Shown one piece after another: positions 1 to 64,000 of a stretch of 64,000 nucleotides of DNA. Origin of the DNA: Acinetobacter sp. C32I (GTDB taxonomy: Bacteria > Pseudomonadota > Gammaproteobacteria > Pseudomonadales > Moraxellaceae); NCBI RefSeq assembly GCF_023702715.1, contig NZ_CP098480.1, forward strand, positions 3,658,001 to 3,722,000, read 5' to 3'. Each line of letters opens with the position of its first letter. Position 1 is the first letter of the stretch. The notes below the pieces were generated by a model that was not told the DNA's origin, ran no database searches, and worked only from the letters and a program-made list of their open reading frames with translations. The position numbers and the translations under genes are program-made.

Positions 1-1
1 T

Positions 2-1564
2 CAGAAACGTGACAAGGTCAAAGTCCAGTTTAAGCAGTTGATTCAGGAAAAAGAGTTTGCTGAGCCAGTTGATGATTTTGTGCAGCTTGAGCAAAAACTC
101 AATGCCGTATTGGATGATGATGCCAAGAATTTAATTCAAAACTTTTGGCATGGTCAGGCATTACGCAAAATCCCAGCCAGTGCCTTAGAGCGTTTAAAGA
201 AGTTCTGGCCACATTTGATCGAAGCGATTTTACAGTCGGATCAACCACAAATGGCGCTATTGCGTTTGATGCCATTGGTTGAATCGGTGCTGCGTCGTAC
301 CGTCTATCTGGTCATGTTGATGGAAAGTCGTGGCGCGTTACAGCGACTGGTCAAGATGGCAACGGTTAGTCCATGGATCTGTGAAGAACTGGCGCAGTAT
401 CCTGTGTTGTTGGATGAATTCCTGTCGATGGATTTTGGTCTGCCACAACGCAAAGATCTGGAAGATTCACTGCGTCAACAATTGCTACGCATCGAGATTG
501 ATCAAGTTGAAGATCAGATGCGGGTGTTGCGCTTATTTAAAAAGAGTAATGTATTGACGGTTGCCGCCAGTGATGTACTGGCAGAAAGTCCATTGATGAA
601 AGTCTCCGATGCCCTGACTGATATTGCTGAAGTCAGTGTACAGGCGACTTTGCGTTTGGCTTATGAGGCGGTTGCACAGCGTCATGGCTATCCTGTTGGA
701 AATGATGGACAGCGTTGCAGTCTCGATAACAAAGGCTTTGCCGTGATTGCCTATGGCAAATTGGGTGGCATTGAGTTGGGTTATGGTTCAGATTTAGATT
801 TGGTGTTTATCCATGCCTTTGAAGAGCAAAGTGAAACCGATGGCCGTAAGGGCATTAGTGGGGCCGAGTTTGCCATTCGTGTGGCACAGAAGTTTATGTC
901 CCTGATGACCACGCAAACCTTGGACGGGCGTGTCTATGAAATTGACACCCGTCTGCGGCCATCGGGTGAAGCGGGGATGCTGGTCACCAGTTTAAAAGCT
1001 TATGAGCAATATCAACAAAAGAGTGCCTGGTTATGGGAGCATCAAGCCTTGGTGCGTGCTCGCTCAATTGCGGGAGATGCTGGATTATGCACGCAATTTG
1101 AACAGATCCGCTGTCAAATCTTGACGCAAGTACGTGATGAAAATGTGGTGCGTGAAGAAGTGTTGAAAATGCGTCAAAAGATGAAAGATCATTTGGGATC
1201 ATCTTCTGAGCAAAAAAAACATGGGATTTTTCATTTAAAACAGGACTCAGGTGGTATCGTTGATATCGAATTTATGGCACAGTATGCTGTGCTTGCATGG
1301 AGTGGGACGAATACAGATCTCGCCCATTTTTCCGATAATGTAAGAATTCTAGAAGATGCTGCTAAAGCAGGCTGCTTATCCAGTGAAGATGCCACAGCAT
1401 TAATACACGCTTATCTCCGTGAACGAGCTGAGAGCCACCGTCTAGCGCTTGCAAATCAATCTATGCAAGTCAATGCTGCGGATTGGCACGATACCCGCGA
1501 GATCGTTTGCAAGTTATGGCAAAGATTAATTGATCCAACTGCGCAAGCAGTGGAAAGTGAATAA
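2..1564 (+). CDS. glnE: Glutamine synthetase adenylyltransferase, C-terminal part (left edge cut)
   Basis: The frame is open from base 2, so the gene starts outside the window; about 520 residues of a roughly 920-950-residue protein remain. GlnE adds and removes AMP on glutamine synthetase in response to PII, setting ammonium assimilation. The part present carries the second nucleotidyltransferase core, with the metal-binding signature GSDLDLVFIH near base 790 after YGKLGG, and the following helical domain with the HLKQDSGGIVDIEF stretch. In the enzyme family this C-terminal half is the adenylylating domain. The stop at 1564 is 29 bases before ilvE, so the two may be co-transcribed. Confidence 0.95.
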   Translation, partial: QKRDKVKVQFKQLIQEKEFAEPVDDFVQLEQKLNAVLDDDAKNLIQNFWHGQALRKIPASALERLKKFWPHLIEAILQSDQPQMALLRLMPLVESVLRRTVYLVMLMESRGALQRLVKMATVSPWICEELAQYPVLLDEFLSMDFGLPQRKDLEDSLRQQLLRIEIDQVEDQMRVLRLFKKSNVLTVAASDVLAESPLMKVSDALTDIAEVSVQATLRLAYEAVAQRHGYPVGNDGQRCSLDNKGFAVIAYGKLGGIELGYGSDLDLVFIHAFEEQSETDGRKGISGAEFAIRVAQKFMSLMTTQTLDGRVYEIDTRLRPSGEAGMLVTSLKAYEQYQQKSAWLWEHQALVRARSIAGDAGLCTQFEQIRCQILTQVRDENVVREEVLKMRQKMKDHLGSSSEQKKHGIFHLKQDSGGIVDIEFMAQYAVLAWSGTNTDLAHFSDNVRILEDAAKAGCLSSEDATALIHAYLRERAESHRLALANQSMQVNAADWHDTREIVCKLWQRLIDPTAQAVESE

Positions 1565-1593
1565 TTGTGTAAAAAGAAAATGGAGTATGTGCG

Positions 1594-2520
1594 ATGAGTT
1601 TGGCTGATCGTGATGGTTTTATTTGGCAAGATGGAAAATTAGTTGATTGGCGTGATGCAAAAATTCACGTCTTAACTCATACACTACACTACAGCATGGG
1701 TGTCTTTGAAGGCGTCAGAGCTTACGAAACCCCGAATGGTACAGCAATCTTCCGTTTGCAAGATCATACTAAACGCTTATTAAATTCAGCAAAAATTTAT
1801 CAAATGAATGTTCCATTTGATCAAGCGACACTAGAACAAGCACAAATCGATGTGGTGCGTGAAAATAAATTAGCATCTTGCTATTTACGTCCATTGATTT
1901 GGATTGGTTCTGAAAAACTCGGTATTGCCGCAACAGACAACACCATTCATGCCGCAGTTGCAGCATGGGGCTGGGGTGCATACCTAGGTGAAGAAGCAAT
2001 GGCACGTGGTATTCGTGTGAAAACCTCTTCATTCACGCATCACCATCCAAACGTGACCATGTGCAAAGCAAAGGCATGCGGTAACTATACCGTGTCGATC
2101 TTGGCACATCAGGAAGTGGCACGTTCAGGTTATGACGAAGCAATGTTGCTTGACCCACAAGGCTTTGTTTGCCAAGGTGCAGGCGAGAACGTATTCCTGA
2201 TTAAAGATGGCGTGTTGCATACCCCTGATTTAGCAGGCGGAGCGTTAGAAGGGATTACTCGTCAAACCGTGATTACCATTGCTAAAGACCTGGGTTATGA
2301 AGTGGTTGAACGTCGTATTACTCGTGATGAATTCTACATTGCCGATGAAGCATTCTTTACAGGTACTGCTGCGGAAGTAACCCCGATTCGTGAATATGAT
2401 GATCGTGAAATTGGTTGTGGTTCGCGTGGCCCGATTACCACTGTGATTCAAAAGACTTTCTTTGATGCAGTACAAGGTCGCAATGACAAATATGCACACT
2501 GGTTAACTTATATTAAATAA
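1594..2520 (+). CDS. ilvE: Branched-chain amino acid aminotransferase
   Basis: This PLP enzyme performs the last step of valine, leucine and isoleucine synthesis and the first step of their breakdown. The 308 residues match the usual family length. Fold-type IV features are visible: GVFEGVRAYE near residue 36, the PLP lysine at about K160 in the motif KAKACGNY (Ala-Cys where E. coli has Ala-Gly-Gly), QGAGENVF near 190, and the C-terminal FFTGTAAEVTPI. The ATG is preceded by an AAAATGGAG-type ribosome site. A strong terminator follows directly. In Acinetobacter this gene marks one boundary of the LOS outer-core locus. Confidence 0.97.
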   Translation: MSLADRDGFIWQDGKLVDWRDAKIHVLTHTLHYSMGVFEGVRAYETPNGTAIFRLQDHTKRLLNSAKIYQMNVPFDQATLEQAQIDVVRENKLASCYLRPLIWIGSEKLGIAATDNTIHAAVAAWGWGAYLGEEAMARGIRVKTSSFTHHHPNVTMCKAKACGNYTVSILAHQEVARSGYDEAMLLDPQGFVCQGAGENVFLIKDGVLHTPDLAGGALEGITRQTVITIAKDLGYEVVERRITRDEFYIADEAFFTGTAAEVTPIREYDDREIGCGSRGPITTVIQKTFFDAVQGRNDKYAHWLTYIK

Positions 2521-2539
2521 GCTGTAATCGTGCACAAAG

Positions 2540-2566
2540 GCGAAGCTTAGGCTTCGCTTTTTTATT
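2540..2566 (+). terminator. Rho-independent terminator of ilvE
   Basis: A 7-bp stem (GCGAAGC, 2540-2546, with GCTTCGC, 2551-2557) closes a 4-base loop and is followed by a run of six T. It separates ilvE from the surface-glycan genes. Confidence 0.85.
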
Positions 2567-2660
2567 GCCTGACTGTCAAGAGATTGCAATAAAAGCATCA
2601 TCAATCTTTCATTTTTGTCGATTAGCTTGGTCTCTAAGCACACTTAAATATAGAGAAAGA

Positions 2661-3821
2661 ATGAAAATTACAGTTGTGGGTGCGGGTTATGTTGGCTTAT
2701 CAAATGCCTTATTATTTTCCAAACAACACGATGTTATTGTCTTAGATATTGATAAAAATAGAGTCAAGCATATCAATCAAAAGGTATCTCCGATTAGTGA
2801 TACTTGTATTCAAAGTTATTTATCCGAGTCTCATATTGAAGCGACTTGCGATAAAGTGTTGGCGTACCAAGACGCTAAGTTAATCGTGATTGCAACACCA
2901 ACGAACTATAATCCTGAAACTAATTATTTTGATACTTCAAGTATTGAGGCTGTGATTGAGGATATTCAAGCCATTAATCCCAAGGCCTTAATGCTGATCA
3001 AATCGACTGTACCCGTAGGATATACTGTAGAAACTTCAAAGAAATTAGGCCTGAAAAATTTAATCTTTTCACCTGAGTTTTTACGCGAGGGACAGGCCTT
3101 ACAAGATAACTTGTATCCGTCTCGTATTATTGTAGGAGAGAAATCCAAGCGTGCGGAAAAGATAGCTAAGCTCTATCTTAAAGCAACTATTAAAAAAGAT
3201 ACTGTACTGCTCTGCGTAGATTCGACTGAAGCAGAAGCGATTAAGTTGTTTTCCAATACTTATTTAGCCATGCGAGTGGCCTTCTTTAATGAACTTGATA
3301 CCTATTGTATGAAGCATCAATTAAGTGCATTGGATATTATTAAGGGAGTAGCGCTTGATCAGCGTATTGGTGACCACTATAACAATCCATCCTTTGGTTA
3401 TGGAGGCTATTGTTTGCCGAAAGACACCAAACAGTTGTTGGCGAACTATCATGAAACACCACAAGAGTTAATTTCAGCTATTATTCGTTCTAATCAAACG
3501 CGGAAACAGGCGATAATTGAAGATATTCTCAGTCGTAAAGTTGCAAGTGTTGGCGTGTATCGTCTGACCATGAAAGCAGATTCGGATAACTTTAGGGAGT
3601 CGGCTGTACATGATGTATTGCAAGGATTGGCGGAACAGGGGATCCAAATTATCATCTATGAACCGACGCTGGATGCGAAAGCATACATGGGGCATCCTGT
3701 TGAACCCAGCCTACAAAAGTTTAAATCTAAATCTGATTTGATTATTGTCAATCGCATGGTGCCGATGTTTAGCGATGTAATGGAAAAGATTTATACCCGA
3801 GATTTGTTTGGGGTGAATTAG
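2661..3821 (+). CDS. ugd: UDP-glucose 6-dehydrogenase
   Basis: The enzyme oxidises UDP-glucose to UDP-glucuronate with two NAD+, supplying a uronic acid donor for surface glycan. The ATG at 2661 gives 386 residues starting MKITVVGAGYVGLSN, with the Rossmann GAGYVG at the very N-terminus as in E. coli Ugd (388 residues). The reading frame is open further upstream to 2565 but those codons overlap the ilvE terminator and look non-coding. PEFLREG, the catalytic-cysteine motif GYGGYCLPKDTKQL and the C-terminal YTRDLFG are all present. It is the first gene after ilvE and suggests that glucuronate or a derivative is part of the LOS made here. Confidence 0.93.
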   Translation: MKITVVGAGYVGLSNALLFSKQHDVIVLDIDKNRVKHINQKVSPISDTCIQSYLSESHIEATCDKVLAYQDAKLIVIATPTNYNPETNYFDTSSIEAVIEDIQAINPKALMLIKSTVPVGYTVETSKKLGLKNLIFSPEFLREGQALQDNLYPSRIIVGEKSKRAEKIAKLYLKATIKKDTVLLCVDSTEAEAIKLFSNTYLAMRVAFFNELDTYCMKHQLSALDIIKGVALDQRIGDHYNNPSFGYGGYCLPKDTKQLLANYHETPQELISAIIRSNQTRKQAIIEDILSRKVASVGVYRLTMKADSDNFRESAVHDVLQGLAEQGIQIIIYEPTLDAKAYMGHPVEPSLQKFKSKSDLIIVNRMVPMFSDVMEKIYTRDLFGVN

Positions 3822-3994
3822 TATTATTTTGAGTACGATCAATAATAAATATGCTAAAAGGATTGACGAATTAATACTAAAAAAAATGATGAGCTCTATG
3901 CTAAGATGAGGGCACATTCAGTGCATATGATTGAACATGTTTAAGATTCTAATAACACGTGTGCCTTCATATCTCAAGCATTTAAGGTTATCAG

Positions 3995-4750
3995 ATGGTA
4001 GATATTCAACAAAACTCGGCAACTCATGAAGACAATGTGATCTTGTGCATGAAATGGGGAACCAAATATGGTGCTGAGTACGTTAATCGTCTATATAACA
4101 TGGTGAAACGTCATCTGACTTTGCCTTTTAAAATGATCTGTTTGACAGATCGTACCGAAGGAATTGACCCGAATATTCAATGTTTTCCGATTCCATCTTT
4201 AGATTTGCCAGAAGGTAGCCCTGAGCGTGGTTGGAATAAGCTATCGACCTTTGAGCCTGATCTATATGGATTAAAAGGCAATGCGCTGTTTCTCGATCTG
4301 GATGTAGTCATCATTGATAATATTGACTGCTTCTTTGAAGCGGAAGGTGAGTTCTTGGTGATTCATGACTGGAAACGCCCGTGGCGAATTACAGGTAATA
4401 GCTCAGTTTATCGCTTCAAGCTTGGCGCTTTCCCTGAAATTCTGCCGTACTTCCGCGAAAATTTTGATGAAGTTCGTCAAAAGTTCCGTAACGAACAAGA
4501 GTATCTATCTTGGTTCGTACATAAAGAGGGTAAGCTCAGCTACTGGAATAAAGATTGGTGTAAGAGCTATAAATACCATTGCCTAAGAACCGTTCCATTT
4601 GCTTATTTTCAGCCGCCAATTAAGCCCAAAGGCGCAAAAATTATTATTTTCCATGGTGAGATTAATCCACCTGATGCAATTAGTGGTGGTGGTGGTAAAT
4701 GGTATCGCTATGTATTGCCATCAGACTGGATCAAAGATGCGTGGCAATAA
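3995..4750 (+). CDS. Glycosyltransferase, GT-A type with DxD motif
   Basis: This 251-residue soluble protein has a nucleotide-sugar binding DxD motif at D101-D103 in LFLDLDVVIID, after an N-terminal VILCMKWGTKYG strand. Tyr, Trp and His-rich segments near the C-terminus (IIIFHGEINPP) resemble GT8-like LOS transferases. It is inferred to add a sugar to the LOS core at the cytoplasmic face; donor and linkage cannot be read from the sequence. It follows ugd by 173 bases of AT-rich DNA, which may hold its own promoter, and is 31 bases before the Stealth gene. Confidence 0.75.
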   Translation: MVDIQQNSATHEDNVILCMKWGTKYGAEYVNRLYNMVKRHLTLPFKMICLTDRTEGIDPNIQCFPIPSLDLPEGSPERGWNKLSTFEPDLYGLKGNALFLDLDVVIIDNIDCFFEAEGEFLVIHDWKRPWRITGNSSVYRFKLGAFPEILPYFRENFDEVRQKFRNEQEYLSWFVHKEGKLSYWNKDWCKSYKYHCLRTVPFAYFQPPIKPKGAKIIIFHGEINPPDAISGGGGKWYRYVLPSDWIKDAWQ

Positions 4751-4781
4751 CTGTAAACAAATAACAGATTGAGATTGAGAC

Positions 4782-5792
4782 ATGAGCGCTAGCATACAAC
4801 CCATTGATATTGTGATTGCTTGGGTTGATGGGAATGATCTCAACCTGAAAAATAAACGACAGCAATATTTAGGGCAACAAGAAGCCTCAAATGCTGTAGA
4901 AGCAACTCGTTTCGCCAGTAATGATGAAATCTATTTCTGTATTGCCTCAATTTTAAAATATGTACCATATTGTGGGAAAATTTATGTAATAACTGATCAA
5001 CAGAAGCCAGTCTGGCTTGATCAGTTTGAACAACAAGGTTTATGCGCTGTAGGCAAGATTCAAGTAGTTGATCATCAGCAATTATTCCGTAATTATGAAG
5101 CGGCATTGCCGACATTTAACTCCTTGAGCATCGAAACAATGCTTTGGAATATTGAGGGCATATCGGATTATTTTATTTATTTGAATGATGATTTCTTTTT
5201 CAATCAACTTTCTCAACAGCAGGACTTCTTGCTCAATGAGCAAATGGTGATCTATGGGCATTGGGAAAGCAATTTAATTAAGAAAGCAAAATATCTTTTT
5301 AGAAAATTTATTCAAAACCAATTTGGTAAGGTTGCGCAGCCTAAATATTCGATTGCTCAAATGCTAAGTGCAGATTGTATTGGGCTAAATCGTTATTATG
5401 AAATACATCATCGTCCGCACATTTTAAGTAAAGTGCTTCTAACAACGTATTTTGAACAGAATGTTGGGTTATTACAGCGACAGATTTCCTATCGATTTAG
5501 AAATATCGATCAGATCTTACCTGTTGGGCTATCGAATCACTTGGCGATTCTGCAGCAACGGGCTGTTTTAAAACCAGATGTTGATATTGCCTATTTGAAA
5601 GATAGCCGTGATCTCGGTTCATTTATACAGGCTTTATCTAACGAACAGATCAAATTTGGATGTATACAAAGTCTGGATCAATTGAATAAACAGGATGAAG
5701 CGCGTGTCCGTCTCGGCCTCATCGAAAAGTTTAGAGATGTTTTGCCTAGCCAAATTCAACCGACGATTGCAGAACAAGCAAAGGATAAATGA
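4782..5792 (+). CDS. Stealth-family sugar-phosphate transferase
   Basis: The 336 residues carry the hallmarks of Stealth proteins, which transfer hexose-1-phosphate from a nucleotide sugar to make phosphodiester-linked glycans. Conserved region 1 is IDIVIAWVDGND (residues 8-19); region 2 runs to FIYLNDDFFF (131-140), holding the metal-binding acidic residues; a region-3-like HHRPHILSKVLL lies near residue 210. There is no signal peptide or membrane segment. The stop overlaps the next start by four bases (ATGA at 5789), indicating translational coupling. It implies that the LOS made here may contain a phosphodiester-linked sugar, which is an inference from family only. Confidence 0.85.
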   Translation: MSASIQPIDIVIAWVDGNDLNLKNKRQQYLGQQEASNAVEATRFASNDEIYFCIASILKYVPYCGKIYVITDQQKPVWLDQFEQQGLCAVGKIQVVDHQQLFRNYEAALPTFNSLSIETMLWNIEGISDYFIYLNDDFFFNQLSQQQDFLLNEQMVIYGHWESNLIKKAKYLFRKFIQNQFGKVAQPKYSIAQMLSADCIGLNRYYEIHHRPHILSKVLLTTYFEQNVGLLQRQISYRFRNIDQILPVGLSNHLAILQQRAVLKPDVDIAYLKDSRDLGSFIQALSNEQIKFGCIQSLDQLNKQDEARVRLGLIEKFRDVLPSQIQPTIAEQAKDK

Positions 5793-6550
5793 TGAAAGTT
5801 GAAACGTATCTGATTAACCTTGATGGTAGTGATCAACGCTTGGCCAGTGCGACAGCGCAATTGCAGCAAGCGGGTTGGCTATTTGCTCGTTTTTCGGCCT
5901 ATGATGGACGTGGTAAGGCCTTATCTGAGTTCGAACAGTACGATGATACAGAGGCTCAACGAATTTTAGGTCGTAGTTTGATCAACTCGGAGTTAGGGTG
6001 TTATCTAAGTCATTATGGTTGTGCTGAAAAGTTTCTTGAAAGTGATGCAGATTATTTGGTGGTTTTAGAGGATGACATTCAGGTTCTACCTAATTTTAAG
6101 CAGAATCTTGAGTCGCTGCTGAATTATCTGGATCAACATAAAGAATTAGATTGGTATGTAGTGAACATAGCGGCGAAAAAGAAAAAGCTCGCCAAAGATA
6201 TTGTGCAGATGGATCACTATAACCTTTGGCATGCTTACTATTTTCCAATTCGCGGTGTGGGATTACTCTGGTCACGTAAAGGCGCAGAAGAATTTGTCAA
6301 AATAGGTAAAAATATAAATGTGCCTGTTGATATCTTCTTTCAGAGTTGGTTGAGTAAAAATGGAAAGGGCTTAGGTGTATGGCAGCCCTTTGTACAGCCT
6401 GCTGGATTAGACAGCGATATTTTAGGTACGGTTGCAACACAGGGTATTCAGCGTAAAGACTTGGAAAAGCGCGATTCGTCTCATGGTTTAAAGAAACAGA
6501 AGCGAATGTGGCGTGACCGTTTTTATGCTTTTAAGCATCTTTACTTTTAA
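5789..6550 (+). CDS. Glycosyltransferase family 25 protein (first copy)
   Basis: This 253-residue protein has the GT25 layout of LOS transferases such as Lex2B or LgtB: an N-terminal TYLINLDGSDQRL strand, the central GCYLSHYGCAEKF helix, and the acidic metal site VVLEDDIQVLP near residue 92. It starts in a four-base overlap with the Stealth gene (ATG at 5789, next codon also ATG). It is clearly more diverged than the three tandem GT25 copies at 11912-14387 and carries a basic C-terminus, so it probably uses a different acceptor. The donor sugar is not readable. Confidence 0.85.
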   Translation: MMKVETYLINLDGSDQRLASATAQLQQAGWLFARFSAYDGRGKALSEFEQYDDTEAQRILGRSLINSELGCYLSHYGCAEKFLESDADYLVVLEDDIQVLPNFKQNLESLLNYLDQHKELDWYVVNIAAKKKKLAKDIVQMDHYNLWHAYYFPIRGVGLLWSRKGAEEFVKIGKNINVPVDIFFQSWLSKNGKGLGVWQPFVQPAGLDSDILGTVATQGIQRKDLEKRDSSHGLKKQKRMWRDRFYAFKHLYF

Positions 6551-6619
6551 TTAAATATTCTGGGCAAATCACTTGAGTAAAAAGCTGAGGTGATTTGAAG
6601 ATATGGCTGAGTGATCTGT

Positions 6620-7531
6620 ATGAAAATATTTAAAAAAATATTCTATCTCTTAAAGTTTTATACGATGTACTCGAATAAACAGAGAAGGGTAAACGAAGCC
6701 ATAGACAATGAAGCAGATCTGATTGTACTTGATCCGACTATTTCTGATGCGCTCATTCCAAAGAAAATCTGGATGTATTGGGAAGGACCACTGGCTGGAT
6801 TTGTGGAAAAATGTGTTGAACAGGTTAAAAAGACCAATCCGGATTATGAGGTTCATTTTCTCACACCAGATACAGTGAAAAACTTTTGTGATATTGATTT
6901 TGCTCGTTTCCCAAAGGCAACACCACAACAAAAGGCCGATTTACTTCGTTTTGAGTTGATTTATCAATATGGTGGCATTTGGTTGGATGCAAGCATCCTT
7001 GTTTATGAAAGCTTAGACTGGATTCAGGAACTGATTGCGAAGAATAATACCAACAGCTTTGCCTATTACCGTGCCAAGAATACAACACTTAAAGATTTTC
7101 CTGTCTTAGAGAATTGGTTATTGGCCAGCGCAGAGAAAAATATCTTCTTTAAAGAATGGTTTGATGAGTTGGCGAAAGCCATTGAAATGACGCCTAAAGC
7201 CTATCTGCAAAAATTGAAAGAAACAGAACCTGATTATCAGGATATGTTTCAACAGATTGGTCGTCTGGAATATCTAGTGGCGTATGTGGCCTGTCAGAAA
7301 GTGATGCGTAATCATTTGCCGAGTATGTGCTTAATTAACTGTGATCAAAATGCGCTGTATTTTCAGGTAAAGCACCAATGGGTGAAAGAAAAAGTACTGA
7401 TCGATATGGCAATCAACTACCCACCTCAGCAAATGCCAAAGCTGATCAAGCTTGCAGGGAAGGAAAGAAAAACCCTGAGTCATTATTATGAAAAGGGCAT
7501 GTATCTGGAAGGTTCTCTGCTCGATATCTAA
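6620..7531 (+). CDS. Capsular-polysaccharide-synthesis-type glycosyltransferase (PF05704/GT32-like)
   Basis: The protein (303 residues from ATG 6620; GTG at 6611 is an alternative start) has IPKKIWMYWEGP near residue 50, a QQKADLLRFELIYQYGGIWLDAS block near 105-128, and a basic N-terminal helix that could touch the membrane. This block is typical of the Caps_synth/GT32 group, where the first Asp binds the nucleotide sugar; the usual second Asp of DxD is Ser here, as in several Caps_synth members. It converges on the next gene with only 18 bases between stop codons and no visible terminator. Confidence 0.75.
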   Translation: MKIFKKIFYLLKFYTMYSNKQRRVNEAIDNEADLIVLDPTISDALIPKKIWMYWEGPLAGFVEKCVEQVKKTNPDYEVHFLTPDTVKNFCDIDFARFPKATPQQKADLLRFELIYQYGGIWLDASILVYESLDWIQELIAKNNTNSFAYYRAKNTTLKDFPVLENWLLASAEKNIFFKEWFDELAKAIEMTPKAYLQKLKETEPDYQDMFQQIGRLEYLVAYVACQKVMRNHLPSMCLINCDQNALYFQVKHQWVKEKVLIDMAINYPPQQMPKLIKLAGKERKTLSHYYEKGMYLEGSLLDI

Positions 7532-7549
7532 AACAAGAGCTTTCAGGGT

Positions 7550-8446
7550 TTAAAGTAAGGTTTTCGGGTCAATCTTCTCAAATGCTTGTACAGCACTGCT
7601 TTGAGACAGGTTGAAAACTTTAATCTCTTTTTCTTTAAATAGCGTTGCAGCGACATCAAAGGCTTGAAATACTTCATTGACATGATGATTTAAGGTCGTT
7701 GGTTGCTGTCCGTCAATGCTTTCATAAAAACGTGGCTGAGAAAAATTATTCATGTCTAAACCCGCGATATAAATTTCTTTATATCCCAGAGTAAAGAGAA
7801 TCTGAAGGGCAACATAAGCCACGGTAAAATAGTCAAAAGTACCTTTATAAACATCGAGTGAGAAACCCATGTCTTTGTGAATAAAGAAGTCAGTTTCATT
7901 TTGATCAAAGTGTCTAGCATGCTCTAGAAAGGTTTCGACTTGACCATCAGTAATTGTTTCAATGGTTTTGATCTGACAATGAATATCTTCAATCCGAACG
8001 TGTCTTAAAATCAGGTCTAGGCAACGTGGTGTTGTGTAAAACGTGCAATCGCTATTCAAGACTTTTTGGACCAGATCGAAACGGCAGTTCACAAAGTTAT
8101 GATCAATAATGACATAACTAGAAAATGGAATTGAATCAAATGCGATGGCACCGTTGACCCCGATATAATCGCTATCGCCTTGATGCAGAATTTCGGGATC
8201 TAGTTGTTGAATAGAAGGGCCTGTCGCCACTAGCATACATTTTTTATGAGAAATTTTTGCTGGAAGGAGATTATTGGACACCAGTTTTTTCTTAAAATAA
8301 ATTTTCTCAATACGGTTCTGTGAATCGCGCTCCACGCTATAAAGTGGCCAGTAGCGACGATTATGTTTTGCTGCTTTAGGGAACAAAAGCTTATAAACCA
8401 ATTTATAAATACTTCTAGAAATGCGATCTGAAAAGAAGTGAACCAT
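7550..8446 (-). CDS. Putative GT42/DUF115-like glycosyltransferase
   Basis: No close family can be named with certainty. Features resembling GT42 sialyltransferases and DUF115 proteins are visible: a Rossmann-type CMLVATGPSIQQLD (about residues 70-83), YIGVNGAIAF at about 94, TVAYVALQILFTLGYKEIYIAGLDMNNF near 215-240, and a C-terminal IKVFNLSQSSAVQAFEKI. In Campylobacter Cst enzymes the same three blocks bind CMP-sialic acid. No sialic-acid synthesis genes are in this window, so a different activated sugar (such as CMP-Kdo) or an import of sialic acid is possible. The N-terminal helix is basic and hydrophobic. It lies on the minus strand, opposite to its left-hand neighbours. Confidence 0.55.
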   Translation of the reverse strand: MVHFFSDRISRSIYKLVYKLLFPKAAKHNRRYWPLYSVERDSQNRIEKIYFKKKLVSNNLLPAKISHKKCMLVATGPSIQQLDPEILHQGDSDYIGVNGAIAFDSIPFSSYVIIDHNFVNCRFDLVQKVLNSDCTFYTTPRCLDLILRHVRIEDIHCQIKTIETITDGQVETFLEHARHFDQNETDFFIHKDMGFSLDVYKGTFDYFTVAYVALQILFTLGYKEIYIAGLDMNNFSQPRFYESIDGQQPTTLNHHVNEVFQAFDVAATLFKEKEIKVFNLSQSSAVQAFEKIDPKTLL

Positions 8447-8523
8447 TTAAAAACTCATTTATAAAATCATTGAGACGAATGAAACTAGATAACTTGGTTT
8501 AGGTCATCTAGTTTCGATTGATA

Positions 8524-9426
8524 TTAGTCGTCTAAAGAAAAGCTTTTCTTTTTCAATTTGGTTTTTAGACTATGTAATGAACGAGCAAACCAATTTCTAT
8601 CTTCTGGGCGAGTTACTTTGTTGCCGCGATAATGAATTTGGGTCGCTTTAGAAAAATCACCAAAGGGCTCAATACGGTAGTTCTCTGGGCGATAACCCGC
8701 TGCAATGGCTTCTTGATAATATTGGTCGAACAGTTCAGTCAGGTCTTCACGTGGGTGCGGCATGATTTTACCGTCGAACCAGTGTTTTTGCCCTTCAGCC
8801 TCTAAACGAGGTAAGGAGTATTTATGGCTGAATTGTGTGCCCATATCTGAATAATGCAAGATTTTGATTTGGTCTGCGGCTAAACCTTCACCATCAATAT
8901 TGTTATATGAGTCCTGATAAGATTGAACCAACTTTGGTTTATCTTTTAAAAGCTGCATCAATTTTTTATGGCTCTCTGGATCTGCCTGAATATCTTTTAA
9001 TGGAGGAAGGTATTGTTTGGCTTTCTCACAATCCCAAACACAAGTACACAGCCTAGCTGAGTTCTTTCCACCTTTTGCAATCACGATTGCTTCGTCCTTT
9101 TTAGGATGTGCCCAAAGTTCTGAAATGTCACATAACACCACAACATCCGCATCCATATAAATGGCACGACCTTCGAAATTACATGACTCTGGGATTGCCC
9201 ATCTAAAACCTGAAAAAGGCGTTGCCCAATGTTCCGTATGCCAGCCTTCACCTGATTGTTGATTGGTATACCATGGACTATTTGGATCCTGACTAAGCTG
9301 CATCCATATGATTTCAACGGGATGTTTGGTATGCTTGCGGACACTATAGTCCAGTACCATCATTTGCTCTAAGTCGCAGTTGTTTGGGTCACAACCAACG
9401 AAAATTTTAATTGTGGAGTTAGACAT
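8524..9426 (-). CDS. Glycosyltransferase family 8-like protein
   Basis: The 300-residue protein starts IKIFVGCDPN, has FSGFRWAIPE and the metal-binding YMDADVVVL (DxD at D92-D94), then HYRGNK near the C-terminus, a GT-A layout like glycogenin and LOS galactosyl or glucosyl transferases. It is upstream of and probably co-transcribed with the gene at 7550-8446 (77-base gap). A highly basic C-terminal tail (KTKLKKKSF) may bind the membrane. Acceptor and linkage are unknown. Confidence 0.75.
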   Translation of the reverse strand: MSNSTIKIFVGCDPNNCDLEQMMVLDYSVRKHTKHPVEIIWMQLSQDPNSPWYTNQQSGEGWHTEHWATPFSGFRWAIPESCNFEGRAIYMDADVVVLCDISELWAHPKKDEAIVIAKGGKNSARLCTCVWDCEKAKQYLPPLKDIQADPESHKKLMQLLKDKPKLVQSYQDSYNNIDGEGLAADQIKILHYSDMGTQFSHKYSLPRLEAEGQKHWFDGKIMPHPREDLTELFDQYYQEAIAAGYRPENYRIEPFGDFSKATQIHYRGNKVTRPEDRNWFARSLHSLKTKLKKKSFSLDD

Positions 9427-9540
9427 GACTAGCTTCCAGTTTTAAGGCTTTATTGTTAATTATAGTCTAAAAAGAGCGACCCTTTTTGAAATATTCTCTA
9501 CTTCTGGTTATGTTATAAAGTAGTTATGTGAGGCAATGTA

Positions 9541-11508
9541 ATGATAATAAATACATTTATTGAAAAAGCCAAAAGGAAAATTGCCCAAGCAGAGATTGTC
9601 TCTTTTGATATTTTTGATACCTTATTGCTACGTCCGTATTTATCTCCACGAGATTTATTTTTACATATCGAGATTGATCAATGTTTGGAAGGTTTTGCTC
9701 TGGCTCGAAGAGAGGCTGAATTTAGAGCGAGAAAGAAAAATCCAGATCGACAAGAGATCTGCTATGACGATATTTATAATGAAATTGAGGCTGAGTTTAA
9801 ATGCGCCAAAGAAATTGAATTAAACTGGGAGTTTATGGTTTTACAACCGAACCCAGAAATGAAAATAATTTGGGATTATGCCCTTGAATTAAATAAAAAA
9901 GTTATTGTAATTTCGGATATGTACCACTCATTTGAGAGTTTGCAGAAATTACTGATTAAAAATGAATTTCATGCTTTTGAGCATTTATATGTGTCTAGCA
10001 GTTATGGTAAAACCAAGAAAAAAGGTACATTGTTTGAGCAGGTTTTTTCTGATTTAAAGGTGAGCGCACAAGATATTGTTCATATTGGTGATAATAAGAA
10101 AGGTGATTATAGAGCACCTGCGAAACTAGGTGTCCAAGCAATTTTATATAAACAGGTTGCACAGCAGTTCTTAGCTGTTGATGAGCGGGCAAGACGATTT
10201 ACAGAACAAGGCACGCTCAATTTAGGCAAGAGTATTTTGGTCGCAATGCTAGCAATGCGGTGGTTGAACCAGTCATTGGTACAGAATAAGCGTCCATATT
10301 GGCAAGAGATTGGTTATGGCTATGCTGCACCTTTGGCTTATGGTTATAGTAAATGGATTGAAACAACAGCACTAGAAAAAAAACTTGATCATCTTTTGTT
10401 TGTTGCTCGAGATGGCTATTTACTGCAAAAGGCTTTCAAACAATTTCATGTTGGTGGAATTAAAACCAGTTATGTATATGCACCACGCCTACTGAATCTG
10501 GTGTACCGACTTGATTATGAGAAGCAGAATATTGAAAGTGCTAAAGCGATTGTCGATTTTTATGCGCATAAATATGCAGATATTGCTGCATTAACAGAAG
10601 GGCGATCTTTTAACAAAGCCAGTAATTATCACGATTTTATTCAAGAGCATAAGCATCATTTTGAACAACATGCTGAGCAAATGTACGCTGATTATCATCA
10701 TTATATTGATACGATCATAGGCAAAGATGAGCAGGTCGGAATAGTTGATAGTAAGACCGTTGCTTTCACCTCTCAGAAAATGTTGGAAGATGTGTTACAG
10801 CATCCAATCAATGGTTTTTATTGGTCTACTTTATTGCCTTATCGTACTAAAAAATATGCATTCGATGCTTTTATTCCTAATAATTTGAATATCTTAGATC
10901 CGAAAGTATTTACCAAGAACTGGAAATTTGTTGAATTACTTTTAAGCTCACCAGAGTTTCCAATTTATGGTGTTTCGATCAATGGAGAGCCGATATATAA
11001 AGATAATCCGAATCAGGATGAACACCTTGTTAAGGAAAATTATGCTGAAATTGTTCTAGGAGCTGAAGCTTTTTTTGAGGATATTAAAACCATTTTTGGT
11101 CAAATCAACCTTTATCTGGAGGGAGGGGATCTTGTAGCGTGGACAAATATTTTTTGTGATTATCCAGAGCATATTGATATTGAAAAGATGAATGAGGTTC
11201 GGTTAGCAGTTGATGTCTTACATCATGGTTCTACACCACTATTTTCGGTGAAGACATCGTTCACAGATTTTCTGAAGCAACCTAAATCTACTCTCAATAT
11301 GTTGAAGGGCTTAACTTGGAGAACCCCGATACAATCACTGCTTTTACATGTGTTTAAGCCATTAAAGGTGAAAAAAAATCATAAGAAACACATTAAAATT
11401 GGCTTTTTTCCATATCTGAAGACGCGCTATTTTATCTGGACATTGTTACTGTTTAACAAGTTTTCATTGCAATTGAGCTTAGGTAATTATAACCAGCACC
11501 AGTCTTGA
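9541..11508 (+). CDS. HAD-superfamily protein with a large C-terminal domain
   Basis: Residues 1-220 form a HAD hydrolase: motif I SFDIFDTLL (nucleophile D23, Phe where many phosphatases have the +2 Asp, T27), motif II VISDMY near 122, a lysine region YGKTKKKGTLF, and motif IV HIGDNKKGDY near 180. Residues 230-655 form a separate domain with conserved-looking FVARDGYLLQKAF and a basic C-terminus. Such HAD fusions occur in bacterial polysaccharide loci, but their reaction is not established. A role in processing a sugar phosphate or phosphoglycan for the LOS is inference. It diverges from the GT8-like gene. Confidence 0.7.
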   Translation: MIINTFIEKAKRKIAQAEIVSFDIFDTLLLRPYLSPRDLFLHIEIDQCLEGFALARREAEFRARKKNPDRQEICYDDIYNEIEAEFKCAKEIELNWEFMVLQPNPEMKIIWDYALELNKKVIVISDMYHSFESLQKLLIKNEFHAFEHLYVSSSYGKTKKKGTLFEQVFSDLKVSAQDIVHIGDNKKGDYRAPAKLGVQAILYKQVAQQFLAVDERARRFTEQGTLNLGKSILVAMLAMRWLNQSLVQNKRPYWQEIGYGYAAPLAYGYSKWIETTALEKKLDHLLFVARDGYLLQKAFKQFHVGGIKTSYVYAPRLLNLVYRLDYEKQNIESAKAIVDFYAHKYADIAALTEGRSFNKASNYHDFIQEHKHHFEQHAEQMYADYHHYIDTIIGKDEQVGIVDSKTVAFTSQKMLEDVLQHPINGFYWSTLLPYRTKKYAFDAFIPNNLNILDPKVFTKNWKFVELLLSSPEFPIYGVSINGEPIYKDNPNQDEHLVKENYAEIVLGAEAFFEDIKTIFGQINLYLEGGDLVAWTNIFCDYPEHIDIEKMNEVRLAVDVLHHGSTPLFSVKTSFTDFLKQPKSTLNMLKGLTWRTPIQSLLLHVFKPLKVKKNHKKHIKIGFFPYLKTRYFIWTLLLFNKFSLQLSLGNYNQHQS

Positions 11509-11911
11509 GCTTAAATTTCGATGTTGTCAGCTCTGTATTTTGGTCTGAGCAGGGTTAGTGAGTTTGGGCCATTTTTTGACGTGGATGCTGCTTGGCAAAT
11601 TTGTATTCTTGTCAGTAATTTGTTGTATTTGTTTTTTACCGTATAAATAAAAGGATTTTATCTTTTTTTATCGTATTGATTTTATTTGATTTATTTTATT
11701 CGCTTTTGTCGTTTTGTAATCTAATAAATTTTAGCAGTGAGAAGAAAAAACAACTATTTTCTGAAATACTGATGCTTATCCATGACTTACAAGGGCTTAG
11801 CTTAGGCAACAGTCAAGCACACTTGAAATAATGTACATCATAATCAAAAACAAGTATTCTTAGCGCCTGTAGGCATGTCGCCTAATTTGTCTGAATTACT
11901 CCTATCCCGAT
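11509..11911. other. AT-rich intergenic region upstream of the GT25 array
   Basis: No open reading frame or RNA family was recognised in these 403 bases. The middle is a T-rich, low-complexity stretch (11640-11720). A short inverted repeat TCAAG...CTTGA lies at about 11812-11827, and GGCATGTCGCC near 11871 resembles one arm of the palindrome at 50608-50625. Promoters for the GT25 genes are presumably here, but none is clear enough to place. Confidence 0.4.
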
Positions 11912-12688
11912 ATGAAAAAGTTTGTTGTCAGTCTCTCTAGCGCAATCGAGCGCCGTAATCATATTTCATCTCAATTTGAGAGACAGGGAATAGAGTTTAG
12001 CTTTTTCGATGCCATTACCCCTGATATTGCTGCATCTGATGCGCAAGCCATGAAGCTGAGTGTGCACGAAAATTATATTGCCAAAGGTGAACTTGCCTGT
12101 TTTATGAGTCATGTGCATTTATGGAAAAAAATTGTCGATGACAATATTCCATACATGGCCATTTTTGAAGATGATATCCATTTAGGGGAAAAGGCTAATA
12201 AATTCTTAAATCAATCTGATTGGATTGAGCTAGACTGGCATTTGATTAAACTGGAAGCATTTACCCCGAAGGTAATTCTAGGTGCCAAATGTAAAGAATT
12301 CCCGCAAGAGGGACGAGAAATTTATAAATTAATCGGGAAAAACTTAGGTACAGCAGGTTATATCTTGTCACAGCAGGGTGCAAAATTCTTATTAAATGAA
12401 ATTAATAAAATGGACTATATCATTCCATTAGATAATTTTATGTTTGAATATGCTGTTAAAAACCATAACTTTATGATGTATCAAATGCAGCCTGCATTAT
12501 GCATTCAAGATACGATCTTGCATTATCGCTCTACCAGTATTCAACTAAAAAGCCAGTTGACCTCTGAAAGAAAGAAAAGAATGCATGCAAATAAGACCAA
12601 TGGTTTACAAAAAATTCTGGTCGAGTTATCTCGAATTACCTCACAATTGAAGATTACACTGTTTGCTCGTCGAGTGACTTTCAAGTGA
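11912..12688 (+). CDS. Glycosyltransferase family 25 protein (tandem copy A)
   Basis: A 258-residue LOS transferase of the GT25 family. It shows FVVSLSSAIERRNHI at the N-terminus, GELACFMSHVHLWKK near residue 65, the metal site AIFEDDIHLGE near 85, and LGTAGYILSQQGAKF near 140. A basic tail of about 40 residues follows. The stop overlaps the GTG start of copy B by four bases (GTGA at 12685). It probably adds a hexose to the core; donor unknown. Confidence 0.87.
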   Translation: MKKFVVSLSSAIERRNHISSQFERQGIEFSFFDAITPDIAASDAQAMKLSVHENYIAKGELACFMSHVHLWKKIVDDNIPYMAIFEDDIHLGEKANKFLNQSDWIELDWHLIKLEAFTPKVILGAKCKEFPQEGREIYKLIGKNLGTAGYILSQQGAKFLLNEINKMDYIIPLDNFMFEYAVKNHNFMMYQMQPALCIQDTILHYRSTSIQLKSQLTSERKKRMHANKTNGLQKILVELSRITSQLKITLFARRVTFK

Positions 12689-13458
12689 AAAATTTTGTTA
12701 TTAGTTTAAAATCGGCTTCTGATCGTAGAATACATATTGAAGAACAATTTGGTAAAAAAGGAATTCCATTTCATTTTTTTGATGCGATTGAACCTTCGCA
12801 AATAGATTCTCAAGCTGAAAAAATTGGCCTTTCACTTCGTCAAGGTGATCTAAGTAGAAATGAATTGGCATGTTTATTAAGTCATGTTTCTTTATGGCAA
12901 AAAGCTGTTGATGAAAAAATACCCGCAATTGCAATCTTTGAGGATGATATTCATTTGGGGGATGATGCTGAACTATTCTTAACACAATCAGACTGGTTGG
13001 GCGTTGATATTGTCAAGGTCGAAAAATCTTATTCCAGTGTCATCTTGGATTTAGAAAAAAAGCAGCTTTTCGATGAGAAAGATTTTAGTTTAAGACGGTT
13101 GAAAAAACCACATCTTGGTGCAGCGGGTTATATTCTCTCTTACAAGGGAGCTATCGTGTTGCTTGAATATATGAAAGAACAACCCGTTTTAGATCATGTT
13201 GATCAGATCATTTTTCGAAAATATGTTGCTCAAGGGGAATGTGGAATCTATCAATTAAATCCAGCATTGTGTATGCAGGACTATTTATTAAATCCACATA
13301 ATCAAAAGTTTAAAACCACACTTCAATGGCGTAATAAACAGAAAGTTAAAGTGAAAGGATTGCAAAAGTTATTTCGTGAGCTCAAGCGTTTTTTGACTCA
13401 ATTGAAAGAACTTCCTTATAAAACTAAACTAAAATTTATGGTGACTGATAAACATTAA
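12685..13458 (+). CDS. Glycosyltransferase family 25 protein (tandem copy B)
   Basis: A 257-residue paralogue of the preceding gene, started by GTG within a four-base overlap. It keeps FVISLKSASDRRIHI, NELACLLSHVSLWQK, AIFEDDIHLGD and LGAAGYILSYKGA in the same positions, and a C-terminal basic tail. Differences are concentrated in the middle (residues 105-140) and the region after 170, where acceptor specificity is usually set in GT-A enzymes. Translational coupling to copy A is expected. Confidence 0.86.
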   Translation: MKNFVISLKSASDRRIHIEEQFGKKGIPFHFFDAIEPSQIDSQAEKIGLSLRQGDLSRNELACLLSHVSLWQKAVDEKIPAIAIFEDDIHLGDDAELFLTQSDWLGVDIVKVEKSYSSVILDLEKKQLFDEKDFSLRRLKKPHLGAAGYILSYKGAIVLLEYMKEQPVLDHVDQIIFRKYVAQGECGIYQLNPALCMQDYLLNPHNQKFKTTLQWRNKQKVKVKGLQKLFRELKRFLTQLKELPYKTKLKFMVTDKH

Positions 13459-13580
13459 TCTATCATCTTGTTTTAGGATTATTGATTTTAGCTTACAGTG
13501 TAAAGACGTACACGCAGTTTATTTTATATTTTTTAATTGTATAATTCTGCTGTTTATTCTCAAATAAGATGGTTTCCTAA

Positions 13581-14387
13581 GTGAATGTTTTTGTTATTAG
13601 TTTAGATTCTGCAATTGAGAGAAGACAGCATATTAATGCGGAATTTAAAAAATATTTAGTAGATTTCAGCTTTTACAATGCTATTACGCCAGTTACATCT
13701 GATGATGCAGCAAATAGTGTTGGGATTAACTTGGCCCGACAGGGAAGCTTAACAAAAGGTGAAGTAGCGTGTTTGTTAAGTCATATTATGTTGTGGAAAA
13801 AGATTGTTGATCTTGACTTAGAGTATATGGCAATTTTTGAAGATGATGTCTATCTTGGCGAAAATATACAGAGCTTTTTTAATGATTTTTCATGGATACC
13901 AAATGACGTTCACATTATCAAATTAGAAGCTTTTGATAAAAAAGTTGATCTGTCTTTTTTCTTGAAACTATCAAAAAATGGTCGAAGCTTATATCATCTG
14001 AAAGGGATGCATTTAGGTGGGGCCGGTTATATTTTATCAAAAGCAGCCGCTAAACATTATCTTAAGCTGATTGTAGATCTACCAGAATTGGTTCCTGTAG
14101 ATCATATCCTATTTGGTTGTGATGTAAAAAAAGGGAAGTATAAAGCGTATCAAATGACACCTGCAATTTGTGCGCAAGATTTTTATCTTCACGATAAATA
14201 TCACAATTTTGGCAGCCATCTTGAAGAGGATCGTGCTGTTCGGCATCAGGCTGAAAAACTTGCGCGACTTCAACAAAAGCAAAAAATGAGTCTATCTCTT
14301 AAAATAAAAAGAGAGCTTTTAAGATTGCTTTTTCAAATTTTGAAACTTAAGGATTTATCCGCTTACCGTACAGTGAAGTTTAAATAG
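13581..14387 (+). CDS. Glycosyltransferase family 25 protein (tandem copy C)
   Basis: The third copy (268 residues, GTG start) sits 122 bases after copy B and keeps VFVISLDSAIERRQHI, GEVACLLSHIMLWKK, AIFEDDVYLGE and LGGAGYILSKAAA. It is not frameshifted. The gap before it is AT-rich and may contain a promoter. It converges with the acyltransferase gene at 14415 with 27 bases between stops. All three copies look intact, so they are probably separate transferases and not decaying duplicates. Confidence 0.86.
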   Translation: MNVFVISLDSAIERRQHINAEFKKYLVDFSFYNAITPVTSDDAANSVGINLARQGSLTKGEVACLLSHIMLWKKIVDLDLEYMAIFEDDVYLGENIQSFFNDFSWIPNDVHIIKLEAFDKKVDLSFFLKLSKNGRSLYHLKGMHLGGAGYILSKAAAKHYLKLIVDLPELVPVDHILFGCDVKKGKYKAYQMTPAICAQDFYLHDKYHNFGSHLEEDRAVRHQAEKLARLQQKQKMSLSLKIKRELLRLLFQILKLKDLSAYRTVKFK

Positions 14388-14414
14388 TTTTAAGATTGTG
14401 AAATCAATAATGAC

Positions 14415-15281
14415 TCATTTGTAAGCAGATTCAGATTCTCCGCCCCGAAAGCGTTTATAACCCCACATATACTCGGCAGGAAAGCGGTTGATCATTAGCT
14501 CAACTGCTTGATTAAGTGCGGTTGTGGCAACTGCGATATCTCGATCATATAATTTTGGATCGTTGAGATCATCACAATACACATCAAAACCTGCGCCATC
14601 TTCACGACGGAAGCAACTTAAACCGACTAAGCGACATTGGGTTTTTTGTGCCATTTTACTGGCCAGTGTGCTGGTCAGGCATGGAATTCCAAAAAAAGGA
14701 ACCACGACACCACCAGATGGGTCTGGGACATGGTCGGGCAAGATTACACTGAAGCCACCTTGCTTTAGATTTTTAAACAGGGCTTTTACACCAGATGCAT
14801 CAGTCGGGACTAAAGTGGCGTTAAGACGCTGACGCGCATGTAAGGCAAAAGCATTAAAGCCAGAATCTTTCATGGGTTTGTACATGATGGTTGGAATACC
14901 GTATTGGTGTACCCATGCATTCATCATTTCCCATGTCCCCAGATGCGGGGTAATAATTAGTGCACCTCTTGGATCACTGAGCGCATCGGTTAATACGTCC
15001 AAATGATGTACCGTATGAATCTGTTGGATGCTCCATTCAGGTGGCATCGCCCAGCATTTACCAGATTCAATATAGCTAAGGCATTGTTTGGTGACGCTTT
15101 CTCTCGCGAGCTGTTCTTTTCGTTCTAGACTAAGTTGAGGATAGGCTAGCCCTAAGTTGACTCTGGTTTTCCACAGCATACTTTTATTCGGATTTTGATT
15201 GATAAAGTATGCTGCCACTTTTGCGATACTACGCAAAAGTGCTAAAGGGAGAATACGAAGTAGGGTAGTGTAAAACGACAT
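14415..15281 (-). CDS. LpxL/HtrB-family lipid A acyltransferase
   Basis: The family transfers secondary acyl chains from acyl-ACP to lipid A at the inner membrane. The 288 residues show an N-terminal hydrophobic helix (LRILPLALLRSIAKVAAYF), the catalytic H-x4-E motif as H113-LGTW-E118, ILPDHVPDPSGG near 185 and FFGIP near 197, with a C-terminal EYMWGYKRFRG. Length agrees with LpxL-type enzymes. It could be LpxL, LpxM or a paralogue; sequence alone does not decide. The start follows the small membrane protein gene by four bases, suggesting one transcript with it. Confidence 0.85.
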   Translation of the reverse strand: MSFYTTLLRILPLALLRSIAKVAAYFINQNPNKSMLWKTRVNLGLAYPQLSLERKEQLARESVTKQCLSYIESGKCWAMPPEWSIQQIHTVHHLDVLTDALSDPRGALIITPHLGTWEMMNAWVHQYGIPTIMYKPMKDSGFNAFALHARQRLNATLVPTDASGVKALFKNLKQGGFSVILPDHVPDPSGGVVVPFFGIPCLTSTLASKMAQKTQCRLVGLSCFRREDGAGFDVYCDDLNDPKLYDRDIAVATTALNQAVELMINRFPAEYMWGYKRFRGGESESAYK

Positions 15282-15285
15282 GATC

Positions 15286-15507
15286 TTAGTCTTGTTTATC
15301 TACATTGCCTTTAAGGACCATATAGATTAATGCGACAAAAATAAGTAAGGCACCCGCCAAGCTACTTACACAGAAGTATAAAATACGTTGGTTGGTATCC
15401 ATATTGAAGAGTTCATTTGCCAAGATGTAACGCATGAAAAACCATTGAGCAAGTGAAAATACAATAAGTACAATTGCATGTCGACGTACATCAGGACGCA
15501 TTGCCAT
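15286..15507 (-). CDS. Small two-helix membrane protein of unknown function
   Basis: This 73-residue protein is basic at the N-terminus (MRPDVRRHA) and has two hydrophobic segments, about residues 10-30 and 45-66, so it should span the inner membrane twice. I do not recognise a family. Four bases separate it from the downstream lipid A acyltransferase, which suggests co-expression and possibly a role beside that enzyme. It lies about 120 bases downstream of aspS, beyond the aspS terminator. Confidence 0.65.
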   Translation of the reverse strand: MAMRPDVRRHAIVLIVFSLAQWFFMRYILANELFNMDTNQRILYFCVSSLAGALLIFVALIYMVLKGNVDKQD

Positions 15508-15579
15508 AAGACTGACCTCTCAATAAAAAGCAGCCTATTATGCCACTAGAGGACATGTTAGCAAAGTAAAACTCGAATA

Positions 15580-15608
15580 TAAAAAACCCTGCATGAAGCA
15601 GGGTTTTA
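15580..15608 (-). terminator. Rho-independent terminator of aspS
   Basis: A stem CCCTGC (15587-15592) with GCAGGG (15598-15603), flanked by A and T runs, gives a U-tract when read on the minus strand. It sits 22 bases past the aspS stop. Confidence 0.85.
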
Positions 15609-15629
15609 TTTAACTCATAAACTCAAGGT

Positions 15630-17411
15630 TTATTTTTCTTCAGCTTTTGGCTTTTCGCGTAAACGAATACCTAAGTCACGCAATTGATTTGCTTCAACTG
15701 GTGCAGGTGCTTGTGTTAATGGACATTCAGCTGTCTTGGTTTTCGGGAATGCAATTACATCACGAATAGAAGAAGCACCTGTCATTAACATGATCAAGCG
15801 GTCAAGACCAAATGCCAAACCACCGTGCGGAGGCGCACCATAACGTAATGCATTCAATAAGAAGCTGAATTTCTCTTCTGCTTCTTCTTCACCAATACCT
15901 AAAGCTTCAAAAATTGCTTTTTGCATTTCTAAAGTATAGATACGAAGTGAACCACCACCGATTTCAGTACCGTTCAGTACCATATCGTATGCAACAGAAA
16001 GGGCTTCACCTGGATTGCTCTTCACTTCTTCAACACTTGATTTTGGTAGTGTGAATGGGTGGTGAACAGAAGTCCATTTGCCATCATCAGTTTCTTCGAA
16101 CATTGGGAAGTCAACAACCCAAAGTGGCGCCCACTCACAAGTTGTCAGCTTCAAGTCATGACCGATTTTCACACGAAGTGCGCCCATCGCATCATTTACA
16201 ACTTTGGCTTTATCCGCACCAAAGAACACGATGTCTCCATTTTCAGCACCAACACGTTTTAATAGATCAAGCACGATTGGCTCGATGAATTTTACGATTG
16301 GAGATTGAAGACCTTCGATGCCTTTTTCAAGTTCGTTGACTTTGATGTAAGCCAATCCTTTCGCACCGTAAATGCCTACGAATTTAGTGTATTCATCAAT
16401 CGCACTACGTGGTAATGAACCAGCACCAGGAACACGTAAAGCAACGATACGGCCTTTAGGATCTTTTGCAGGACCAGCGAATACTTTGAACTCAACGTCT
16501 TGCATTAAGTCTGCAACGTCAACAAGTTTCAATGGAATACGCATATCTGGTTTGTCAGATGCATAGTCGCGCATTGCGTCAGCGTAAGTCATACGTTCAA
16601 ATTTATCGAATTTTACATTCAATAATTCGTTGAACATTTTAACTGTTAAGCCTTCCATTAAATCCATGATGTCATCGTCACTCATGAACGATGTTTCAAC
16701 GTCGATTTGGGTGAATTCAGGCTGACGATCCGCACGTAAATCTTCGTCACGGAAACATTTCGCAATTTGGTAATAACGGTCGATACCACCCACCATCAAC
16801 AACTGTTTGAACAATTGTGGTGATTGTGGAAGCGCGTAGAAGCTACCATTTGAAACACGGCTTGGCACTAAATAGTCACGTGCACCTTCTGGTGTCGCAC
16901 GTGTCAAGATTGGGGTTTCAACGTCTAAGAAACCATGATCTTCAAAATAGTTACGGATCAAGTTGGTCACTTTAGAGCGGAAACGTAAGCGCTCTAACAT
17001 TTCTGGACGACGGATGTCCAAGAAACGGTATTTCAAACGAATTTCTTCAGAAATATTGGTGTTTTCGTCATTTAATGGGAATGGCGGAGTATCAGAAGCT
17101 GCAAGAACTTCGATCTCTTTACCTAAAACTTCAATCTGACCACTCACCATGTTGGCATTTTCAGTACCTTCATAGCGACGACGAACACGACCTGTAATTT
17201 TTAATACAAATTCTGAACGTGCTTTATCTGCTGTTGCGAATGCTTCAGGTGTATCTGGATCGATCACCACCTGTACGAGACCATCACGGTCACGCATATC
17301 AAGGAAAATCACACCGCCATGGTCACGGCGACGGTGAACCCATCCGCATAAAGTCACGGTTTGATCGATTTGGGCTTCTGTTAAAGAGCCACAGTAATGA
17401 GTGCGCATCAT
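15630..17411 (-). CDS. aspS: Aspartyl-tRNA synthetase
   Basis: A class II aminoacyl-tRNA synthetase of 593 residues, normal for the bacterial type with a GAD insertion. An N-terminal OB-fold anticodon domain ([23 protein letters not shown]) precedes the catalytic core with motif 2 [20 protein letters not shown] near residue 215 and motif 3 [16 protein letters not shown] near 535. Two adjacent ATG codons could serve as start. In Acinetobacter this gene marks the second boundary of the LOS outer-core locus. Confidence 0.98.
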
Positions 17412-17555
17412 ATTGAATTATTTATCCAAACTATATTGGCTGTAGAAGGTGAATGCGTAAACAGCGCAGCACCAATGAAGGGGAGATTATGCCTTGTTGA
17501 ACGTCTAGTCTCAAGTCTTAATGTTTTCAAGCGAATTTTAAACAGACGCTTTTTG

Positions 17556-18326
17556 TTAAAATGATTTTAGATGGTGTTTACGATCCAAAAATAAGAATAA
17601 GAGACAAGCTATAGTAAAGACTGTTAAGCCAGCTTGTGTAAACTCATTAATTGATTTACCAATAAAAAAATAGCGTTCACTGTTCCAAAGTTCAGCACTG
17701 ATATGGCGGCTATAGTCTAAAACTGAGAACAGCCCATAAAGGATAGAAAGGATAATACTGATCAACACAAATCCTTTGAGTTTAGCTGGAACGGGATCGT
17801 GATGTTGATGGGCTTTATAATAATGCCAGCACATTCTTATGAGGAACGGCAAAGCAATAATGGATGACCCGATCTGTAATATAAAATGTAATGGATAACT
17901 AAATCCTAATAATAAAATGTTCTGAGCTAGAATTTCTTTAAAAGCAAACGTTCGGAAATCGAGATGGGTGAGTCCATCCCAAATCAAATGCGTGCTGATC
18001 CCCAGTATCAGTGCTAGACAATTGAGAAAGCTGAAAGAAATGAAATCATCCAGTGAGTGAATATTTAAAGGGTGTCTGATTTCAAGACAGCGATAGGTCA
18101 CAGGACGATAGATTAAATACCACAAGAGGCAAAAAAATAATCCAATGGGTAGATTCGGAAATAAGATGCCTGACCACTGGTGGGTTAAAGCAATATTTTC
18201 TTGCGTAAATAATCGATAAAGATCGGGGGTCATACAGCCAATCGCCAAGGCTGCAACAGGCAAATGACCCTGACTTAATTTAGATAAAGGTGGGGCAAGG
18301 ACTGCATGAGAAAGTGTAAAAGGCAT
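17556..18326 (-). CDS. DUF4184-family integral membrane protein
   Basis: The N-terminus MPFTLSHAVLAPPL with a following GCMTPDLYRLF and the later STHLIWDGLTH are the signature of DUF4184 proteins. The histidines and aspartates (H7, the PD pair, H and D of HLIWDGLTH) suggest a metal site like that of YdjM-type membrane hydrolases. About five to six hydrophobic segments are visible in 256 residues. The substrate is unknown. It is divergent from the ligase-like gene at 18529. Confidence 0.7.
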   Translation of the reverse strand: MPFTLSHAVLAPPLSKLSQGHLPVAALAIGCMTPDLYRLFTQENIALTHQWSGILFPNLPIGLFFCLLWYLIYRPVTYRCLEIRHPLNIHSLDDFISFSFLNCLALILGISTHLIWDGLTHLDFRTFAFKEILAQNILLLGFSYPLHFILQIGSSIIALPFLIRMCWHYYKAHQHHDPVPAKLKGFVLISIILSILYGLFSVLDYSRHISAELWNSERYFFIGKSINEFTQAGLTVFTIACLLFLFLDRKHHLKSF

Positions 18327-18528
18327 AATCAGAAAAGTAAGATAGATAATGAGATCTTACGCGAATATCGTGAGAATAAATAACAAAATTTGTACATAAT
18401 AGTGATTATCGTTCCATGGTTTGCTTGTGTTGTGTTGTACGCCTATTTTTGTTTAAATAATAAAAATGGAATTTTTCTATTTTTATTATTTAAACGTTTG
18501 CAAATGTTGATGAGGTTTGGTTTTTGTA

Positions 18529-19785
18529 ATGGGGTATAATTTAAATTTTTTGGGTGATAATAAAGCTGCAAAACTCATTTCATTGACAATATTGATTTTA
18601 TTTTTTTATTATATTTTTAATGAGAAATTTAGAGTTTGGTATATTTCAATTTTTTATACTATAATGTTTGTCTATGTTTTTTTAAAAAATAAAAAAATAA
18701 TCATGAATACTCCCTTAATGATCTTCTGTCTGATTAGTTTTTTTACTTTTAGTTTGAGTTATTATCTTTTTGATCGATTAGATGTTATTCCTCAAGGTGG
18801 TCCATATAGAACATATAAAAATATTGTCAATCAGTATCTATGGGTAATTCCTTTTTGCTTCCTTCCAACGATATATCATTATTTTGGTTTTAAAACTCAG
18901 ACTTTCTTTAATGTTGTTTACATTGTTATTAGTTTTCTACTGATCTATAGTTGGATTGTTGGGTTTAAGCTCGATTTTGACCGCGGATTGCTTGCAGAGT
19001 TTTATAATCCGATCATATCCTATGATATTGTTTTTGTTTCTTTAAGTATTTTGGTTTTGATTTTTTCATTCTATTTTAAATCAAAATTTTCATATTTTTT
19101 AACAACTATAAGTTTGCTAAATTTATTTGTTTTTATACTGCATGGTTCTAGGGGGACATGGTTAATTGTTCCTTTTTTATTGTTATTTTTGATACTATTT
19201 TATTATAAAACTCAGAAGGAAAAACTACTGTTTAGTGGGGTGCTGCTTTTAATTTTTTTGATTGTCAATGCTATTATTCCAAACTCGCCAGTATTCAATC
19301 GTTTCGAAGATTTTAAAAATGATAAGGCACATATTGAAAACCATAGTTATAATAACAGCACAGGTTCTAGACTAGTGATGTGGCGTAATGCTATTGAACT
19401 ATTTAAACAGCAGCCTGTTATAGGTGTTGGTGTTTATGGTGTTGAGGAAGAACAATGTCATCTTGCAGAACGAGGCACTTTACCGATTTGTTTTCAGCAT
19501 AAGCATAATATTTTCTTTCAGGATCTCGCTGCTAATGGCTTGATCGGTTTGATCGGGCTTATTATTTCATTGTTTACACCATTGATATTTTTCTTCTCTC
19601 GATTTTTTAGCAGAAATGAATTGGTTAGAAATTTGGCACTTGCTGGATTCTTATTTGTATTTTCATTTTTCTTGAGTGGATTAACAGAATATTATTTATT
19701 TTTTCCGCATGTGACTTATATATTCTTTTTTATAACAGCTAGTTTGATGAGCTTTATCATATTGAAAGATAAAGATAAGCTCTGA
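18529..19785 (+). CDS. O-antigen ligase/polymerase-family membrane protein (Wzy_C)
   Basis: The 418-residue protein has about ten to twelve hydrophobic segments and a large periplasmic loop. In the loop are STGSRLVMWRNAIELFKQQPVIGVG and HKHNIFFQDLAANGLIGL, the Wzy_C pattern of WaaL ligases, oligosaccharyl transferases and Wzy polymerases. It could attach polysaccharide to the LOS core or to protein, or polymerise it. A TTG at 18517 is an alternative start but has no room for a ribosome site. The gene is markedly richer in A and T than its neighbours, which together with its place beside the LOS locus suggests acquisition by transfer. Confidence 0.8.
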   Translation: MGYNLNFLGDNKAAKLISLTILILFFYYIFNEKFRVWYISIFYTIMFVYVFLKNKKIIMNTPLMIFCLISFFTFSLSYYLFDRLDVIPQGGPYRTYKNIVNQYLWVIPFCFLPTIYHYFGFKTQTFFNVVYIVISFLLIYSWIVGFKLDFDRGLLAEFYNPIISYDIVFVSLSILVLIFSFYFKSKFSYFLTTISLLNLFVFILHGSRGTWLIVPFLLLFLILFYYKTQKEKLLFSGVLLLIFLIVNAIIPNSPVFNRFEDFKNDKAHIENHSYNNSTGSRLVMWRNAIELFKQQPVIGVGVYGVEEEQCHLAERGTLPICFQHKHNIFFQDLAANGLIGLIGLIISLFTPLIFFFSRFFSRNELVRNLALAGFLFVFSFFLSGLTEYYLFFPHVTYIFFFITASLMSFIILKDKDKL

Positions 19786-19802
19786 ACAGTTAAGCAGAAT
19801 TC

Positions 19803-19838
19803 AACCGACATATCGAGAGGTAATGTCGGTTTTTTTTA
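19803..19838 (+). terminator. Rho-independent terminator of the ligase-like gene
   Basis: AACCGACAT (19803-19811) pairs with ATGTCGGTT (19823-19831) and is followed by a long T run. Confidence 0.85.
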
Positions 19839-19957
19839 TCAAAAATTGGGTTGATATGTGAGAGCATTTCTTGGAATGCTAATACTTCTTCACTGAATCA
19901 TGGAGAAGTAGTGTAGCAAATGTTCTTTGTTGCACTGTTTTTTATTGCAAAATAAAT

Positions 19958-19981
19958 GAAATGTTATAATATAACAAAAAC
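19958..19981. promoter_or_regulatory. Zur operator upstream of znuD-like gene
   Basis: The 15-base core TGTTATAATATAACA (19962-19976) is a near-perfect palindrome inside GAAATGTTATAATATAACAA. It matches the known Zur box type (TGTTATAWTATAACA) of gamma-proteobacteria. It lies about 30 bases before the start codon, where bound Zur would block transcription when zinc is plentiful. Confidence 0.87.
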
Positions 19982-20007
19982 AACGATCGACTGATTCGAG
20001 ACCCGAT

Positions 20008-22086
20008 ATGTCATTTCCACAGAATATTTTGACCTTATCTATTTTAGCTGTTGTCTCTGTATCTGCATTTGCCGCAGAAAATGAGCAGGTGACAAGCTTA
20101 GAGACAATACGAATTAAAGCACATCCACTAGAGCAAACATCGAAAGATTTTGCGGTTGCCGATACCGTCGTGGATCAAAAACGCTTGCAACATGGGGCTG
20201 TCACCATCGGTGAGGCATTGAGCGGTGAACCTGGGATCTATTCCAATCAATTTGGTGCGGGCTCAAGCCGCCCTGTGATCCGTGGTCAAGATGGACCACG
20301 GGTAAAGATCTTGCAAAACTCTTCTGAAAACATTGATGTTTCAACGCTATCTCCGGATCATGCCGTGACCGTTGATCCGGCACTTGCGCAGCAGGTGGAG
20401 GTGATTCGCGGACCTTCTACCTTGTTGTTTGGTGCAGGAACAGTGGGTGGTTTGGTGAATGTGACGGATAGCAAGATTCCAACCAAAATGCCTGAAAATG
20501 GTTATGAGGGGAATGTGGGTTTACGTTATAACACCGGCAGTGATGAAAAACTGGCAACAGCTGGGGTAACGGTAGCTTTAGGTGATCAAGTGGCCTTGCG
20601 TGTTGAGGGCTTAAATCGTGAAGCCAATGACTATATCGCGCCAGACTATGTGCATGAGGGTGAACGAGAACGTCGTGTTGGTAATACCTTTGCCAAAGGT
20701 GAAACGGTAAATGTCGGTTTGTCTTGGATTTATGATCGCGGTTTTACTGGAATTTCATATAGCAATCGCCAAGATAAATATGGTCTGCCGGGACATAGCC
20801 ATGAATATGAGAGCTGTAGTGCTCACCTTTCAGGACGTCCACATTTACACTGTGGCGAACATAATCACGAGGATGGCGATGACCATGATCATGGTCATGA
20901 CGATCACGACCACGATCATGCACATGAGGCAGGCCCTTGGATTGATCTGAAATCTGAGCGTTATGATGTACGTACTGAACTGAATGATCCCTTTGCAGGC
21001 TTTAAAAAGTTACGTGCTCAAGCCAGCTATACTGATTATAAACATGATGAAATTGAAGAAGATACCATTGCCACTCGCTTTAAAAATAAGGGTTATGATG
21101 GCCGTTTAGAATTGGTACATAATCCAATTGGGCCATGGGAAGGGGTGATTGGAACCCAGTATGGTCAACAAAAATTGGAACTCACCGGTGAAGAAGCGTT
21201 CTTGGCACCCAATACGACGAAGAAGTGGAGCATCTTTGGTTTAGAGCATGCACAATTTAATGATGTCCATGTTGAGCTGGCAGCACGCGCAGAAAAACAA
21301 AAAATTGATATTGATGACTCAAGCAAAAAAGATTTCGACGGTTCAGCCTTTTCTGTTTCTGGCGCTGCCAACTGGGAGTTTGCACCAGACTATAAACTTT
21401 CGTTGGTTGCCTCACATCAGGAGCGTTTACCTTTAGCGCAAGAGCTCTATGCCAATGGTGGACATTTCGCGACCAATACCTATGAGCTAGGTAATGATCA
21501 ATTGAAGAAAGAAAAATCCAATAATGTGGAACTCGGTTTCCATTATGACAATAACAAGTTTGATTACCATGTACATGTCTATCACAACTGGTTTGATAAC
21601 TATATCTATGCCCAAACTTTAGACCGTTATAAAGATTTCCGCTTGGTGCAATATACCCAAGATCAGGCACGTTTCTATGGTGCTGAAGCAGAGGCAGGTT
21701 ATCAGGTCACAGACATGTATAAAGTCGGTGTATTTGGTGACTATGTACGTGGCAAAATCGACAATGAAAATGCGCCACGTGTTCCAGCAGGTCGTTTAGG
21801 GACTAAAGTGAATGCGGACTTTGGCGATGGCTTTAGCGGTTCAGCTGAATACTATCATGTGTTCCAGCAAGACAAGATTGCGGCTTATGAAACAGATACG
21901 CAAAGCTATAATATGCTGAATTTAGGTGTGGCATATACAGGTAAATATAGTAAGGCTACAGATTATCGTGTTTATCTGAATGCCAATAATTTGCTCGATG
22001 ATCAAGTCTATCAACATGCATCGTTCTTATCGACGATTCCACAAGTTGGACGTAATTTCACGGTTGGAGTGAATTTTAACTTCTAA
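20008..22086 (+). CDS. znuD: ZnuD-type TonB-dependent zinc receptor
   Basis: An outer-membrane beta-barrel receptor of 692 residues. It has a signal peptide (cleavage near SAFA-AEN, residue 22), a plug domain with RPVIRGQDGPRVKILQN and QQVEVIRGPSTLLFGAGTVGG, and a C-terminal strand ending in phenylalanine (FTVGVNFNF). Residues 263-307 form an extracellular His and Asp-rich loop with two cysteines (C270 and C282), as in Neisseria and Acinetobacter ZnuD, where it captures Zn2+. The Zur box upstream fits zinc import under starvation. Acinetobacter has more than one znuD-like gene, so which paralogue this is cannot be decided here. Confidence 0.88.
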   Translation: MSFPQNILTLSILAVVSVSAFAAENEQVTSLETIRIKAHPLEQTSKDFAVADTVVDQKRLQHGAVTIGEALSGEPGIYSNQFGAGSSRPVIRGQDGPRVKILQNSSENIDVSTLSPDHAVTVDPALAQQVEVIRGPSTLLFGAGTVGGLVNVTDSKIPTKMPENGYEGNVGLRYNTGSDEKLATAGVTVALGDQVALRVEGLNREANDYIAPDYVHEGERERRVGNTFAKGETVNVGLSWIYDRGFTGISYSNRQDKYGLPGHSHEYESCSAHLSGRPHLHCGEHNHEDGDDHDHGHDDHDHDHAHEAGPWIDLKSERYDVRTELNDPFAGFKKLRAQASYTDYKHDEIEEDTIATRFKNKGYDGRLELVHNPIGPWEGVIGTQYGQQKLELTGEEAFLAPNTTKKWSIFGLEHAQFNDVHVELAARAEKQKIDIDDSSKKDFDGSAFSVSGAANWEFAPDYKLSLVASHQERLPLAQELYANGGHFATNTYELGNDQLKKEKSNNVELGFHYDNNKFDYHVHVYHNWFDNYIYAQTLDRYKDFRLVQYTQDQARFYGAEAEAGYQVTDMYKVGVFGDYVRGKIDNENAPRVPAGRLGTKVNADFGDGFSGSAEYYHVFQQDKIAAYETDTQSYNMLNLGVAYTGKYSKATDYRVYLNANNLLDDQVYQHASFLSTIPQVGRNFTVGVNFNF

Positions 22087-22148
22087 GTGAAAATTTAATT
22101 TTGATTTTTTAAATGATCACCAAATTAGCATTGAAAAATCAAAGCATA

Positions 22149-22187
22149 AGCTCTAGCCTTAACCTATTAGGCTAGGGCTTTTTTTGT
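22149..22187 (+). terminator. Rho-independent terminator of znuD
   Basis: AGCTCTAGCC (22149-22158) pairs, with one G-U wobble, to GGCTAGGGCT (22170-22179), followed by seven or more T. It ends only about five bases before the next start codon. Confidence 0.87.
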
Positions 22188-22191
22188 TTAT

Positions 22192-23655
22192 ATGCGTATC
22201 TTCCAACGAATCCATCGAAAATTAAACTGGTCAGGTCGACGTTACATGGCAGTCATATTGTGTATTTTTGCGATTGGATACATTGCTTCGGCAATCTATC
22301 ACACCGTAAAACCACTCCCAAAGGGATTGGATTTTACTGGGCAATTACGTCATGCCAATGTGAAATTCTTAGCCGATCAGACTTATATCGATGCGCAAGG
22401 TCAGCAACAAGTGGACCAGCATATTTTCAAAGAAGTCTTCCAGTTGATTGATCAGGCGCAGAGTACCATTGTGCTGGATATGTTCCTATTTAATCAGGAA
22501 GTGGGTAAGTCGACAGTCAAACAGTTTCCTTTGATGCAAGAGCTCACCGATGCCTTAATCGTGAAGCGCCGTTTGCATCCAAATGTCGAAGTGGTGGTGA
22601 TTACTGATCCGATTAATTCGGTTTATGGTGGGTTAACGCCAAAGCACTATCTACAACTACGCCAAGCAGGTGTGGATGTCATCGAAACCGATTTAAAACC
22701 ATTGCGTGCTTCGAATCCGCTGTGGTCAGGTCTCTGGTATATCTGCTGTCAAAACTTAGGCAATAACCCGGAAGGTGGCTGGTTAAGTAGCCCCTTTGGT
22801 AATGATAAAATTACTTTGCGTAGCTATCTGGAATTGTTTAATTTCAAAGCCAATCATCGTAAAACCTTGGTGGTTGATACGGTTGACGGCTGGAAAAGCT
22901 TAGTAACTTCGGCCAATCCGCATGATGGTAGCTCACATCATAGCAATGTGGCCTTGGTCGTGGATGGTCCAACAGCGATTGATGTGTTGCAAACCGAACA
23001 AGCTGTGGCCAATATGTCCAAAGGTTCGAGCCCATTTGTGATTATGGGCGGACTTGCCGAAGATAAAACATTGCCACAAGTGCAAGTGCTGACTGAAAAA
23101 GCCATTTACGATGCCGTCTTAAAAATGATTCAGACTGCGAAAAGTAAAGAGCATCTGGATATGGCAATGTTCTATTTATCAGAACGCAATATCATTGATG
23201 CACTCAAGCAGGCGCAACAACGTGGTGTCAACATTCGTATTATGCTTGACCCGAATAAAGATGCGTTTGGTCGTCAAAAGAATGGTATTCCCAATCGCCA
23301 AGTGGCTTCGGAACTGAATGCAGTCGGTATTCCAATCCGCTGGTGTGATACCCGTGGCGAACAATGTCATAGCAAAATGCTGCTTAAATCAGACGCCCAG
23401 CAAGCGGAGATCATTCTCGGTTCCGCTAACCTAACCGCGCGTAATTTAAAAAATTATAATCTTGAAACCGACATGCGCGTGATTGGTGCTGCGCAAGCAC
23501 CTGTGTTTAAAGATGCGGGACAGTATTTTGATGCAGCATGGACCAACGCCAAGGCACGTCAAATCACGGTGGATTATGCAAAATATGCCGATGAGTCAAA
23601 AGTAAAATACTGGATCTATCGTTTTATGGAATGGTCAGGCTTATCCACTTTTTAA
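22192..23655 (+). CDS. Phospholipase D / cardiolipin synthase-family protein
   Basis: This 487-residue protein has an N-terminal membrane helix (residues 18-38) and two PLD half-sites. The first is HRKTLVVD, a canonical HxK(x4)D, in the NFKANH context near residue 220. The second is CHSKMLLKSD followed by GSANLTARNL near residue 400; here five residues, not four, separate Lys and Asp. PLD-family enzymes hydrolyse or exchange phosphodiester headgroups; in Acinetobacter PLDs have been linked to serum resistance and invasion. The ATG lies just after the znuD terminator without an evident ribosome site, so ATG 22246 is a possible alternative start. Confidence 0.82.
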   Translation: MRIFQRIHRKLNWSGRRYMAVILCIFAIGYIASAIYHTVKPLPKGLDFTGQLRHANVKFLADQTYIDAQGQQQVDQHIFKEVFQLIDQAQSTIVLDMFLFNQEVGKSTVKQFPLMQELTDALIVKRRLHPNVEVVVITDPINSVYGGLTPKHYLQLRQAGVDVIETDLKPLRASNPLWSGLWYICCQNLGNNPEGGWLSSPFGNDKITLRSYLELFNFKANHRKTLVVDTVDGWKSLVTSANPHDGSSHHSNVALVVDGPTAIDVLQTEQAVANMSKGSSPFVIMGGLAEDKTLPQVQVLTEKAIYDAVLKMIQTAKSKEHLDMAMFYLSERNIIDALKQAQQRGVNIRIMLDPNKDAFGRQKNGIPNRQVASELNAVGIPIRWCDTRGEQCHSKMLLKSDAQQAEIILGSANLTARNLKNYNLETDMRVIGAAQAPVFKDAGQYFDAAWTNAKARQITVDYAKYADESKVKYWIYRFMEWSGLSTF

Positions 23656-23680
23656 TTCAGCATAACGAGGGTTCTACGCA

Positions 23681-24490
23681 ATGGCGAAAATTAAACTGAA
23701 TATCAGACAGGATGAGCAGATTGATTTAGAGGTACATCAATTTAATCATTATGCAGATATCGTTGAAATTCAAAGTTGGGCAGAACTCTTAGAATGTTAT
23801 CGCTCCCTTAAACAGAATGTTTATCCAAAAAAAGTGTTTCTGGTTTTGGATGATGCTGCACAAGCAAAATATACCTCGATGCATGCGGTCGAGGATGAGC
23901 GCTTGTATGTCGCTTTTAGTGACGACCTCAAGGGGATTGAAGTCGATGATCCACGATGGGAGCAAAGCTATCAAAATGTTTGTGTTCCAAAGCAATTGCA
24001 GCATTATCTTCATCAGTTGAAGGATCCCGCACAGCAGCAGCGTTTTGAAAGCCTGGCTGAAAAAATGCAGCACTATGATGAAAGTGACTTAGAAGCATTG
24101 CTTTATTTCAATCAGCATCTATTGATTTCACTGGATAGTGTCATTGAAGTAAAAGTGGCTGATATTGAAACCGAAGCATTAAAACTGGCGATGCTACCGA
24201 ATGGCTATTTTTCTTGTGATTTTGATCCCTTTGAGAATTATGCACTGATTCAGAGAATGCAGCACTATGGCTTCGAATTTATCGGACTTGGAGCAGCCTT
24301 ATTGGGATGGATTAAAACCTCAGATTTTAATGCAGAAAAAATTGAAGATTTAATTCAGGATCTCGCTTTGATTTATCCTTTAGATTCTGCTCATCAAAAG
24401 GCAATGAAAGACCTGATTTTAAAAAATAATTATCTGATTTTACCTTATTCTGAATCCCCACAAGAATATTTAGGTTATGACCTATCTTGA
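23681..24490 (+). CDS. Uncharacterised acidic cytoplasmic protein
   Basis: I do not recognise the family. The 269-residue protein has no signal peptide or membrane helix and is acidic. It contains FLVLDDAAQAKYTSMHAVEDERLYVAFSDD in two pieces near residue 55-80 and a C-terminal half with FSCDFDPFENYALIQRMQHYGFEFIGLGAALLGW split across residues 185-220. Its start is 25 bases after the PLD stop, so it is likely co-transcribed with that gene. A 15-bp inverted repeat follows at 24504. Confidence 0.7.
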   Translation: MAKIKLNIRQDEQIDLEVHQFNHYADIVEIQSWAELLECYRSLKQNVYPKKVFLVLDDAAQAKYTSMHAVEDERLYVAFSDDLKGIEVDDPRWEQSYQNVCVPKQLQHYLHQLKDPAQQQRFESLAEKMQHYDESDLEALLYFNQHLLISLDSVIEVKVADIETEALKLAMLPNGYFSCDFDPFENYALIQRMQHYGFEFIGLGAALLGWIKTSDFNAEKIEDLIQDLALIYPLDSAHQKAMKDLILKNNYLILPYSESPQEYLGYDLS

Positions 24491-24503
24491 TTCATAACGA
24501 GAG

Positions 24504-24550
24504 TTCAACAAGCTGAATGTGGATGTTTATTTGCGATTCAGCTTGTTGAA
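24504..24550. repeat. 15-bp perfect inverted repeat between convergent genes
   Basis: TTCAACAAGCTGAAT (24504-24518) is exactly complementary to ATTCAGCTTGTTGAA (24536-24550), with a 17-base loop. No T run follows on either strand, so it is not a standard intrinsic terminator, although it sits between two converging genes where one would be expected. Confidence 0.8.
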
Positions 24551-24574
24551 AGACCTACATCCTCAATAAAAAAA

Positions 24575-25021
24575 TTAAGGGCTTGGCGGGATTAATTGAT
24601 CTAAATCCTTATCAGCCATTTGGTCGAGTTCACTTAAATCTGTTTTAATTTTCCACTGACTCTTATCATCCACAGGATTTGGTAAGCGGGCTTCTAGCCA
24701 GTCACAGACCACATCTGGAGTGAATTCTGGATGATTACACTGGATTACCCAAGCCAAAAAATCTTTAGCTTCACCGTTCATATAGGGTGGTGGAGACACA
24801 GGGAAGAACTGGGTTGGTAAACGCTCATTGGTGGATAAATAATTGAGTACATGTCCAAGTTCTTGAACGGTTTGCCATGCTAAAGGATGTTCAACATCAA
24901 TATTGAATTTAAACCACCATGCGTGTTGACCATCTGCGCCATGTGCAACAATACGCGCTTCTTGCACGCTTGGCACTTTACAGAAGAATTGATAGAGACG
25001 ATCAAAATTCATTTCAGCCAC
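24575..25021 (-). CDS. Conserved hypothetical cytoplasmic protein
   Basis: The 148-residue protein begins MAEMNFDRLYQFFCKVPSVQEARIVAH in two clauses and is rich in Trp and Pro (FFPVSPPPYMNG near 93). No signal peptide, membrane helix or catalytic motif is evident and I know no function. It stands alone on the minus strand, converging with 23681-24490. Confidence 0.65.
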   Translation of the reverse strand: MAEMNFDRLYQFFCKVPSVQEARIVAHGADGQHAWWFKFNIDVEHPLAWQTVQELGHVLNYLSTNERLPTQFFPVSPPPYMNGEAKDFLAWVIQCNHPEFTPDVVCDWLEARLPNPVDDKSQWKIKTDLSELDQMADKDLDQLIPPSP

Positions 25022-25191
25022 TGATGTTGCCTTAAAACCAAAAAAATGATTTTAGCATATCTCGGCGGAGCTGTAGCTCGCTGCTGTTTATCTTGGGAAT
25101 TCAACAGCTAATCTGAAAAAATATTATTACAACAGTTGCGCTTATTTTTTATTCTAAAATAGACAGATACTCTGCTTTTAGGGAGATCACG

Positions 25192-25683
25192 ATGAAGCAA
25201 TTTCAACCTTATATTTATGGCTTGGCAGCTGTATTGAGCTATCTCCCAGTGATGAGCTATGCCGACAATGCTTGGAGTGGCTATAGTGGGGTAGAACGTC
25301 GCTCCTCTCATCAGACGACTCCTGCCTATCAGCCGCCCGAACAAGACCCATTTGCTTTTTCAAATCAGCGTTATACACCGACAGCGCCACCGAAAGGTTA
25401 CTACTATCAACCCAATCAAAATAACTACTATCCTCATCCGAGTCATCGACCGGGTGTTCGGGTCGAATATTATCCAGACACACAATATGACGGTAGCTAT
25501 CGCCGTGAGTCTTTTGTAGTGGGCAATGAATTACCGGGTGAGTTTCGGAGCGAGCGCTATGTGATTCGAGACTGGGATTATTATTCCTTACGTGAACCCC
25601 CACGTGGCAGACATTGGGTGGTCGTTGATGGACGTTATCTTTTGGTGACCGATGATAATTTTACCATTGAGATTATTCGCTGA
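25192..25683 (+). CDS. RcnB-like periplasmic protein (larger copy)
   Basis: A signal peptide (residues 1-25, cleavage near SYA-DNA) precedes a Pro, Tyr and Gln-rich segment and a C-terminal RcnB-type domain: LPGEFRSERYVIRDWDYY, then LREPPRGRHWVVVDGRYLLV. RcnB of E. coli is a periplasmic protein that tunes nickel and cobalt efflux. Here no efflux pump is nearby and the His-rich metal ligands of some members are few, so metal binding is uncertain. It is followed 154 bases later by a second RcnB-like gene with the same domain. Confidence 0.72.
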   Translation: MKQFQPYIYGLAAVLSYLPVMSYADNAWSGYSGVERRSSHQTTPAYQPPEQDPFAFSNQRYTPTAPPKGYYYQPNQNNYYPHPSHRPGVRVEYYPDTQYDGSYRRESFVVGNELPGEFRSERYVIRDWDYYSLREPPRGRHWVVVDGRYLLVTDDNFTIEIIR

Positions 25684-25837
25684 TTTTTGATGTTTTTTTA
25701 AATTTAATCTCTCGAGGATTCTCCATAATTTCTCGCTATTCATTACAAAGCTTTGCAATGTCGTGAGTTTTATTCATGCTTTCTCCTTGAGTTTTTCTTA
25801 ATCTGATTTCAGATCGAAAAACAGAGAGGATCAAAGA

Positions 25838-26209
25838 ATGAAGAAGACAGCCGTATTACTGGTATCAACGCTTATGTTAGGGATTTCTGCCTCAGCCATG
25901 GCAGATTCAAATCGTTGGAATCATGATCATAAAGATCGCTATGATAACCGCTATGATCGTTATGACCACCGTTACGATCATCGTGAACAACCACGCTGGT
26001 CGAATGGCGATCGTGGTAATCATTATGGTCAACGTATTAACTTCAAGCGCGGCGAGCGCTTACCCTCAGAATTCCGTAGTAACCGCTATGTAGTTTCTAA
26101 CTATCGTACCCACCGTTTATATGAACCACCTCGTGGTTATAACTGGATGCAGGTACAAGGTAAATATGTGTTGGTGGACTCGAAATATCGTGTTTTCCGA
26201 GTTGCATAA
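25838..26209 (+). CDS. RcnB-like periplasmic protein (smaller copy)
   Basis: A 123-residue secreted protein with a signal peptide ending SAMA-DSN. A low-complexity tract of repeated DxRYD/H units (residues 29-50, rich in Asp, Arg, Tyr and His) is followed by the RcnB domain LPSEFRSNRYVVSNY...LYEPPRGYNWMQVQGKYVLVD. It is preceded by AGAGAGGA-type ribosome binding sequence. The Asp/His tract could bind divalent metal, which is inference. A bidirectional terminator follows. Confidence 0.75.
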   Translation: MKKTAVLLVSTLMLGISASAMADSNRWNHDHKDRYDNRYDRYDHRYDHREQPRWSNGDRGNHYGQRINFKRGERLPSEFRSNRYVVSNYRTHRLYEPPRGYNWMQVQGKYVLVDSKYRVFRVA

Positions 26210-26220
26210 GAGATGCAATA

Positions 26221-26248
26221 AAAAAGCAGGCCATATGCCTGCTTTTTT
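26221..26248. terminator. Bidirectional terminator between rcnB-like gene and psiE
   Basis: AAAAAGCAGGC (26221-26231) pairs with GCCTGCTTTTT around a 5-base loop. Both strands give a U-tract, so it serves the plus-strand RcnB-like gene and the minus-strand psiE-like gene whose stop is at 26251. Confidence 0.88.
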
Positions 26249-26250
26249 AT

Positions 26251-26748
26251 TTATGCCAGTTCGTCATCTTGTGGTCGAGGTGTTTTGTTGGAAGGCAATT
26301 GTTGTTCTTGATCCTTGCCCCGAATCACAGAAGGGTAGTTCCATGAAGCAAATCGGACCACCAAAATCGCTACCGCTAAAATCAAGATCGAACCTGTGGT
26401 AATCACCAAATCCATAGAAGCTTTATGATTGTGCTGAATATCGGCAATCAACAGGCGGGTGAGTGCAGTAATCGCGACATAAATCAAAAAGCGCACTGGC
26501 ATGTGATTGGTCTTGAAGTAAATTCCCACCATGGCACCTAATTCTAAATAGATAAACAGCAGCAAGATGTCATCAATGGTGGCGTACTGTTTTACAGTTA
26601 GAATTTCAATCACGGTATGCACGGCTGACCATGCAATCATACAGCCGATAATAAATAAGGCTAAATAATGAAAGGCTTCAACCGCGTAGTGACCAAAGCG
26701 ATCAAGTAGGCGAGGTAAGCCTTCAAGTTTCTCTCTTGAATTTGACAT
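26251..26748 (-). CDS. PsiE-family inner-membrane protein
   Basis: The 165-residue protein has four hydrophobic segments and the family core FKTNHMPVRFLIYVAITALTR (residues about 78-98, given here to its 20th residue by family resemblance). E. coli PsiE is induced by phosphate starvation and its biochemical role is not known. No Pho box was recognised upstream. It is a single gene, ended by the shared terminator at 26221. Confidence 0.78.
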   Translation of the reverse strand: MSNSREKLEGLPRLLDRFGHYAVEAFHYLALFIIGCMIAWSAVHTVIEILTVKQYATIDDILLLFIYLELGAMVGIYFKTNHMPVRFLIYVAITALTRLLIADIQHNHKASMDLVITTGSILILAVAILVVRFASWNYPSVIRGKDQEQQLPSNKTPRPQDDELA

Positions 26749-26817
26749 AGTGATTTATATTCTCAACATGATCATTAGAGTGTTATGCAAGTTTTATGCT
26801 GATTTTATTATAGCCAT

Positions 26818-26855
26818 AAAAAAACTGCCTCAACCAAATGGTTGAGGCAGTTTTT
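26818..26855 (-). terminator. Terminator downstream of acyl-CoA dehydrogenase (26871)
   Basis: ACTGCCTCAACCA (26824-26836) pairs exactly with TGGTTGAGGCAGT (26839-26851), and an A run on the plus strand supplies the minus-strand U-tract. Confidence 0.9.
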
Positions 26856-26870
26856 ATCACCGCGCTAAAA

Positions 26871-28652
26871 TTAAGCTTGATTGGTGAAGTAATCTTCGCT
26901 GAAGTTCATGATCAAGTCAGAACCTGCTTTGATTTTCGCTAAACGTGCATCTAACTCAGGCAAAATACGGTCTACAAAGTATTGTGCTAATGCAATTTTG
27001 TTTTGGTAGAAATCACCAGATTTATCTTTTGCAGCAGCCGCAATTTTTGCAAACATATAGGCGAAGCTGAGTAAGCCTACTGCATGTAAGTAATCAACTG
27101 CAGCTGAGTTCGGGAAGTCAACATTTTCAGCTGCTTGCTCGATAATGAACTGCGTAATTGCTTCAATTTCAGTTGCAGCATCTAAAGTTGCATCTTTAAT
27201 GAAATTCAAGTCTGTGTCTAGATCATTGGCAAAGTCACGGATTTCGGTGATGTATTCAGCAATGAATGCGCCGCCACATTTAATGGTTTTACGACCAATT
27301 AAATCTTGAGACTGAACACCGTTAGTCCCTTCGTAAATTTGAGCAATACGAAGATCACGGATACATTGTTCCATACCCCATTCACGGATATAACCGTGAC
27401 CACCAAATACCATTTGTGCATCTAAGGTTGCTTGGAAGGCCGTATCAGTGAGGTAAGCTTTTGCGATTGGTGTTAACAGCGCAACACGGTTATTCGCTTG
27501 CTTCACAGCTTCTGCATCAGTCGAGAATTTAGTGATGTCTAACTGTTGACCTACATAAACGGCAAATGCACGTGATGCTTCATTATTCGCGCGTACGTTG
27601 AGTAACATACGACGTACATCACCGTGCACTAAAATGCTGTCTGCTGGTTTATTTGGTGATTGAACGCCTGCTGCGCTACGGCCTTGCAAACGGTCAGTCG
27701 CGTATTGCGCTGCATTTTGATAAGCAAATTCAGAAGCCCCCAAACCTTGGATACCCATCGACAAACGTTCGTAGTTCATCATCACGAACATTGCAGCAAG
27801 ACCTTCGTTTTCTTTACCCACGAGGTAGCCTTTGGCACCATCAAAGTTCATCACGCAAGTAGCAGATGCCTTGATCCCCATTTTGTGTTCGATTGAACCA
27901 GGACCAACAGGGTTGCGCTCACCTAAAGAACCATCTTCATTTAACAGGAACTTTGGAACGATGAATAACGAGATACCACGTGAACCCGCAGGAGCATCAG
28001 GGGTTTTTGCAAGTACCAAGTGAATGATGTTTTCCGCTAGGTCGTTATCACCACCGGTGATGAAGATTTTAGTACCGGTAATGTTATACGTACCATCTTC
28101 ATTGCGTTCAGCTTTAGTTTTGATAATACCTAAATCTGTACCTGCATGGGGTTCAGTTAAGCACATTGTGCCTGACCATTCGCCAGAATAGATTTTAGGT
28201 AAATAGGTCTCTTTTTGCTCTTGTGATGCATAGCTGTTTAAAGCCATGCCTGCACCTACAGATAGCAGCGGGTAGAGCATGAATGAAGGGTTGGTCGCGA
28301 ATAACATTTCATCAGACAGTACAGTCAGCATTTTTGGCATTGCCTGACCGCCCCATTCTTCATCAGCACCTAAGCCGATCCAGCCGCCATCAGCGTATTG
28401 ACGGAATGCTTCTTTAAAACCTGCTGGGGTAAAAACTTCACCATTTTCCCAACGTGCGCCTTCTTCATCACCCGTACGGTTTAACGGATGTGTCACGTTT
28501 TGGGCAAACTTCGCCATTTCTTCTAAAATTGCTTCAGCTGTTGCAGCATCTACATGAGCCAGTTTCTCATTAGACTGCCAAAATTGTTCTGCTTTAAATA
28601 CATCATTTAAGATGAATTTCATGTCTGCTAAAGGAGCATTGTAAATTGGCAT
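26871..28652 (-). CDS. Acyl-CoA dehydrogenase, long (~600-residue) type
   Basis: This flavoenzyme introduces the 2,3 double bond in an acyl-CoA. Of its 593 residues, the N-terminal and middle domains include GTMCLTEPHAGTDLG near 168 and the C-terminal domain has MVFGGHGYIREWGMEQ followed by IYEGTNGVQSQDLIGRK, where Glu in YEGT is the expected catalytic base. An extra C-terminal domain of about 130 residues is typical of the DmdC-like subgroup (3-methylthiopropanoyl-CoA dehydrogenase relatives). The true substrate could be a fatty acyl-CoA. It is about 160 bases downstream of a paralogue but separated from it by a terminator. Confidence 0.88.
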   Translation of the reverse strand: MPIYNAPLADMKFILNDVFKAEQFWQSNEKLAHVDAATAEAILEEMAKFAQNVTHPLNRTGDEEGARWENGEVFTPAGFKEAFRQYADGGWIGLGADEEWGGQAMPKMLTVLSDEMLFATNPSFMLYPLLSVGAGMALNSYASQEQKETYLPKIYSGEWSGTMCLTEPHAGTDLGIIKTKAERNEDGTYNITGTKIFITGGDNDLAENIIHLVLAKTPDAPAGSRGISLFIVPKFLLNEDGSLGERNPVGPGSIEHKMGIKASATCVMNFDGAKGYLVGKENEGLAAMFVMMNYERLSMGIQGLGASEFAYQNAAQYATDRLQGRSAAGVQSPNKPADSILVHGDVRRMLLNVRANNEASRAFAVYVGQQLDITKFSTDAEAVKQANNRVALLTPIAKAYLTDTAFQATLDAQMVFGGHGYIREWGMEQCIRDLRIAQIYEGTNGVQSQDLIGRKTIKCGGAFIAEYITEIRDFANDLDTDLNFIKDATLDAATEIEAITQFIIEQAAENVDFPNSAAVDYLHAVGLLSFAYMFAKIAAAAKDKSGDFYQNKIALAQYFVDRILPELDARLAKIKAGSDLIMNFSEDYFTNQA

Positions 28653-28746
28653 AATCGTTCCCTTCTACGCACCGTTTCATGTGCAAAGTGATCAAATAAA
28701 ACGAACAAATAAATTGAATCGTATAAATTTAGCATTGATTAAACAA

Positions 28747-28779
28747 AAAAAGGACGGTCAAAACTGACCAGTCCTTTTT
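28747..28779 (-). terminator. Terminator between the two acyl-CoA dehydrogenase genes
   Basis: GGAC-GGTCA (28752-28760) pairs with TGACC-GTCC (28765-28774, one bulged A), with an A run at 28744-28750 giving the U-tract on the minus strand. It follows the 28815 gene. Confidence 0.82.
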
Positions 28780-28814
28780 CTGTGATGAACGTTGCATCTC
28801 ATTCTAAACTATGT

Positions 28815-30617
28815 TTAGAAAGCGAAGTGTTCCGCATCAAGTTCAAACAATGGCGCAACGCCAGTTGAAAGCACATCTACATGTGAGCGAACACGTGGCA
28901 AGATCTTCTTGAAGTAGAAGCGAGCAGTGGTCACTTTTGCATTGTAGAAGTCAACTTCAGTTGAACCTTCAGCTAATTTCTCTTGAGCAACAAGTGCCAT
29001 ACGTGCCCATAAGTAAGCAAGCGTTACATAACCAGAGAAGTATAAGTAGTCAACCGCAGCTGCACCCACTTCATCTGGGTTTTGCATTGCACGCATGCCA
29101 ATTTGCATGGTGATGTCGCCCCATTCTTTGTTGGCAGCAGCCAATGGCGCAATGAACTCTTGCATCGCCGCATTGTCTTTGTTTGCTTCAACAAATTTAT
29201 GGATGATCTTGGTGAAGTCTTTCAACATTGCACCTTGAGTTTGCAAGACTTTACGACCTAACAAGTCAAGCGCTTGAATCTCAGTGGTACCTTCGTATAA
29301 GCAAGCAATACGTGTATCACGTACGATTTGTTCCATACCGTGTTCAGAAATGAAGCCGTGACCACCAAAGACTTGTACACCGTGCTTCGCAGATTCAGAA
29401 CCTGTTTCAGTTAAGAATGCTTTTGCAATTGGTGTTAACAAAGACAAGATGTTGTCAGCAAACTTACGTTCTTCTTCAGTTTCGCCTTTTTCAACGATAT
29501 CTGCATATTGAGCCAATAAGTAAACCAATGCACGACCGCCTTCAGCAAATGATTTTTGCGTTAAAAGCATGTTACGAACAGCTGGGTGAACAATAATTGG
29601 ATCAGCTTCTTTTTCAGGTGCTTTAGGACCTGAAAGAGAACGCATTGCCAAACGATCTTTCGCATACGCTAAAGCGCCTTGGAAAGAAGATTCAGATGCA
29701 GATAAACCTTGAACCGCTGTACCGATACGTGCTGTGTTCATGAAGGTGAACATGCAGTTTAAGCCACGGTTTTCAGGTCCGATCAAGTAACCTTTTGCTT
29801 GGTCAAAGTTAATGACACAGGTTGCATTACCATGGATACCCATTTTGTGTTCGATTGAACCACAACGTACTGCATTACGCTCGCCAACTGAACCATCAGC
29901 ATTGACGTGGAATTTAGGTACGATGAACAAAGAGATCCCTTTAGTGCCTTTTGGCGCACCTGGTAAACGCGCAAGTACGATATGGATGATGTTCTCAGCC
30001 ATGTCATGTTCACCAGCAGAGATAAAGATTTTCTCGCCAGAGATTGCGTAACTACCGTCAGCATTTGGTTCTGCTTTAGAACGGATGATACCTAAGTCAG
30101 AACCTGCATGAGATTCAGTTAAGCACATGGTCCCTGTCCAAACACCTGAAACAAGGTTTGGCAAGTAAGTGTTCTTTTGCTCATCAGAACCGTGATGTTC
30201 TAAAGTACGAACCGCACCGTGAGAAAGACCAGGGTACATGCCCCATGACCAGTTTGCAGTACCCACCATTTCAGAGATAGAGATCCCTAAAGAGTTTGGT
30301 AATGCTTGACCGCCAAATTCTTCATCAGCAGAAAGAGATGGGAAGCCAAGTTCGATATATTTTTGATACGCTTCTTTAAAGCCTGTAGGTGTTGTTACAA
30401 CGCCGTCATTCCAAGTACAACCTTCACGGTCGCCGACTTGGTTTAAAGGAGAAAGTTCATTTTCGCAGAAATCAGCCGCTGCTTCTAAATATTGATCAAC
30501 CAATTCACGGCTTACAGTGTCTTGAAATGCAGGAAGTTTCGCGTAATGTGCTTCAGCATTTAATAATTCGTGTAATACGAACTGCATATCACGTAAGGGT
30601 GCTTTGTATTGTGGCAT
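28815..30617 (-). CDS. Acyl-CoA dehydrogenase, long (~600-residue) type, paralogue
   Basis: The 600-residue protein is a clear paralogue of the next gene: both start MPxYxAPLxDMxF, and share GTMCLTE(S/P)HAG, EHKMGI(H/K), GGHGF and a YEGT catalytic-base motif (LYEGTTEIQALDLLGRK). The DmdC-like C-terminal extension is present. A 13-base palindrome lies 17 bases before its start and may be an operator for fatty-acid-responsive control. Substrate chain length cannot be read from sequence. Confidence 0.88.
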   Translation of the reverse strand: MPQYKAPLRDMQFVLHELLNAEAHYAKLPAFQDTVSRELVDQYLEAAADFCENELSPLNQVGDREGCTWNDGVVTTPTGFKEAYQKYIELGFPSLSADEEFGGQALPNSLGISISEMVGTANWSWGMYPGLSHGAVRTLEHHGSDEQKNTYLPNLVSGVWTGTMCLTESHAGSDLGIIRSKAEPNADGSYAISGEKIFISAGEHDMAENIIHIVLARLPGAPKGTKGISLFIVPKFHVNADGSVGERNAVRCGSIEHKMGIHGNATCVINFDQAKGYLIGPENRGLNCMFTFMNTARIGTAVQGLSASESSFQGALAYAKDRLAMRSLSGPKAPEKEADPIIVHPAVRNMLLTQKSFAEGGRALVYLLAQYADIVEKGETEEERKFADNILSLLTPIAKAFLTETGSESAKHGVQVFGGHGFISEHGMEQIVRDTRIACLYEGTTEIQALDLLGRKVLQTQGAMLKDFTKIIHKFVEANKDNAAMQEFIAPLAAANKEWGDITMQIGMRAMQNPDEVGAAAVDYLYFSGYVTLAYLWARMALVAQEKLAEGSTEVDFYNAKVTTARFYFKKILPRVRSHVDVLSTGVAPLFELDAEHFAF

Positions 30618-30633
30618 AGCGGGTTCCTCAATA

Positions 30634-30646
30634 CTGGTTAAACCAG
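30634..30646. promoter_or_regulatory. Operator-like palindrome before acyl-CoA dehydrogenase gene
   Basis: CTGGTTAAACCAG is a perfect palindrome around a central A, 17 bases upstream of the start codon at 30617. It resembles the centre of the E. coli FadR site (CTGGTC-n-GACCAG) but differs at the inner bases. The regulator is unknown. Confidence 0.5.
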
Positions 30647-30885
30647 AGTTATAATCTTAGTCAATGTTTGATGTGCCCAAGAGCACCATTTGGTAGCGCT
30701 AATCGTGCAACAAGTTATAGTTCGGTACAAGCTTTTGCAGGTCATTTCTTAGTGACTGTGAAGTCAAAGTTTATGGTTCAACCTGTTTAAGCGTTTAGAT
30801 TGTAGGTGCTTTTTGGGCTTTTGAGTGAAACTGCAGCGGCAAAATCGTAAGCAGCTGTGTACTTAAAAATGAATATGTTTTGGCC

Positions 30886-30913
30886 ATAAAAAAAGGCGCT
30901 TGAAAAGCGCCGA
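30886..30913 (-). terminator. Terminator of the Spy-like lipoprotein gene
   Basis: GGCGCTT (30895-30901) pairs with AAGCGCC (30905-30911), with a seven-base A run on the plus strand that gives a U-tract on the minus strand. Confidence 0.88.
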
Positions 30914-30928
30914 TGAGGAACAGAGGGA

Positions 30929-31303
30929 TTAAGTGGTTGCGTTGGTTTGGCGTTTGAACTGTGACTTATCTGGGGTAAAACGAACCTCACAGGTGCCTTC
31001 AATTACACGCTTATTCCATTGAACATTCACACGTTCTCCGATACGCTTTCCTTGGCAGGCTTGCTCAATCTGGGCACGTTGTGCTTGATGTTCCTGACGC
31101 ATTTGTTCGCGTTGCTCTAAACGTTGTTCACGTTTGGCTTGCCATTCAGCACGTTGTTCTGGTGTAAGTGGTGCACGTTGCATATTATGGCGGTGATGGT
31201 CACGATCCATTGACTGTTCCGCTGGGGTGGTTGACTGACAGGCAGCCAAACCTAAAACAGAACCGAGTAGGGTGGTCATCAATACGATTTTTGTCTTGTT
31301 CAT
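30929..31303 (-). CDS. Small Spy/CpxP-like lipoprotein
   Basis: From ATG 31303 the protein has 124 residues, with a lipoprotein signal ending in the lipobox LAAC. A Gln, Arg and Glu-rich amphipathic helix follows, containing LTPEQRAEWQAKREQRLEQ, close to the LTxxQ pattern of the periplasmic chaperones Spy and CpxP. The C-terminal third has two cysteines (ACQGKR and EGTCEV) that could form a disulphide. It is divergent from baeS with a gap of about 130 bases; in E. coli BaeSR controls spy, so control by this pair is plausible. Confidence 0.65.
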   Translation of the reverse strand: MNKTKIVLMTTLLGSVLGLAACQSTTPAEQSMDRDHHRHNMQRAPLTPEQRAEWQAKREQRLEQREQMRQEHQAQRAQIEQACQGKRIGERVNVQWNKRVIEGTCEVRFTPDKSQFKRQTNATT

Positions 31304-31434
31304 TGTTTTATCCAGCATGATCAGTTGTGATTCGATGGTTAAAGATTAGATAATAAAGATGAAGAAACAATGGAGAGTTTTTTTCGACCATGTTGGTTAC
31401 AATCCACAAATAGAACACTATTGAGAATCTGCTT

Positions 31435-33108
31435 TTGAATGTTCGCCGCGTGCCCTTAGCCCTACGCCTGTTTTTAACGGTATTACTGACCACCTTGTTG
31501 ATCGCAACGATTAGCTTGGGGATTTTGCATTGGACTATGCAAAAGAACTTTGCACGTTATGTGGCCGATGTGGAAATGCAGAAGCTAGACCGTTTGATTG
31601 CCAATTTAGGCAACGTCTATACGGTTTATCATGACTGGGGCAATGCAATTCAGGCACAGATTCTGCAAATTGAAGGCACAGCAGCACCCGATGACTATGA
31701 TCGCCTGTCTCAGTGGTGGTTGCGCCGTCAATATGATATTGCCCTACAACAACGTTATTTTAATGACCATACCTTACTCAGCCTGTCTCCAACGCTGGCG
31801 CAAAATAATGTCGAGATCAAAAACCGCCAGATCTTTAATGATGAAGAATTAAAAATTCTCAAACAGAATTTACCTTCGGAATATCAACCTTTTGAAGGCT
31901 TGCGCTTTCCTTTAAGTCCGCGTCAATTTCGTTTAAAGACGGATAGCAAAGAAGACAAACAAGACAGTAAACTCAATGCTGCACCTGCTGAGCAGGGCAA
32001 AAAGCGCTTTGTCTCGATTCCTGATCGTTTAGGTTTGAGCTCACGGCTGTCTTTATACGATGAGAATCAGCAGTTTATTGTGGGTGAACCTGCAACGGAC
32101 CAAATTTCGTTCCGCCCCATTGTTGTTGACGAGAAGGTGGTGGGTTACCTCGGATTAAAGCCAGTACTGGATCAAGATGATGCCTCCAGTATCAATTTCT
32201 TTAGTAATCAAAAACGATATTTGCTGTTGGTCTATGCTTTAACGGTACTTTCAAGTTTGGTTGCAGCATTGTTGATGGCCACTTATTTTAAAAAACCGAT
32301 TCAACGTTTATTAAAAGCAACTTTAGAACTGACCGATGGCAATTATCAACATCAAGTCGTGATTAAAAGAAATGATGAACTCGGTGATTTATCCAATCAA
32401 CTGAACCATTTGGCTGACATTTTACATCAGCATGAAGAATCTCGCCGTCAATGGGTGTCTGATACCTCACATGAACTGAAAACACCTTTGGCGGTATTGC
32501 AGGCACAGATCGAAGCGATGCAGGACGGGATTCGTAAGGCGACGCCTGAACACCTGAATGCCATGATGCGTCAGGTCAGTACCTTGAAGAAGTTAACCCA
32601 AGACTTGGCAGATTTGGCGCAGGCTGATGCACAACAGTTGAAATGCTATTTTGCTGAGGTTAATCCGTGGGATGTGGTACTGCAAGAAGTTGATAATTTT
32701 AGATCGACGTTTGAACAAAACCAGCTTGAAGTGACATTGTCCGGAGCAGGGGCAATCCTATCTTTAGATCGGGATCGTTTTAAACAGATTATCGTCAATC
32801 TGTTAGGGAACTGTGTTCGTTACACCGAACTAGGTGGAAAAATACAGATTCACACTCAACAAGATGAACAACAATGGATAATGTATGTAGATGATAGTCC
32901 ATTGGGTGTAAATGATGAACAACTGGCACGTTTAGGTGAGCGCTTCTATCGTGTCGATGATTCACGTACACGCAGTACAGGCGGTACAGGTCTAGGTTTG
33001 GCCTTGTCGTGTAAGTTGGCACAAGCTTTAGGTGGTTCATTGACTTTCGATCATTCACCATTAGGTGGATTACGTTGTGTCCTGACTTTCCCAAAATCAA
33101 TTCAATAA
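31435..33108 (+). CDS. baeS: BaeS-like sensor histidine kinase
   Basis: The 557-residue inner-membrane kinase has a transmembrane helix at about residues 10-30, a periplasmic domain of about 230 residues, a second helix near 265-285, a HAMP linker, the phospho-acceptor helix with H in SDTSHELKTPL near 345, and ATP-binding N and G boxes (NLLGNCVRYT, TGGTGLGLALS). In Acinetobacter BaeSR responds to envelope stress and affects AdeABC and related efflux pumps. The only workable start is TTG 31435 (or GTG 31450); no upstream ATG is in frame. The ribosome site is weak. Confidence 0.87.
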   Translation: MNVRRVPLALRLFLTVLLTTLLIATISLGILHWTMQKNFARYVADVEMQKLDRLIANLGNVYTVYHDWGNAIQAQILQIEGTAAPDDYDRLSQWWLRRQYDIALQQRYFNDHTLLSLSPTLAQNNVEIKNRQIFNDEELKILKQNLPSEYQPFEGLRFPLSPRQFRLKTDSKEDKQDSKLNAAPAEQGKKRFVSIPDRLGLSSRLSLYDENQQFIVGEPATDQISFRPIVVDEKVVGYLGLKPVLDQDDASSINFFSNQKRYLLLVYALTVLSSLVAALLMATYFKKPIQRLLKATLELTDGNYQHQVVIKRNDELGDLSNQLNHLADILHQHEESRRQWVSDTSHELKTPLAVLQAQIEAMQDGIRKATPEHLNAMMRQVSTLKKLTQDLADLAQADAQQLKCYFAEVNPWDVVLQEVDNFRSTFEQNQLEVTLSGAGAILSLDRDRFKQIIVNLLGNCVRYTELGGKIQIHTQQDEQQWIMYVDDSPLGVNDEQLARLGERFYRVDDSRTRSTGGTGLGLALSCKLAQALGGSLTFDHSPLGGLRCVLTFPKSIQ

Positions 33109-33153
33109 TTTTTAGATCCTCTTATGTTGAGGATAATGGATAGGATGAAAACC

Positions 33154-33840
33154 ATGAAACATATTATGTTGGTTGAAGATGAGGTCGAACTTGCACAGTT
33201 GGTTCGTGATTATTTAGAAGCTGCTGGTTTTGAAGTCAGTATGTTTCATGATGGTCAGGATGCTTATACCCAGTTTCAGCAACGTAAACCGAGCTTGATG
33301 ATTTTGGACTTGATGGTGCCACGCATGGATGGCTTGACCATTTGCCGCAAGGTTCGTGAACAGTCTGATCTACCGATTATTATGGTTACCGCACGTACTG
33401 AGGAAATTGACCGGGTTTTAGGTTTGAATATGGGAGCAGATGACTATATCTGTAAGCCATTCAGTCCAAAAGAATTGGTTGCACGTGTACAAGCGGTATT
33501 GCGTCGTTTAGAGCGTAAAGCAGAACCTGAGCAAAACGATTTATTCCGTATTGATAAAGCACAGCAACGCATTTGGTATCAACAAAAGGCTTTGACCTTG
33601 ACCCCAACAGAGTTCCGTTTATTGGAGTTATTCTTGGAGCACTTAGGTCAGGTTTACTCTCGTGCACAGCTACTCGATCATATTAACCCAGATAGTTTTG
33701 ATGTAGCCGATCGCGTAATCGACAGCCATATTAAAAACCTACGCCGTAAGATTTCAGAGGCAGCCGATACTGGTAATCGTCATGAATGGATTCAGGCGGT
33801 GTATGGAGTGGGTTATCGCTTTGAATATCCAGATGAATAA
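33154..33840 (+). CDS. baeR: BaeR-like response regulator (OmpR type)
   Basis: A receiver domain (VEDE, phosphorylated Asp in LMILDLMVPRMDG near residue 50, and K in ICKPFSP) is joined to an OmpR/PhoB winged helix (LTPTEFRLLELFLE through GVGYRFE). ATG 33154 gives 228 residues and is preceded by AGGA with an eight-base spacing; ATGs at 33124, 33136 and 33145 are upstream alternatives. It is 45 bases after baeS and surely co-transcribed with it. Confidence 0.9.
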   Translation: MKHIMLVEDEVELAQLVRDYLEAAGFEVSMFHDGQDAYTQFQQRKPSLMILDLMVPRMDGLTICRKVREQSDLPIIMVTARTEEIDRVLGLNMGADDYICKPFSPKELVARVQAVLRRLERKAEPEQNDLFRIDKAQQRIWYQQKALTLTPTEFRLLELFLEHLGQVYSRAQLLDHINPDSFDVADRVIDSHIKNLRRKISEAADTGNRHEWIQAVYGVGYRFEYPDE

Positions 33841-33859
33841 ATAATTTTTCATTCATATC

Positions 33860-33930
33860 TGCGCTATGTTAGATCTAACTCATCTCTAAGGAAGTATGGA
33901 TGAGTTTCCTTAAATAGCGCATTGTTTTTG
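33860..33930 (+). other. Interleaved inverted repeats downstream of baeR (possible structured 3' RNA or terminator)
   Basis: An outer stem TGCGCTAT (33860-33867) with ATAGCGCA (33914-33921) encloses two inner stems that cross one another: AACTCATC (33877-33884) with GATGAGTT (33899-33906), and TAAGGAA (33887-33893) with TTCCTTA (33906-33912). TTGTTTTTG follows the outer stem. The arrangement could be a terminator with alternative folds or a pseudoknot. Confidence 0.5.
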
Positions 33931-34003
33931 TTTACATTGAGCGTCTGAAATAAGATGGGTCTTGATGGATAATAAGGGATGAGGAACTACAAAAAGTTTT
34001 ATC

Positions 34004-34044
34004 CTGTGGATAACCACAGCGTTATCCACAGAAAATGTGGATAG
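34004..34044. repeat. Cluster of three DnaA-box-like 9-mers
   Basis: TGTGGATAA (34005-34013, minus orientation), TTATCCACA (34022-34030, plus) and TGTGGATAG (34036-34044, minus, one mismatch to the consensus). The first two form a perfect 10-bp inverted repeat CTGTGGATAA/TTATCCACAG. No dnaA gene is present in this window. Confidence 0.6.
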
Positions 34045-34263
34045 TTTCGCAAAGCTTTTGTCGAAATTATCTGCTTTTCTTGTGAATACTTAGCAATCCG
34101 CTTTTTATAAGCAAAGGAATTTTACATTACTTTACAATTGCTTGTGATGTGTTGTGACGGTGAACTGTGACTAATTTCAGATGATAAACTTATCCTCTGC
34201 ATAAGCCTTGTGCAGTTTGATCATTGCCTTTATCCGCAAAAGTTGTCCTGAATACGAGTCCCT

Positions 34264-34845
34264 TTATGGATGAATGATGATAGGGGTGTGATCCTTGACC
34301 AATTGCCATATTTCATCCATATCTGAGTTGGTCACCGCAATACAGCCCAGCGTCCAGTCTTTACGTGGCATATAAGTTGTACTTGTAGGAACAGATGTGG
34401 CTCGTGTTGGCACAGTGCCATGAATCATCACATCGCCACCCGCAGATCGATTATGCTGTTGGGCATAGGTGCGATCGACTTTATTCGGATAGGAGATATG
34501 CAAAGACTTATAGTAAGCGCTTTGAGGATTACGCCAATCGATAGAATAAGTCCCTTCAGGTGTTTTGCCATCGCCTTCAAACTGTTTGTGTCCGATCGGA
34601 TCAAAGCCTAAACGCATGGGATAGCTGCGAATGACTTCCTGTTGATGTTTCAATTGCAAAATGCGCTGGCTTTTAAACACTTCAATTGACGTCACGGGTT
34701 TGTTTTGTTGAAGCTGTTGTATTTCATGGGCTGAAAGAGGCAGATGTGCCGATCCCATTGTTGGGATGAACTTGCCATACTTGAAATAAGCTAGTCCCAA
34801 TAACAGGATTAAAATCGCAGATCCGATCATCAGCCCAATTTTCAT
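34264..34845 (-). CDS. L,D-transpeptidase (YkuD family)
   Basis: The 193-residue protein has an N-terminal membrane anchor (IGSAILILLLGLAYF) and a YkuD catalytic site: VMIHGTVP near 145 and DWTLGCIAVTN near 170, with C as nucleophile. Enzymes of this family form 3-3 cross-links in peptidoglycan or attach lipoproteins, and resist most beta-lactams. The C-terminus is short, without a LysM domain. It is 12 bases downstream of selO and probably in one transcript with it. Confidence 0.86.
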   Translation of the reverse strand: MKIGLMIGSAILILLLGLAYFKYGKFIPTMGSAHLPLSAHEIQQLQQNKPVTSIEVFKSQRILQLKHQQEVIRSYPMRLGFDPIGHKQFEGDGKTPEGTYSIDWRNPQSAYYKSLHISYPNKVDRTYAQQHNRSAGGDVMIHGTVPTRATSVPTSTTYMPRKDWTLGCIAVTNSDMDEIWQLVKDHTPIIIHP

Positions 34846-34857
34846 AGATTTCTTCTG

Positions 34858-36300
34858 CTAAGATGAACAACTGACAGAAATTTCAGGCACATCGCTTGGC
34901 AATGGTGCTGTATCTGCTTCCGTTTCTAAATCAGTTTGTTTTTGATAAGGTTGATTCAGCAGCTTAAATAAACGCTCAACTTCACTAAAATCACCACGCT
35001 CCGCAAGTTCAATCGCTTTCTGCGCCATATGATTGCGTAGAATATACTGTGGATTGACCTGCAGCATGATCTCATCCAAGGCATCAGTATCTTGATGTTG
35101 TCGGATATTTTGATAGCGGGTTAGGAAGTCATCAAACTGTTGTATATGGATACAATCATCTCTTAGGGCCTTGTAATCGTGTTGCTGTAAACGAAGAAAG
35201 CTTTGGGTGTAGTCCAATTGCTCAGTTTGCAGGATTCCAAGAAAGGCAAAACTACAATCCAGACTGTCCTTATGAAAATCGGGGAGGCCCATTTTCTGAC
35301 ATAAGCCTTGCCCATAATGTGCTAAGAAGGTCGGTTCAAATTTTTCCAAACATGCTGCTAGATCGAGTTTGAATTGTTCCTTATTTTCTGCGCTCGCCAA
35401 CGGAATTAAATTATTCAGCCACGTCCAAAGATTCCAATGGCCAATACTCGGTTGGTTTTGATAGGTATAACGACCTTGGTAATCGGAATGGTTGTTAATC
35501 CAATTCGGACGGAAACGCTCCATAAAACCGTATGGACCAAAATCTAGGGTTGAACCAGTGATATTTAAATTGTCGGTATTCATCACCCCATGCGCAAAAC
35601 CGACCAATTGCCATTTAGCAATCATGATCGCGGTTCGCTCAATCACAGCTTCGGCGAAAGCCAGAATTGGATTTTCAGCTTTCAGGCATTCAGGATAATG
35701 CCATTCAATACATTTCTGGGTGAATTCAGCCAAAAGCTCAGGAGCATATTGATTGATCCATTCAAAGTGACCCAAACGAATATGGCATTCGGAAGTGCGT
35801 AATAGCATTGCACCCAGCTCTAGGGTTTCGCGCTGTACGCCTTGTGTTGACGTGGTAAAACCAACCGCATGACTTGATGCAACACCAAGGGCATTTAATG
35901 CATGACCGGCTAAATATTCACGAATCACTGAACGTAGGACTGCACGACCATCACCCATACGCGAGTAAGGGGTAGAGCCAGCACCTTTGAGGTGTAGATC
36001 AATCGTTTCACCTTGCTGATTCAAGATTTGACCGATCAACAAACCGCGGCCATCTCCTAACTGTCCAGCCCATTGTCCAAACTGATGCCCTGCATAAACC
36101 ATAGCGAGTGGTGGGAATTCAGCAAAGGTTTTTTGTCCACTACAGATTTCTACCCAGTTGGCTTTATCTTCTTCGCTCCATTGTAATTCATTAGCCAATG
36201 CTTCATTAAAATGACCTGCTTTGGCACCGCGCAATGGACTTGGCTGCTGTTGGTGATAGAGCTTGGGATTGAGGGAAGCATAGCGGGGATTGAATTGCAT
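34858..36300 (-). CDS. selO: SelO/YdiU protein adenylyltransferase (AMPylator)
   Basis: A pseudokinase-fold enzyme that transfers AMP from ATP to protein hydroxyls, linked to redox control in E. coli. ATG 36300 (MQFNPRY) gives 480 residues, matching E. coli YdiU at 478. The frame continues to ATG 36396, but that start lies in the preceding gene's terminator hairpin, so the shorter form is preferred. AGHQFGQWAGQLGDGRG, GAGSTPYSRMGDGRAVLRS and NTDNLNITG (metal-binding) are present. The C-terminus VSCSS places Cys where eukaryotic SelO has selenocysteine. Confidence 0.9.
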   Translation of the reverse strand: MQFNPRYASLNPKLYHQQQPSPLRGAKAGHFNEALANELQWSEEDKANWVEICSGQKTFAEFPPLAMVYAGHQFGQWAGQLGDGRGLLIGQILNQQGETIDLHLKGAGSTPYSRMGDGRAVLRSVIREYLAGHALNALGVASSHAVGFTTSTQGVQRETLELGAMLLRTSECHIRLGHFEWINQYAPELLAEFTQKCIEWHYPECLKAENPILAFAEAVIERTAIMIAKWQLVGFAHGVMNTDNLNITGSTLDFGPYGFMERFRPNWINNHSDYQGRYTYQNQPSIGHWNLWTWLNNLIPLASAENKEQFKLDLAACLEKFEPTFLAHYGQGLCQKMGLPDFHKDSLDCSFAFLGILQTEQLDYTQSFLRLQQHDYKALRDDCIHIQQFDDFLTRYQNIRQHQDTDALDEIMLQVNPQYILRNHMAQKAIELAERGDFSEVERLFKLLNQPYQKQTDLETEADTAPLPSDVPEISVSCSS

Positions 36301-36396
36301 AACTGAAACATCAGAGAGAGCTGAATCATGACTATAGCAAATATCAATGTGAAATGGGGAGTCGTTAGGAGAAAGGAATGGTAGATGAACAGGCAT

Positions 36397-36426
36397 AAAA
36401 AATGGCCTCTCTTGAGACCATTTTTT
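36397..36426 (-). terminator. Terminator of the desaturase gene
   Basis: AAAAAATGG (36397-36405) pairs with CCATTTTTT (36418-36426) and an inner TCTC/GAGA adds four pairs. The A run at the left gives the minus-strand U-tract. It lies just upstream of selO and argues against the upstream selO start. Confidence 0.82.
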
Positions 36427-36439
36427 AGTTATCGATCGT

Positions 36440-37609
36440 TTATTCAGAAACTGGCGCTTTTTTAATATTACGCATCAAGGTTTCTAAACATTCACGATGG
36501 TGACTCAAGCGATGCTCAAGCAATTGGAAATCAACTTTCAATTTGTGATCCATCTGATGAATTTTCTCAGCCATCGCTGCTTTCTTTGCTTGAAGCTCTT
36601 GTTCTTTTAGCTTGGCCCAATCATTTAAAGTATGGGTGAAAGCTTCATATTCTTGTGCGATACGTTGTTTTATTTGCACGATGTCAGTATTCACATCATG
36701 ACCATAAATCGCCAAGTCACGTTCCGCATATTTGAACTTCATCGCAAGCTCTGCTTTTTTGATATTAAAGCTTGGAATACGACGTAAGTTTTTTGCTAAA
36801 CCAAGTTTAGAGCTGGTCCAAATCAACCATTTGGTTGGGTCATATTGCCACCATTTCACCCCGTTACGGTAATCGTATTGGAAAATGTGGTGGTAGTTAT
36901 GATAACCCTCACCCCAAGTGAAAATAGCCAACACGAAGTTGTCACGTGCCGTGTTCTCGTCAGTATAAGGACGTTTGCCCCACATGTGACATAGTGAGTT
37001 GATAAAGAAGGTCACGTGATGGCTAATGATCAAACGCAATAAACCACCCAGTAAAATTACACCCCAGATATCGCCGGTTGCCCAACCAATCAAGCCTAAT
37101 ACGCCAACGTGAACTGCGATGACCATTGGGACATAGTATTTGTGTTGGAACATCACCAATTTGTCATTCATCAAATCAGGTGCATTTTTAAAATCTGGTT
37201 TAGATGGAGAATGATCGCGGATCATCCAGCCAAGATGCGCATACCAAAAGCCACGTTTGATTGAATACGGGTCTTCATCAACATCATCAACATGACGGTG
37301 ATGGGTACGGTGGCCTGAAGCCCAGAACAAAATACTGTTTTGAACTGCGAATGTACCGCCAATCATCAATAAAATTTTAAGTGGTAAGGCTGCCTCATAA
37401 GCACGATGTGCCCAAAGACGGTGATAACCTGCGGTAATTCCTAGGCTACTCAGTGCTAATAGGAAGAATAAACTGACCCATGCACTTACACTAAAATCAT
37501 AATAATAGGCGTATAAAGGAATTAAAATGGCAGCAACAATTGGTGTTCCAATTAAGGTAATGCTAGCAGTCCAGTTAATGGGTGCTTTTTTGAGTGGGGC
37601 GGAAGTCAT
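36440..37609 (-). CDS. Acyl-CoA / fatty acid delta-9 desaturase
   Basis: This 389-residue integral-membrane di-iron enzyme introduces a cis double bond into saturated acyl chains. Three histidine boxes are seen: HRLWAH (63-68), HRTHH (100-104) and HNYHH (237-241), among four hydrophobic segments. A C-terminal extension after about residue 290 is rich in Glu, Lys and Gln and predicted to form a coiled coil, which is longer than the shortest family members. The gene is divergent from the META lipoprotein and preceded by a possible operator at 37632. Confidence 0.9.
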   Translation of the reverse strand: MTSAPLKKAPINWTASITLIGTPIVAAILIPLYAYYYDFSVSAWVSLFFLLALSSLGITAGYHRLWAHRAYEAALPLKILLMIGGTFAVQNSILFWASGHRTHHRHVDDVDEDPYSIKRGFWYAHLGWMIRDHSPSKPDFKNAPDLMNDKLVMFQHKYYVPMVIAVHVGVLGLIGWATGDIWGVILLGGLLRLIISHHVTFFINSLCHMWGKRPYTDENTARDNFVLAIFTWGEGYHNYHHIFQYDYRNGVKWWQYDPTKWLIWTSSKLGLAKNLRRIPSFNIKKAELAMKFKYAERDLAIYGHDVNTDIVQIKQRIAQEYEAFTHTLNDWAKLKEQELQAKKAAMAEKIHQMDHKLKVDFQLLEHRLSHHRECLETLMRNIKKAPVSE

Positions 37610-37631
37610 ATCCGTCAGCGCTCCTAAAAAC

Positions 37632-37645
37632 CTTGTTTGTACAAG
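37632..37645. promoter_or_regulatory. Operator-like inverted repeat before the desaturase gene
   Basis: CTTGT (37632-37636) and ACAAG (37641-37645) form an inverted repeat with a 4-base spacer, 22 bases before the desaturase start. Desaturase genes are often controlled by acyl-CoA-sensing TetR proteins (DesT type in Pseudomonas); no regulator is adjacent and the match is short. Confidence 0.3.
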
Positions 37646-37820
37646 ATAATAAAACTAAACGAGATAGCAAAACCAATCATGACGATATATTGCTATTTTA
37701 TCGCCGATATTAGCATGTCCAAATCAATTAGCACTAGCATTATTCTACAGTTGTATCGGAAGAACAGTAACAGAATTCATTTGTAAGATTGATCAATGAA
37801 TTAAAAGGTGAAATAAATCA

Positions 37821-38348
37821 ATGTCTGAGCAAATTACCGTGAAAAATCCTATTTTTTCTTTGAAGGCATTTTTTAACAAAACTTTAATATTATCGGCTGG
37901 TATCCTGCTCGCAGCGTGCCAAAGCCAACCAACGCCCACACAAAAAAACACCTTACAACCCAAGCGAGTAACGCAAGCGCCGGCGATGCAAGTGCGTAAA
38001 AGCACCGATGGGGTTCAGGATGTTGAATGGCAGATTACTTCGATTCAAGGCAAGCGTGCGTTGTTCTTTAATCAATATCCAAGCTTCTCGCTCAATTCTT
38101 TTTCAAAAATGGTGGCGGGGCATACGGGCTGTAATCAGATTTATGGTCGCTATAAATATGACTTTGCTCAAGGCAAGCTAGATTTTGATGTGATGGCGCA
38201 GCATCAAAGTTGTGATAAAGCTTTAGCGCAAGAAGCGGATTTGATGGATGCGATTCAACGTGTTGAACGTTTTCAGTTGGATGGTACCAACTTATATTTA
38301 TTGGACGCCAAAGGGCAGCGTTTGATTCAAGCGCACCGAAAAAGATAA
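37821..38348 (+). CDS. META-domain lipoprotein (HslJ-like)
   Basis: A lipoprotein signal with lipobox LLAAC (Cys about residue 33) is followed by a META domain: VEWQITSIQG, AGHTGCNQIYGRYKY near residue 93, and LDFDVMAQHQSCDKALAQE. The pattern GHTGCN and the second Cys are typical of HslJ-like proteins, which in E. coli are linked to novobiocin tolerance. The N-terminal cytoplasmic stretch before the hydrophobic core is long, so a start further downstream cannot be ruled out. Confidence 0.78.
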   Translation: MSEQITVKNPIFSLKAFFNKTLILSAGILLAACQSQPTPTQKNTLQPKRVTQAPAMQVRKSTDGVQDVEWQITSIQGKRALFFNQYPSFSLNSFSKMVAGHTGCNQIYGRYKYDFAQGKLDFDVMAQHQSCDKALAQEADLMDAIQRVERFQLDGTNLYLLDAKGQRLIQAHRKR

Positions 38349-38350
38349 GC

Positions 38351-38378
38351 AAAAAGGCGGAATGCGTTCCGCCTTTTT
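38351..38378. terminator. Bidirectional terminator between META lipoprotein and GDPD genes
   Basis: AAAAAGGCGGAA (38351-38362) pairs exactly with TTCCGCCTTTTT (38367-38378) around TGCG. It serves both strands and overlaps the stop of the minus-strand GDPD gene by two bases. Confidence 0.9.
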
Positions 38379-39096
38379 ATAATTTTAAGTGTTGTAGCAT
38401 GGTACTGGGTACATCAGTGATCAAACCTTGAATGCCCAATTGCTGAAGATGCTTGGCGCGCTCGACTTCATTCACTGTCCAGACACTGATTTCAAGATTG
38501 GCCTGTTGGGTACGTTGAATAATCTCATCTGTTGCTAAGGCGTCTCCCCAACCAATTTGACAACAGCCATATTGCTGGGCCAGTTCAATGGCATATTCCC
38601 CAATGGGGATTTCCACCAACAACCCACGTTTAAATGAGCTTTGTTGTTGCTGTAATGCCGCTAAAATTTTGACATCAAAACTGGTAATGGTTGCGCTCTT
38701 CTCAAAACCTTTTAAATCTTGTTGTAACTGCAGAATTAGACGTTCAGCTGCAGTTTCGTCTGCAACCGCTTTAATCTCAACTTCAATATGCTCAAAGTCA
38801 GTGAGACAGTCTAAAACATGTGACAGGCTCGGCGTGTATTCTTCAAAGGCCCATGCTTGCCATTGATGGCGGTGATCGAATTGCTGGGCTTCAATTAAGC
38901 TACTGCTTTCGACTTGTTGTGAACGACCCGCAGTACGTACAAAATCATCATCATGAATCACCACCAAGTGGTCATCTTTCAGTTGGCGCACATCAAATTC
39001 AACGGCACGTACACCTAAATCATGCAGATAGCGGAATCCACCTAAGGTGTTTTCAGGCGCTTCGCCACGCGCACCACGATGACCAATAATTCGCAT
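38377..39096 (-). CDS. Glycerophosphodiester phosphodiesterase (GDPD)
   Basis: It hydrolyses glycerophosphodiesters to glycerol-3-phosphate and an alcohol. The 239-residue TIM-barrel protein starts MRIIGHRGARGEAPENTLGGF, with the catalytic His and Glu, then VEFDVRQLKDDHLVVIHDD and the C-terminal VWTVNE. There is no signal peptide, so it is cytoplasmic like UgpQ. It is 21 bases downstream of the cobalamin adenosyltransferase and likely in one transcript with it. Confidence 0.9.
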   Translation of the reverse strand: MRIIGHRGARGEAPENTLGGFRYLHDLGVRAVEFDVRQLKDDHLVVIHDDDFVRTAGRSQQVESSSLIEAQQFDHRHQWQAWAFEEYTPSLSHVLDCLTDFEHIEVEIKAVADETAAERLILQLQQDLKGFEKSATITSFDVKILAALQQQQSSFKRGLLVEIPIGEYAIELAQQYGCCQIGWGDALATDEIIQRTQQANLEISVWTVNEVERAKHLQQLGIQGLITDVPSTMLQHLKL

Positions 39097-39117
39097 CTTT
39101 ATCTACCCAACAAATGA

Positions 39118-39705
39118 TTATGCTTGATCGATACTGTCATTAATATTTTTTTGCCACAGCACTTCGTTACCACCTTCAGCACGTTGTAAGGCACGTGAAG
39201 CAACGAATAACCAGTCCGATAAGCGATTGAGTAATTGTAATGCGGTTGCCTGAATATTTTGGTCACGATTGTGTACAGACAATAAAGCACGTTCGGCACG
39301 ACGGCACACTGCACGGGCCTGATGTGCATAACTACAAGCTAGAGTGCCTGATGGCAAAATGAAGTCTTTTAACATTGGCAGTGATTCATTCATGTGATCG
39401 ATTTCTTTTTCCAGAAATTCAATGCACACAGGCTGCAGTAAATGATAGTTTGGAATACACACTTCACCCCCTAAATCGAATAACCAATGCTGAATCAGGC
39501 TTAAGCTTTTGTCCCAATGCACTTTATTTTCAATTTTGCTGGCGCTGATTTGTGCGCGAAGCACGCCAATAGTGGCATTCAGTTCATCGACATCACCGAG
39601 TGCAGCAATACGTAAATCATCTTTGGCAACGCGCGAACCATCCCCTAGGCCAGTTGTACCTGAGTCGCCTGTACGGGTATAGATTTTACTTAAACGATGT
39701 CCCAT
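39118..39705 (-). CDS. Cob(I)alamin adenosyltransferase, PduO type
   Basis: The enzyme makes adenosylcobalamin from ATP and cob(I)alamin. The 195 residues begin with the ATP-binding KIYTRTGDSGTTGLGDGSRV, then ALGDVDELNATIG, and include the CRRAERALLSV helix near residue 135, all typical of the PduO/MMAB family. It lies downstream of the B12 receptor gene but a terminator separates them. In strains that lack B12 synthesis it salvages imported cobalamin. Confidence 0.9.
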   Translation of the reverse strand: MGHRLSKIYTRTGDSGTTGLGDGSRVAKDDLRIAALGDVDELNATIGVLRAQISASKIENKVHWDKSLSLIQHWLFDLGGEVCIPNYHLLQPVCIEFLEKEIDHMNESLPMLKDFILPSGTLACSYAHQARAVCRRAERALLSVHNRDQNIQATALQLLNRLSDWLFVASRALQRAEGGNEVLWQKNINDSIDQA

Positions 39706-39726
39706 AGTTCTGTTTCTCTGATCCTG

Positions 39727-39766
39727 AAAATAAAAAGGGGATAATGTCGGTCAGAACATTACCCCG
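39727..39766 (-). terminator. Terminator of the BtuB-type receptor gene
   Basis: GGGG-A-TAATGT (39737-39747) pairs with ACATTA-CCCC (39756-39765), with one bulged A. The A run at 39732-39736 gives the U-tract on the minus strand. Confidence 0.75.
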
Positions 39767-39809
39767 AAACTGGAGTTAAGAAAATATTTTTTATTATTTT
39801 ATCACGCGA

Positions 39810-41666
39810 TTAATAACGGAATGTGACACCTGCAGAGGCTTGACGTCCACCGTTGATGTAGTACACGCCGTTACCGTTATAAGCAGTTTTATAATTTACA
39901 TCACCAATATTCTCAATGTTTGCAAAGAGTTTGATCATTGGGATAGGTTGCCAATACACATTTACATTCGTGGTGACATAGCCAGGGGTAGTTGTTGGTG
40001 TTGTTGATGGCCAATCTGCAAAATCTTTTGAATTCGATTTCGCAACAACAGAAGCTGAAACACCATATTCTCCATCATCCCATCCCGTTGTAAGGGTTAG
40101 GCTTTGACGTGGGCGACGATTTAGATCTTTTTTGGTTTCATCATCTTTTGCTTGTACATAAGCATAAGTTGTACTTAAAAAGAGTTCATCTTGCTGCCAT
40201 TTAAATGAAGCTTCGCCACCAGTAAAAGTTGCTTTATTAACATTGATCAACTTACCTGCTTGAAAACTAATGAGGTTATCCACTTTATTGCGATAAATAG
40301 ATAAGCCTAAGTCGATGTTGTAATTTAACTTTTGATCTACACCGATTTCATAAGAAAAGCTTTCTTCTGGTTTTAAATCAGGATTTGCACCCCAGGATAA
40401 GGCATATAAGTCATTGGTCGTTGGTGCACGGAAGGCAGAACCTACATTGGCATATACACTTGTAAGAGGTAATACTTGGTAGCGAATAGCCCCTTGGCCA
40501 ACGGTATGAGTACCAAACTTATCATTATCTTCAACACGAATACCCACTTGGGTGTCTAAGCCATTGTGCTGATATTGGTGTTGAGCAAAATAACCAATCG
40601 TATCTACGGATTCTTTATATTTGACGTCTTGTCCGCCGTATAGATTTTTTGAGTAGACATCACCTTTAATATCTTTAAAGGTTGAACCAACTAAAATATT
40701 TTGGGCAGGCGTTATTTGCCATTTTGTATAAAGTTCAGCTTCCTGAGTTGTACTATGCACGTAATCTGAAGAAGTATTTTGATCAATATTATCTTTATAT
40801 TGTGAAAGACGGGCATGCACTGCAAGGTTATCTAAAACATTGAGGCGACCTTTTACATTGATAGCTTCGTTTTTAAAGTCTTGAGAAACTAAGTTACCGT
40901 AATTGTCGTAATCGCTATAACCTTGGTTCTCGCTATAGTCAACCGAAGCTGCATATTGCGCTTTATCAATGCCAACTTTCGCACTATAGCCTTTTTGATC
41001 AAAGCTTGCTTTTTTATTATCTTTTGCATCAGTAACAGGCGTACCATCTGTTTCTAAACGTTGCCCACGAATTTGAGCATAAAAACCATTTTCAGCCAAA
41101 TCTGCACCAATAACAGATTTATAGGTTTTATTCTCACCAATTTCGCCTGTTACAAAAGCTGATGTTTTTTCAGGTGTTTTGGAAATCAGTTGCACCACAC
41201 CGCCAATTGCATCAGCACCATATAAGACAGAGGCTGGGCCTTTGAGAACTTCGATCTGTTTAATATCTGTGGTATCAATAAATGGGAGTGATGCTGCACC
41301 AGAGGTATTTGAATTTAGACGAACACCATCTCTTAAAAGCAATGTGTGATTCGAATTTGTACCACGTAAAAAAATGGAAGCAGCTTGCCCATAGCCACCA
41401 GTTTGTACCATATTGATTGAAGCATCAGTTTGTAATAACTGGGGTAACGAAGCGATTGGTGATTGTTCTAGAATCTTAGGTTCAATAATATTGATTCGCG
41501 CAGGAACTTCACTGATTTTTTGTTCAGTACGGGATGCTGTCACAACAATCGTATCTAGCGTCGCAGTTTTATCGCTTGATTGATCTTGAGCAAAAGCAGG
41601 TGAAGAAAACCCCATCGCAATAGCGATAGCACCAACTAAACGAGTCGGTTGAAAAACAGTAGACAT
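39810..41666 (-). CDS. btuB: BtuB-type TonB-dependent vitamin B12 receptor
   Basis: An outer-membrane receptor of 618 residues from ATG 41666 (seven further codons are open upstream to 41687). A signal peptide ends near SPAFA-QDQ; the TonB box region is LDTIVVTASRTEQK; the plug shows PVNxR-like IFLRGTNSNHTLLLRDGVRLN and IEVLKGPASVLYGADAIGG; the C-terminus ends in Phe-Arg-Tyr (SAGVTFRY). The cobalamin riboswitch just upstream supports B12 as cargo. Confidence 0.9.
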   Translation of the reverse strand: MSTVFQPTRLVGAIAIAMGFSSPAFAQDQSSDKTATLDTIVVTASRTEQKISEVPARINIIEPKILEQSPIASLPQLLQTDASINMVQTGGYGQAASIFLRGTNSNHTLLLRDGVRLNSNTSGAASLPFIDTTDIKQIEVLKGPASVLYGADAIGGVVQLISKTPEKTSAFVTGEIGENKTYKSVIGADLAENGFYAQIRGQRLETDGTPVTDAKDNKKASFDQKGYSAKVGIDKAQYAASVDYSENQGYSDYDNYGNLVSQDFKNEAINVKGRLNVLDNLAVHARLSQYKDNIDQNTSSDYVHSTTQEAELYTKWQITPAQNILVGSTFKDIKGDVYSKNLYGGQDVKYKESVDTIGYFAQHQYQHNGLDTQVGIRVEDNDKFGTHTVGQGAIRYQVLPLTSVYANVGSAFRAPTTNDLYALSWGANPDLKPEESFSYEIGVDQKLNYNIDLGLSIYRNKVDNLISFQAGKLINVNKATFTGGEASFKWQQDELFLSTTYAYVQAKDDETKKDLNRRPRQSLTLTTGWDDGEYGVSASVVAKSNSKDFADWPSTTPTTTPGYVTTNVNVYWQPIPMIKLFANIENIGDVNYKTAYNGNGVYYINGGRQASAGVTFRY

Positions 41667-41714
41667 GATGTCGCTCCAGACATTCACCCGTCGTGAATGA
41701 TAATGTGGAAATAA

Positions 41715-41905
41715 ACAACAAGCAGGTCTCCGGACTTCACTATAATCATCAATTAAATGATATTACTCATCATCTTCCCACATCATACCGATGCAGTGAT
41801 TTGGCTTTGTGCTGAGATGAGTGATTCGGTGTTACCGTTGCGAGGGCAGTGTTGGAATTTCACCAACTTCCCTATAAGCAAAAGAATTTGCTTTAGACTT
41901 GTTGC
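41715..41905 (-). promoter_or_regulatory. Cobalamin (adenosylcobalamin) riboswitch
   Basis: Read on the minus strand, the leader has P1 arms CAACAAG (41898-41904) and CTTGTTG (41716-41722), a GGTGAAATTCC segment, CTGCCCTCGCAACGGTAA, and the B12 box GTCCGGAGACCTGC at about 41721-41735. This order is the conserved cobalamin riboswitch. It ends about 50 bases before the btuB start codon, so cobalamin binding probably reduces btuB expression by hiding the ribosome site or ending transcription. Confidence 0.93.
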
Positions 41906-42036
41906 AAGATTACGTAAAGTATAAAGTGTTAACGTTTTTTAAACAATTGCATTTGCGAATGAACTTTGCCCAAAGTGGGTCAAATTGCATTACAATGCCA
42001 GAGTTTCAAAAATATTCAGTTTTAATTGGACAGCTC

Positions 42037-42696
42037 ATGCGCCAAAGCCAAATGCGAACCCGCGCCAAGATTTGTGGAATTACCCGAGCACAAGATATCC
42101 AAGCCGTTGTCCAAGCCGGGGCAGATGCGATTGGTTTTGTATTTTTTCCACCCAGTCCACGTCATGTCAGTATCGAGCAAGCCCAGACCTTGGCAAAGCT
42201 GGTACCACCTTATGTGCAATTGGTCGGCTTATTTGTAAATGCCAGTGCTGAACACATACAAACGGTGCTTGATTCCGTTGCTTTGGATGTATTACAACTA
42301 CATGGCGATGAAACGCCAGAACAATGCCAATTGATTGCAGCACACTGTAAACGCCGTTGGTATAAGGCCATTCAAGTCAAACCTGATTTAGATGTTGTGG
42401 CTGAAATCCAGCGTTATCAAGCAGCGGGAGCCAGTGCGGTCTTGCTTGATGCATGGCATCCTGAACTGAAAGGCGGCACAGGGCACAGTTTTGACTGGAC
42501 CCAATTCCCACAACTTGAAATTCCACTTATCTTGGCAGGTGGCTTGACCCCTGAAAATGTCAGTGAAGCTATTGATACTACAGCAGCATTTGCTGTAGAT
42601 GTCAGCGGAGGCGTCGAGTCCGCAAAAGGTATAAAAGACCAACAACTGATTGAAAAATTTATGCAAGGAGTCCAACGTGGATCAGCAAAGCCTTAG
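42037..42696 (+). CDS. trpF: Phosphoribosylanthranilate isomerase
   Basis: A TIM-barrel enzyme of tryptophan synthesis that converts phosphoribosylanthranilate to Cd[26 protein letters not shown] has the general-base Cys (C in KICGIT), and [14 protein letters not shown] near the end has the general-acid Asp. ATG 42037 gives 219 residues; ATG 42052 (MRTRAKICG) is also possible. The reading frame is open from 41899 but this overlaps the riboswitch leader. It overlaps trpB by 20 bases. Confidence 0.93.
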
Positions 42697-43921
42697 TCAA
42701 AAAAATCAAGTGATTGACTACACCCAGTTTCCAGATGCGCAAGGGCATTTCGGTATCCATGGTGGACGTTTTGTATCAGAAACGCTGATGGCTGCACTTG
42801 AAGACCTCGAAAGTCTTTATGGTCGTATGAAGAATGATGCACAGTTTCTAGCAGAGTTTGACCGTGATCTTGCGTTCTATGTTGGTCGTCCTAGTCCACT
42901 TTATTATGCTGAGCGATGGTCTCAGCACCTCGGCGGTGCGCAAATTTACCTGAAACGTGAAGATCTGAATCACACGGGTTCACACAAAGTGAATAACACC
43001 ATTGGTCAGGCTTTATTGGCAAAACTGTCGGGGAAAAAGCGCATTATCGCGGAAACAGGTGCAGGTCAACACGGTGTGGCGACGGCAACGATTGCAGCAC
43101 GCTTAGGTATGGAATGTGTGGTGTACATGGGCGCTGAAGACGTGAAGCGTCAGGCCATGAATGTCTATCGTATGCGTTTGTTGGGCGCAACAGTGGTACC
43201 CGTGCAAAGTGGTTCAAAAACATTGAAAGATGCCATGAACGAAGCGATGCGTGATTGGGTGACCAATGTGGATAGTACCTATTATGTGATTGGTACGGTG
43301 GCTGGTCCGCATCCATATCCACAGCTTGTTCGTGATTTCCAGTCGATTATTGGTCGCGAAGCACGTCGTCAAATTCAAGAACAAGCAGGACGTTTACCTG
43401 ATGCTCTTGTGGCTTGTGTAGGTGGTGGTTCAAACGCGATGGGCTTGTTCTATCCATTCCTGAATGATCAAGATGTGAAAATGTATGGTGTTGAAGCTGC
43501 AGGTTATGGCATCGAAACAGGTAAACACTCTGCGCCATTAAATGCAGGCCATGTCGGTGTGTTACATGGTAACCGTACTTATTTAATGTCGGATGAACAA
43601 GGTCAGATTATTGAAACACATAGTATTTCAGCGGGTCTGGACTATCCAGGTGTTGGTCCTGAGCATAGTTTCTTAAAAGACATGAACCGTGTGGAATATG
43701 TGCCAATCAATGATGGTGAAGCATTACAGGGTTTTCGTGATCTCACTCAAATCGAAGGGATTATTCCTGCACTTGAAAGCTCACATGCGATGGCTTATGT
43801 CACTAAACTCGCGCCAACCATGTCGAAAGATCAAATCATTATTGCAACTGTTTCAGGTCGTGGCGATAAAGACTTAATGACGGTTGCGCGTATTGATGGC
43901 GTTGAAATGGTCGAGATGTAA
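42677..43921 (+). CDS. trpB: Tryptophan synthase beta chain
   Basis: It condenses indole with serine to tryptophan on PLP. GTG 42677 gives 414 residues and is preceded by a strong AAGGAG with a six-base spacing; upstream in-frame TTG 42650 is less likely. The PLP lysine is in [13 protein letters not shown] near residue 98, and the phosphate-binding [10 protein letters not shown] follows near 245. Here trpA is 8.4 kb further on, not directly downstream. Confidence 0.96.
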
Positions 43922-43930
43922 GTGTTTACA

Positions 43931-44443
43931 ATGCCAAGTTTGTTTATGGTGATGTTGGGTGGCCGACATGCAAAAGCCAATACTGAAGTGCATGATGTGG
44001 TGATGGGCATAGGTGAGTCATTGTCTGAAGTCATCCCTCAGCTCAAACAGACTTGGTTTGGTGAATCGAAAGGCTTACATATCGATGCTTGGGCACAGAT
44101 TTCAGGTGTTCAATCACAAGGCGTGAATTATCAAATTCAGTTTTCCGACGCAGCACCGTCGGCTTTGGATGAAAAATTATATTTGATTAATCTAGGTGGA
44201 TATTCACTTAACGCTTTTGGTGAATTACATAGCTATCATTTAATGGTTGCGTCTGATGCCGTGACCGCAAAACAGTTAGGTAAACAATTTATCGAACAAG
44301 ATTGGCATAAACCGCATACCGATCGTGTGGTGGATGTGGATGATTGCATCCCAATTGATCATGTTGCGGGGCGTTATATTCATTTAGTTCAAGGTGAGTT
44401 TAATCCTACAGTTTGGGAAAATACTTATCTGACTTTGGATTAA
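43931..44443 (+). CDS. DUF1543 protein
   Basis: A 170-residue protein with LFMVMLGGRHAKANTEVHDVV at the start, characteristic of DUF1543, and INLGGYSLNAFGELHSYHLMV near residue 90. GTG 43922, directly after the trpB stop, is an alternative start. Function is unknown. It ends before a perfect terminator and is probably co-transcribed with trpFB; a link to tryptophan synthesis is not established. Confidence 0.75.
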   Translation: MPSLFMVMLGGRHAKANTEVHDVVMGIGESLSEVIPQLKQTWFGESKGLHIDAWAQISGVQSQGVNYQIQFSDAAPSALDEKLYLINLGGYSLNAFGELHSYHLMVASDAVTAKQLGKQFIEQDWHKPHTDRVVDVDDCIPIDHVAGRYIHLVQGEFNPTVWENTYLTLD

Positions 44444-44460
44444 TCAGTAGTAAATATGAA

Positions 44461-44492
44461 AACAGGGAAGCAATTGCTTCCCTGTTTTTTTA
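44461..44492. terminator. Bidirectional terminator after DUF1543
   Basis: The 26-base sequence 44461-44486 is a perfect palindrome (AACAGGGAAGCAA with its complement), followed by T. It can serve the converging minus-strand nucleotidase gene too. Confidence 0.92.
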
Positions 44493-44504
44493 TTGCGAAT
44501 GTAG

Positions 44505-46283
44505 TTAAGGAAGTACTTTGATTCGATCTGTTTTAGGTGCCGTCAGTAGAGAATGCTGCGCCACATATTTTTCTAAGGCGTCGATATCTTGTCCGCCACC
44601 GACTGGATTTTTACCTTCTTTTAATACCGTGAAGTTATCACCACCATCAGCAAGGAAACTGTTGACCGTCACACGATAAACCTTACTATCATTCAGCGCT
44701 TGTCCTGCAACCAAGATATTGCTGGCGCGTGGTGAAGTCGAGTTGTCTTTCTTATATGAATAACTGAACTCTTTGGATGGCTGTAAGATACGAACTGTGG
44801 CTGCGTTTGCACCTGACCATTGCTGTTCTAACACATCACGAATCTGTTTGCCTGTTAGGCTTAGCGTCACAATTGAATTGCCGAATGGCTGAACGGTAAA
44901 TACATCACCAAAGGTGATCTGATTACTGCTATTTACCAACAAATCAGCACGGACACCACCAGGATTCATCAAGGTAAAGTCAGAACCTTGATTACTTGCT
45001 GTTAGTGCCATGGCTTGTTGTGCATCAGCGATTAAGTTTCCGAGTGGACTTTCACCACTTTCGGTGGCATTACGATTAATCACACCATTGGCTGTACCGA
45101 CCACACGGGCTGAAATGGTGGTGACGGCCTGACGATATTTATCCAGAATCGCCTCAATGCTTGGGGTTTTATTAAATTTTTCGTATAGATCCGTCAAGTT
45201 CACTGTGGTTGAGCCAGAGCTATAAGCTTCACTTTGAATCGGAACTTGTTTGGCATCCTTCTTAATCACATCACCTGTTTTGCCATCCAGTTCTAACTGA
45301 ATATTGGTAATGGCTGTGCCGTATTGGCCCGCAGAAGTAAGTAAGAACGGTTTTTGTGGATTCTTAGTGGCATAGTCACAGATATAAGATTGATGCGTGT
45401 GGCCAGAAACCACTACATCGACCGCAGGATCTAAACGATCGAGGATACCGAGCAATGGACCGCTGAGGCCATCACAAGTTTTCTTATTAAATTTAGTACT
45501 TGGTGCCACACCTTCATGCACCACCACCACAATCGCTTCAATGCCTTGTTTTTTTAACTCAGGAATCAAGGCATTGACCGTATCTGCTTCGTCATGGAAA
45601 TCGACATCTTTGATGCCCGCCGCGGATACGATGCTTGGTGTCGCTTTTAGGGTCATGCCAATAAAGGCCACTGGGATGCCACCATAGGTTTTGACTTTAT
45701 AAGCAGGGAATAGGGTTTTCTTTGGATCAGCCTTCATTGAAACATTGGCAGCCAAGAAATTGAACTTGGCCCCCTCAAATTTTGGGTTGATCTGGCAGGG
45801 TTTGGCACTGGTATATTGCTGACAGCCACCATTTTGCAAACGACGTAGTTCATCTGTCCCGCGGTCAAACTCATGATTACCAACGGCATTGAAATCAATC
45901 TGAATATCATTCATGGCTTCAATAGTGGGTTCGTCCAAGAACAACGATGATGTGAGTGGTGAAGCACTAATCAAGTCGCCTGCTGAAACGACTGCATTGT
46001 TTGGATATTGCGCACGTAGCTTTTTGATAGCATCGGCAAAATAACTGACTCCACCAACAGGAATACGTACGGTTTTACTGTTATCAGTTGGATTATCTGC
46101 TTCAATAAAACGTTTCGGTGGCTCTAGATTGCCGTGAAAGTCATTGAATGCAAGGATGTTGATATTCTGATTTTTGCGTTCAACGGTTGGTGTTTGGTTA
46201 TTATCGTCATTGTCATTACAAGCTGTTAAGGCCAGTATCATGAGACAGAGTACGTTTGCTTTTAATAGTCGTTGAGTCGTCAT
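44505..46283 (-). CDS. 5'-nucleotidase / metallophosphatase lipoprotein (UshA/NadN family)
   Basis: From ATG 46283 (592 residues) a lipoprotein signal ends with lipobox LTAC. The metallophosphoesterase domain shows AFNDFHGNLEPP, VVSAGDLIS, GNHEFDRGTDEL, VVHEGVAPS and VVSGHTHQSY; the C-terminal nucleotidase domain includes LGNLIADAQQAM and NPGGVRADLLV. Such enzymes degrade extracellular nucleotides, UDP-sugars or NAD in the periplasm to salvageable nucleosides and phosphate. The 29 further upstream codons look like leader sequence. It is a single gene. Confidence 0.9.
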   Translation of the reverse strand: MTTQRLLKANVLCLMILALTACNDNDDNNQTPTVERKNQNINILAFNDFHGNLEPPKRFIEADNPTDNSKTVRIPVGGVSYFADAIKKLRAQYPNNAVVSAGDLISASPLTSSLFLDEPTIEAMNDIQIDFNAVGNHEFDRGTDELRRLQNGGCQQYTSAKPCQINPKFEGAKFNFLAANVSMKADPKKTLFPAYKVKTYGGIPVAFIGMTLKATPSIVSAAGIKDVDFHDEADTVNALIPELKKQGIEAIVVVVHEGVAPSTKFNKKTCDGLSGPLLGILDRLDPAVDVVVSGHTHQSYICDYATKNPQKPFLLTSAGQYGTAITNIQLELDGKTGDVIKKDAKQVPIQSEAYSSGSTTVNLTDLYEKFNKTPSIEAILDKYRQAVTTISARVVGTANGVINRNATESGESPLGNLIADAQQAMALTASNQGSDFTLMNPGGVRADLLVNSSNQITFGDVFTVQPFGNSIVTLSLTGKQIRDVLEQQWSGANAATVRILQPSKEFSYSYKKDNSTSPRASNILVAGQALNDSKVYRVTVNSFLADGGDNFTVLKEGKNPVGGGQDIDALEKYVAQHSLLTAPKTDRIKVLP

Positions 46284-46485
46284 GGTTTTTGATCGAGTGG
46301 TATAAGATTGTTTTTTAAAATAAAACTTCTGTATGAATATTTGATGAAATAGTGAGCTAGAAAAGTCCATTTGTAGCTTGGATTTATTGGGTGAAACGAG
46401 ATTTAAATCGCACTTTTTTATATAAAAATAGTAGTAAATTTGATCACTTACAGTCTATTATGGACGTAGCTGCGACCTAGCAATC

Positions 46486-47493
46486 ATGGAATATAAAATG
46501 GATTTGATACAAGCCAATGGTCAACCGCGTTATGGACGTTTTGAGCAAGTCCCTTCGCGGATTAATCTGAATGACTATATTTATAAAACGCCTTATGGAC
46601 AGGTATTAACAGGCTGGCGCAAACAACTTAAATATAAAAAATTTAAATTCTGTGGCTTGCAGCATGAGCATTACAGTATTGGGGTCGCGATTGTTGATTT
46701 ATCCTGGGCAGGTCATGGTTTTTTCTATGTCTATGATCATCAGTCTAAAAAAGTGATTGAGTGGAATGCGATTCAACCACTAGCATTAAAAACACAACTC
46801 GATGAACAGCCCTTATTTAGCCAAAGTTCATTTAAAAAATCAGCCTATCAATTTGATATGCAGCATGCCAACGGGGTGCGCTATATTCAAGTGACCAAAC
46901 ATGGTGAAGTACAACTGAAAGCCCGAATTTTTTGTGCGGGCACGGATGCCTTAAGTTTGTGTAGCCCGACGGGGATTAATGGCTGGACCTATACCCAGAA
47001 GCAAACCACATTGGCGGTTGAGGGATTCTTTATCAGCCCAGATCGACAACAGATTGAATTTAATGCCCATAGTCTTGCTGCATTAGATGATACCTGTGGC
47101 TTTTTGCGCCCTGAAACGGCTTGGTTCTGGTTATCTTGCCAGTTCCGTGATGCACAGGACCGTCGTATTGGGTTGAATCTTGCATCGGGAGTCAATGAAA
47201 GTTTTGGCAATGAAAATGCCTTATGGGTAAATGGTCGTTTGTATCCACTGACGGATGTTTTATTTGAACAGCAAAATGAAACAACGTGGTCGATTCGTTC
47301 ATTGGGCGGATGTTTAAACTTGGTGGTGGAAACAGGCTGGTGTCGTTTTGAAAATATTAATTTGCGTTTGATCGGCAGCCAGTTCAATCAATGGCAGGCC
47401 AAAGTCAGTGGCACCATTGCACATGAGCAGGTTGAAGTGGTGTCATTAGATAATGAATATGGTCTTTTAGAACAGCATTATGCGAAGTGGTAG
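46486..47493 (+). CDS. DUF2804 family protein
   Basis: The 335-residue protein matches DUF2804 in layout: KQLKYKKFKFCGLQHEHYSIGVAIVDLSWAGHGFFY (split, near residues 45-80), an internal WFWLSCQFRDAQDRRIGLNLASGVNESFG near 210, and many aromatic and beta-strand residues, suggesting a beta-sandwich. There is no signal peptide. ATG 46498 is another possible start. Function unknown; family members are thought to be cytoplasmic and some resemble lipocalin-like folds, which I cannot confirm. Confidence 0.72.
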   Translation: MEYKMDLIQANGQPRYGRFEQVPSRINLNDYIYKTPYGQVLTGWRKQLKYKKFKFCGLQHEHYSIGVAIVDLSWAGHGFFYVYDHQSKKVIEWNAIQPLALKTQLDEQPLFSQSSFKKSAYQFDMQHANGVRYIQVTKHGEVQLKARIFCAGTDALSLCSPTGINGWTYTQKQTTLAVEGFFISPDRQQIEFNAHSLAALDDTCGFLRPETAWFWLSCQFRDAQDRRIGLNLASGVNESFGNENALWVNGRLYPLTDVLFEQQNETTWSIRSLGGCLNLVVETGWCRFENINLRLIGSQFNQWQAKVSGTIAHEQVEVVSLDNEYGLLEQHYAKW

Positions 47494-47603
47494 TCATGCC
47501 GAATTGAATGGTTTTAGCCATAATGGCGTGAGTGGGTTTTTATCATAAGGTGATTTTGTATGGAGTCTCTTTTGGTTCATATAAAATCGTTATTTAATTG
47601 AGG

Positions 47604-48089
47604 ATGATTAAATCTAATAATATGATTTTTAAAATATTTGATGTTTTGAATCAACGTGGCTCAATCGCACAACAACGGACATTGCATATTCAATTTTCAA
47701 ATTCAGCTTTAAGCACTCTGTTTTTCTTACGGCCTAAGATTGTCGTACTCACATTTTTATTTCTATTCGGGTGTTCTCATGAAAATAAGGATGTCTTTTT
47801 GACAAAAGAAATGCCAGCAGCAAAAGTTGGAAGTCCTTATTACACAGAAATAAAGATGAAGGAATATGGTGTAATTGAAGATACTTTTGTTGTGGCGTCA
47901 AATATTGATCAAAACAGTGGTTTGATTGTTTCATCAGGTCAAGGGGAAAAACCGTTTGCTCCGCATGCTTTGACGAAGATTGAGGGCACACCCACGAAGT
48001 CTGGTATTTATAAGATCAATATTTCTGGGACAGTCAGGGATGGATTAAAAGATTTTAATCAGGATTTTGTTTTAAAAGTTGAGGAGTAA
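47604..48089 (+). CDS. Putative lipoprotein with an Ig-like (putative He_PIG-like) domain
   Basis: A hydrophobic stretch VVLTFLFLFGCSHE ends in a lipobox-like LFGC, followed by AAKVGSPYYTEI and KIEGTPTKSGIYKINISG, a pattern like the Ig-type repeats of He_PIG proteins. The 56 codons before the Cys are too many for a normal lipoprotein signal, so the start may be downstream of ATG 47604 or the N-terminal part may be unrelated. Function unknown. It stands between DUF2804 and an unassigned 340-base region. Confidence 0.5.
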   Translation: MIKSNNMIFKIFDVLNQRGSIAQQRTLHIQFSNSALSTLFFLRPKIVVLTFLFLFGCSHENKDVFLTKEMPAAKVGSPYYTEIKMKEYGVIEDTFVVASNIDQNSGLIVSSGQGEKPFAPHALTKIEGTPTKSGIYKINISGTVRDGLKDFNQDFVLKVEE

Positions 48090-48433
48090 TCGTTGATCCT
48101 CTTTGAATTTTTATGAAATAACAGTTTTTTATAAATCATAAAATATAGGTGCTGATGAGTGTGGCGTTAACAAGCCATTTTCTACCTCAAGGTATACCTA
48201 CATTGCCATCGAGGATATTCTCGCTGTTATCGTTAATATTGCTGATAAGTTTTTCGTTGAATATCGCTTAAACACATGTGTACTTTCCTGCAGATTAAGT
48301 GAAGAAAGTACACCGTAATTAAAGGCTTACTGATGTGGAATACTAGATATTCTGCTTGTAGGCAATCTTTGTTCGCACATTGAATTAAGAGCAATACCGA
48401 AATAAGCTGAACTCGTTGCAATATTGCCCTTGG
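48090..48433. other. Unassigned intergenic region
   Basis: No gene or RNA family was recognised in these 344 bases. A 10-base palindrome AGGTATACCT is at 48190-48199. The right-hand end overlaps the end of the hydrolase gene's 3' region and no clear terminator is visible. Confidence 0.4.
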
Positions 48434-49309
48434 TTATAAACCTGCTTGCCAGAATGCCTCACCTGCTGCAATTGGGTCATTGGTCTTAGCCAAAGTATCA
48501 ATCCAGACATCATACTGGCGAATAACAGGATGTTGATTTGGATGGAAATCTTTTTTAAACCAGTCGCTATATTGCGCTTTTTTCGCGGTTAAAATACCGT
48601 TACGACCAAAGAACCACGGTAAACCTTTACGTGCCATATCAAAACGTTGTCTTAAGTTAAAACCATCGGTTTTAAGCATGACATCAGTACGATACAGGGT
48701 GAAGCCAAACATCATAACCGTAGTGAACACCAAGGCAAAGCGACGGGTTGCTTCAGGCACTTCACCGACTTCACGCATCACATCAAAAGCCACATCACGA
48801 TGTTCCATTTCTTCAATCGCATGCCAAGCAAAAAGTGCACGTACAAAAGGATCTGCTTCTGCCAGGGTTGCTTTTTTACTATAGAAGGTATCGGCCATTA
48901 GCGCAGTTAAATGCTCGGCTGCTGCGGTCATGGCAATGTTGTATTGTGGAGAGCGATTCTTGAGTTCAAAGCGAAAGATTTTCTTTAAACGCGTGGTGAA
49001 CTGATCTACAGGCATGCCTTGATCTTTCATGACTTGGTTCATTTTGTCATGGGCAATGCCATGTTGTGCTTCCTGACGAATAAAATCAGCAACACGTTCC
49101 TGCAAGTCTGGATCATCAATTTTGTCACGGAATAAACGGACACATTCAATAAAGTAGCGCTCGCCATCAGGGAAGGTGAGGCTTAAAGCATCAAACATAC
49201 GAGTACGGAACGGATCACCCCCAAACCAGAAGCGTGGCGCTTGGTCGAGGTGGAAGTCCAGTTTGGTTCTGACAACAGGATCAACTTGATAGGAAACATG
49301 TGCATTCAT
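48434..49309 (-). CDS. Predicted metal-dependent hydrolase (PF10118)
   Basis: A 291-residue protein from ATG 49309 (ten further codons are open upstream). It carries ferritin-like di-iron motifs: FPDGERYFIE, FIRQEAQHGIAHDK near 80-95, AAAEHLTALMAD near 130, and AIEEMEHRDVAFDVM near 170, giving Glu and His ligands expected for a helical-bundle di-iron site. The family is annotated as metal-dependent hydrolase, but its real reaction is not known to me. It is divergent from an AraC-type regulator (117 bases apart) that may control it. Confidence 0.75.
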   Translation of the reverse strand: MNAHVSYQVDPVVRTKLDFHLDQAPRFWFGGDPFRTRMFDALSLTFPDGERYFIECVRLFRDKIDDPDLQERVADFIRQEAQHGIAHDKMNQVMKDQGMPVDQFTTRLKKIFRFELKNRSPQYNIAMTAAAEHLTALMADTFYSKKATLAEADPFVRALFAWHAIEEMEHRDVAFDVMREVGEVPEATRRFALVFTTVMMFGFTLYRTDVMLKTDGFNLRQRFDMARKGLPWFFGRNGILTAKKAQYSDWFKKDFHPNQHPVIRQYDVWIDTLAKTNDPIAAGEAFWQAGL

Positions 49310-49425
49310 CTTGACTATTCCTTGTTTTTCTTCATGCACTCAGTATGGAAAAAGTCCGATGAAATGTTTTGACAGTTACAGCCAAGTTTTATACAAATAA
49401 CGACAGCTCAGGATGAGATTGACCC

Positions 49426-50448
49426 ATGTCAGTTAAAATAATCATTGGATATTTGCGTTTGTTTAATCGTGTTTTACAACAGGAACAAATTGATTTGTCT
49501 AAAGTTGTTGCACCTGAACTTTGGCAAGCCTTTCAAGCCTGTCTGGAAAACCCCGATGAGCGTGACTTTGATGTCGAGCGCTATGCCTTGTTGTTACAGG
49601 CTGCTCAAGCACACTTTACTCGTCCGATTACATTGGTATTGGCCGAGCATGCCAATCTACAAGATTTGGGTTTGATGGGCTATTTAGCATCGACCAGTAT
49701 TGATCTACAACAGGCACTGCAATTATTACAACGTTATTATTCGTTGGTGTTTAAACAAACCAATTTAGAACAACTCGATGTACAGCAGTTTTCTGAATAT
49801 ATCCAAATTGTTTGGAGTGCATCCTATAGCGATTATCGGGAAATGTATGAACTCAATCTGGCCTTAATCTTTAAAATTGCGCAATCGATTGTGCAAGACG
49901 CTTTAGTACCACCGCAGATGATCCAATTTGGCTATGCACCGCATACCGCGCTTTATCATTTTGAAAAGTTTTATGGTTGTCCGATTCAGATTCAGCAAGG
50001 GCAGTATGCCATCCGCTTTTCCAATCAAATTTTAAAGGCAAAAAGCATTGCCGCAGACCAGCAACTGAACCAAGTCTTATCCACTCAAGCGCAGCATTCA
50101 TTGAATAGCGTGAGTTCTTTTGAAATCCAACAGCAGCAATTTCGCCAAAAGTTACATGGCTTTATCGAGCATGGTTTATTGCAGCAGGAAGAGGTGTTGC
50201 AAAGTTATGTGGCAAAGCGTCTGCATTGTTCGGAACGAACGCTACAACGTCAGCTCAAAGCCCATGAACTGAATTTTCAGAATGTGCTAGATCAGTATCG
50301 TTTGGAGCAGAGCAAGCTGTATTTGCAGCAAGGTAAGTCTTTTTCTGAAATTGCGGAGCGACTAAATTATGCCGATCAGAGTGCGTTTGGGCGGGCGTTT
50401 AAGCGTTGGACAGGAGTTACTCCAAAACAGTTTTTAAAGTCTCTTTAG
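49426..50448 (+). CDS. AraC-family transcriptional regulator
   Basis: The N-terminal 200 residues look like the arabinose-binding-like domain of the OruR/PqsA group (VLAEHANLQDLGLMGYLASTS). The C-terminal part has the double helix-turn-helix of AraC: VAKRLHCSERTLQRQLKAHE near 265 and FSEIAERLNYADQSAFGRAFKRWTG near 310, with the typical end TPKQFLKSL. It is divergent from the di-iron hydrolase gene, which is its likely target. Confidence 0.88.
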   Translation: MSVKIIIGYLRLFNRVLQQEQIDLSKVVAPELWQAFQACLENPDERDFDVERYALLLQAAQAHFTRPITLVLAEHANLQDLGLMGYLASTSIDLQQALQLLQRYYSLVFKQTNLEQLDVQQFSEYIQIVWSASYSDYREMYELNLALIFKIAQSIVQDALVPPQMIQFGYAPHTALYHFEKFYGCPIQIQQGQYAIRFSNQILKAKSIAADQQLNQVLSTQAQHSLNSVSSFEIQQQQFRQKLHGFIEHGLLQQEEVLQSYVAKRLHCSERTLQRQLKAHELNFQNVLDQYRLEQSKLYLQQGKSFSEIAERLNYADQSAFGRAFKRWTGVTPKQFLKSL

Positions 50449-50532
50449 ATTTTATGGCTAACCAACTTTTAATAAATGGGTTTGGCTACTGTAACTTAAT
50501 TTATGAATTATCGGGCCATTTTAATATCTTCT

Positions 50533-50625
50533 TTACTTTTCACGGATGAAAAGTAACAAAAATCCTTTGTTGGACTGACGGTACATCCTTGTTACCGCAG
50601 TCCAACGGGCGACATCCATGTCGCC
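50533..50625. repeat. Three consecutive hairpins (possible dispersed palindromic element)
   Basis: Hairpin 1: TTACTTTTCA (50533-50542) with TGAAAAGTAA (50547-50556), loop CGGA. Hairpin 2: GTTGGACTG (50569-50577) with CAGTCCAAC (50598-50606) and inner CGGTA/TACCG (50579-50583, 50593-50597). Hairpin 3: GGCGACAT (50608-50615) with ATGTCGCC (50618-50625). It lies between the stop of the araC-type gene and the converging nhaC-type gene. Confidence 0.8.
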
Positions 50626-50711
50626 TGCCACGATAGTAGACTGTCGCTTAAATTAAAGAATTATTAAAAATGTAAGAGTCGTTGCTATATTCAATGATTA
50701 ATCCAAATTTT

Positions 50712-52043
50712 TTAGCGCAGTTTTAAACGTGGATAATTAAAGGCAATTGCAAGGACTGCGCAAATTGCAAGGATCCAGCAATAATAAATATTGCCAATCA
50801 ATTCGACTGGAGAGAGTTTGGCAATCGAACAGGCCAACAGTAATTGTGCGCCGTAGGGGATAATCCCTTGCACCACACACGAGAAAATATCAAGCAAAGC
50901 CGCACTGCGTTTAGGATCAACCCCATATTCTCTGGCCACTTCACGTGCCATATCACCTGATAAAATAATTGCCACGGTGTTATTGGCGACAAAGAGATTC
51001 GAGAATACCACTAGGAAACTAATCCCTAATTCACCAGCACGTTGTTTACCGAATTTAAATAGGCGGGTAATGGCGTAGATACGTTGAATCAGCCACTGTA
51101 AACCACCTTCTTTTTGCATCAAGGTTGATAATCCACCCAACAACATGGAAAGTAATGCCACCTCAAACATGCCGACAAAGCCATCATAAATTGCGCTATT
51201 TAACTTGAGTAAGTCAAAGTCTGGTTTCTCAATCAGTCCCATCAGCCCAGATAGAATTACCCCGATCATCAGCACTGCCAAGACATGCAGACGGGTAAAA
51301 GCAAGGAAAAACACAGCCAGATAAGGCAGAATCAACCAGAGATCATAAGGGGTTGATTGAATTGCTTCGGCCTCGTGACTCATTGAAATGTAGACCAATA
51401 AGGTAATAATGGCTGCAGGGAGTGCAATCCAGACATTGACTCTAAATTTATCTCTGAGTTCGACATTCTGGCTACGGGTTGCAGCAATGGTGGTGTCTGA
51501 GATCATAGATAGATTGTCGCCAAACATGGCACCACCGACTACGGCACCTATGGCATAGACAGGTGCAATATCCGTGGCTTGGGCAAAACCAAAAGCAATT
51601 GGGGCACAGGCGGCAATGGTGCCCATTGATGTTCCCATTGCCGTTGCAATAAACGCGGCAATGATAAACAGCATGGGTAAGACAAATTCTGGTGAAATAA
51701 GTGAAAGCCCCAACTGTACCGTCGCATCGACGCTGCCAATGGCACTGGAGACACTGGCAAAAGCGCCTGCCAGCATAAAAACCATAAACATCAGAATCAG
51801 ATTGGGATGACTGGCGCCTTGCAAAAACTCTTCGATTGCTGCATTCAGCTTTTGTTTATATAGCAGTAAAGCCAGAATGACTGCGGGAATCGCAGCAACA
51901 GGTGCTTTGACTTGATAGAAGGCAAATTCTGTCCCGATCATTGAATGATAGAGACCACTCCCGAGAAAGATGATCAAAAATACCAATAGCGGTAGCAAAG
52001 CAAGGGCATTGCTTTGTACTTTTTCCTGAGAGTGGGCAGACAT
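50712..52043 (-). CDS. NhaC-family Na+/H+ antiporter or related transporter
   Basis: An inner-membrane protein of 443 residues with about ten to twelve transmembrane helices. The conserved family region FGDNLSMISDTTIAATRSQN near residue 180 and a preceding AFIATAMGTSMGTIAACAPIAFG are typical of the NhaC group, which exchanges Na+ for protons or a malate/lactate pair. In the C-terminal half FVANNTVAIILSGDMAREVAREY is also typical. Cargo cannot be proven. It is divergent from trpA, with about 270 bases between. Confidence 0.87.
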   Translation of the reverse strand: MSAHSQEKVQSNALALLPLLVFLIIFLGSGLYHSMIGTEFAFYQVKAPVAAIPAVILALLLYKQKLNAAIEEFLQGASHPNLILMFMVFMLAGAFASVSSAIGSVDATVQLGLSLISPEFVLPMLFIIAAFIATAMGTSMGTIAACAPIAFGFAQATDIAPVYAIGAVVGGAMFGDNLSMISDTTIAATRSQNVELRDKFRVNVWIALPAAIITLLVYISMSHEAEAIQSTPYDLWLILPYLAVFFLAFTRLHVLAVLMIGVILSGLMGLIEKPDFDLLKLNSAIYDGFVGMFEVALLSMLLGGLSTLMQKEGGLQWLIQRIYAITRLFKFGKQRAGELGISFLVVFSNLFVANNTVAIILSGDMAREVAREYGVDPKRSAALLDIFSCVVQGIIPYGAQLLLACSIAKLSPVELIGNIYYCWILAICAVLAIAFNYPRLKLR

Positions 52044-52318
52044 AAAAATAAAAAGAAAACTTAAAAATTGCGGCTAGTATAAAGGAGCTTGGCTGATTTC
52101 TAAAATGCTATGCGATAAGCCCAAAATTAGGAAGCTTTGATCATTGAGAAAAAACTCAAAATATAGATAAATGTAGCAGGGCTGTTGTAAGTAGCAAGAT
52201 TCACTGTCGCAATCACGCCAAACTCTGTTCAATGAGCAAAAAATAGCGTTACAATGCAGTGTTTTTGTATGACTACAAACAACTCCTTAATTTATATAAA
52301 TCAGGAAAGCATAATCCT

Positions 52319-53122
52319 ATGTCACGTCTTGCCACTCGTTTTGAACAGCTTAAATCTCAGCAACGTAAAGCGCTTGTTTCTTATGTGATGGCAGGTGATC
52401 CGCATCCACAAGTCACTGTTCCATTGCTTCATCAAATGGTTGAAGCAGGAGTCGATGTTATTGAACTGGGTCTGCCATTCTCAGACCCAATGGCCGATGG
52501 TCCTGTGATTGCCTTAGCCGCTGAGCGTGCTTTGGCGGGTGGAACCAATACCTTAGATGCATTGGATATGGTGAAAGCCTTTCGTGAAAAAGATCAAACG
52601 ACACCAGTGGTATTAATGGGATATTTAAATCCTGTTGAAGTGATTGGTTATGAAAAGTTTGTTGCTTATGCGAAAGACTGCGGTGTTGATGGTGTGCTCT
52701 TGGTGGACTTACCACCAGAAGAGTCGAAGCAATTAGGTGAAGTTCTTAAACAAAATGGAATGGATCAGATCTTCTTGCTTGCACCAACTTCAACCGATCA
52801 ACGTATTCAACATGTGGTCAATCAGGCCAGTGGCTTTGTTTACTATGTGTCACTCAAAGGTGTAACCGGTGCAGCGACTTTAGATACTTCTGAAGCTGCG
52901 GCGCGTATTGCAAAAATTAAGTCTAAGACCAATGTACCAGTCGGTGTCGGTTTTGGAATTAGTGATGCAGCGTCTGCAAAAGCGATGGGTCAAGTTGCCG
53001 ATGCCGTGATTGTAGGAAGTGCTTTCGTTAAATCTTTTGCGACATTGCCAGCAGATCAAGCTGCGCAACAGACGGTGAATAAAGTGAAGGAGCTTCGAGC
53101 TGCGCTCGATGAGTTAGTATGA
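52319..53122 (+). CDS. trpA: Tryptophan synthase alpha chain
   Basis: It cleaves indole-3-glycerol phosphate to indole and partners TrpB. ATG 52319 gives 267 residues (the frame is open upstream to 52259 but those codons look like leader), preceded by AGGAAAG. FVELGLPFSDPMADGP-type ELGLPFSDPMADGP with the catalytic Glu and Asp near 50-60 and VGVGFGISDA are present. It overlaps accD by four bases (ATGA). Confidence 0.95.
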   Translation: MSRLATRFEQLKSQQRKALVSYVMAGDPHPQVTVPLLHQMVEAGVDVIELGLPFSDPMADGPVIALAAERALAGGTNTLDALDMVKAFREKDQTTPVVLMGYLNPVEVIGYEKFVAYAKDCGVDGVLLVDLPPEESKQLGEVLKQNGMDQIFLLAPTSTDQRIQHVVNQASGFVYYVSLKGVTGAATLDTSEAAARIAKIKSKTNVPVGVGFGISDAASAKAMGQVADAVIVGSAFVKSFATLPADQAAQQTVNKVKELRAALDELV

Positions 53123-54015
53123 GTCAAGAGTTAACATCAGGGAAGGTTCTTAGCCCTTCAACACCTTGGACAGAGCGTCATGTTCCTGGTATTCAGATTG
53201 TAGATCAACAGCAAACATTCAAAGCAACGTTTACTGAGCCGACCATTGAATGTCCTGAGTGCCATGCGCTAGTGACACGTACCGCAATGTCATTTAATGC
53301 TTATGTATGTCCTCAGTGTGATGAACACTTACGTATGCGCGCGCGTGATCGTTTGAACTGGTTCTTTGATCAGGTGAATGGAGAACTGGGCCAAGAATTT
53401 AGTGCCAAAGACCCATTAAAATTTGTGGATAGCAAAGCTTATCCAGATCGTATGCGTGAAGCACAAGACAAAACGGGTGAGACTGAAGCATTGGTGGTCA
53501 TGCAGGGTTCGTTGAAAGGCCTAGACCTGATTGCATGTGCTTTTGACTTTGACTTTATGGGTGGTTCGATGGGAACTGTGGTCGGAGACCGTTTTGTACA
53601 AGCGGCTGAACGTGCCATTGCCTTACATCAACCGATGATCTGTTTTGCTGCTTCGGGCGGTGCACGTATGCAAGAAGGTATGTTGTCTTTGATGCAAATG
53701 GCGCGTACTGCTGCAGCAATCCAGAAAATGAAAGAAGCACGTGTTCCATACTTAGTGGTACTCACTCATCCTGTTTATGGTGGTGTGACTGCTTCATTGG
53801 CAATGCTTGGCGACGTCCATATTGCTGAACCAAAAGCGATGATTGGCTTTGCGGGTAAACGTGTGATTGAACAAACCGTGCGTGAAAAACTGGAAGAACC
53901 GTTCCAACGCGCAGAATATTTGCTTGATCATGGTGTGGTCGATCAAATTGTTCATCGTCATGCATTACGTGATACTGTATACAGACTTGTCGCTAAGCTG
54001 ATGAATTTACCTTGA
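53119..54015 (+). CDS. accD: Acetyl-CoA carboxylase carboxyltransferase beta subunit
   Basis: It transfers the carboxyl group from biotin to acetyl-CoA, the committed step of fatty acid synthesis, with AccA. The zinc finger is C45, C48, C64, C67. The crotonase-like domain has FDFDFMGGSMGTVVGDRF, ASGGARMQEGMLSLMQMA and GGVTASLAMLGD. It overlaps trpA by four bases (53119-53122) and folC by four bases (54012-54015), so translation of the three is probably coupled. Confidence 0.96.
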   Translation: MSQELTSGKVLSPSTPWTERHVPGIQIVDQQQTFKATFTEPTIECPECHALVTRTAMSFNAYVCPQCDEHLRMRARDRLNWFFDQVNGELGQEFSAKDPLKFVDSKAYPDRMREAQDKTGETEALVVMQGSLKGLDLIACAFDFDFMGGSMGTVVGDRFVQAAERAIALHQPMICFAASGGARMQEGMLSLMQMARTAAAIQKMKEARVPYLVVLTHPVYGGVTASLAMLGDVHIAEPKAMIGFAGKRVIEQTVREKLEEPFQRAEYLLDHGVVDQIVHRHALRDTVYRLVAKLMNLP

Positions 54016-55298
54016 AACCACTCGCTCCACATGCAACAGATACATTAACAACATGGCTCGATTATTGGGGCCATGTTCACGTTACAGGCATTGATTTAGG
54101 GTTAGAACGTGTTATTCCCGTCGCTGAAAAGTTGGGAGTCATGCAACCGCAAGCGAAGGTATTTACCGTCGCAGGAACCAATGGCAAAGGTTCAACCACA
54201 ACGACCTTAGCTGCGATTTTGAATGCGCAAGGTTATAAAGTCGGTCTGTACCAGTCACCGCATATTTATCGTTTTAATGAACGAGTCAAATTGGCAGGGG
54301 CAGAAGTTGATGATCAAAGTCTGGTCGATGCGTTTGTTTTGGTGGATCAAGCCCGCCGTGAATGTGGTTTAAGTTTATCTTTTTTTGAAGCAACCACTTT
54401 GGCTGCTTTTGTTATTTTTAAACAGCAACAATGTGATGTTTGGGTAATTGAAGTTGGTTTAGGCGGCCGTCTTGATGTGGTCAATGTGATTGACCCAGAT
54501 ATTGCGGTGATTACCAATATTGGCTTAGACCATGTCGACTGGTTGGGTGACACCATCGAAAAGATTGCATTTGAAAAAGCTGGGATTATTCGTCCGAATA
54601 TTCCAGTCATTTTTGCAGGGCAGCAGCAGCTACCACAAGCCATTCAAGAGAAAGTGGCTGAAACCCAAGCTCAGTTATATGCCCTAGATCGCGATTATTT
54701 TTATCAGCTCAATGATGATGGTGAAACCTGGTCATTTGCATCCACGGGTACAACCTTAAAACTTCCTGTTGCTCAGCTCGCTTTAGATAATATTTCAACT
54801 GCTGTGGCCGCAGTATTGGTGAGTGGCATTGAGGTTTCTCAGCAAGCGATTGCTACAGGGATTCAGCAGGCACGTTTACAAGGACGTTTTGAAATACGTC
54901 AGATTCAAGATAAAACCGTCATTTTTGATGCTGGGCATAATGCGCACGGTGTCGAATTTTTATTGAAGCAGTTGCGAAAATTCCTAAAATACAATAAACA
55001 GTACACAGAAGTTGTTGCAGTATTTTCAATGTTGGCTGATAAAGACATTCCATCGGTCACTGATTTACTAAAAACAACAGTAAAAGATTGGTTTATTGCT
55101 AATTTAGATGTGCCGAGAGCCGCGCCAGTGCAACAAATCCAAGAAGCACTGCAAGGGCAACAGGTGCATGAGTTTGACAGTATCCAGCAAGCATTTGAAA
55201 CTGTGCTGAAACAAGGTCATAACAATCAGCTGATTTTAGTCTGTGGTTCGTTTCATACTTTAGAAGCGGTCTGGGAGTATTTAGAAGAATGTCGATGA
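54012..55298 (+). CDS. folC: Bifunctional dihydrofolate / folylpolyglutamate synthase
   Basis: It joins glutamate to dihydropteroate and later to folate using ATP. TTG 54012, overlapping the accD stop, gives 428 residues. The P-loop GTNGKGSTTTT is near residue 56, IGLDHVDWLGDTIEKIAFEKAGI near 165, and DAGHNAHG near 302. It is followed, with a 10-base overlap, by the SPOR-domain gene, a common arrangement (folC-dedD) in gamma-proteobacteria. Confidence 0.94.
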   Translation: MKPLAPHATDTLTTWLDYWGHVHVTGIDLGLERVIPVAEKLGVMQPQAKVFTVAGTNGKGSTTTTLAAILNAQGYKVGLYQSPHIYRFNERVKLAGAEVDDQSLVDAFVLVDQARRECGLSLSFFEATTLAAFVIFKQQQCDVWVIEVGLGGRLDVVNVIDPDIAVITNIGLDHVDWLGDTIEKIAFEKAGIIRPNIPVIFAGQQQLPQAIQEKVAETQAQLYALDRDYFYQLNDDGETWSFASTGTTLKLPVAQLALDNISTAVAAVLVSGIEVSQQAIATGIQQARLQGRFEIRQIQDKTVIFDAGHNAHGVEFLLKQLRKFLKYNKQYTEVVAVFSMLADKDIPSVTDLLKTTVKDWFIANLDVPRAAPVQQIQEALQGQQVHEFDSIQQAFETVLKQGHNNQLILVCGSFHTLEAVWEYLEECR

Positions 55299-56377
55299 AT
55301 AACAAACAACGCTGGATGGGTGGCGTTGTTCTATTAGGTGGTGGTGTTTTATTGGCAGCATTGCTTCTGAAAGGTAATGAAGAAATAGAGCAAGATCAGA
55401 CTCAAGCGACTGTTACTCATCCGATTCCTAAAACAGAGTCTAAGCCAAAAACAGCTCAGCCTGCTCAAGAGAGTGAAATGGTTTCTTTACAACCCTTGGC
55501 GGTTGATGTTGAAACTGAAAAACGTTTGCTTGAAGAGCAACGCCGTTCGCGTGAAAAAGCGGTGGCAGAACAAGAAGCACGTGCCGCTGAGTTTTTAAAG
55601 ATGCAACAGCAGGCAGAAGCGGCGGCAGCGCGTAAGGCAGCCGAGGAATATGCCGCGATTAATGCACGTCGTGCAGCTGCTCAGGAAAGTTCAGATAACA
55701 TTCCGCCAGAACTGGTTGAAGATGAAAAAGCTAAGGCCCAGCGACTCGCTGATGATAAGAAGCGTGCTGAACAGCAAAAAACAACAGCTCAACAGAAGTC
55801 TGATGCTGAAAAGAAGTTAGCTGAAGACAAACGTAAGTCTGATGCTGACAAGAAAGCAGCAGAAGACAAACGTAAGGCTGATGCTGACAAGAAGGCAGCT
55901 GAAGATAAACGTAAGGCTGATGCTGACAAGAAAGCAGCAGAAGACAAACGTAAGGCTGACGCTGACAAGAAGGCAGCTGAAGACAAACGTAAAGTAGAAG
56001 CAGACAAGAAAGCAGCCGAAGACAAACGTAAAGCAGAAGCAGACAAGAAAGCAGCTGAAGATAAACGTAAAGCAGAAGCAGATAAGAAAGCCGAAGCAGA
56101 GAAAGCACGTGATTTAATGGAAAATGGCGATAAGAAATGGATGGTACAAGTGGCCCTCGCTGCGAACCAAGCCAATGCAGATGCTGTCGTATCTAAATTA
56201 CGTGCTAAAGGCTATAAAGTGACGACGAGTCCGACCTCGAAAGGGATTCGAATTATGGTTGGCCCAGCCAAAGACCGTGATGTTGCCGATGCAACTCGTA
56301 AGAAAATTACCACGGATGAAAGCTTAAACATGAAATCTGCGTGGGTGATTGACTGGGTGCCACTTGATCAGCGATAA
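55289..56377 (+). CDS. SPOR-domain membrane protein (DedD-like) with long repeat linker
   Basis: The 362-residue protein has a membrane helix (residues 9-27), a Lys, Glu and Ala-rich charged linker and a C-terminal SPOR domain (residues about 283-360: KWMVQVALAANQAN...IRIMVGPAKDRDVA). SPOR domains bind denuded glycan at the division septum, and DedD takes part in cell division. The linker holds about seven copies of the 13-residue unit KKAAEDKRKADAD (bases about 55828-56100), likely a long helix reaching across the periplasm. ATG 55295 is an alternative start. Confidence 0.85.
   Translation: MSMNNKQRWMGGVVLLGGGVLLAALLLKGNEEIEQDQTQATVTHPIPKTESKPKTAQPAQESEMVSLQPLAVDVETEKRLLEEQRRSREKAVAEQEARAAEFLKMQQQAEAAAARKAAEEYAAINARRAAAQESSDNIPPELVEDEKAKAQRLADDKKRAEQQKTTAQQKSDAEKKLAEDKRKSDADKKAAEDKRKADADKKAAEDKRKADADKKAAEDKRKADADKKAAEDKRKVEADKKAAEDKRKAEADKKAAEDKRKAEADKKAEAEKARDLMENGDKKWMVQVALAANQANADAVVSKLRAKGYKVTTSPTSKGIRIMVGPAKDRDVADATRKKITTDESLNMKSAWVIDWVPLDQR
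55828..56100. repeat. 39-bp in-frame tandem repeat in the SPOR gene
   Basis: About seven copies of a 39-bp unit encode KKAAEDKRKADAD or close variants (KSDAD, KVEAD, KAEAD). Copies differ at synonymous positions such as GCAGCA versus GCAGCT, so they are not a fresh duplication. Copy number could vary between strains without breaking the frame. Confidence 0.85.
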
Positions 56378-56404
56378 GGGCTGATCATCCCCGAAATTAA
56401 ATCA

Positions 56405-56433
56405 GGAACACTTACTTTTACTGTGAGTGTTCC
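56405..56433 (+). other. Hairpin between the SPOR and DUF6929-like genes
   Basis: GGAACACTTAC (56405-56415) pairs with GTGAGTGTTCC (56423-56433), with one G-T pair and a 7-base loop. No T run follows, and the next start is only 20 bases downstream. Confidence 0.6.
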
Positions 56434-56453
56434 ACCAATAGGGGATTTTGAGG

Positions 56454-57383
56454 ATGAGTACAACGATAAAAATATTAGAACAATTTGTTTTTACACAAGA
56501 TTCAGGGATCAGTGCACTGTCTGGAGTTGCTTGTGTGGGGGATGAGGTTTATTTTGTTGGTGATAACCTCCCTTATTTATTAAAAAACAATCGAAACAAT
56601 AATTTGAGCGATGCAACGCGCTTTGAAAAAATTCCGTTATTTGATGCTTCAGCGCAAGTCCCGCTAAGTGCTTTAAGCAAAAAACAGAAGCCTGATTTTG
56701 AAGCTTTAACCGACATAAGTTGGAGCGGACAATCACAGCTTTTGGTGATGGGCTCGGGTTCTACCGAAAATCGAAAACGGGCATTACGCTATAATCCTGC
56801 TAATGATCAGGTCAGCACTTTCCTGGATGCAGCTGATTATGATTTTTTGCAGCATAACGTTGAATTAACGGGTGGAGCTGAACTGAATATAGAAGCCGTC
56901 TGTTCAGACTATCGTCATCTCTACATTTTTCAACGTGGCAACATTAATCGCCATCATGGGGTTTTAGTCTTTGATTTAGCCAACATTCAAGCGGGAAAAT
57001 CCTTAGCAAATGCACTGACACATTCGCTCAAATTGAGTTTACCTGAGCTTGATGGCTCAGCAAGTGGCATTTCGGATGCTTGTTTTGTCAGGGATAAAAA
57101 TTTGATCGTTGCCACCGCTGCGGTCGAACAAACACTCAATAGCTATGATGACGGTGCTGTTTTGGGAAGTTTTATCTTGGTGTTTTCTCCTGATGGTAAA
57201 GCTTTAGCAACGCATTTGATTCAAGATGCGAAAGGGCAGACGCTACCCATTAAGGTTGAAGGAATTACTTGGTTTGAGTCGAGCCCCGATGGCGAAGTCT
57301 TTTTACTAGTCACGGATAGTGATGGCGGTGATTCTGAAATTTTGAAGGTATTACTCAGCAACGCCGCTTTGGGCAAATCATAA
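56454..57383 (+). CDS. DUF6929-like protein (beta-propeller-like)
   Basis: The 309-residue protein has FEALTDISWSGQSQLLVMGSGSTENRK (split, near residue 80-105), LNIEAVCSDYRHLYIFQRGN near 150, and VEGITWFESSPDGEVFLLVTDSDGGDSEI near 280, a pattern like a family that contains NHL or six-bladed propeller repeats with GSGS and NIEA motifs. There is no signal peptide and it should be cytoplasmic. Function is unknown. ATG 56454 is chosen over TTG 56448 because GGGGATTTTGAGG lies just upstream. Confidence 0.6.
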   Translation: MSTTIKILEQFVFTQDSGISALSGVACVGDEVYFVGDNLPYLLKNNRNNNLSDATRFEKIPLFDASAQVPLSALSKKQKPDFEALTDISWSGQSQLLVMGSGSTENRKRALRYNPANDQVSTFLDAADYDFLQHNVELTGGAELNIEAVCSDYRHLYIFQRGNINRHHGVLVFDLANIQAGKSLANALTHSLKLSLPELDGSASGISDACFVRDKNLIVATAAVEQTLNSYDDGAVLGSFILVFSPDGKALATHLIQDAKGQTLPIKVEGITWFESSPDGEVFLLVTDSDGGDSEILKVLLSNAALGKS

Positions 57384-57458
57384 GCTTAAATCATATATTT
57401 TGATGATCATTTGTCTTTGAATATTTGTTTTGTGCTGCCATTGATAAGCATGAAAACA

Positions 57459-57492
57459 ATAAATAAGTTGGTGAATAGACCAACTTATTTAT
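57459..57492. terminator. Bidirectional terminator-like hairpin
   Basis: ATAAATAAGTTGGT (57459-57472) pairs exactly with ACCAACTTATTTAT (57479-57492) around GAATAG, with A/T-rich flanks on both sides. It lies between two converging genes. Confidence 0.75.
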
Positions 57493-57529
57493 CAATAATC
57501 ACTTTTGCATACCAAAGCAATTCAGTTAT

Positions 57530-58114
57530 TTAGCTACTGGTATTCGCCAGTTTCTGTTGAATCCATTTGACATTTTCTGGAGTAAATAAGTGATCAATGT
57601 TTTTCCAGATCACATGAAAGCCATAGCCTCCTTGTTTCATTTCTTTGACCGCATCTTCAATCGACCAGTTTTCAAAAATAATCCGATACATGGCAATGGT
57701 TGCTCCAGTACGATCTGAGCCATGATAACAATGCACTAAAATTTTATGATTTTTTTGCTTGGCTGTTTGAATCGCTTGCATGGTCTGCAATAAATCTTGA
57801 CGGTTGATGGCCCAGGTATAAATCGGAATATGCACCAGATTAAACGGTTGATCTTTTAAAACTTTGGCATCTTCATTTCTGGCTCTGAGATTGATGACCG
57901 TATCAATATTATATTGTTTTAAGCTTGGAATGAGTTCATTGCTGGGCTGATCACTACGGAAGACATCATTGCTAATTTGATAAAAATTATGCTGCTGTGA
58001 AATCAGTGTTCCCCAGTTTTTTGGACGTTGTTCATCATTGAGGCTTGAATGCTTCATGCATCCGCCTACACTGAGTGTAGAAATTAGGGTGAGGGCAAGG
58101 AGTGTTTTTTTCAT
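57530..58114 (-). CDS. Lipoprotein dual-specificity phosphatase (PTP-like)
   Basis: From ATG 58114 (194 residues) the protein has a lipoprotein-like signal with lipobox VGGC. The catalytic site is HCYHGSDRTGAT, the HCx5R motif of cysteine phosphatases, and TVINLRA near 80 supplies a general acid region. Members include secreted phosphatases for phosphotyrosine or phosphoinositide and polyphosphate. A periplasmic or outer-membrane location is predicted. It starts one base after the stop of the MBL-fold gene, so the two are co-transcribed. Confidence 0.82.
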   Translation of the reverse strand: MKKTLLALTLISTLSVGGCMKHSSLNDEQRPKNWGTLISQQHNFYQISNDVFRSDQPSNELIPSLKQYNIDTVINLRARNEDAKVLKDQPFNLVHIPIYTWAINRQDLLQTMQAIQTAKQKNHKILVHCYHGSDRTGATIAMYRIIFENWSIEDAVKEMKQGGYGFHVIWKNIDHLFTPENVKWIQQKLANTSS

Positions 58115-58115
58115 A

Positions 58116-58925
58116 TTACTGATAACGATTGAATTCGACTGGATCGTGCGCACAAATTAACTCAATGCTGGGCTCATGTTGAGCGAGATATTGTAACTGT
58201 TTCAGGTTGTGTAAACGCATTTGGTTATCTTCAGCCAATAAACGTTCGGTCAGCCCTAAAGCTCTCAGTTTATTTTTCGGATTGAGTTCCAAGTGGGTGT
58301 AATAGGCATCACCACAAAATAACATCCAGCCATCTGCTTTTTTGATGGCGATGCCGCAATGTCCAGCGGTATGTCCAATGAGAGGAATCATCAAAATTTC
58401 ATCTTGAAATAACGGAAGCCCTTGGACTTTTTGCAGGTTAAACCATGCTTCGCCGTCGTTATGTTCAGCAAAGTTCCAATGACGATGCTGTTTAAACTGT
58501 TCTGTTTTATAACGAAGTTTCCCCTTGGCTGTCAGCGATTGAGTAGCATTAAATTCCGCAGCTAGGAGATGCACGGTGGCATTGGGGAAATCTGAAATTC
58601 CACCCGCATGATCAAAATCCAGATGGGTCACAAAAATATGTTTTACATCACTCGGGTTGAAACCGAGTTGCTGTATTTGCTGAATGGCTGTTAATTTTAG
58701 GTTTGGAACAATCGAACCAAAACGTTTGAGTAAAGGTCCTAAGCGCTGTTCGGTGTGTAAATAGTCTTGAAGACCTAAGCCTGTATCAATCAAAACTAAG
58801 CCACGATCTGTTTCAATCAGGAGACAATGACAGACGAGGTGGGCTTTCCAACCTGTTTGCCCAAATAATGGTGCACATACAGGGCAGAAACTGCCGCAAT
58901 GCAGATGATGGATATTGTAGATCAT
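58116..58925 (-). CDS. MBL-fold metallo-hydrolase
   Basis: The 269-residue protein has the metallo-beta-lactamase motif THLDFDHAGG (Asp where the second His often is), later GHTAGHCGIAI and FCGDAYYT, and DTGLGLQDY near residue 48. The layout is close to AHL-lactonase-like and lipid-phosphodiesterase-like enzymes, and the substrate cannot be named. There is no signal peptide. It is upstream of the lipoprotein phosphatase gene in one transcript. Confidence 0.8.
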   Translation of the reverse strand: MIYNIHHLHCGSFCPVCAPLFGQTGWKAHLVCHCLLIETDRGLVLIDTGLGLQDYLHTEQRLGPLLKRFGSIVPNLKLTAIQQIQQLGFNPSDVKHIFVTHLDFDHAGGISDFPNATVHLLAAEFNATQSLTAKGKLRYKTEQFKQHRHWNFAEHNDGEAWFNLQKVQGLPLFQDEILMIPLIGHTAGHCGIAIKKADGWMLFCGDAYYTHLELNPKNKLRALGLTERLLAEDNQMRLHNLKQLQYLAQHEPSIELICAHDPVEFNRYQ

Positions 58926-59007
58926 GATGCTGTTTTTATTGTGTGGCGGATCGAATTATTCTTATAACGTATTGATTCCAAAATACCAAAACAAATTTCG
59001 ATTGTGC

Positions 59008-59036
59008 ATAAAAAAGCCTATTCAGAGAATAGGCTG
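59008..59036 (-). terminator. Terminator downstream of the peroxiredoxin gene
   Basis: AGCCTATTC (59015-59023) pairs with GAATAGGCT (59027-59035), and an A run on the plus strand supplies the minus-strand U-tract. It lies about 130 bases past the peroxiredoxin stop. Confidence 0.75.
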
Positions 59037-59164
59037 AGATGCAAGTTATTCAAGCTTGATTGGATTTATTACCCTTGTACTTTAATTTATTCACTCACAG
59101 CCTAGCTGCTCGTCTTTATTACTACGCACTTCGTTTGTCTTGCACTGCGATTAAAGCATACGCT

Positions 59165-59806
59165 TTAATCTTGTTCAGGCTGGGGCGTGAGTCTTAAATA
59201 AGGTTTGACGGCCTTATAGCCTTTAGGGAATCGTTGTTTGATTTCCTCTTCATCTTTCAATGATGGAACAATCACCACATCTTCGCCATGTTGCCAGTTT
59301 GCCGGAGTGGCCACTTTATGCTTATCGGTTAATTGCAATGAATCCACCACACGCAGCACTTCATTAAAATTACGGCCTGTCGATGCAGGGTAGGTAATAA
59401 TCAAGCGAACTTTTTTATTCGGATCAATAATCACCAATGAGCGTACTGTTAAGGTTTCACTGGCATTGGGATGAATAAATCCATACAACTCAGAAACTTT
59501 ACGGTCTTTGTCCGCGATGATCGGGAAGTTGACTGTGGTATTCTGCGTTTCGTTGATGTCCTGAATCCAGCCTTGATGTGATTCAACATCATCGACTGAA
59601 AGGGCAATTGCTTTCACCCCACGCTTGTCAAACTCATCTTTAAGTTTTGCGGTATAGCCAAGTTCCGTGGTACAGACTGGCGTGTAATCTGCAGGATGGG
59701 AAAAAAGGATTCCCCAGCTATCCCCTAAAAAGCCATAAAAATCAATATCACCTTGGCTTGATTGTTGCTGGAAATTTGGGGCGATGTCGCCTAAACGTAA
59801 TGTCAT
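59165..59806 (-). CDS. 1-Cys peroxiredoxin (Prx6 type)
   Basis: It reduces hydroperoxides. From ATG 59806 the protein has 213 residues, with the peroxidatic cysteine in HPADYTPVCTTELG near 45; no other cysteine is seen, so a 1-Cys mechanism is expected. The long C-terminal domain (after residue 155, with NWQHGEDVVIVPSL) is that of the Prx6 group. Six codons upstream of the ATG are open. It is a single gene; the short hairpin GATTAAAGC/GCTTTAATC overlaps its stop. Confidence 0.9.
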   Translation of the reverse strand: MTLRLGDIAPNFQQQSSQGDIDFYGFLGDSWGILFSHPADYTPVCTTELGYTAKLKDEFDKRGVKAIALSVDDVESHQGWIQDINETQNTTVNFPIIADKDRKVSELYGFIHPNASETLTVRSLVIIDPNKKVRLIITYPASTGRNFNEVLRVVDSLQLTDKHKVATPANWQHGEDVVIVPSLKDEEEIKQRFPKGYKAVKPYLRLTPQPEQD

Positions 59807-59824
59807 GATCAGTCCTCTATACAT

Positions 59825-60170
59825 TCTTTATGTTTTCTATCTCCATTTAATATGCAGGATCTACTTTATAAATAAAATTATTGTTTTTGTATTTTGTTAT
59901 GAACTTTTGAGATATTGATTATTGATCTTGTTAAAAAATGATCAGAAATTCACATTCAAATCGATGTAAGTTAAATGCAAATTTGCTACATTAACGCATC
60001 TTTAGTGATGTGATGTCAGAATCGCCTCGCAGATTTTTTTGCCTGTTTGAATGCAAAGCACTTGTAGTTCTTATTTCTGACTCCATAATAACAGCTAAGA
60101 AAAAATTAACCGACCTAGGGTTTGTTGAAATTGACAAACCTTATAACAAACAGGATTAGAGAGTTTATTC
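59825..60170. other. Intergenic region upstream of secA
   Basis: No gene was recognised in these 346 bases between the divergent peroxiredoxin and secA genes. A hairpin GGTTTGT (60119-60125) with ACAAACC (60134-60140) lies 31 bases before the secA start. There is no SecM-like open reading frame. Confidence 0.5.
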
Positions 60171-62900
60171 ATGTTGGCAAGTCTGATCGGAGGTATCTTC
60201 GGTACAAAAAATGAGCGTGAGCTCAAACGCATGCGTAAAATTGTTGAACAAATCAATGCGCTTGAACCGACGATATCTGCTCTTAACGATGCAGACCTCT
60301 CTGCAAAAACTCCAGAATTCAAACAACGTTTTAGTAATGGCGAAAGTTTAGATAAGTTAATGCCAGAAGCGTTTGCGGTGTGTCGTGAAGCAGCAAAACG
60401 TGTCATGGGCATGCGCCATTATGACGTGCAGTTGATTGGTGGTATTACCTTACACGAAGGTAAGATTGCTGAAATGCGTACAGGTGAAGGTAAAACCCTA
60501 ATGGGTACTTTGGCTTGTTATCTCAATGCATTAAGCGGTCAAGGCGTTCACGTGATTACGGTGAACGACTACTTGGCACAACGTGATGCTGAGTTAAACC
60601 GTCCATTATTCGAATTCTTAGGCCTCAGCATTGGCGTGATTTACTCGATGCAAATGCCGGATGAAAAAGCACAAGCCTATACTTCCGACATTACTTACGG
60701 AACTAACAACGAATTCGGTTTCGACTATCTTCGTGACAATATGGTGTTTTCTCTGCAAGAGAAAAAGCAACGCGGTTTAAGCTATGCCATCATCGATGAA
60801 GTCGACTCAATCTTGATTGATGAAGCACGTACGCCATTGATTATTTCAGGTCAAAGTGAAGATTCATCGCATCTGTATCAACTGATTAACAGTATTCCTC
60901 CAACATTGCGTCCACAGAAAGAAGAAAAAGTGGCTGATGGCGGACATTTCTGGGTGGATGAGAAACAGCGTTCAGTTGAAATGACGGAAGTCGGTTATGA
61001 AACAGTTGAACAAAAACTGATTGAAATGGGCTTGTTGGCTGAGGGTGAAAGCCTATATTCAGCAACCAACCTCAACTTGGTTCACCATGTCACCGCTGCA
61101 ATTCGTGCTCATTATCTCTATCAAAAGAATGTGCATTACATCATCGGTGTGAATCCACAGACTCAGAAAGAAGAAGTCATTATCGTGGATGAAAGCACGG
61201 GTCGTACCATGCCAGGTCGTCGCTGGTCTGAAGGCTTGCATCAAGCGGTTGAAGCCAAAGAAAACATGGAAATTCAACCTGAAAACCAAACGCTTGCAAC
61301 CACAACCTTCCAGAACTATTTCCGTCTGTATAAAAAGCTTTCAGGGATGACCGGTACTGCCGATACTGAAGCTGCGGAAATGAAAGAAATTTATGGCTTG
61401 GACGTTGTGATTATTCCAACCCACCGTCCAATGGTTCGTAAAGATCATAACGATTTAATTTATTTAAACCGTAATGGTAAATACACCGCGATTATTGAAG
61501 AAATTACCAATATTCGTCAGCAGGGTGTTGCACCGATCTTGATTGGTACTGCAACCATTGAAGCCAGTGAAATCTTGTCTTCTAAGTTGCTACAAGCAGG
61601 TATTCATCACGAAGTCTTGAACGCAAAACAGCACGAACGTGAAGCGGATATTATCGCGCAAGCGGGTAGTCCGAATGCAGTAACCATTGCCACCAACATG
61701 GCGGGTCGTGGTACCGATATTTTGCTGGGTGGTAATTGGAAAGCCAAACTTGCCAAAATCGAAAACCCAACGTCTGAAGACGAAGTGCGCTTACAGGCGC
61801 AGTGGGAAAAAGATCATGAAGATGTTCTAAGTTCGGGTGGTTTGCATATCATTGGTTCTGAACGTCATGAATCACGTCGTATTGATAACCAGTTGCGTGG
61901 TCGTGCCGGTCGTCAAGGTGACCCGGGTGTATCACGCTTCTATTTGTCACTTGAAGATGACTTGATGCGTATCTTCGCAGGTGATCGTGTGGTTGCCATG
62001 ATGCGTGCAATGGGCTTGCAAGAAAGTGAAGCGATTGAACATAAAATGGTCAGTCGTTCAATCGAAAACGCACAGCGTAAAGTTGAAGCACGTAACTTTG
62101 ATATTCGTAAGAACTTATTGAAGTACGATGATGTAAACAACGAACAACGTAAGATCATTTATTCGCAACGTGATGAAGTCTTGGCTGAAAGCACACTTCA
62201 AGACTATATTGAAGAAATGCATCAGGAAGTAGTGAAAGGTCTGATCGCAAACTTTATTCCACCAGAGTCGATTCATGACCAATGGGATATCGAAGGCTTG
62301 GAAAATGCCTTACATAGCGATTTAGGTATCGAGCTTCCTGTACAGCAATGGTTAGATCAAGATCGTCGTTTGGATGAAGAAGGCCTAGTGGCTCGTATTT
62401 CTGATGAAGTGATTAATCGCTACCGCCAACGTCGTGAGCAAATGGGGGATGATTCAGCAGCAATGTTGGAGCGTCACTTTATGTTGAATTCACTGGATCG
62501 CCACTGGAAAGATCACTTGGCTGCGATGGATTATTTACGTCAAGGCATTCATTTACGTGGTTATGCGCAGAAGAATCCTGAGCAAGAATACAAGAAAGAA
62601 GCCTTTAACTTGTTTGTGAATATGTTGGGTGTGATCAAGTCTGATGTGGTGACCGATTTATCTCGCGTTCATGTACCGACAGCAGAAGAGTTGGCAGAAC
62701 TTGAAGCACAGCAACAACGTCAGGCAGAATCAATGCGTCTGTCTTTCGAACATGATGATGTGGATGGTTTAACAGGTGAAGTCACTGCTTCTGAAGAGAC
62801 TGAAATGACTGCGAATACAGTCCCAGTACCAGAAAGTCGTAATGCACCTTGTCCATGTGGTTCAGGCTTAAAGTACAAGCAATGTCACGGAAAAATCTAA
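60171..62900 (+). CDS. secA: Preprotein translocase ATPase
   Basis: SecA drives secretory proteins through SecYEG. The 909 residues have a Walker A site MRTGEGKTL (residues 102-110), [19 protein letters not shown], the TAGRGTD-like [28 protein letters not shown], and a C-terminal zinc-binding tail [14 protein letters not shown]. Length is normal. It is followed by a strong terminator. Confidence 0.98.
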
Positions 62901-62924
62901 GTTTCGACTTGATTTAAGCTGAAA

Positions 62925-62958
62925 TAAAAAAAGCAGAGCATTGGTCTCTGCTTTTTTA
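62925..62958 (+). terminator. Terminator of secA
   Basis: AAGCAGAG (62931-62938) pairs with CTCTGCTT (62946-62953), with A and T runs outside. Confidence 0.85.
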
Positions 62959-63047
62959 CGAGAATTTACTTGAGTCGAGGCACGCTTTGTAGTTTCATTA
63001 TTGGACTTACAGATCTTGATTGAGTTCGCATTAAAAGCGGGAAGACA

Positions 63048-63452
63048 ATGAAAAAACCATTACAACTTTTAATTTTGGCAACTGCGGCGGTATCAGGTTT
63101 TGCATTTGCAGACAATGCACCACAAACTACAACTGTGGATAAAGTATTAGCAGCAAAAGGCACCAATACAGCTGAAGCACAAGTTAAACGTGAAGTCACA
63201 ACTGTGATCAGTCCGCGTACTGGCATTCGCTATACTTTAGGTGATACAGGCAACCGCCCAATCGTATTGCAAACTGCAGCAATCGCGCCTGCAAACTCAG
63301 CAAATATTAACCGTATTGTGGCAGCAAACCCTGCACTATCAGCACAAAGCCAAGAGAAAGCCAAGATTGCTTTAATTGGTGAAACGGCTGTTCAGGCGGC
63401 CAATGCCGCGGCAGCGCAAACGGCAAGTACACAAACGGCAAAAGCCAATTAA
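63048..63452 (+). CDS. Small secreted protein of unknown function
   Basis: The 134-residue protein has a signal peptide (residues 1-21, cleavage near FAFA-DNA) and a mature part rich in Ala, Thr and Asn, ending in AANAAAAQTASTQTAKAN. I do not recognise a domain. It lies directly after secA and is followed by a perfect palindromic terminator. Confidence 0.7.
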   Translation: MKKPLQLLILATAAVSGFAFADNAPQTTTVDKVLAAKGTNTAEAQVKREVTTVISPRTGIRYTLGDTGNRPIVLQTAAIAPANSANINRIVAANPALSAQSQEKAKIALIGETAVQAANAAAAQTASTQTAKAN

Positions 63453-63470
63453 TTTCAATTGGTTCGAAAG

Positions 63471-63500
63471 AAAAAAGAGATGCAATTGCATCTCTTTTTT
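63471..63500. terminator. Bidirectional terminator before the LpxO-like gene
   Basis: The 30 bases 63471-63500 form a perfect palindrome (AAAAAAGAGATGCAA with its complement), giving a U-tract on both strands. Confidence 0.92.
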
Positions 63501-63515
63501 TATGCAAGAATTTTA

Positions 63516-64000
63516 TTATAAAAAGCTTGGGAGCAAAATCAGGCCAATCAGGATGGCAAATAGCAACCACTTAGATACATAGTAGAGTGGGCGATTACGC
63601 TCTTTTAAACCGCGGCCATAGTGATGCACGGCATAACCATATTTAAAAATACGGTTAATAAAGCCAGTTTTGTCTTGGTCATCATTGGGTGAACTTGCCG
63701 CAGACATGACATTACGACCAAACCAGTGATTAAACTTTTGTGCCCAACCCCATTTCATCGGGCGTTCGATGTCACAGAATAAGATAATACGGGTTTCATC
63801 AGTTTTGTTTTCAGCCCAATGCACAAAGGTTTCATCAAATACGGTAGCTTCACCATCTCTCCAGCTATAACGCTCTTGATCGACTTCGATAAAGCAATCA
63901 TCACTATTTGGTGTGACTAAGCCTAGGTGATAGCGTACCGAACCTGCATAGGGATCACGGTGTTTCCCTAAGTAGCTGCCAGAAGGCAATTCGGTAAACA
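63516..64000 (-). CDS. lpxO: LpxO-like lipid A / aspartyl beta-hydroxylase, 3' part (right edge cut)
   Basis: The frame stays open to the window edge, so the N-terminal part is missing; about 161 residues are seen. The 2-oxoglutarate/Fe(II) core shows KHRDPYAGSVRYHLGL with the first His and Asp, and FVHWAENKTDETRIILFCDIERP with the second His and the Arg that binds 2-oxoglutarate. The C-terminus ends in a hydrophobic helix (LLFAILIGLILLPSFL), which fits membrane-bound LpxO, the enzyme that hydroxylates a lipid A acyl chain. Other aspartyl/asparaginyl hydroxylases remain possible. Confidence 0.82.
   Translation of the reverse strand, partial: FTELPSGSYLGKHRDPYAGSVRYHLGLVTPNSDDCFIEVDQERYSWRDGEATVFDETFVHWAENKTDETRIILFCDIERPMKWGWAQKFNHWFGRNVMSAASSPNDDQDKTGFINRIFKYGYAVHHYGRGLKERNRPLYYVSKWLLFAILIGLILLPSFL

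Follow-up and report, generated by a model that had tools for sequence, protein, structure and literature searches.

An Acinetobacter core locus of a type proposed to start with Hyp1 in place of KdoT and GnaT

How is the LPS core begun in an Acinetobacter whose core locus lacks the gene that begins it in A. baumannii? There, KdoT transfers KdoIII to O-5 of KdoI and GnaT adds GlcNAcA, a start published in December 2025 in a paper with a heading that places KdoT homologs "throughout Acinetobacter" (PMC12856342). The first gene, gtrOC1 (kdoT), is reported from all 22 OCL types of A. baumannii (PMC10327509). We analyzed a 64,000-nt window of Acinetobacter sp. C32I that contains its ilvE–aspS locus, and found no match to gtrOC1/kdoT (Mito_fiss_Elm1, PF06258) in the locus or the whole C32I genome. 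GnaT, the KdoT partner coded elsewhere on the chromosome, was likewise missing from the C32I genome (E ≤ 1e-60), and none was found beside the LpxM-like gene (L239).

Twelve genes lie between ilvE and aspS (Table 1). Eleven had been listed in the initial annotation, all of them open reading frames, and the two flanks bear out its placing of a core locus there; the twelfth, the LpxL-like acyltransferase gene, had gone unnamed, and the main difference, the absence of KdoT/GtrOC1, had been missed. The two "DxD transferases" of that list are Hyp1 and the GT8-like protein. Its Ugd, Stealth, Caps_synth, HAD and GT25 assignments have Pfam or NCBIfam support: all four GT25 proteins exceed the PF01755 cutoff of 24 bits (87.9–152.9 bits), and the Stealth protein matches CR1 and CR2, with no match to CR3 or CR4 listed at E 0.001. 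The HAD fusion falls just under the two Pfam cutoffs (25.7 and 22.4 bits against 26.4 and 23.8) and above that of TIGR01549.

Table 1. Genes of the C32I core locus and its surroundings, in window coordinates
Gene product	Position	Strand	Evidence
ilvE, left flank of core locus	1594..2520	+	Pfam Aminotran_4
Ugd, UDP-glucose 6-dehydrogenase (UDP-glucuronate supply)	2661..3821	+	Pfam UDPG_MGDP_dh domains; TIGR03026 342.7 bits
Hyp1, 251-aa predicted GT8-fold glycosyltransferase, invariant DxD (D101, D103)	3995..4750	+	
Stealth-family putative sugar-phosphate transferase	4782..5792	+	Pfam Stealth_CR2 99.5 bits, Stealth_CR1 35.1 bits
GT25 transferase a	5789..6550	+	Pfam Glyco_transf_25 87.9 bits; synteny
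Caps_synth / Gly_transf_sug family transferase	6611..7531	+	Pfam 67.6 bits
WaaZ-like putative CMP-Kdo (KdoIII) transferase	7550..8446	-	NCBIfam TIGR04437 69.7 bits, under cutoff
GT8-like transferase	8524..9426	-	Pfam Glyco_transf_8 20.6 bits, under 24.3 cutoff; co-occurrence
HAD fusion protein, 655 aa, HAD at ~residues 57–205, rest without Pfam family	9541..11508	+	
GT25 transferase b	11912..12688	+	Pfam Glyco_transf_25 152.9 bits
GT25 transferase c	12685..13458	+	Pfam Glyco_transf_25 135.9 bits
GT25 transferase d	13581..14387	+	Pfam Glyco_transf_25 137.4 bits
LpxL-type lipid A acyltransferase, adjoins aspS	14415..15281	-	Pfam Lip_A_acyltrans 136.2 bits
aspS, right flank	15630..17411	-	Pfam
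DUF4184 / Zn_dep_PLPC protein, between aspS and waaL	17556..18326	-	Pfam
WaaL-family O-antigen ligase (predicted)	18517..19785	+	Pfam Wzy_C 88.3 bits; aspS–TonB receptor position

Two of the closed loci that we fetched (L014 and L017) carry relatives of all 12 genes, at 52–96% identity, so the gene set is not due to chance. The locus is nonetheless a mosaic, in line with the modular assembly that had been suggested. Its part from the Caps gene to GT25d matches A. genomosp. 15BJ, A. proteolyticus and A. vivianii at 73–95%, whereas Ugd and Stealth match those species at only 56% and 52–53%, and instead resemble the loci of A. haemolyticus, A. junii, A. beijerinckii and similar species (86–91% and 68–75%). 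Of the 100 fetched loci, three (L010, L014 and L017) carry a relative of the HAD fusion, always with GT25b–c–d.

The OCL1–OCL22 types of A. baumannii (Kenyon, Hall and colleagues) share with C32I the ilvE–aspS place, the mix of GT25, Gly_transf_sug/Caps_synth and Stealth proteins, and modular exchange. Whether the locus equals a cataloged type had been left undecided; none is equal. C32I differs in lacking gtrOC1, in its WaaL-family gene beyond aspS, and in having Ugd and a HAD protein, neither of which is in the OCL gene-product table (PMC10327509 Table 2). Sequence comparison with Hyp1 and the WaaZ-like protein covered the KdoT genomes, not the four tabulated OCL products without a Pfam family (GtrOC6, GtrOC28, Orf1 and Orf2). 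A closer relation is seen in A. haemolyticus CIP 64.3 (L031), where Ugd, Hyp1, Stealth, GT25a, Caps, WaaZ-like and GT8-like genes keep their order, but such loci have an AT3-SGNH acyltransferase (645 aa in L016, in pieces in L031) in the place of the C32I HAD–GT25b–c–d cassette. That the ilvE–aspS region of A. haemolyticus lacks the A. baumannii OCL genes was already known from a 2020 paper (PMC7326120), whose passage on this species names no replaced first step; the contrast of a proposed Hyp1 start with a KdoT start is added here.

Among 175 Acinetobacter genomes, KdoT was found in 89, Hyp1 in 82, both in none and neither in 4, leaving 86 without KdoT. Set against A. baumannii, the gene set is thus unusual, as it had been called; among Acinetobacter at large it is not. 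Loss of KdoT is accompanied by loss of the unlinked GnaT, which is present in 89 of 89 KdoT genomes versus 1 of 82 Hyp1 genomes, and that single GnaT-like frame (G050) is interrupted by a stop codon. None of the 89 genomes with KdoT had a match to Hyp1 or to the WaaZ-like protein. A naive Fisher test on genome counts gives p = 1e-45 but ignores kinship; a pair test is the fair one. Exclusivity also holds where one of the two genes sits elsewhere (G160, G138), and in Moraxellaceae outside Acinetobacter, where KdoT was found in 27 further genomes, Hyp1 in 69 and both in none. Neither start was present in 12 of 149 Moraxellaceae genomes; therefore either a third way exists or assemblies have gaps. 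Single-gene trees indicate at least 7–13 switches between the types, with each tree built on a gene within the locus or close to it, and with Hyp1-type genomes over-represented in the sample. That the two genes never occur together in the genomes examined suggests two rival ways of starting the core.

Gene order was read in loci fetched, by hand-picked region, from 100 of the 175 genomes (72 Hyp1-type, 27 KdoT-type and 1 neither); with the C32I window, this covers 73/82 Hyp1-type but only 27/89 KdoT-type genomes. Loci were chosen among the aspS matches listed, leaving out most with aspS at a contig edge (e.g. G015, G139 and G033), and G050 was fetched via the position of its WaaZ-like gene. 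The start gene fell outside the fetched 20 kb in 7 Hyp1-type and 2 KdoT-type stretches; one of these two is G046, where it lies at the stretch edge. Dropping stretches without ilvE left 62 closed Hyp1-type and 24 closed KdoT-type loci. KdoT directly follows ilvE in 23 of these 24. Hyp1 comes first in 28 of 62, and in the other 34 it is preceded by 1–3 genes, mostly the Ugd module. Hyp1–Stealth–GT25a–Caps forms a frequent backbone, with Stealth in 46, GT25a in 49 and Caps in 41 of the 62.

Hyp1 matched no Pfam family at E 0.001, Glyco_transf_8 included; its predicted structure matches a GT8-type GT-A fold across the whole domain, DxD included, a fold that leaves the sugar donor unfixed. We propose that Hyp1 takes the place of KdoT as the transferase that begins the core on KdoI. 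Both are coded on the ilvE side of the locus and would share the acceptor, O-5 of KdoI, but KdoT is a GT-B enzyme that uses CMP-Kdo and works with GnaT. Orthologs at 62–64% identity were found in M. lacunata, M. bovoculi and M. oculi, within a block aspS–LpxL-like–Hyp1 that is also present in Moraxella and Psychrobacter. In M. catarrhalis, the studied member of the genus, the core is described as heptose-free with alpha-Glc-(1-5)-Kdo (PMC6332130). The downstream genes differ from those of C32I. The first core transferase of M. catarrhalis, Lgt6, is reported to be a Kdo alpha-1,5-glucosyltransferase (Schwingel 2008); no protein so named was among 120 listed.

The WaaZ-like transferase and its GT8-like partner are an accessory module, present in an identical set of 28 of the 175 genomes (a 29th WaaZ-like match, G065 at 24 bits, was left out) and adjoining in 25 of 25 loci read. 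The former had been taken for a GT42/DUF115-like protein; the fold guess was sound, the predicted structure being GT42/Maf-like with a match over most of the domain, but its WaaZ-like nature had been overlooked. It resembles the enterobacterial KdoIII transferase WaaZ over its full length (40% over 96%, to a Kluyvera RfaZ), and 30 columns are invariant in a 48-sequence alignment that includes RfaZ. Unlike WaaZ, it is paired with a GT8-like gene in a core without KdoT, and we call it only WaaZ-like because its TIGR04437 score is below the 200-bit equivalog cutoff.

We judge it probable, at somewhat better than even odds, that this is an LPS/LOS core locus of a type replacing the KdoT–GnaT start, with Hyp1 adding alpha-Glc to O-5 of KdoI in a Moraxella-type core. 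We infer all sugars, linkages and the order of transfer. WaaA, as established in A. baumannii and assumed here, would make Kdo2-lipid IVA. Hyp1 would then attach a single sugar to O-5 of KdoI, the hydroxyl that KdoT uses for KdoIII, and so would stand in for both KdoT and GnaT; on the model of the Moraxella core, which is heptose-free, that sugar is most likely alpha-glucose. Next, Stealth, GT25a, Caps_synth and the variable GT25 trio would lengthen the chain, and Ugd would provide UDP-GlcA. An extra Kdo from CMP-Kdo, placed on KdoII by analogy with WaaZ, may be added by the WaaZ-like enzyme and decorated by the GT8-like partner. The finished core could serve as acceptor for the predicted WaaL-family ligase, whose gene lies as reported for waaL by Kenyon 2014 (PMC4172580), between aspS and a TonB receptor. 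This gene, missed initially, suggests LPS rather than LOS alone, and because of it the label "LOS" may be wrong for C32I.

Hyp1-type and KdoT-type loci might instead be mere alleles, haplotypes that recombination at a single hot spot swaps as blocks, with no shared acceptor implied. Both genes do lie at the ilvE end, and exchange of OC loci is on record (PMC4172580), but we consider this unlikely, given that unlinked gnaT tracks KdoT and that exclusivity is kept by relocated genes and outside Acinetobacter. These observations on GnaT and on relocated genes weaken the case for allelism but do not prove a shared acceptor chemistry. It also seems improbable that Hyp1, while the first core transferase, adds another sugar (GlcA, Gal or GlcN) or uses another Kdo hydroxyl, making an inner core that is new rather than Moraxella-like. 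Ugd would fit such a donor: 41 of the 62 closed Hyp1-type loci have it, as against none of the 24 closed KdoT-type loci, though it does occur in one open KdoT-type stretch (L083). However, 21 of the 62 lack Ugd, so UDP-GlcA cannot be an obligatory donor provided by the locus, and the Hyp1 orthologs that adjoin aspS belong to a genus whose studied member carries Glc on Kdo.

The initial annotation amounts to an ordinary, uncataloged type of LOS outer core that contains uronate, a phosphodiester and hexoses added by GT25 enzymes. The genes for this are indeed present (Ugd, Stealth with CR1/CR2, and GT25 four times), and from these genes a uronate and a phosphodiester in the core are plausible. 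As the whole account it is possible but doubtful, passing over the lack of KdoT and GnaT, the Hyp1 backbone of nearly half the genomes, and the WaaL-family gene. In sugar content it is compatible with the Hyp1 start.

For Acinetobacter and the wider Moraxellaceae, a broader form of the Hyp1 start has about an even chance of being right: two exclusive starts, KdoT–GnaT giving Kdo3-GlcNAcA and Hyp1 giving Glc on O-5 of KdoI, would compete for one KdoI hydroxyl, and would have switched many times, each time with loss or gain of an unlinked gene. The WaaZ-like/GT8 pair would restore a third Kdo elsewhere in part of the Hyp1 lineages, and A. baumannii would show just one of two core states instead of setting the rule for the genus. 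If so, the conserved Kdo step is one option only. Exclusivity makes the prediction sharp and cheap to check, one enzyme and one hydroxyl. An OCL typing scheme transferred from A. baumannii meets a genus in which about half lack its shared first gene. Should about half of the species indeed rely on a different enzyme at this point, two states would have to be told apart in core structure and serology, and possibly also in phage receptors and the response to polymyxin.

Within the 4.19-Mb Acinetobacter genome of the window (G000:C1:3658001-3722000), ilvE and aspS enclose 12 genes over 13.1 kb. The unusual gene set reported there by the initial annotation is confirmed, and an LpxL-type gene absent from its list is added; the interpretation placed on that set found partial support. 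The HAD fusion accompanies the GT25b-c-d trio in four loci seen, the window included. The genes past aspS encode a DUF4184 protein, a ligase of the Wzy_C family and a TonB receptor; Kenyon et al. 2014 (PMC4172580) found WaaL of non-baumannii species at that place. The WaaL match was rare: of 101 stretches examined, counting the window, 9 had one.

Genes of the ilvE-aspS locus and the ligase beyond it
Feature	Coordinates	Strand	Remark
ilvE	1594-2520		one flank of locus
Ugd			first of the 12 genes
Hyp1	3995-4750		251 aa, no Pfam match
Stealth CR1+CR2			after Hyp1
GT25a			after Stealth
Caps_synth			after GT25a
WaaZ-like protein	7550-8446	minus	
GT8-like protein	8524-9426	minus	
HAD fusion	9541-11508		residues ~206-655 without Pfam match
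Three GT25 genes			in tandem, after HAD fusion
LpxL-type acyltransferase	14415-15281	minus	
aspS	15630-17411	minus	other flank of locus
Wzy_C-family (WaaL) ligase	18517-19785		88.3 bits; between aspS and TonB receptor

Comparison with the catalogued A. baumannii outer-core locus (OCL) types, an equivalence on which the initial annotation took no position, yielded no equal. The locus is not a catalogued type, because it lacks GtrOC1, the sole gene common to all 22 (PMC10327509). Later work established GtrOC1 as KdoT, the transferase for KdoIII; GlcNAcA is added by GnaT (LpsB) (PMC12856342). PF06258 (KdoT/GtrOC1) had no match in the whole genome, and GnaT had none at E <= 1e-60.

KdoT and Hyp1 were never found together in 175 Acinetobacter genomes, of which 89 had KdoT, 82 Hyp1 and 91 GnaT. 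Four had neither start gene: G030 and G111 (completeness 65% and 64%), G032 (lacking a strong aspS match) and G159 (core locus broken off at a contig end). Among 100 fetched loci plus the window, Hyp1 was in 62/62 closed Hyp1-type loci and KdoT in none, and KdoT was in 24/24 closed KdoT-type loci and Hyp1 in none. KdoT directly followed ilvE in 23 of its 24; Hyp1 did so in 28 of 62, and in 34 was preceded by 1–3 genes, mostly a Ugd module. Allelism at one spot is not the whole explanation, since two genomes carry a relocated start gene without the other: G160, with KdoT 1.04 Mb from aspS, and G138, with Hyp1 at 0.76 Mb on a different contig. One genome named A. baumannii (ACIN00150; G048, L135) has Hyp1 and a WaaZ-like gene, lacks KdoT, and is possibly misnamed.

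GnaT, identified as a GT4 protein with EX7E glutamates E283 and E291 (numbering of PMC12856342), was present in 89/89 KdoT genomes. Its two other occurrences are in G159 and in G050, a Hyp1 genome whose copy has its frame interrupted by a TAG stop. GnaT lies remote from the core locus (3.46 Mb vs 0.58 Mb in G047), next to a conserved LpxM-like gene in all four KdoT genomes read; it was missing there in eight of nine Hyp1 genomes, the ninth being G050. The broken G050 frame, adjoining the LpxM-like gene (L240), appears to be a remnant of an earlier KdoT-type core.

Single-gene trees required at least 13 type changes on aspS (100 labelled rows), 12 on DUF4184 (95), 8 on ilvE (79) and 7 on glnE (74). 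GnaT shifted along with KdoT in 10 or 11 of 11 independent pairs from supported branches of the aspS tree, never oppositely (median p 0.001).

The nearest named Hyp1 kin are in A. gyllenbergii, Acinetobacter sp. Ac_5812 and A. genomosp. 15BJ (96% each). A Moraxellaceae sample of 149, including at least 41 Acinetobacter already counted, had KdoT in 48 genomes and Hyp1 in 89; no genome carried both genes, and 12 lacked both. Leaving Acinetobacter aside, KdoT was in 27 and Hyp1 in 69, including a KdoT fragment (G203) and a weak 37% Hyp1 match (G238). Consecutive aspS, LpxL-like and Hyp1 genes occurred in 9 of 29 more distant records (L158–L186), named Moraxella and Psychrobacter among them, and one Psychrobacter (L177) has the order aspS-Hyp1-Stealth-GT25a. 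In the two Burkholderiales records tested, Hyp1 has LapB as its neighbour in one (L171) and a Wzy_C ligase in the other (L173).

Some Moraxellaceae of two genera, g7 and g9 (G180, G205, G213, G273 and others), have a second Hyp1 paralogue, 36–41% identical to the window's and in several genomes ~5–12 kb or less from the first copy. A record titled 'Streptomyces cinereus JCM 3040' (L170) is Moraxellaceae-like (aspS 78%, ilvE 76%, GT8-like 70%, Hyp1 61%) and, judging by these matches, is mislabelled or contaminated. The Acinetobacter-type Hyp1 (80%) in L150, a MAG contig that bears the name 'Candidatus Kurthia equi', is probably contamination.

In a comparative genomics study (PMC7326120), A. 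haemolyticus is without homologues of A. baumannii OCL genes, its ilvE-aspS interval holding an O-acetyltransferase, a capsular phosphotransferase and a UDP-glucose dehydrogenase; PMC12904642 describes A. variabilis OC loci as differing from those of A. baumannii. The literature searched, with most subscription papers outside its reach, yielded no statement of KdoT/Hyp1 exclusivity. The genomic dichotomy is strong; the proposed core chemistry is a prediction, testable with one enzyme and one strain.
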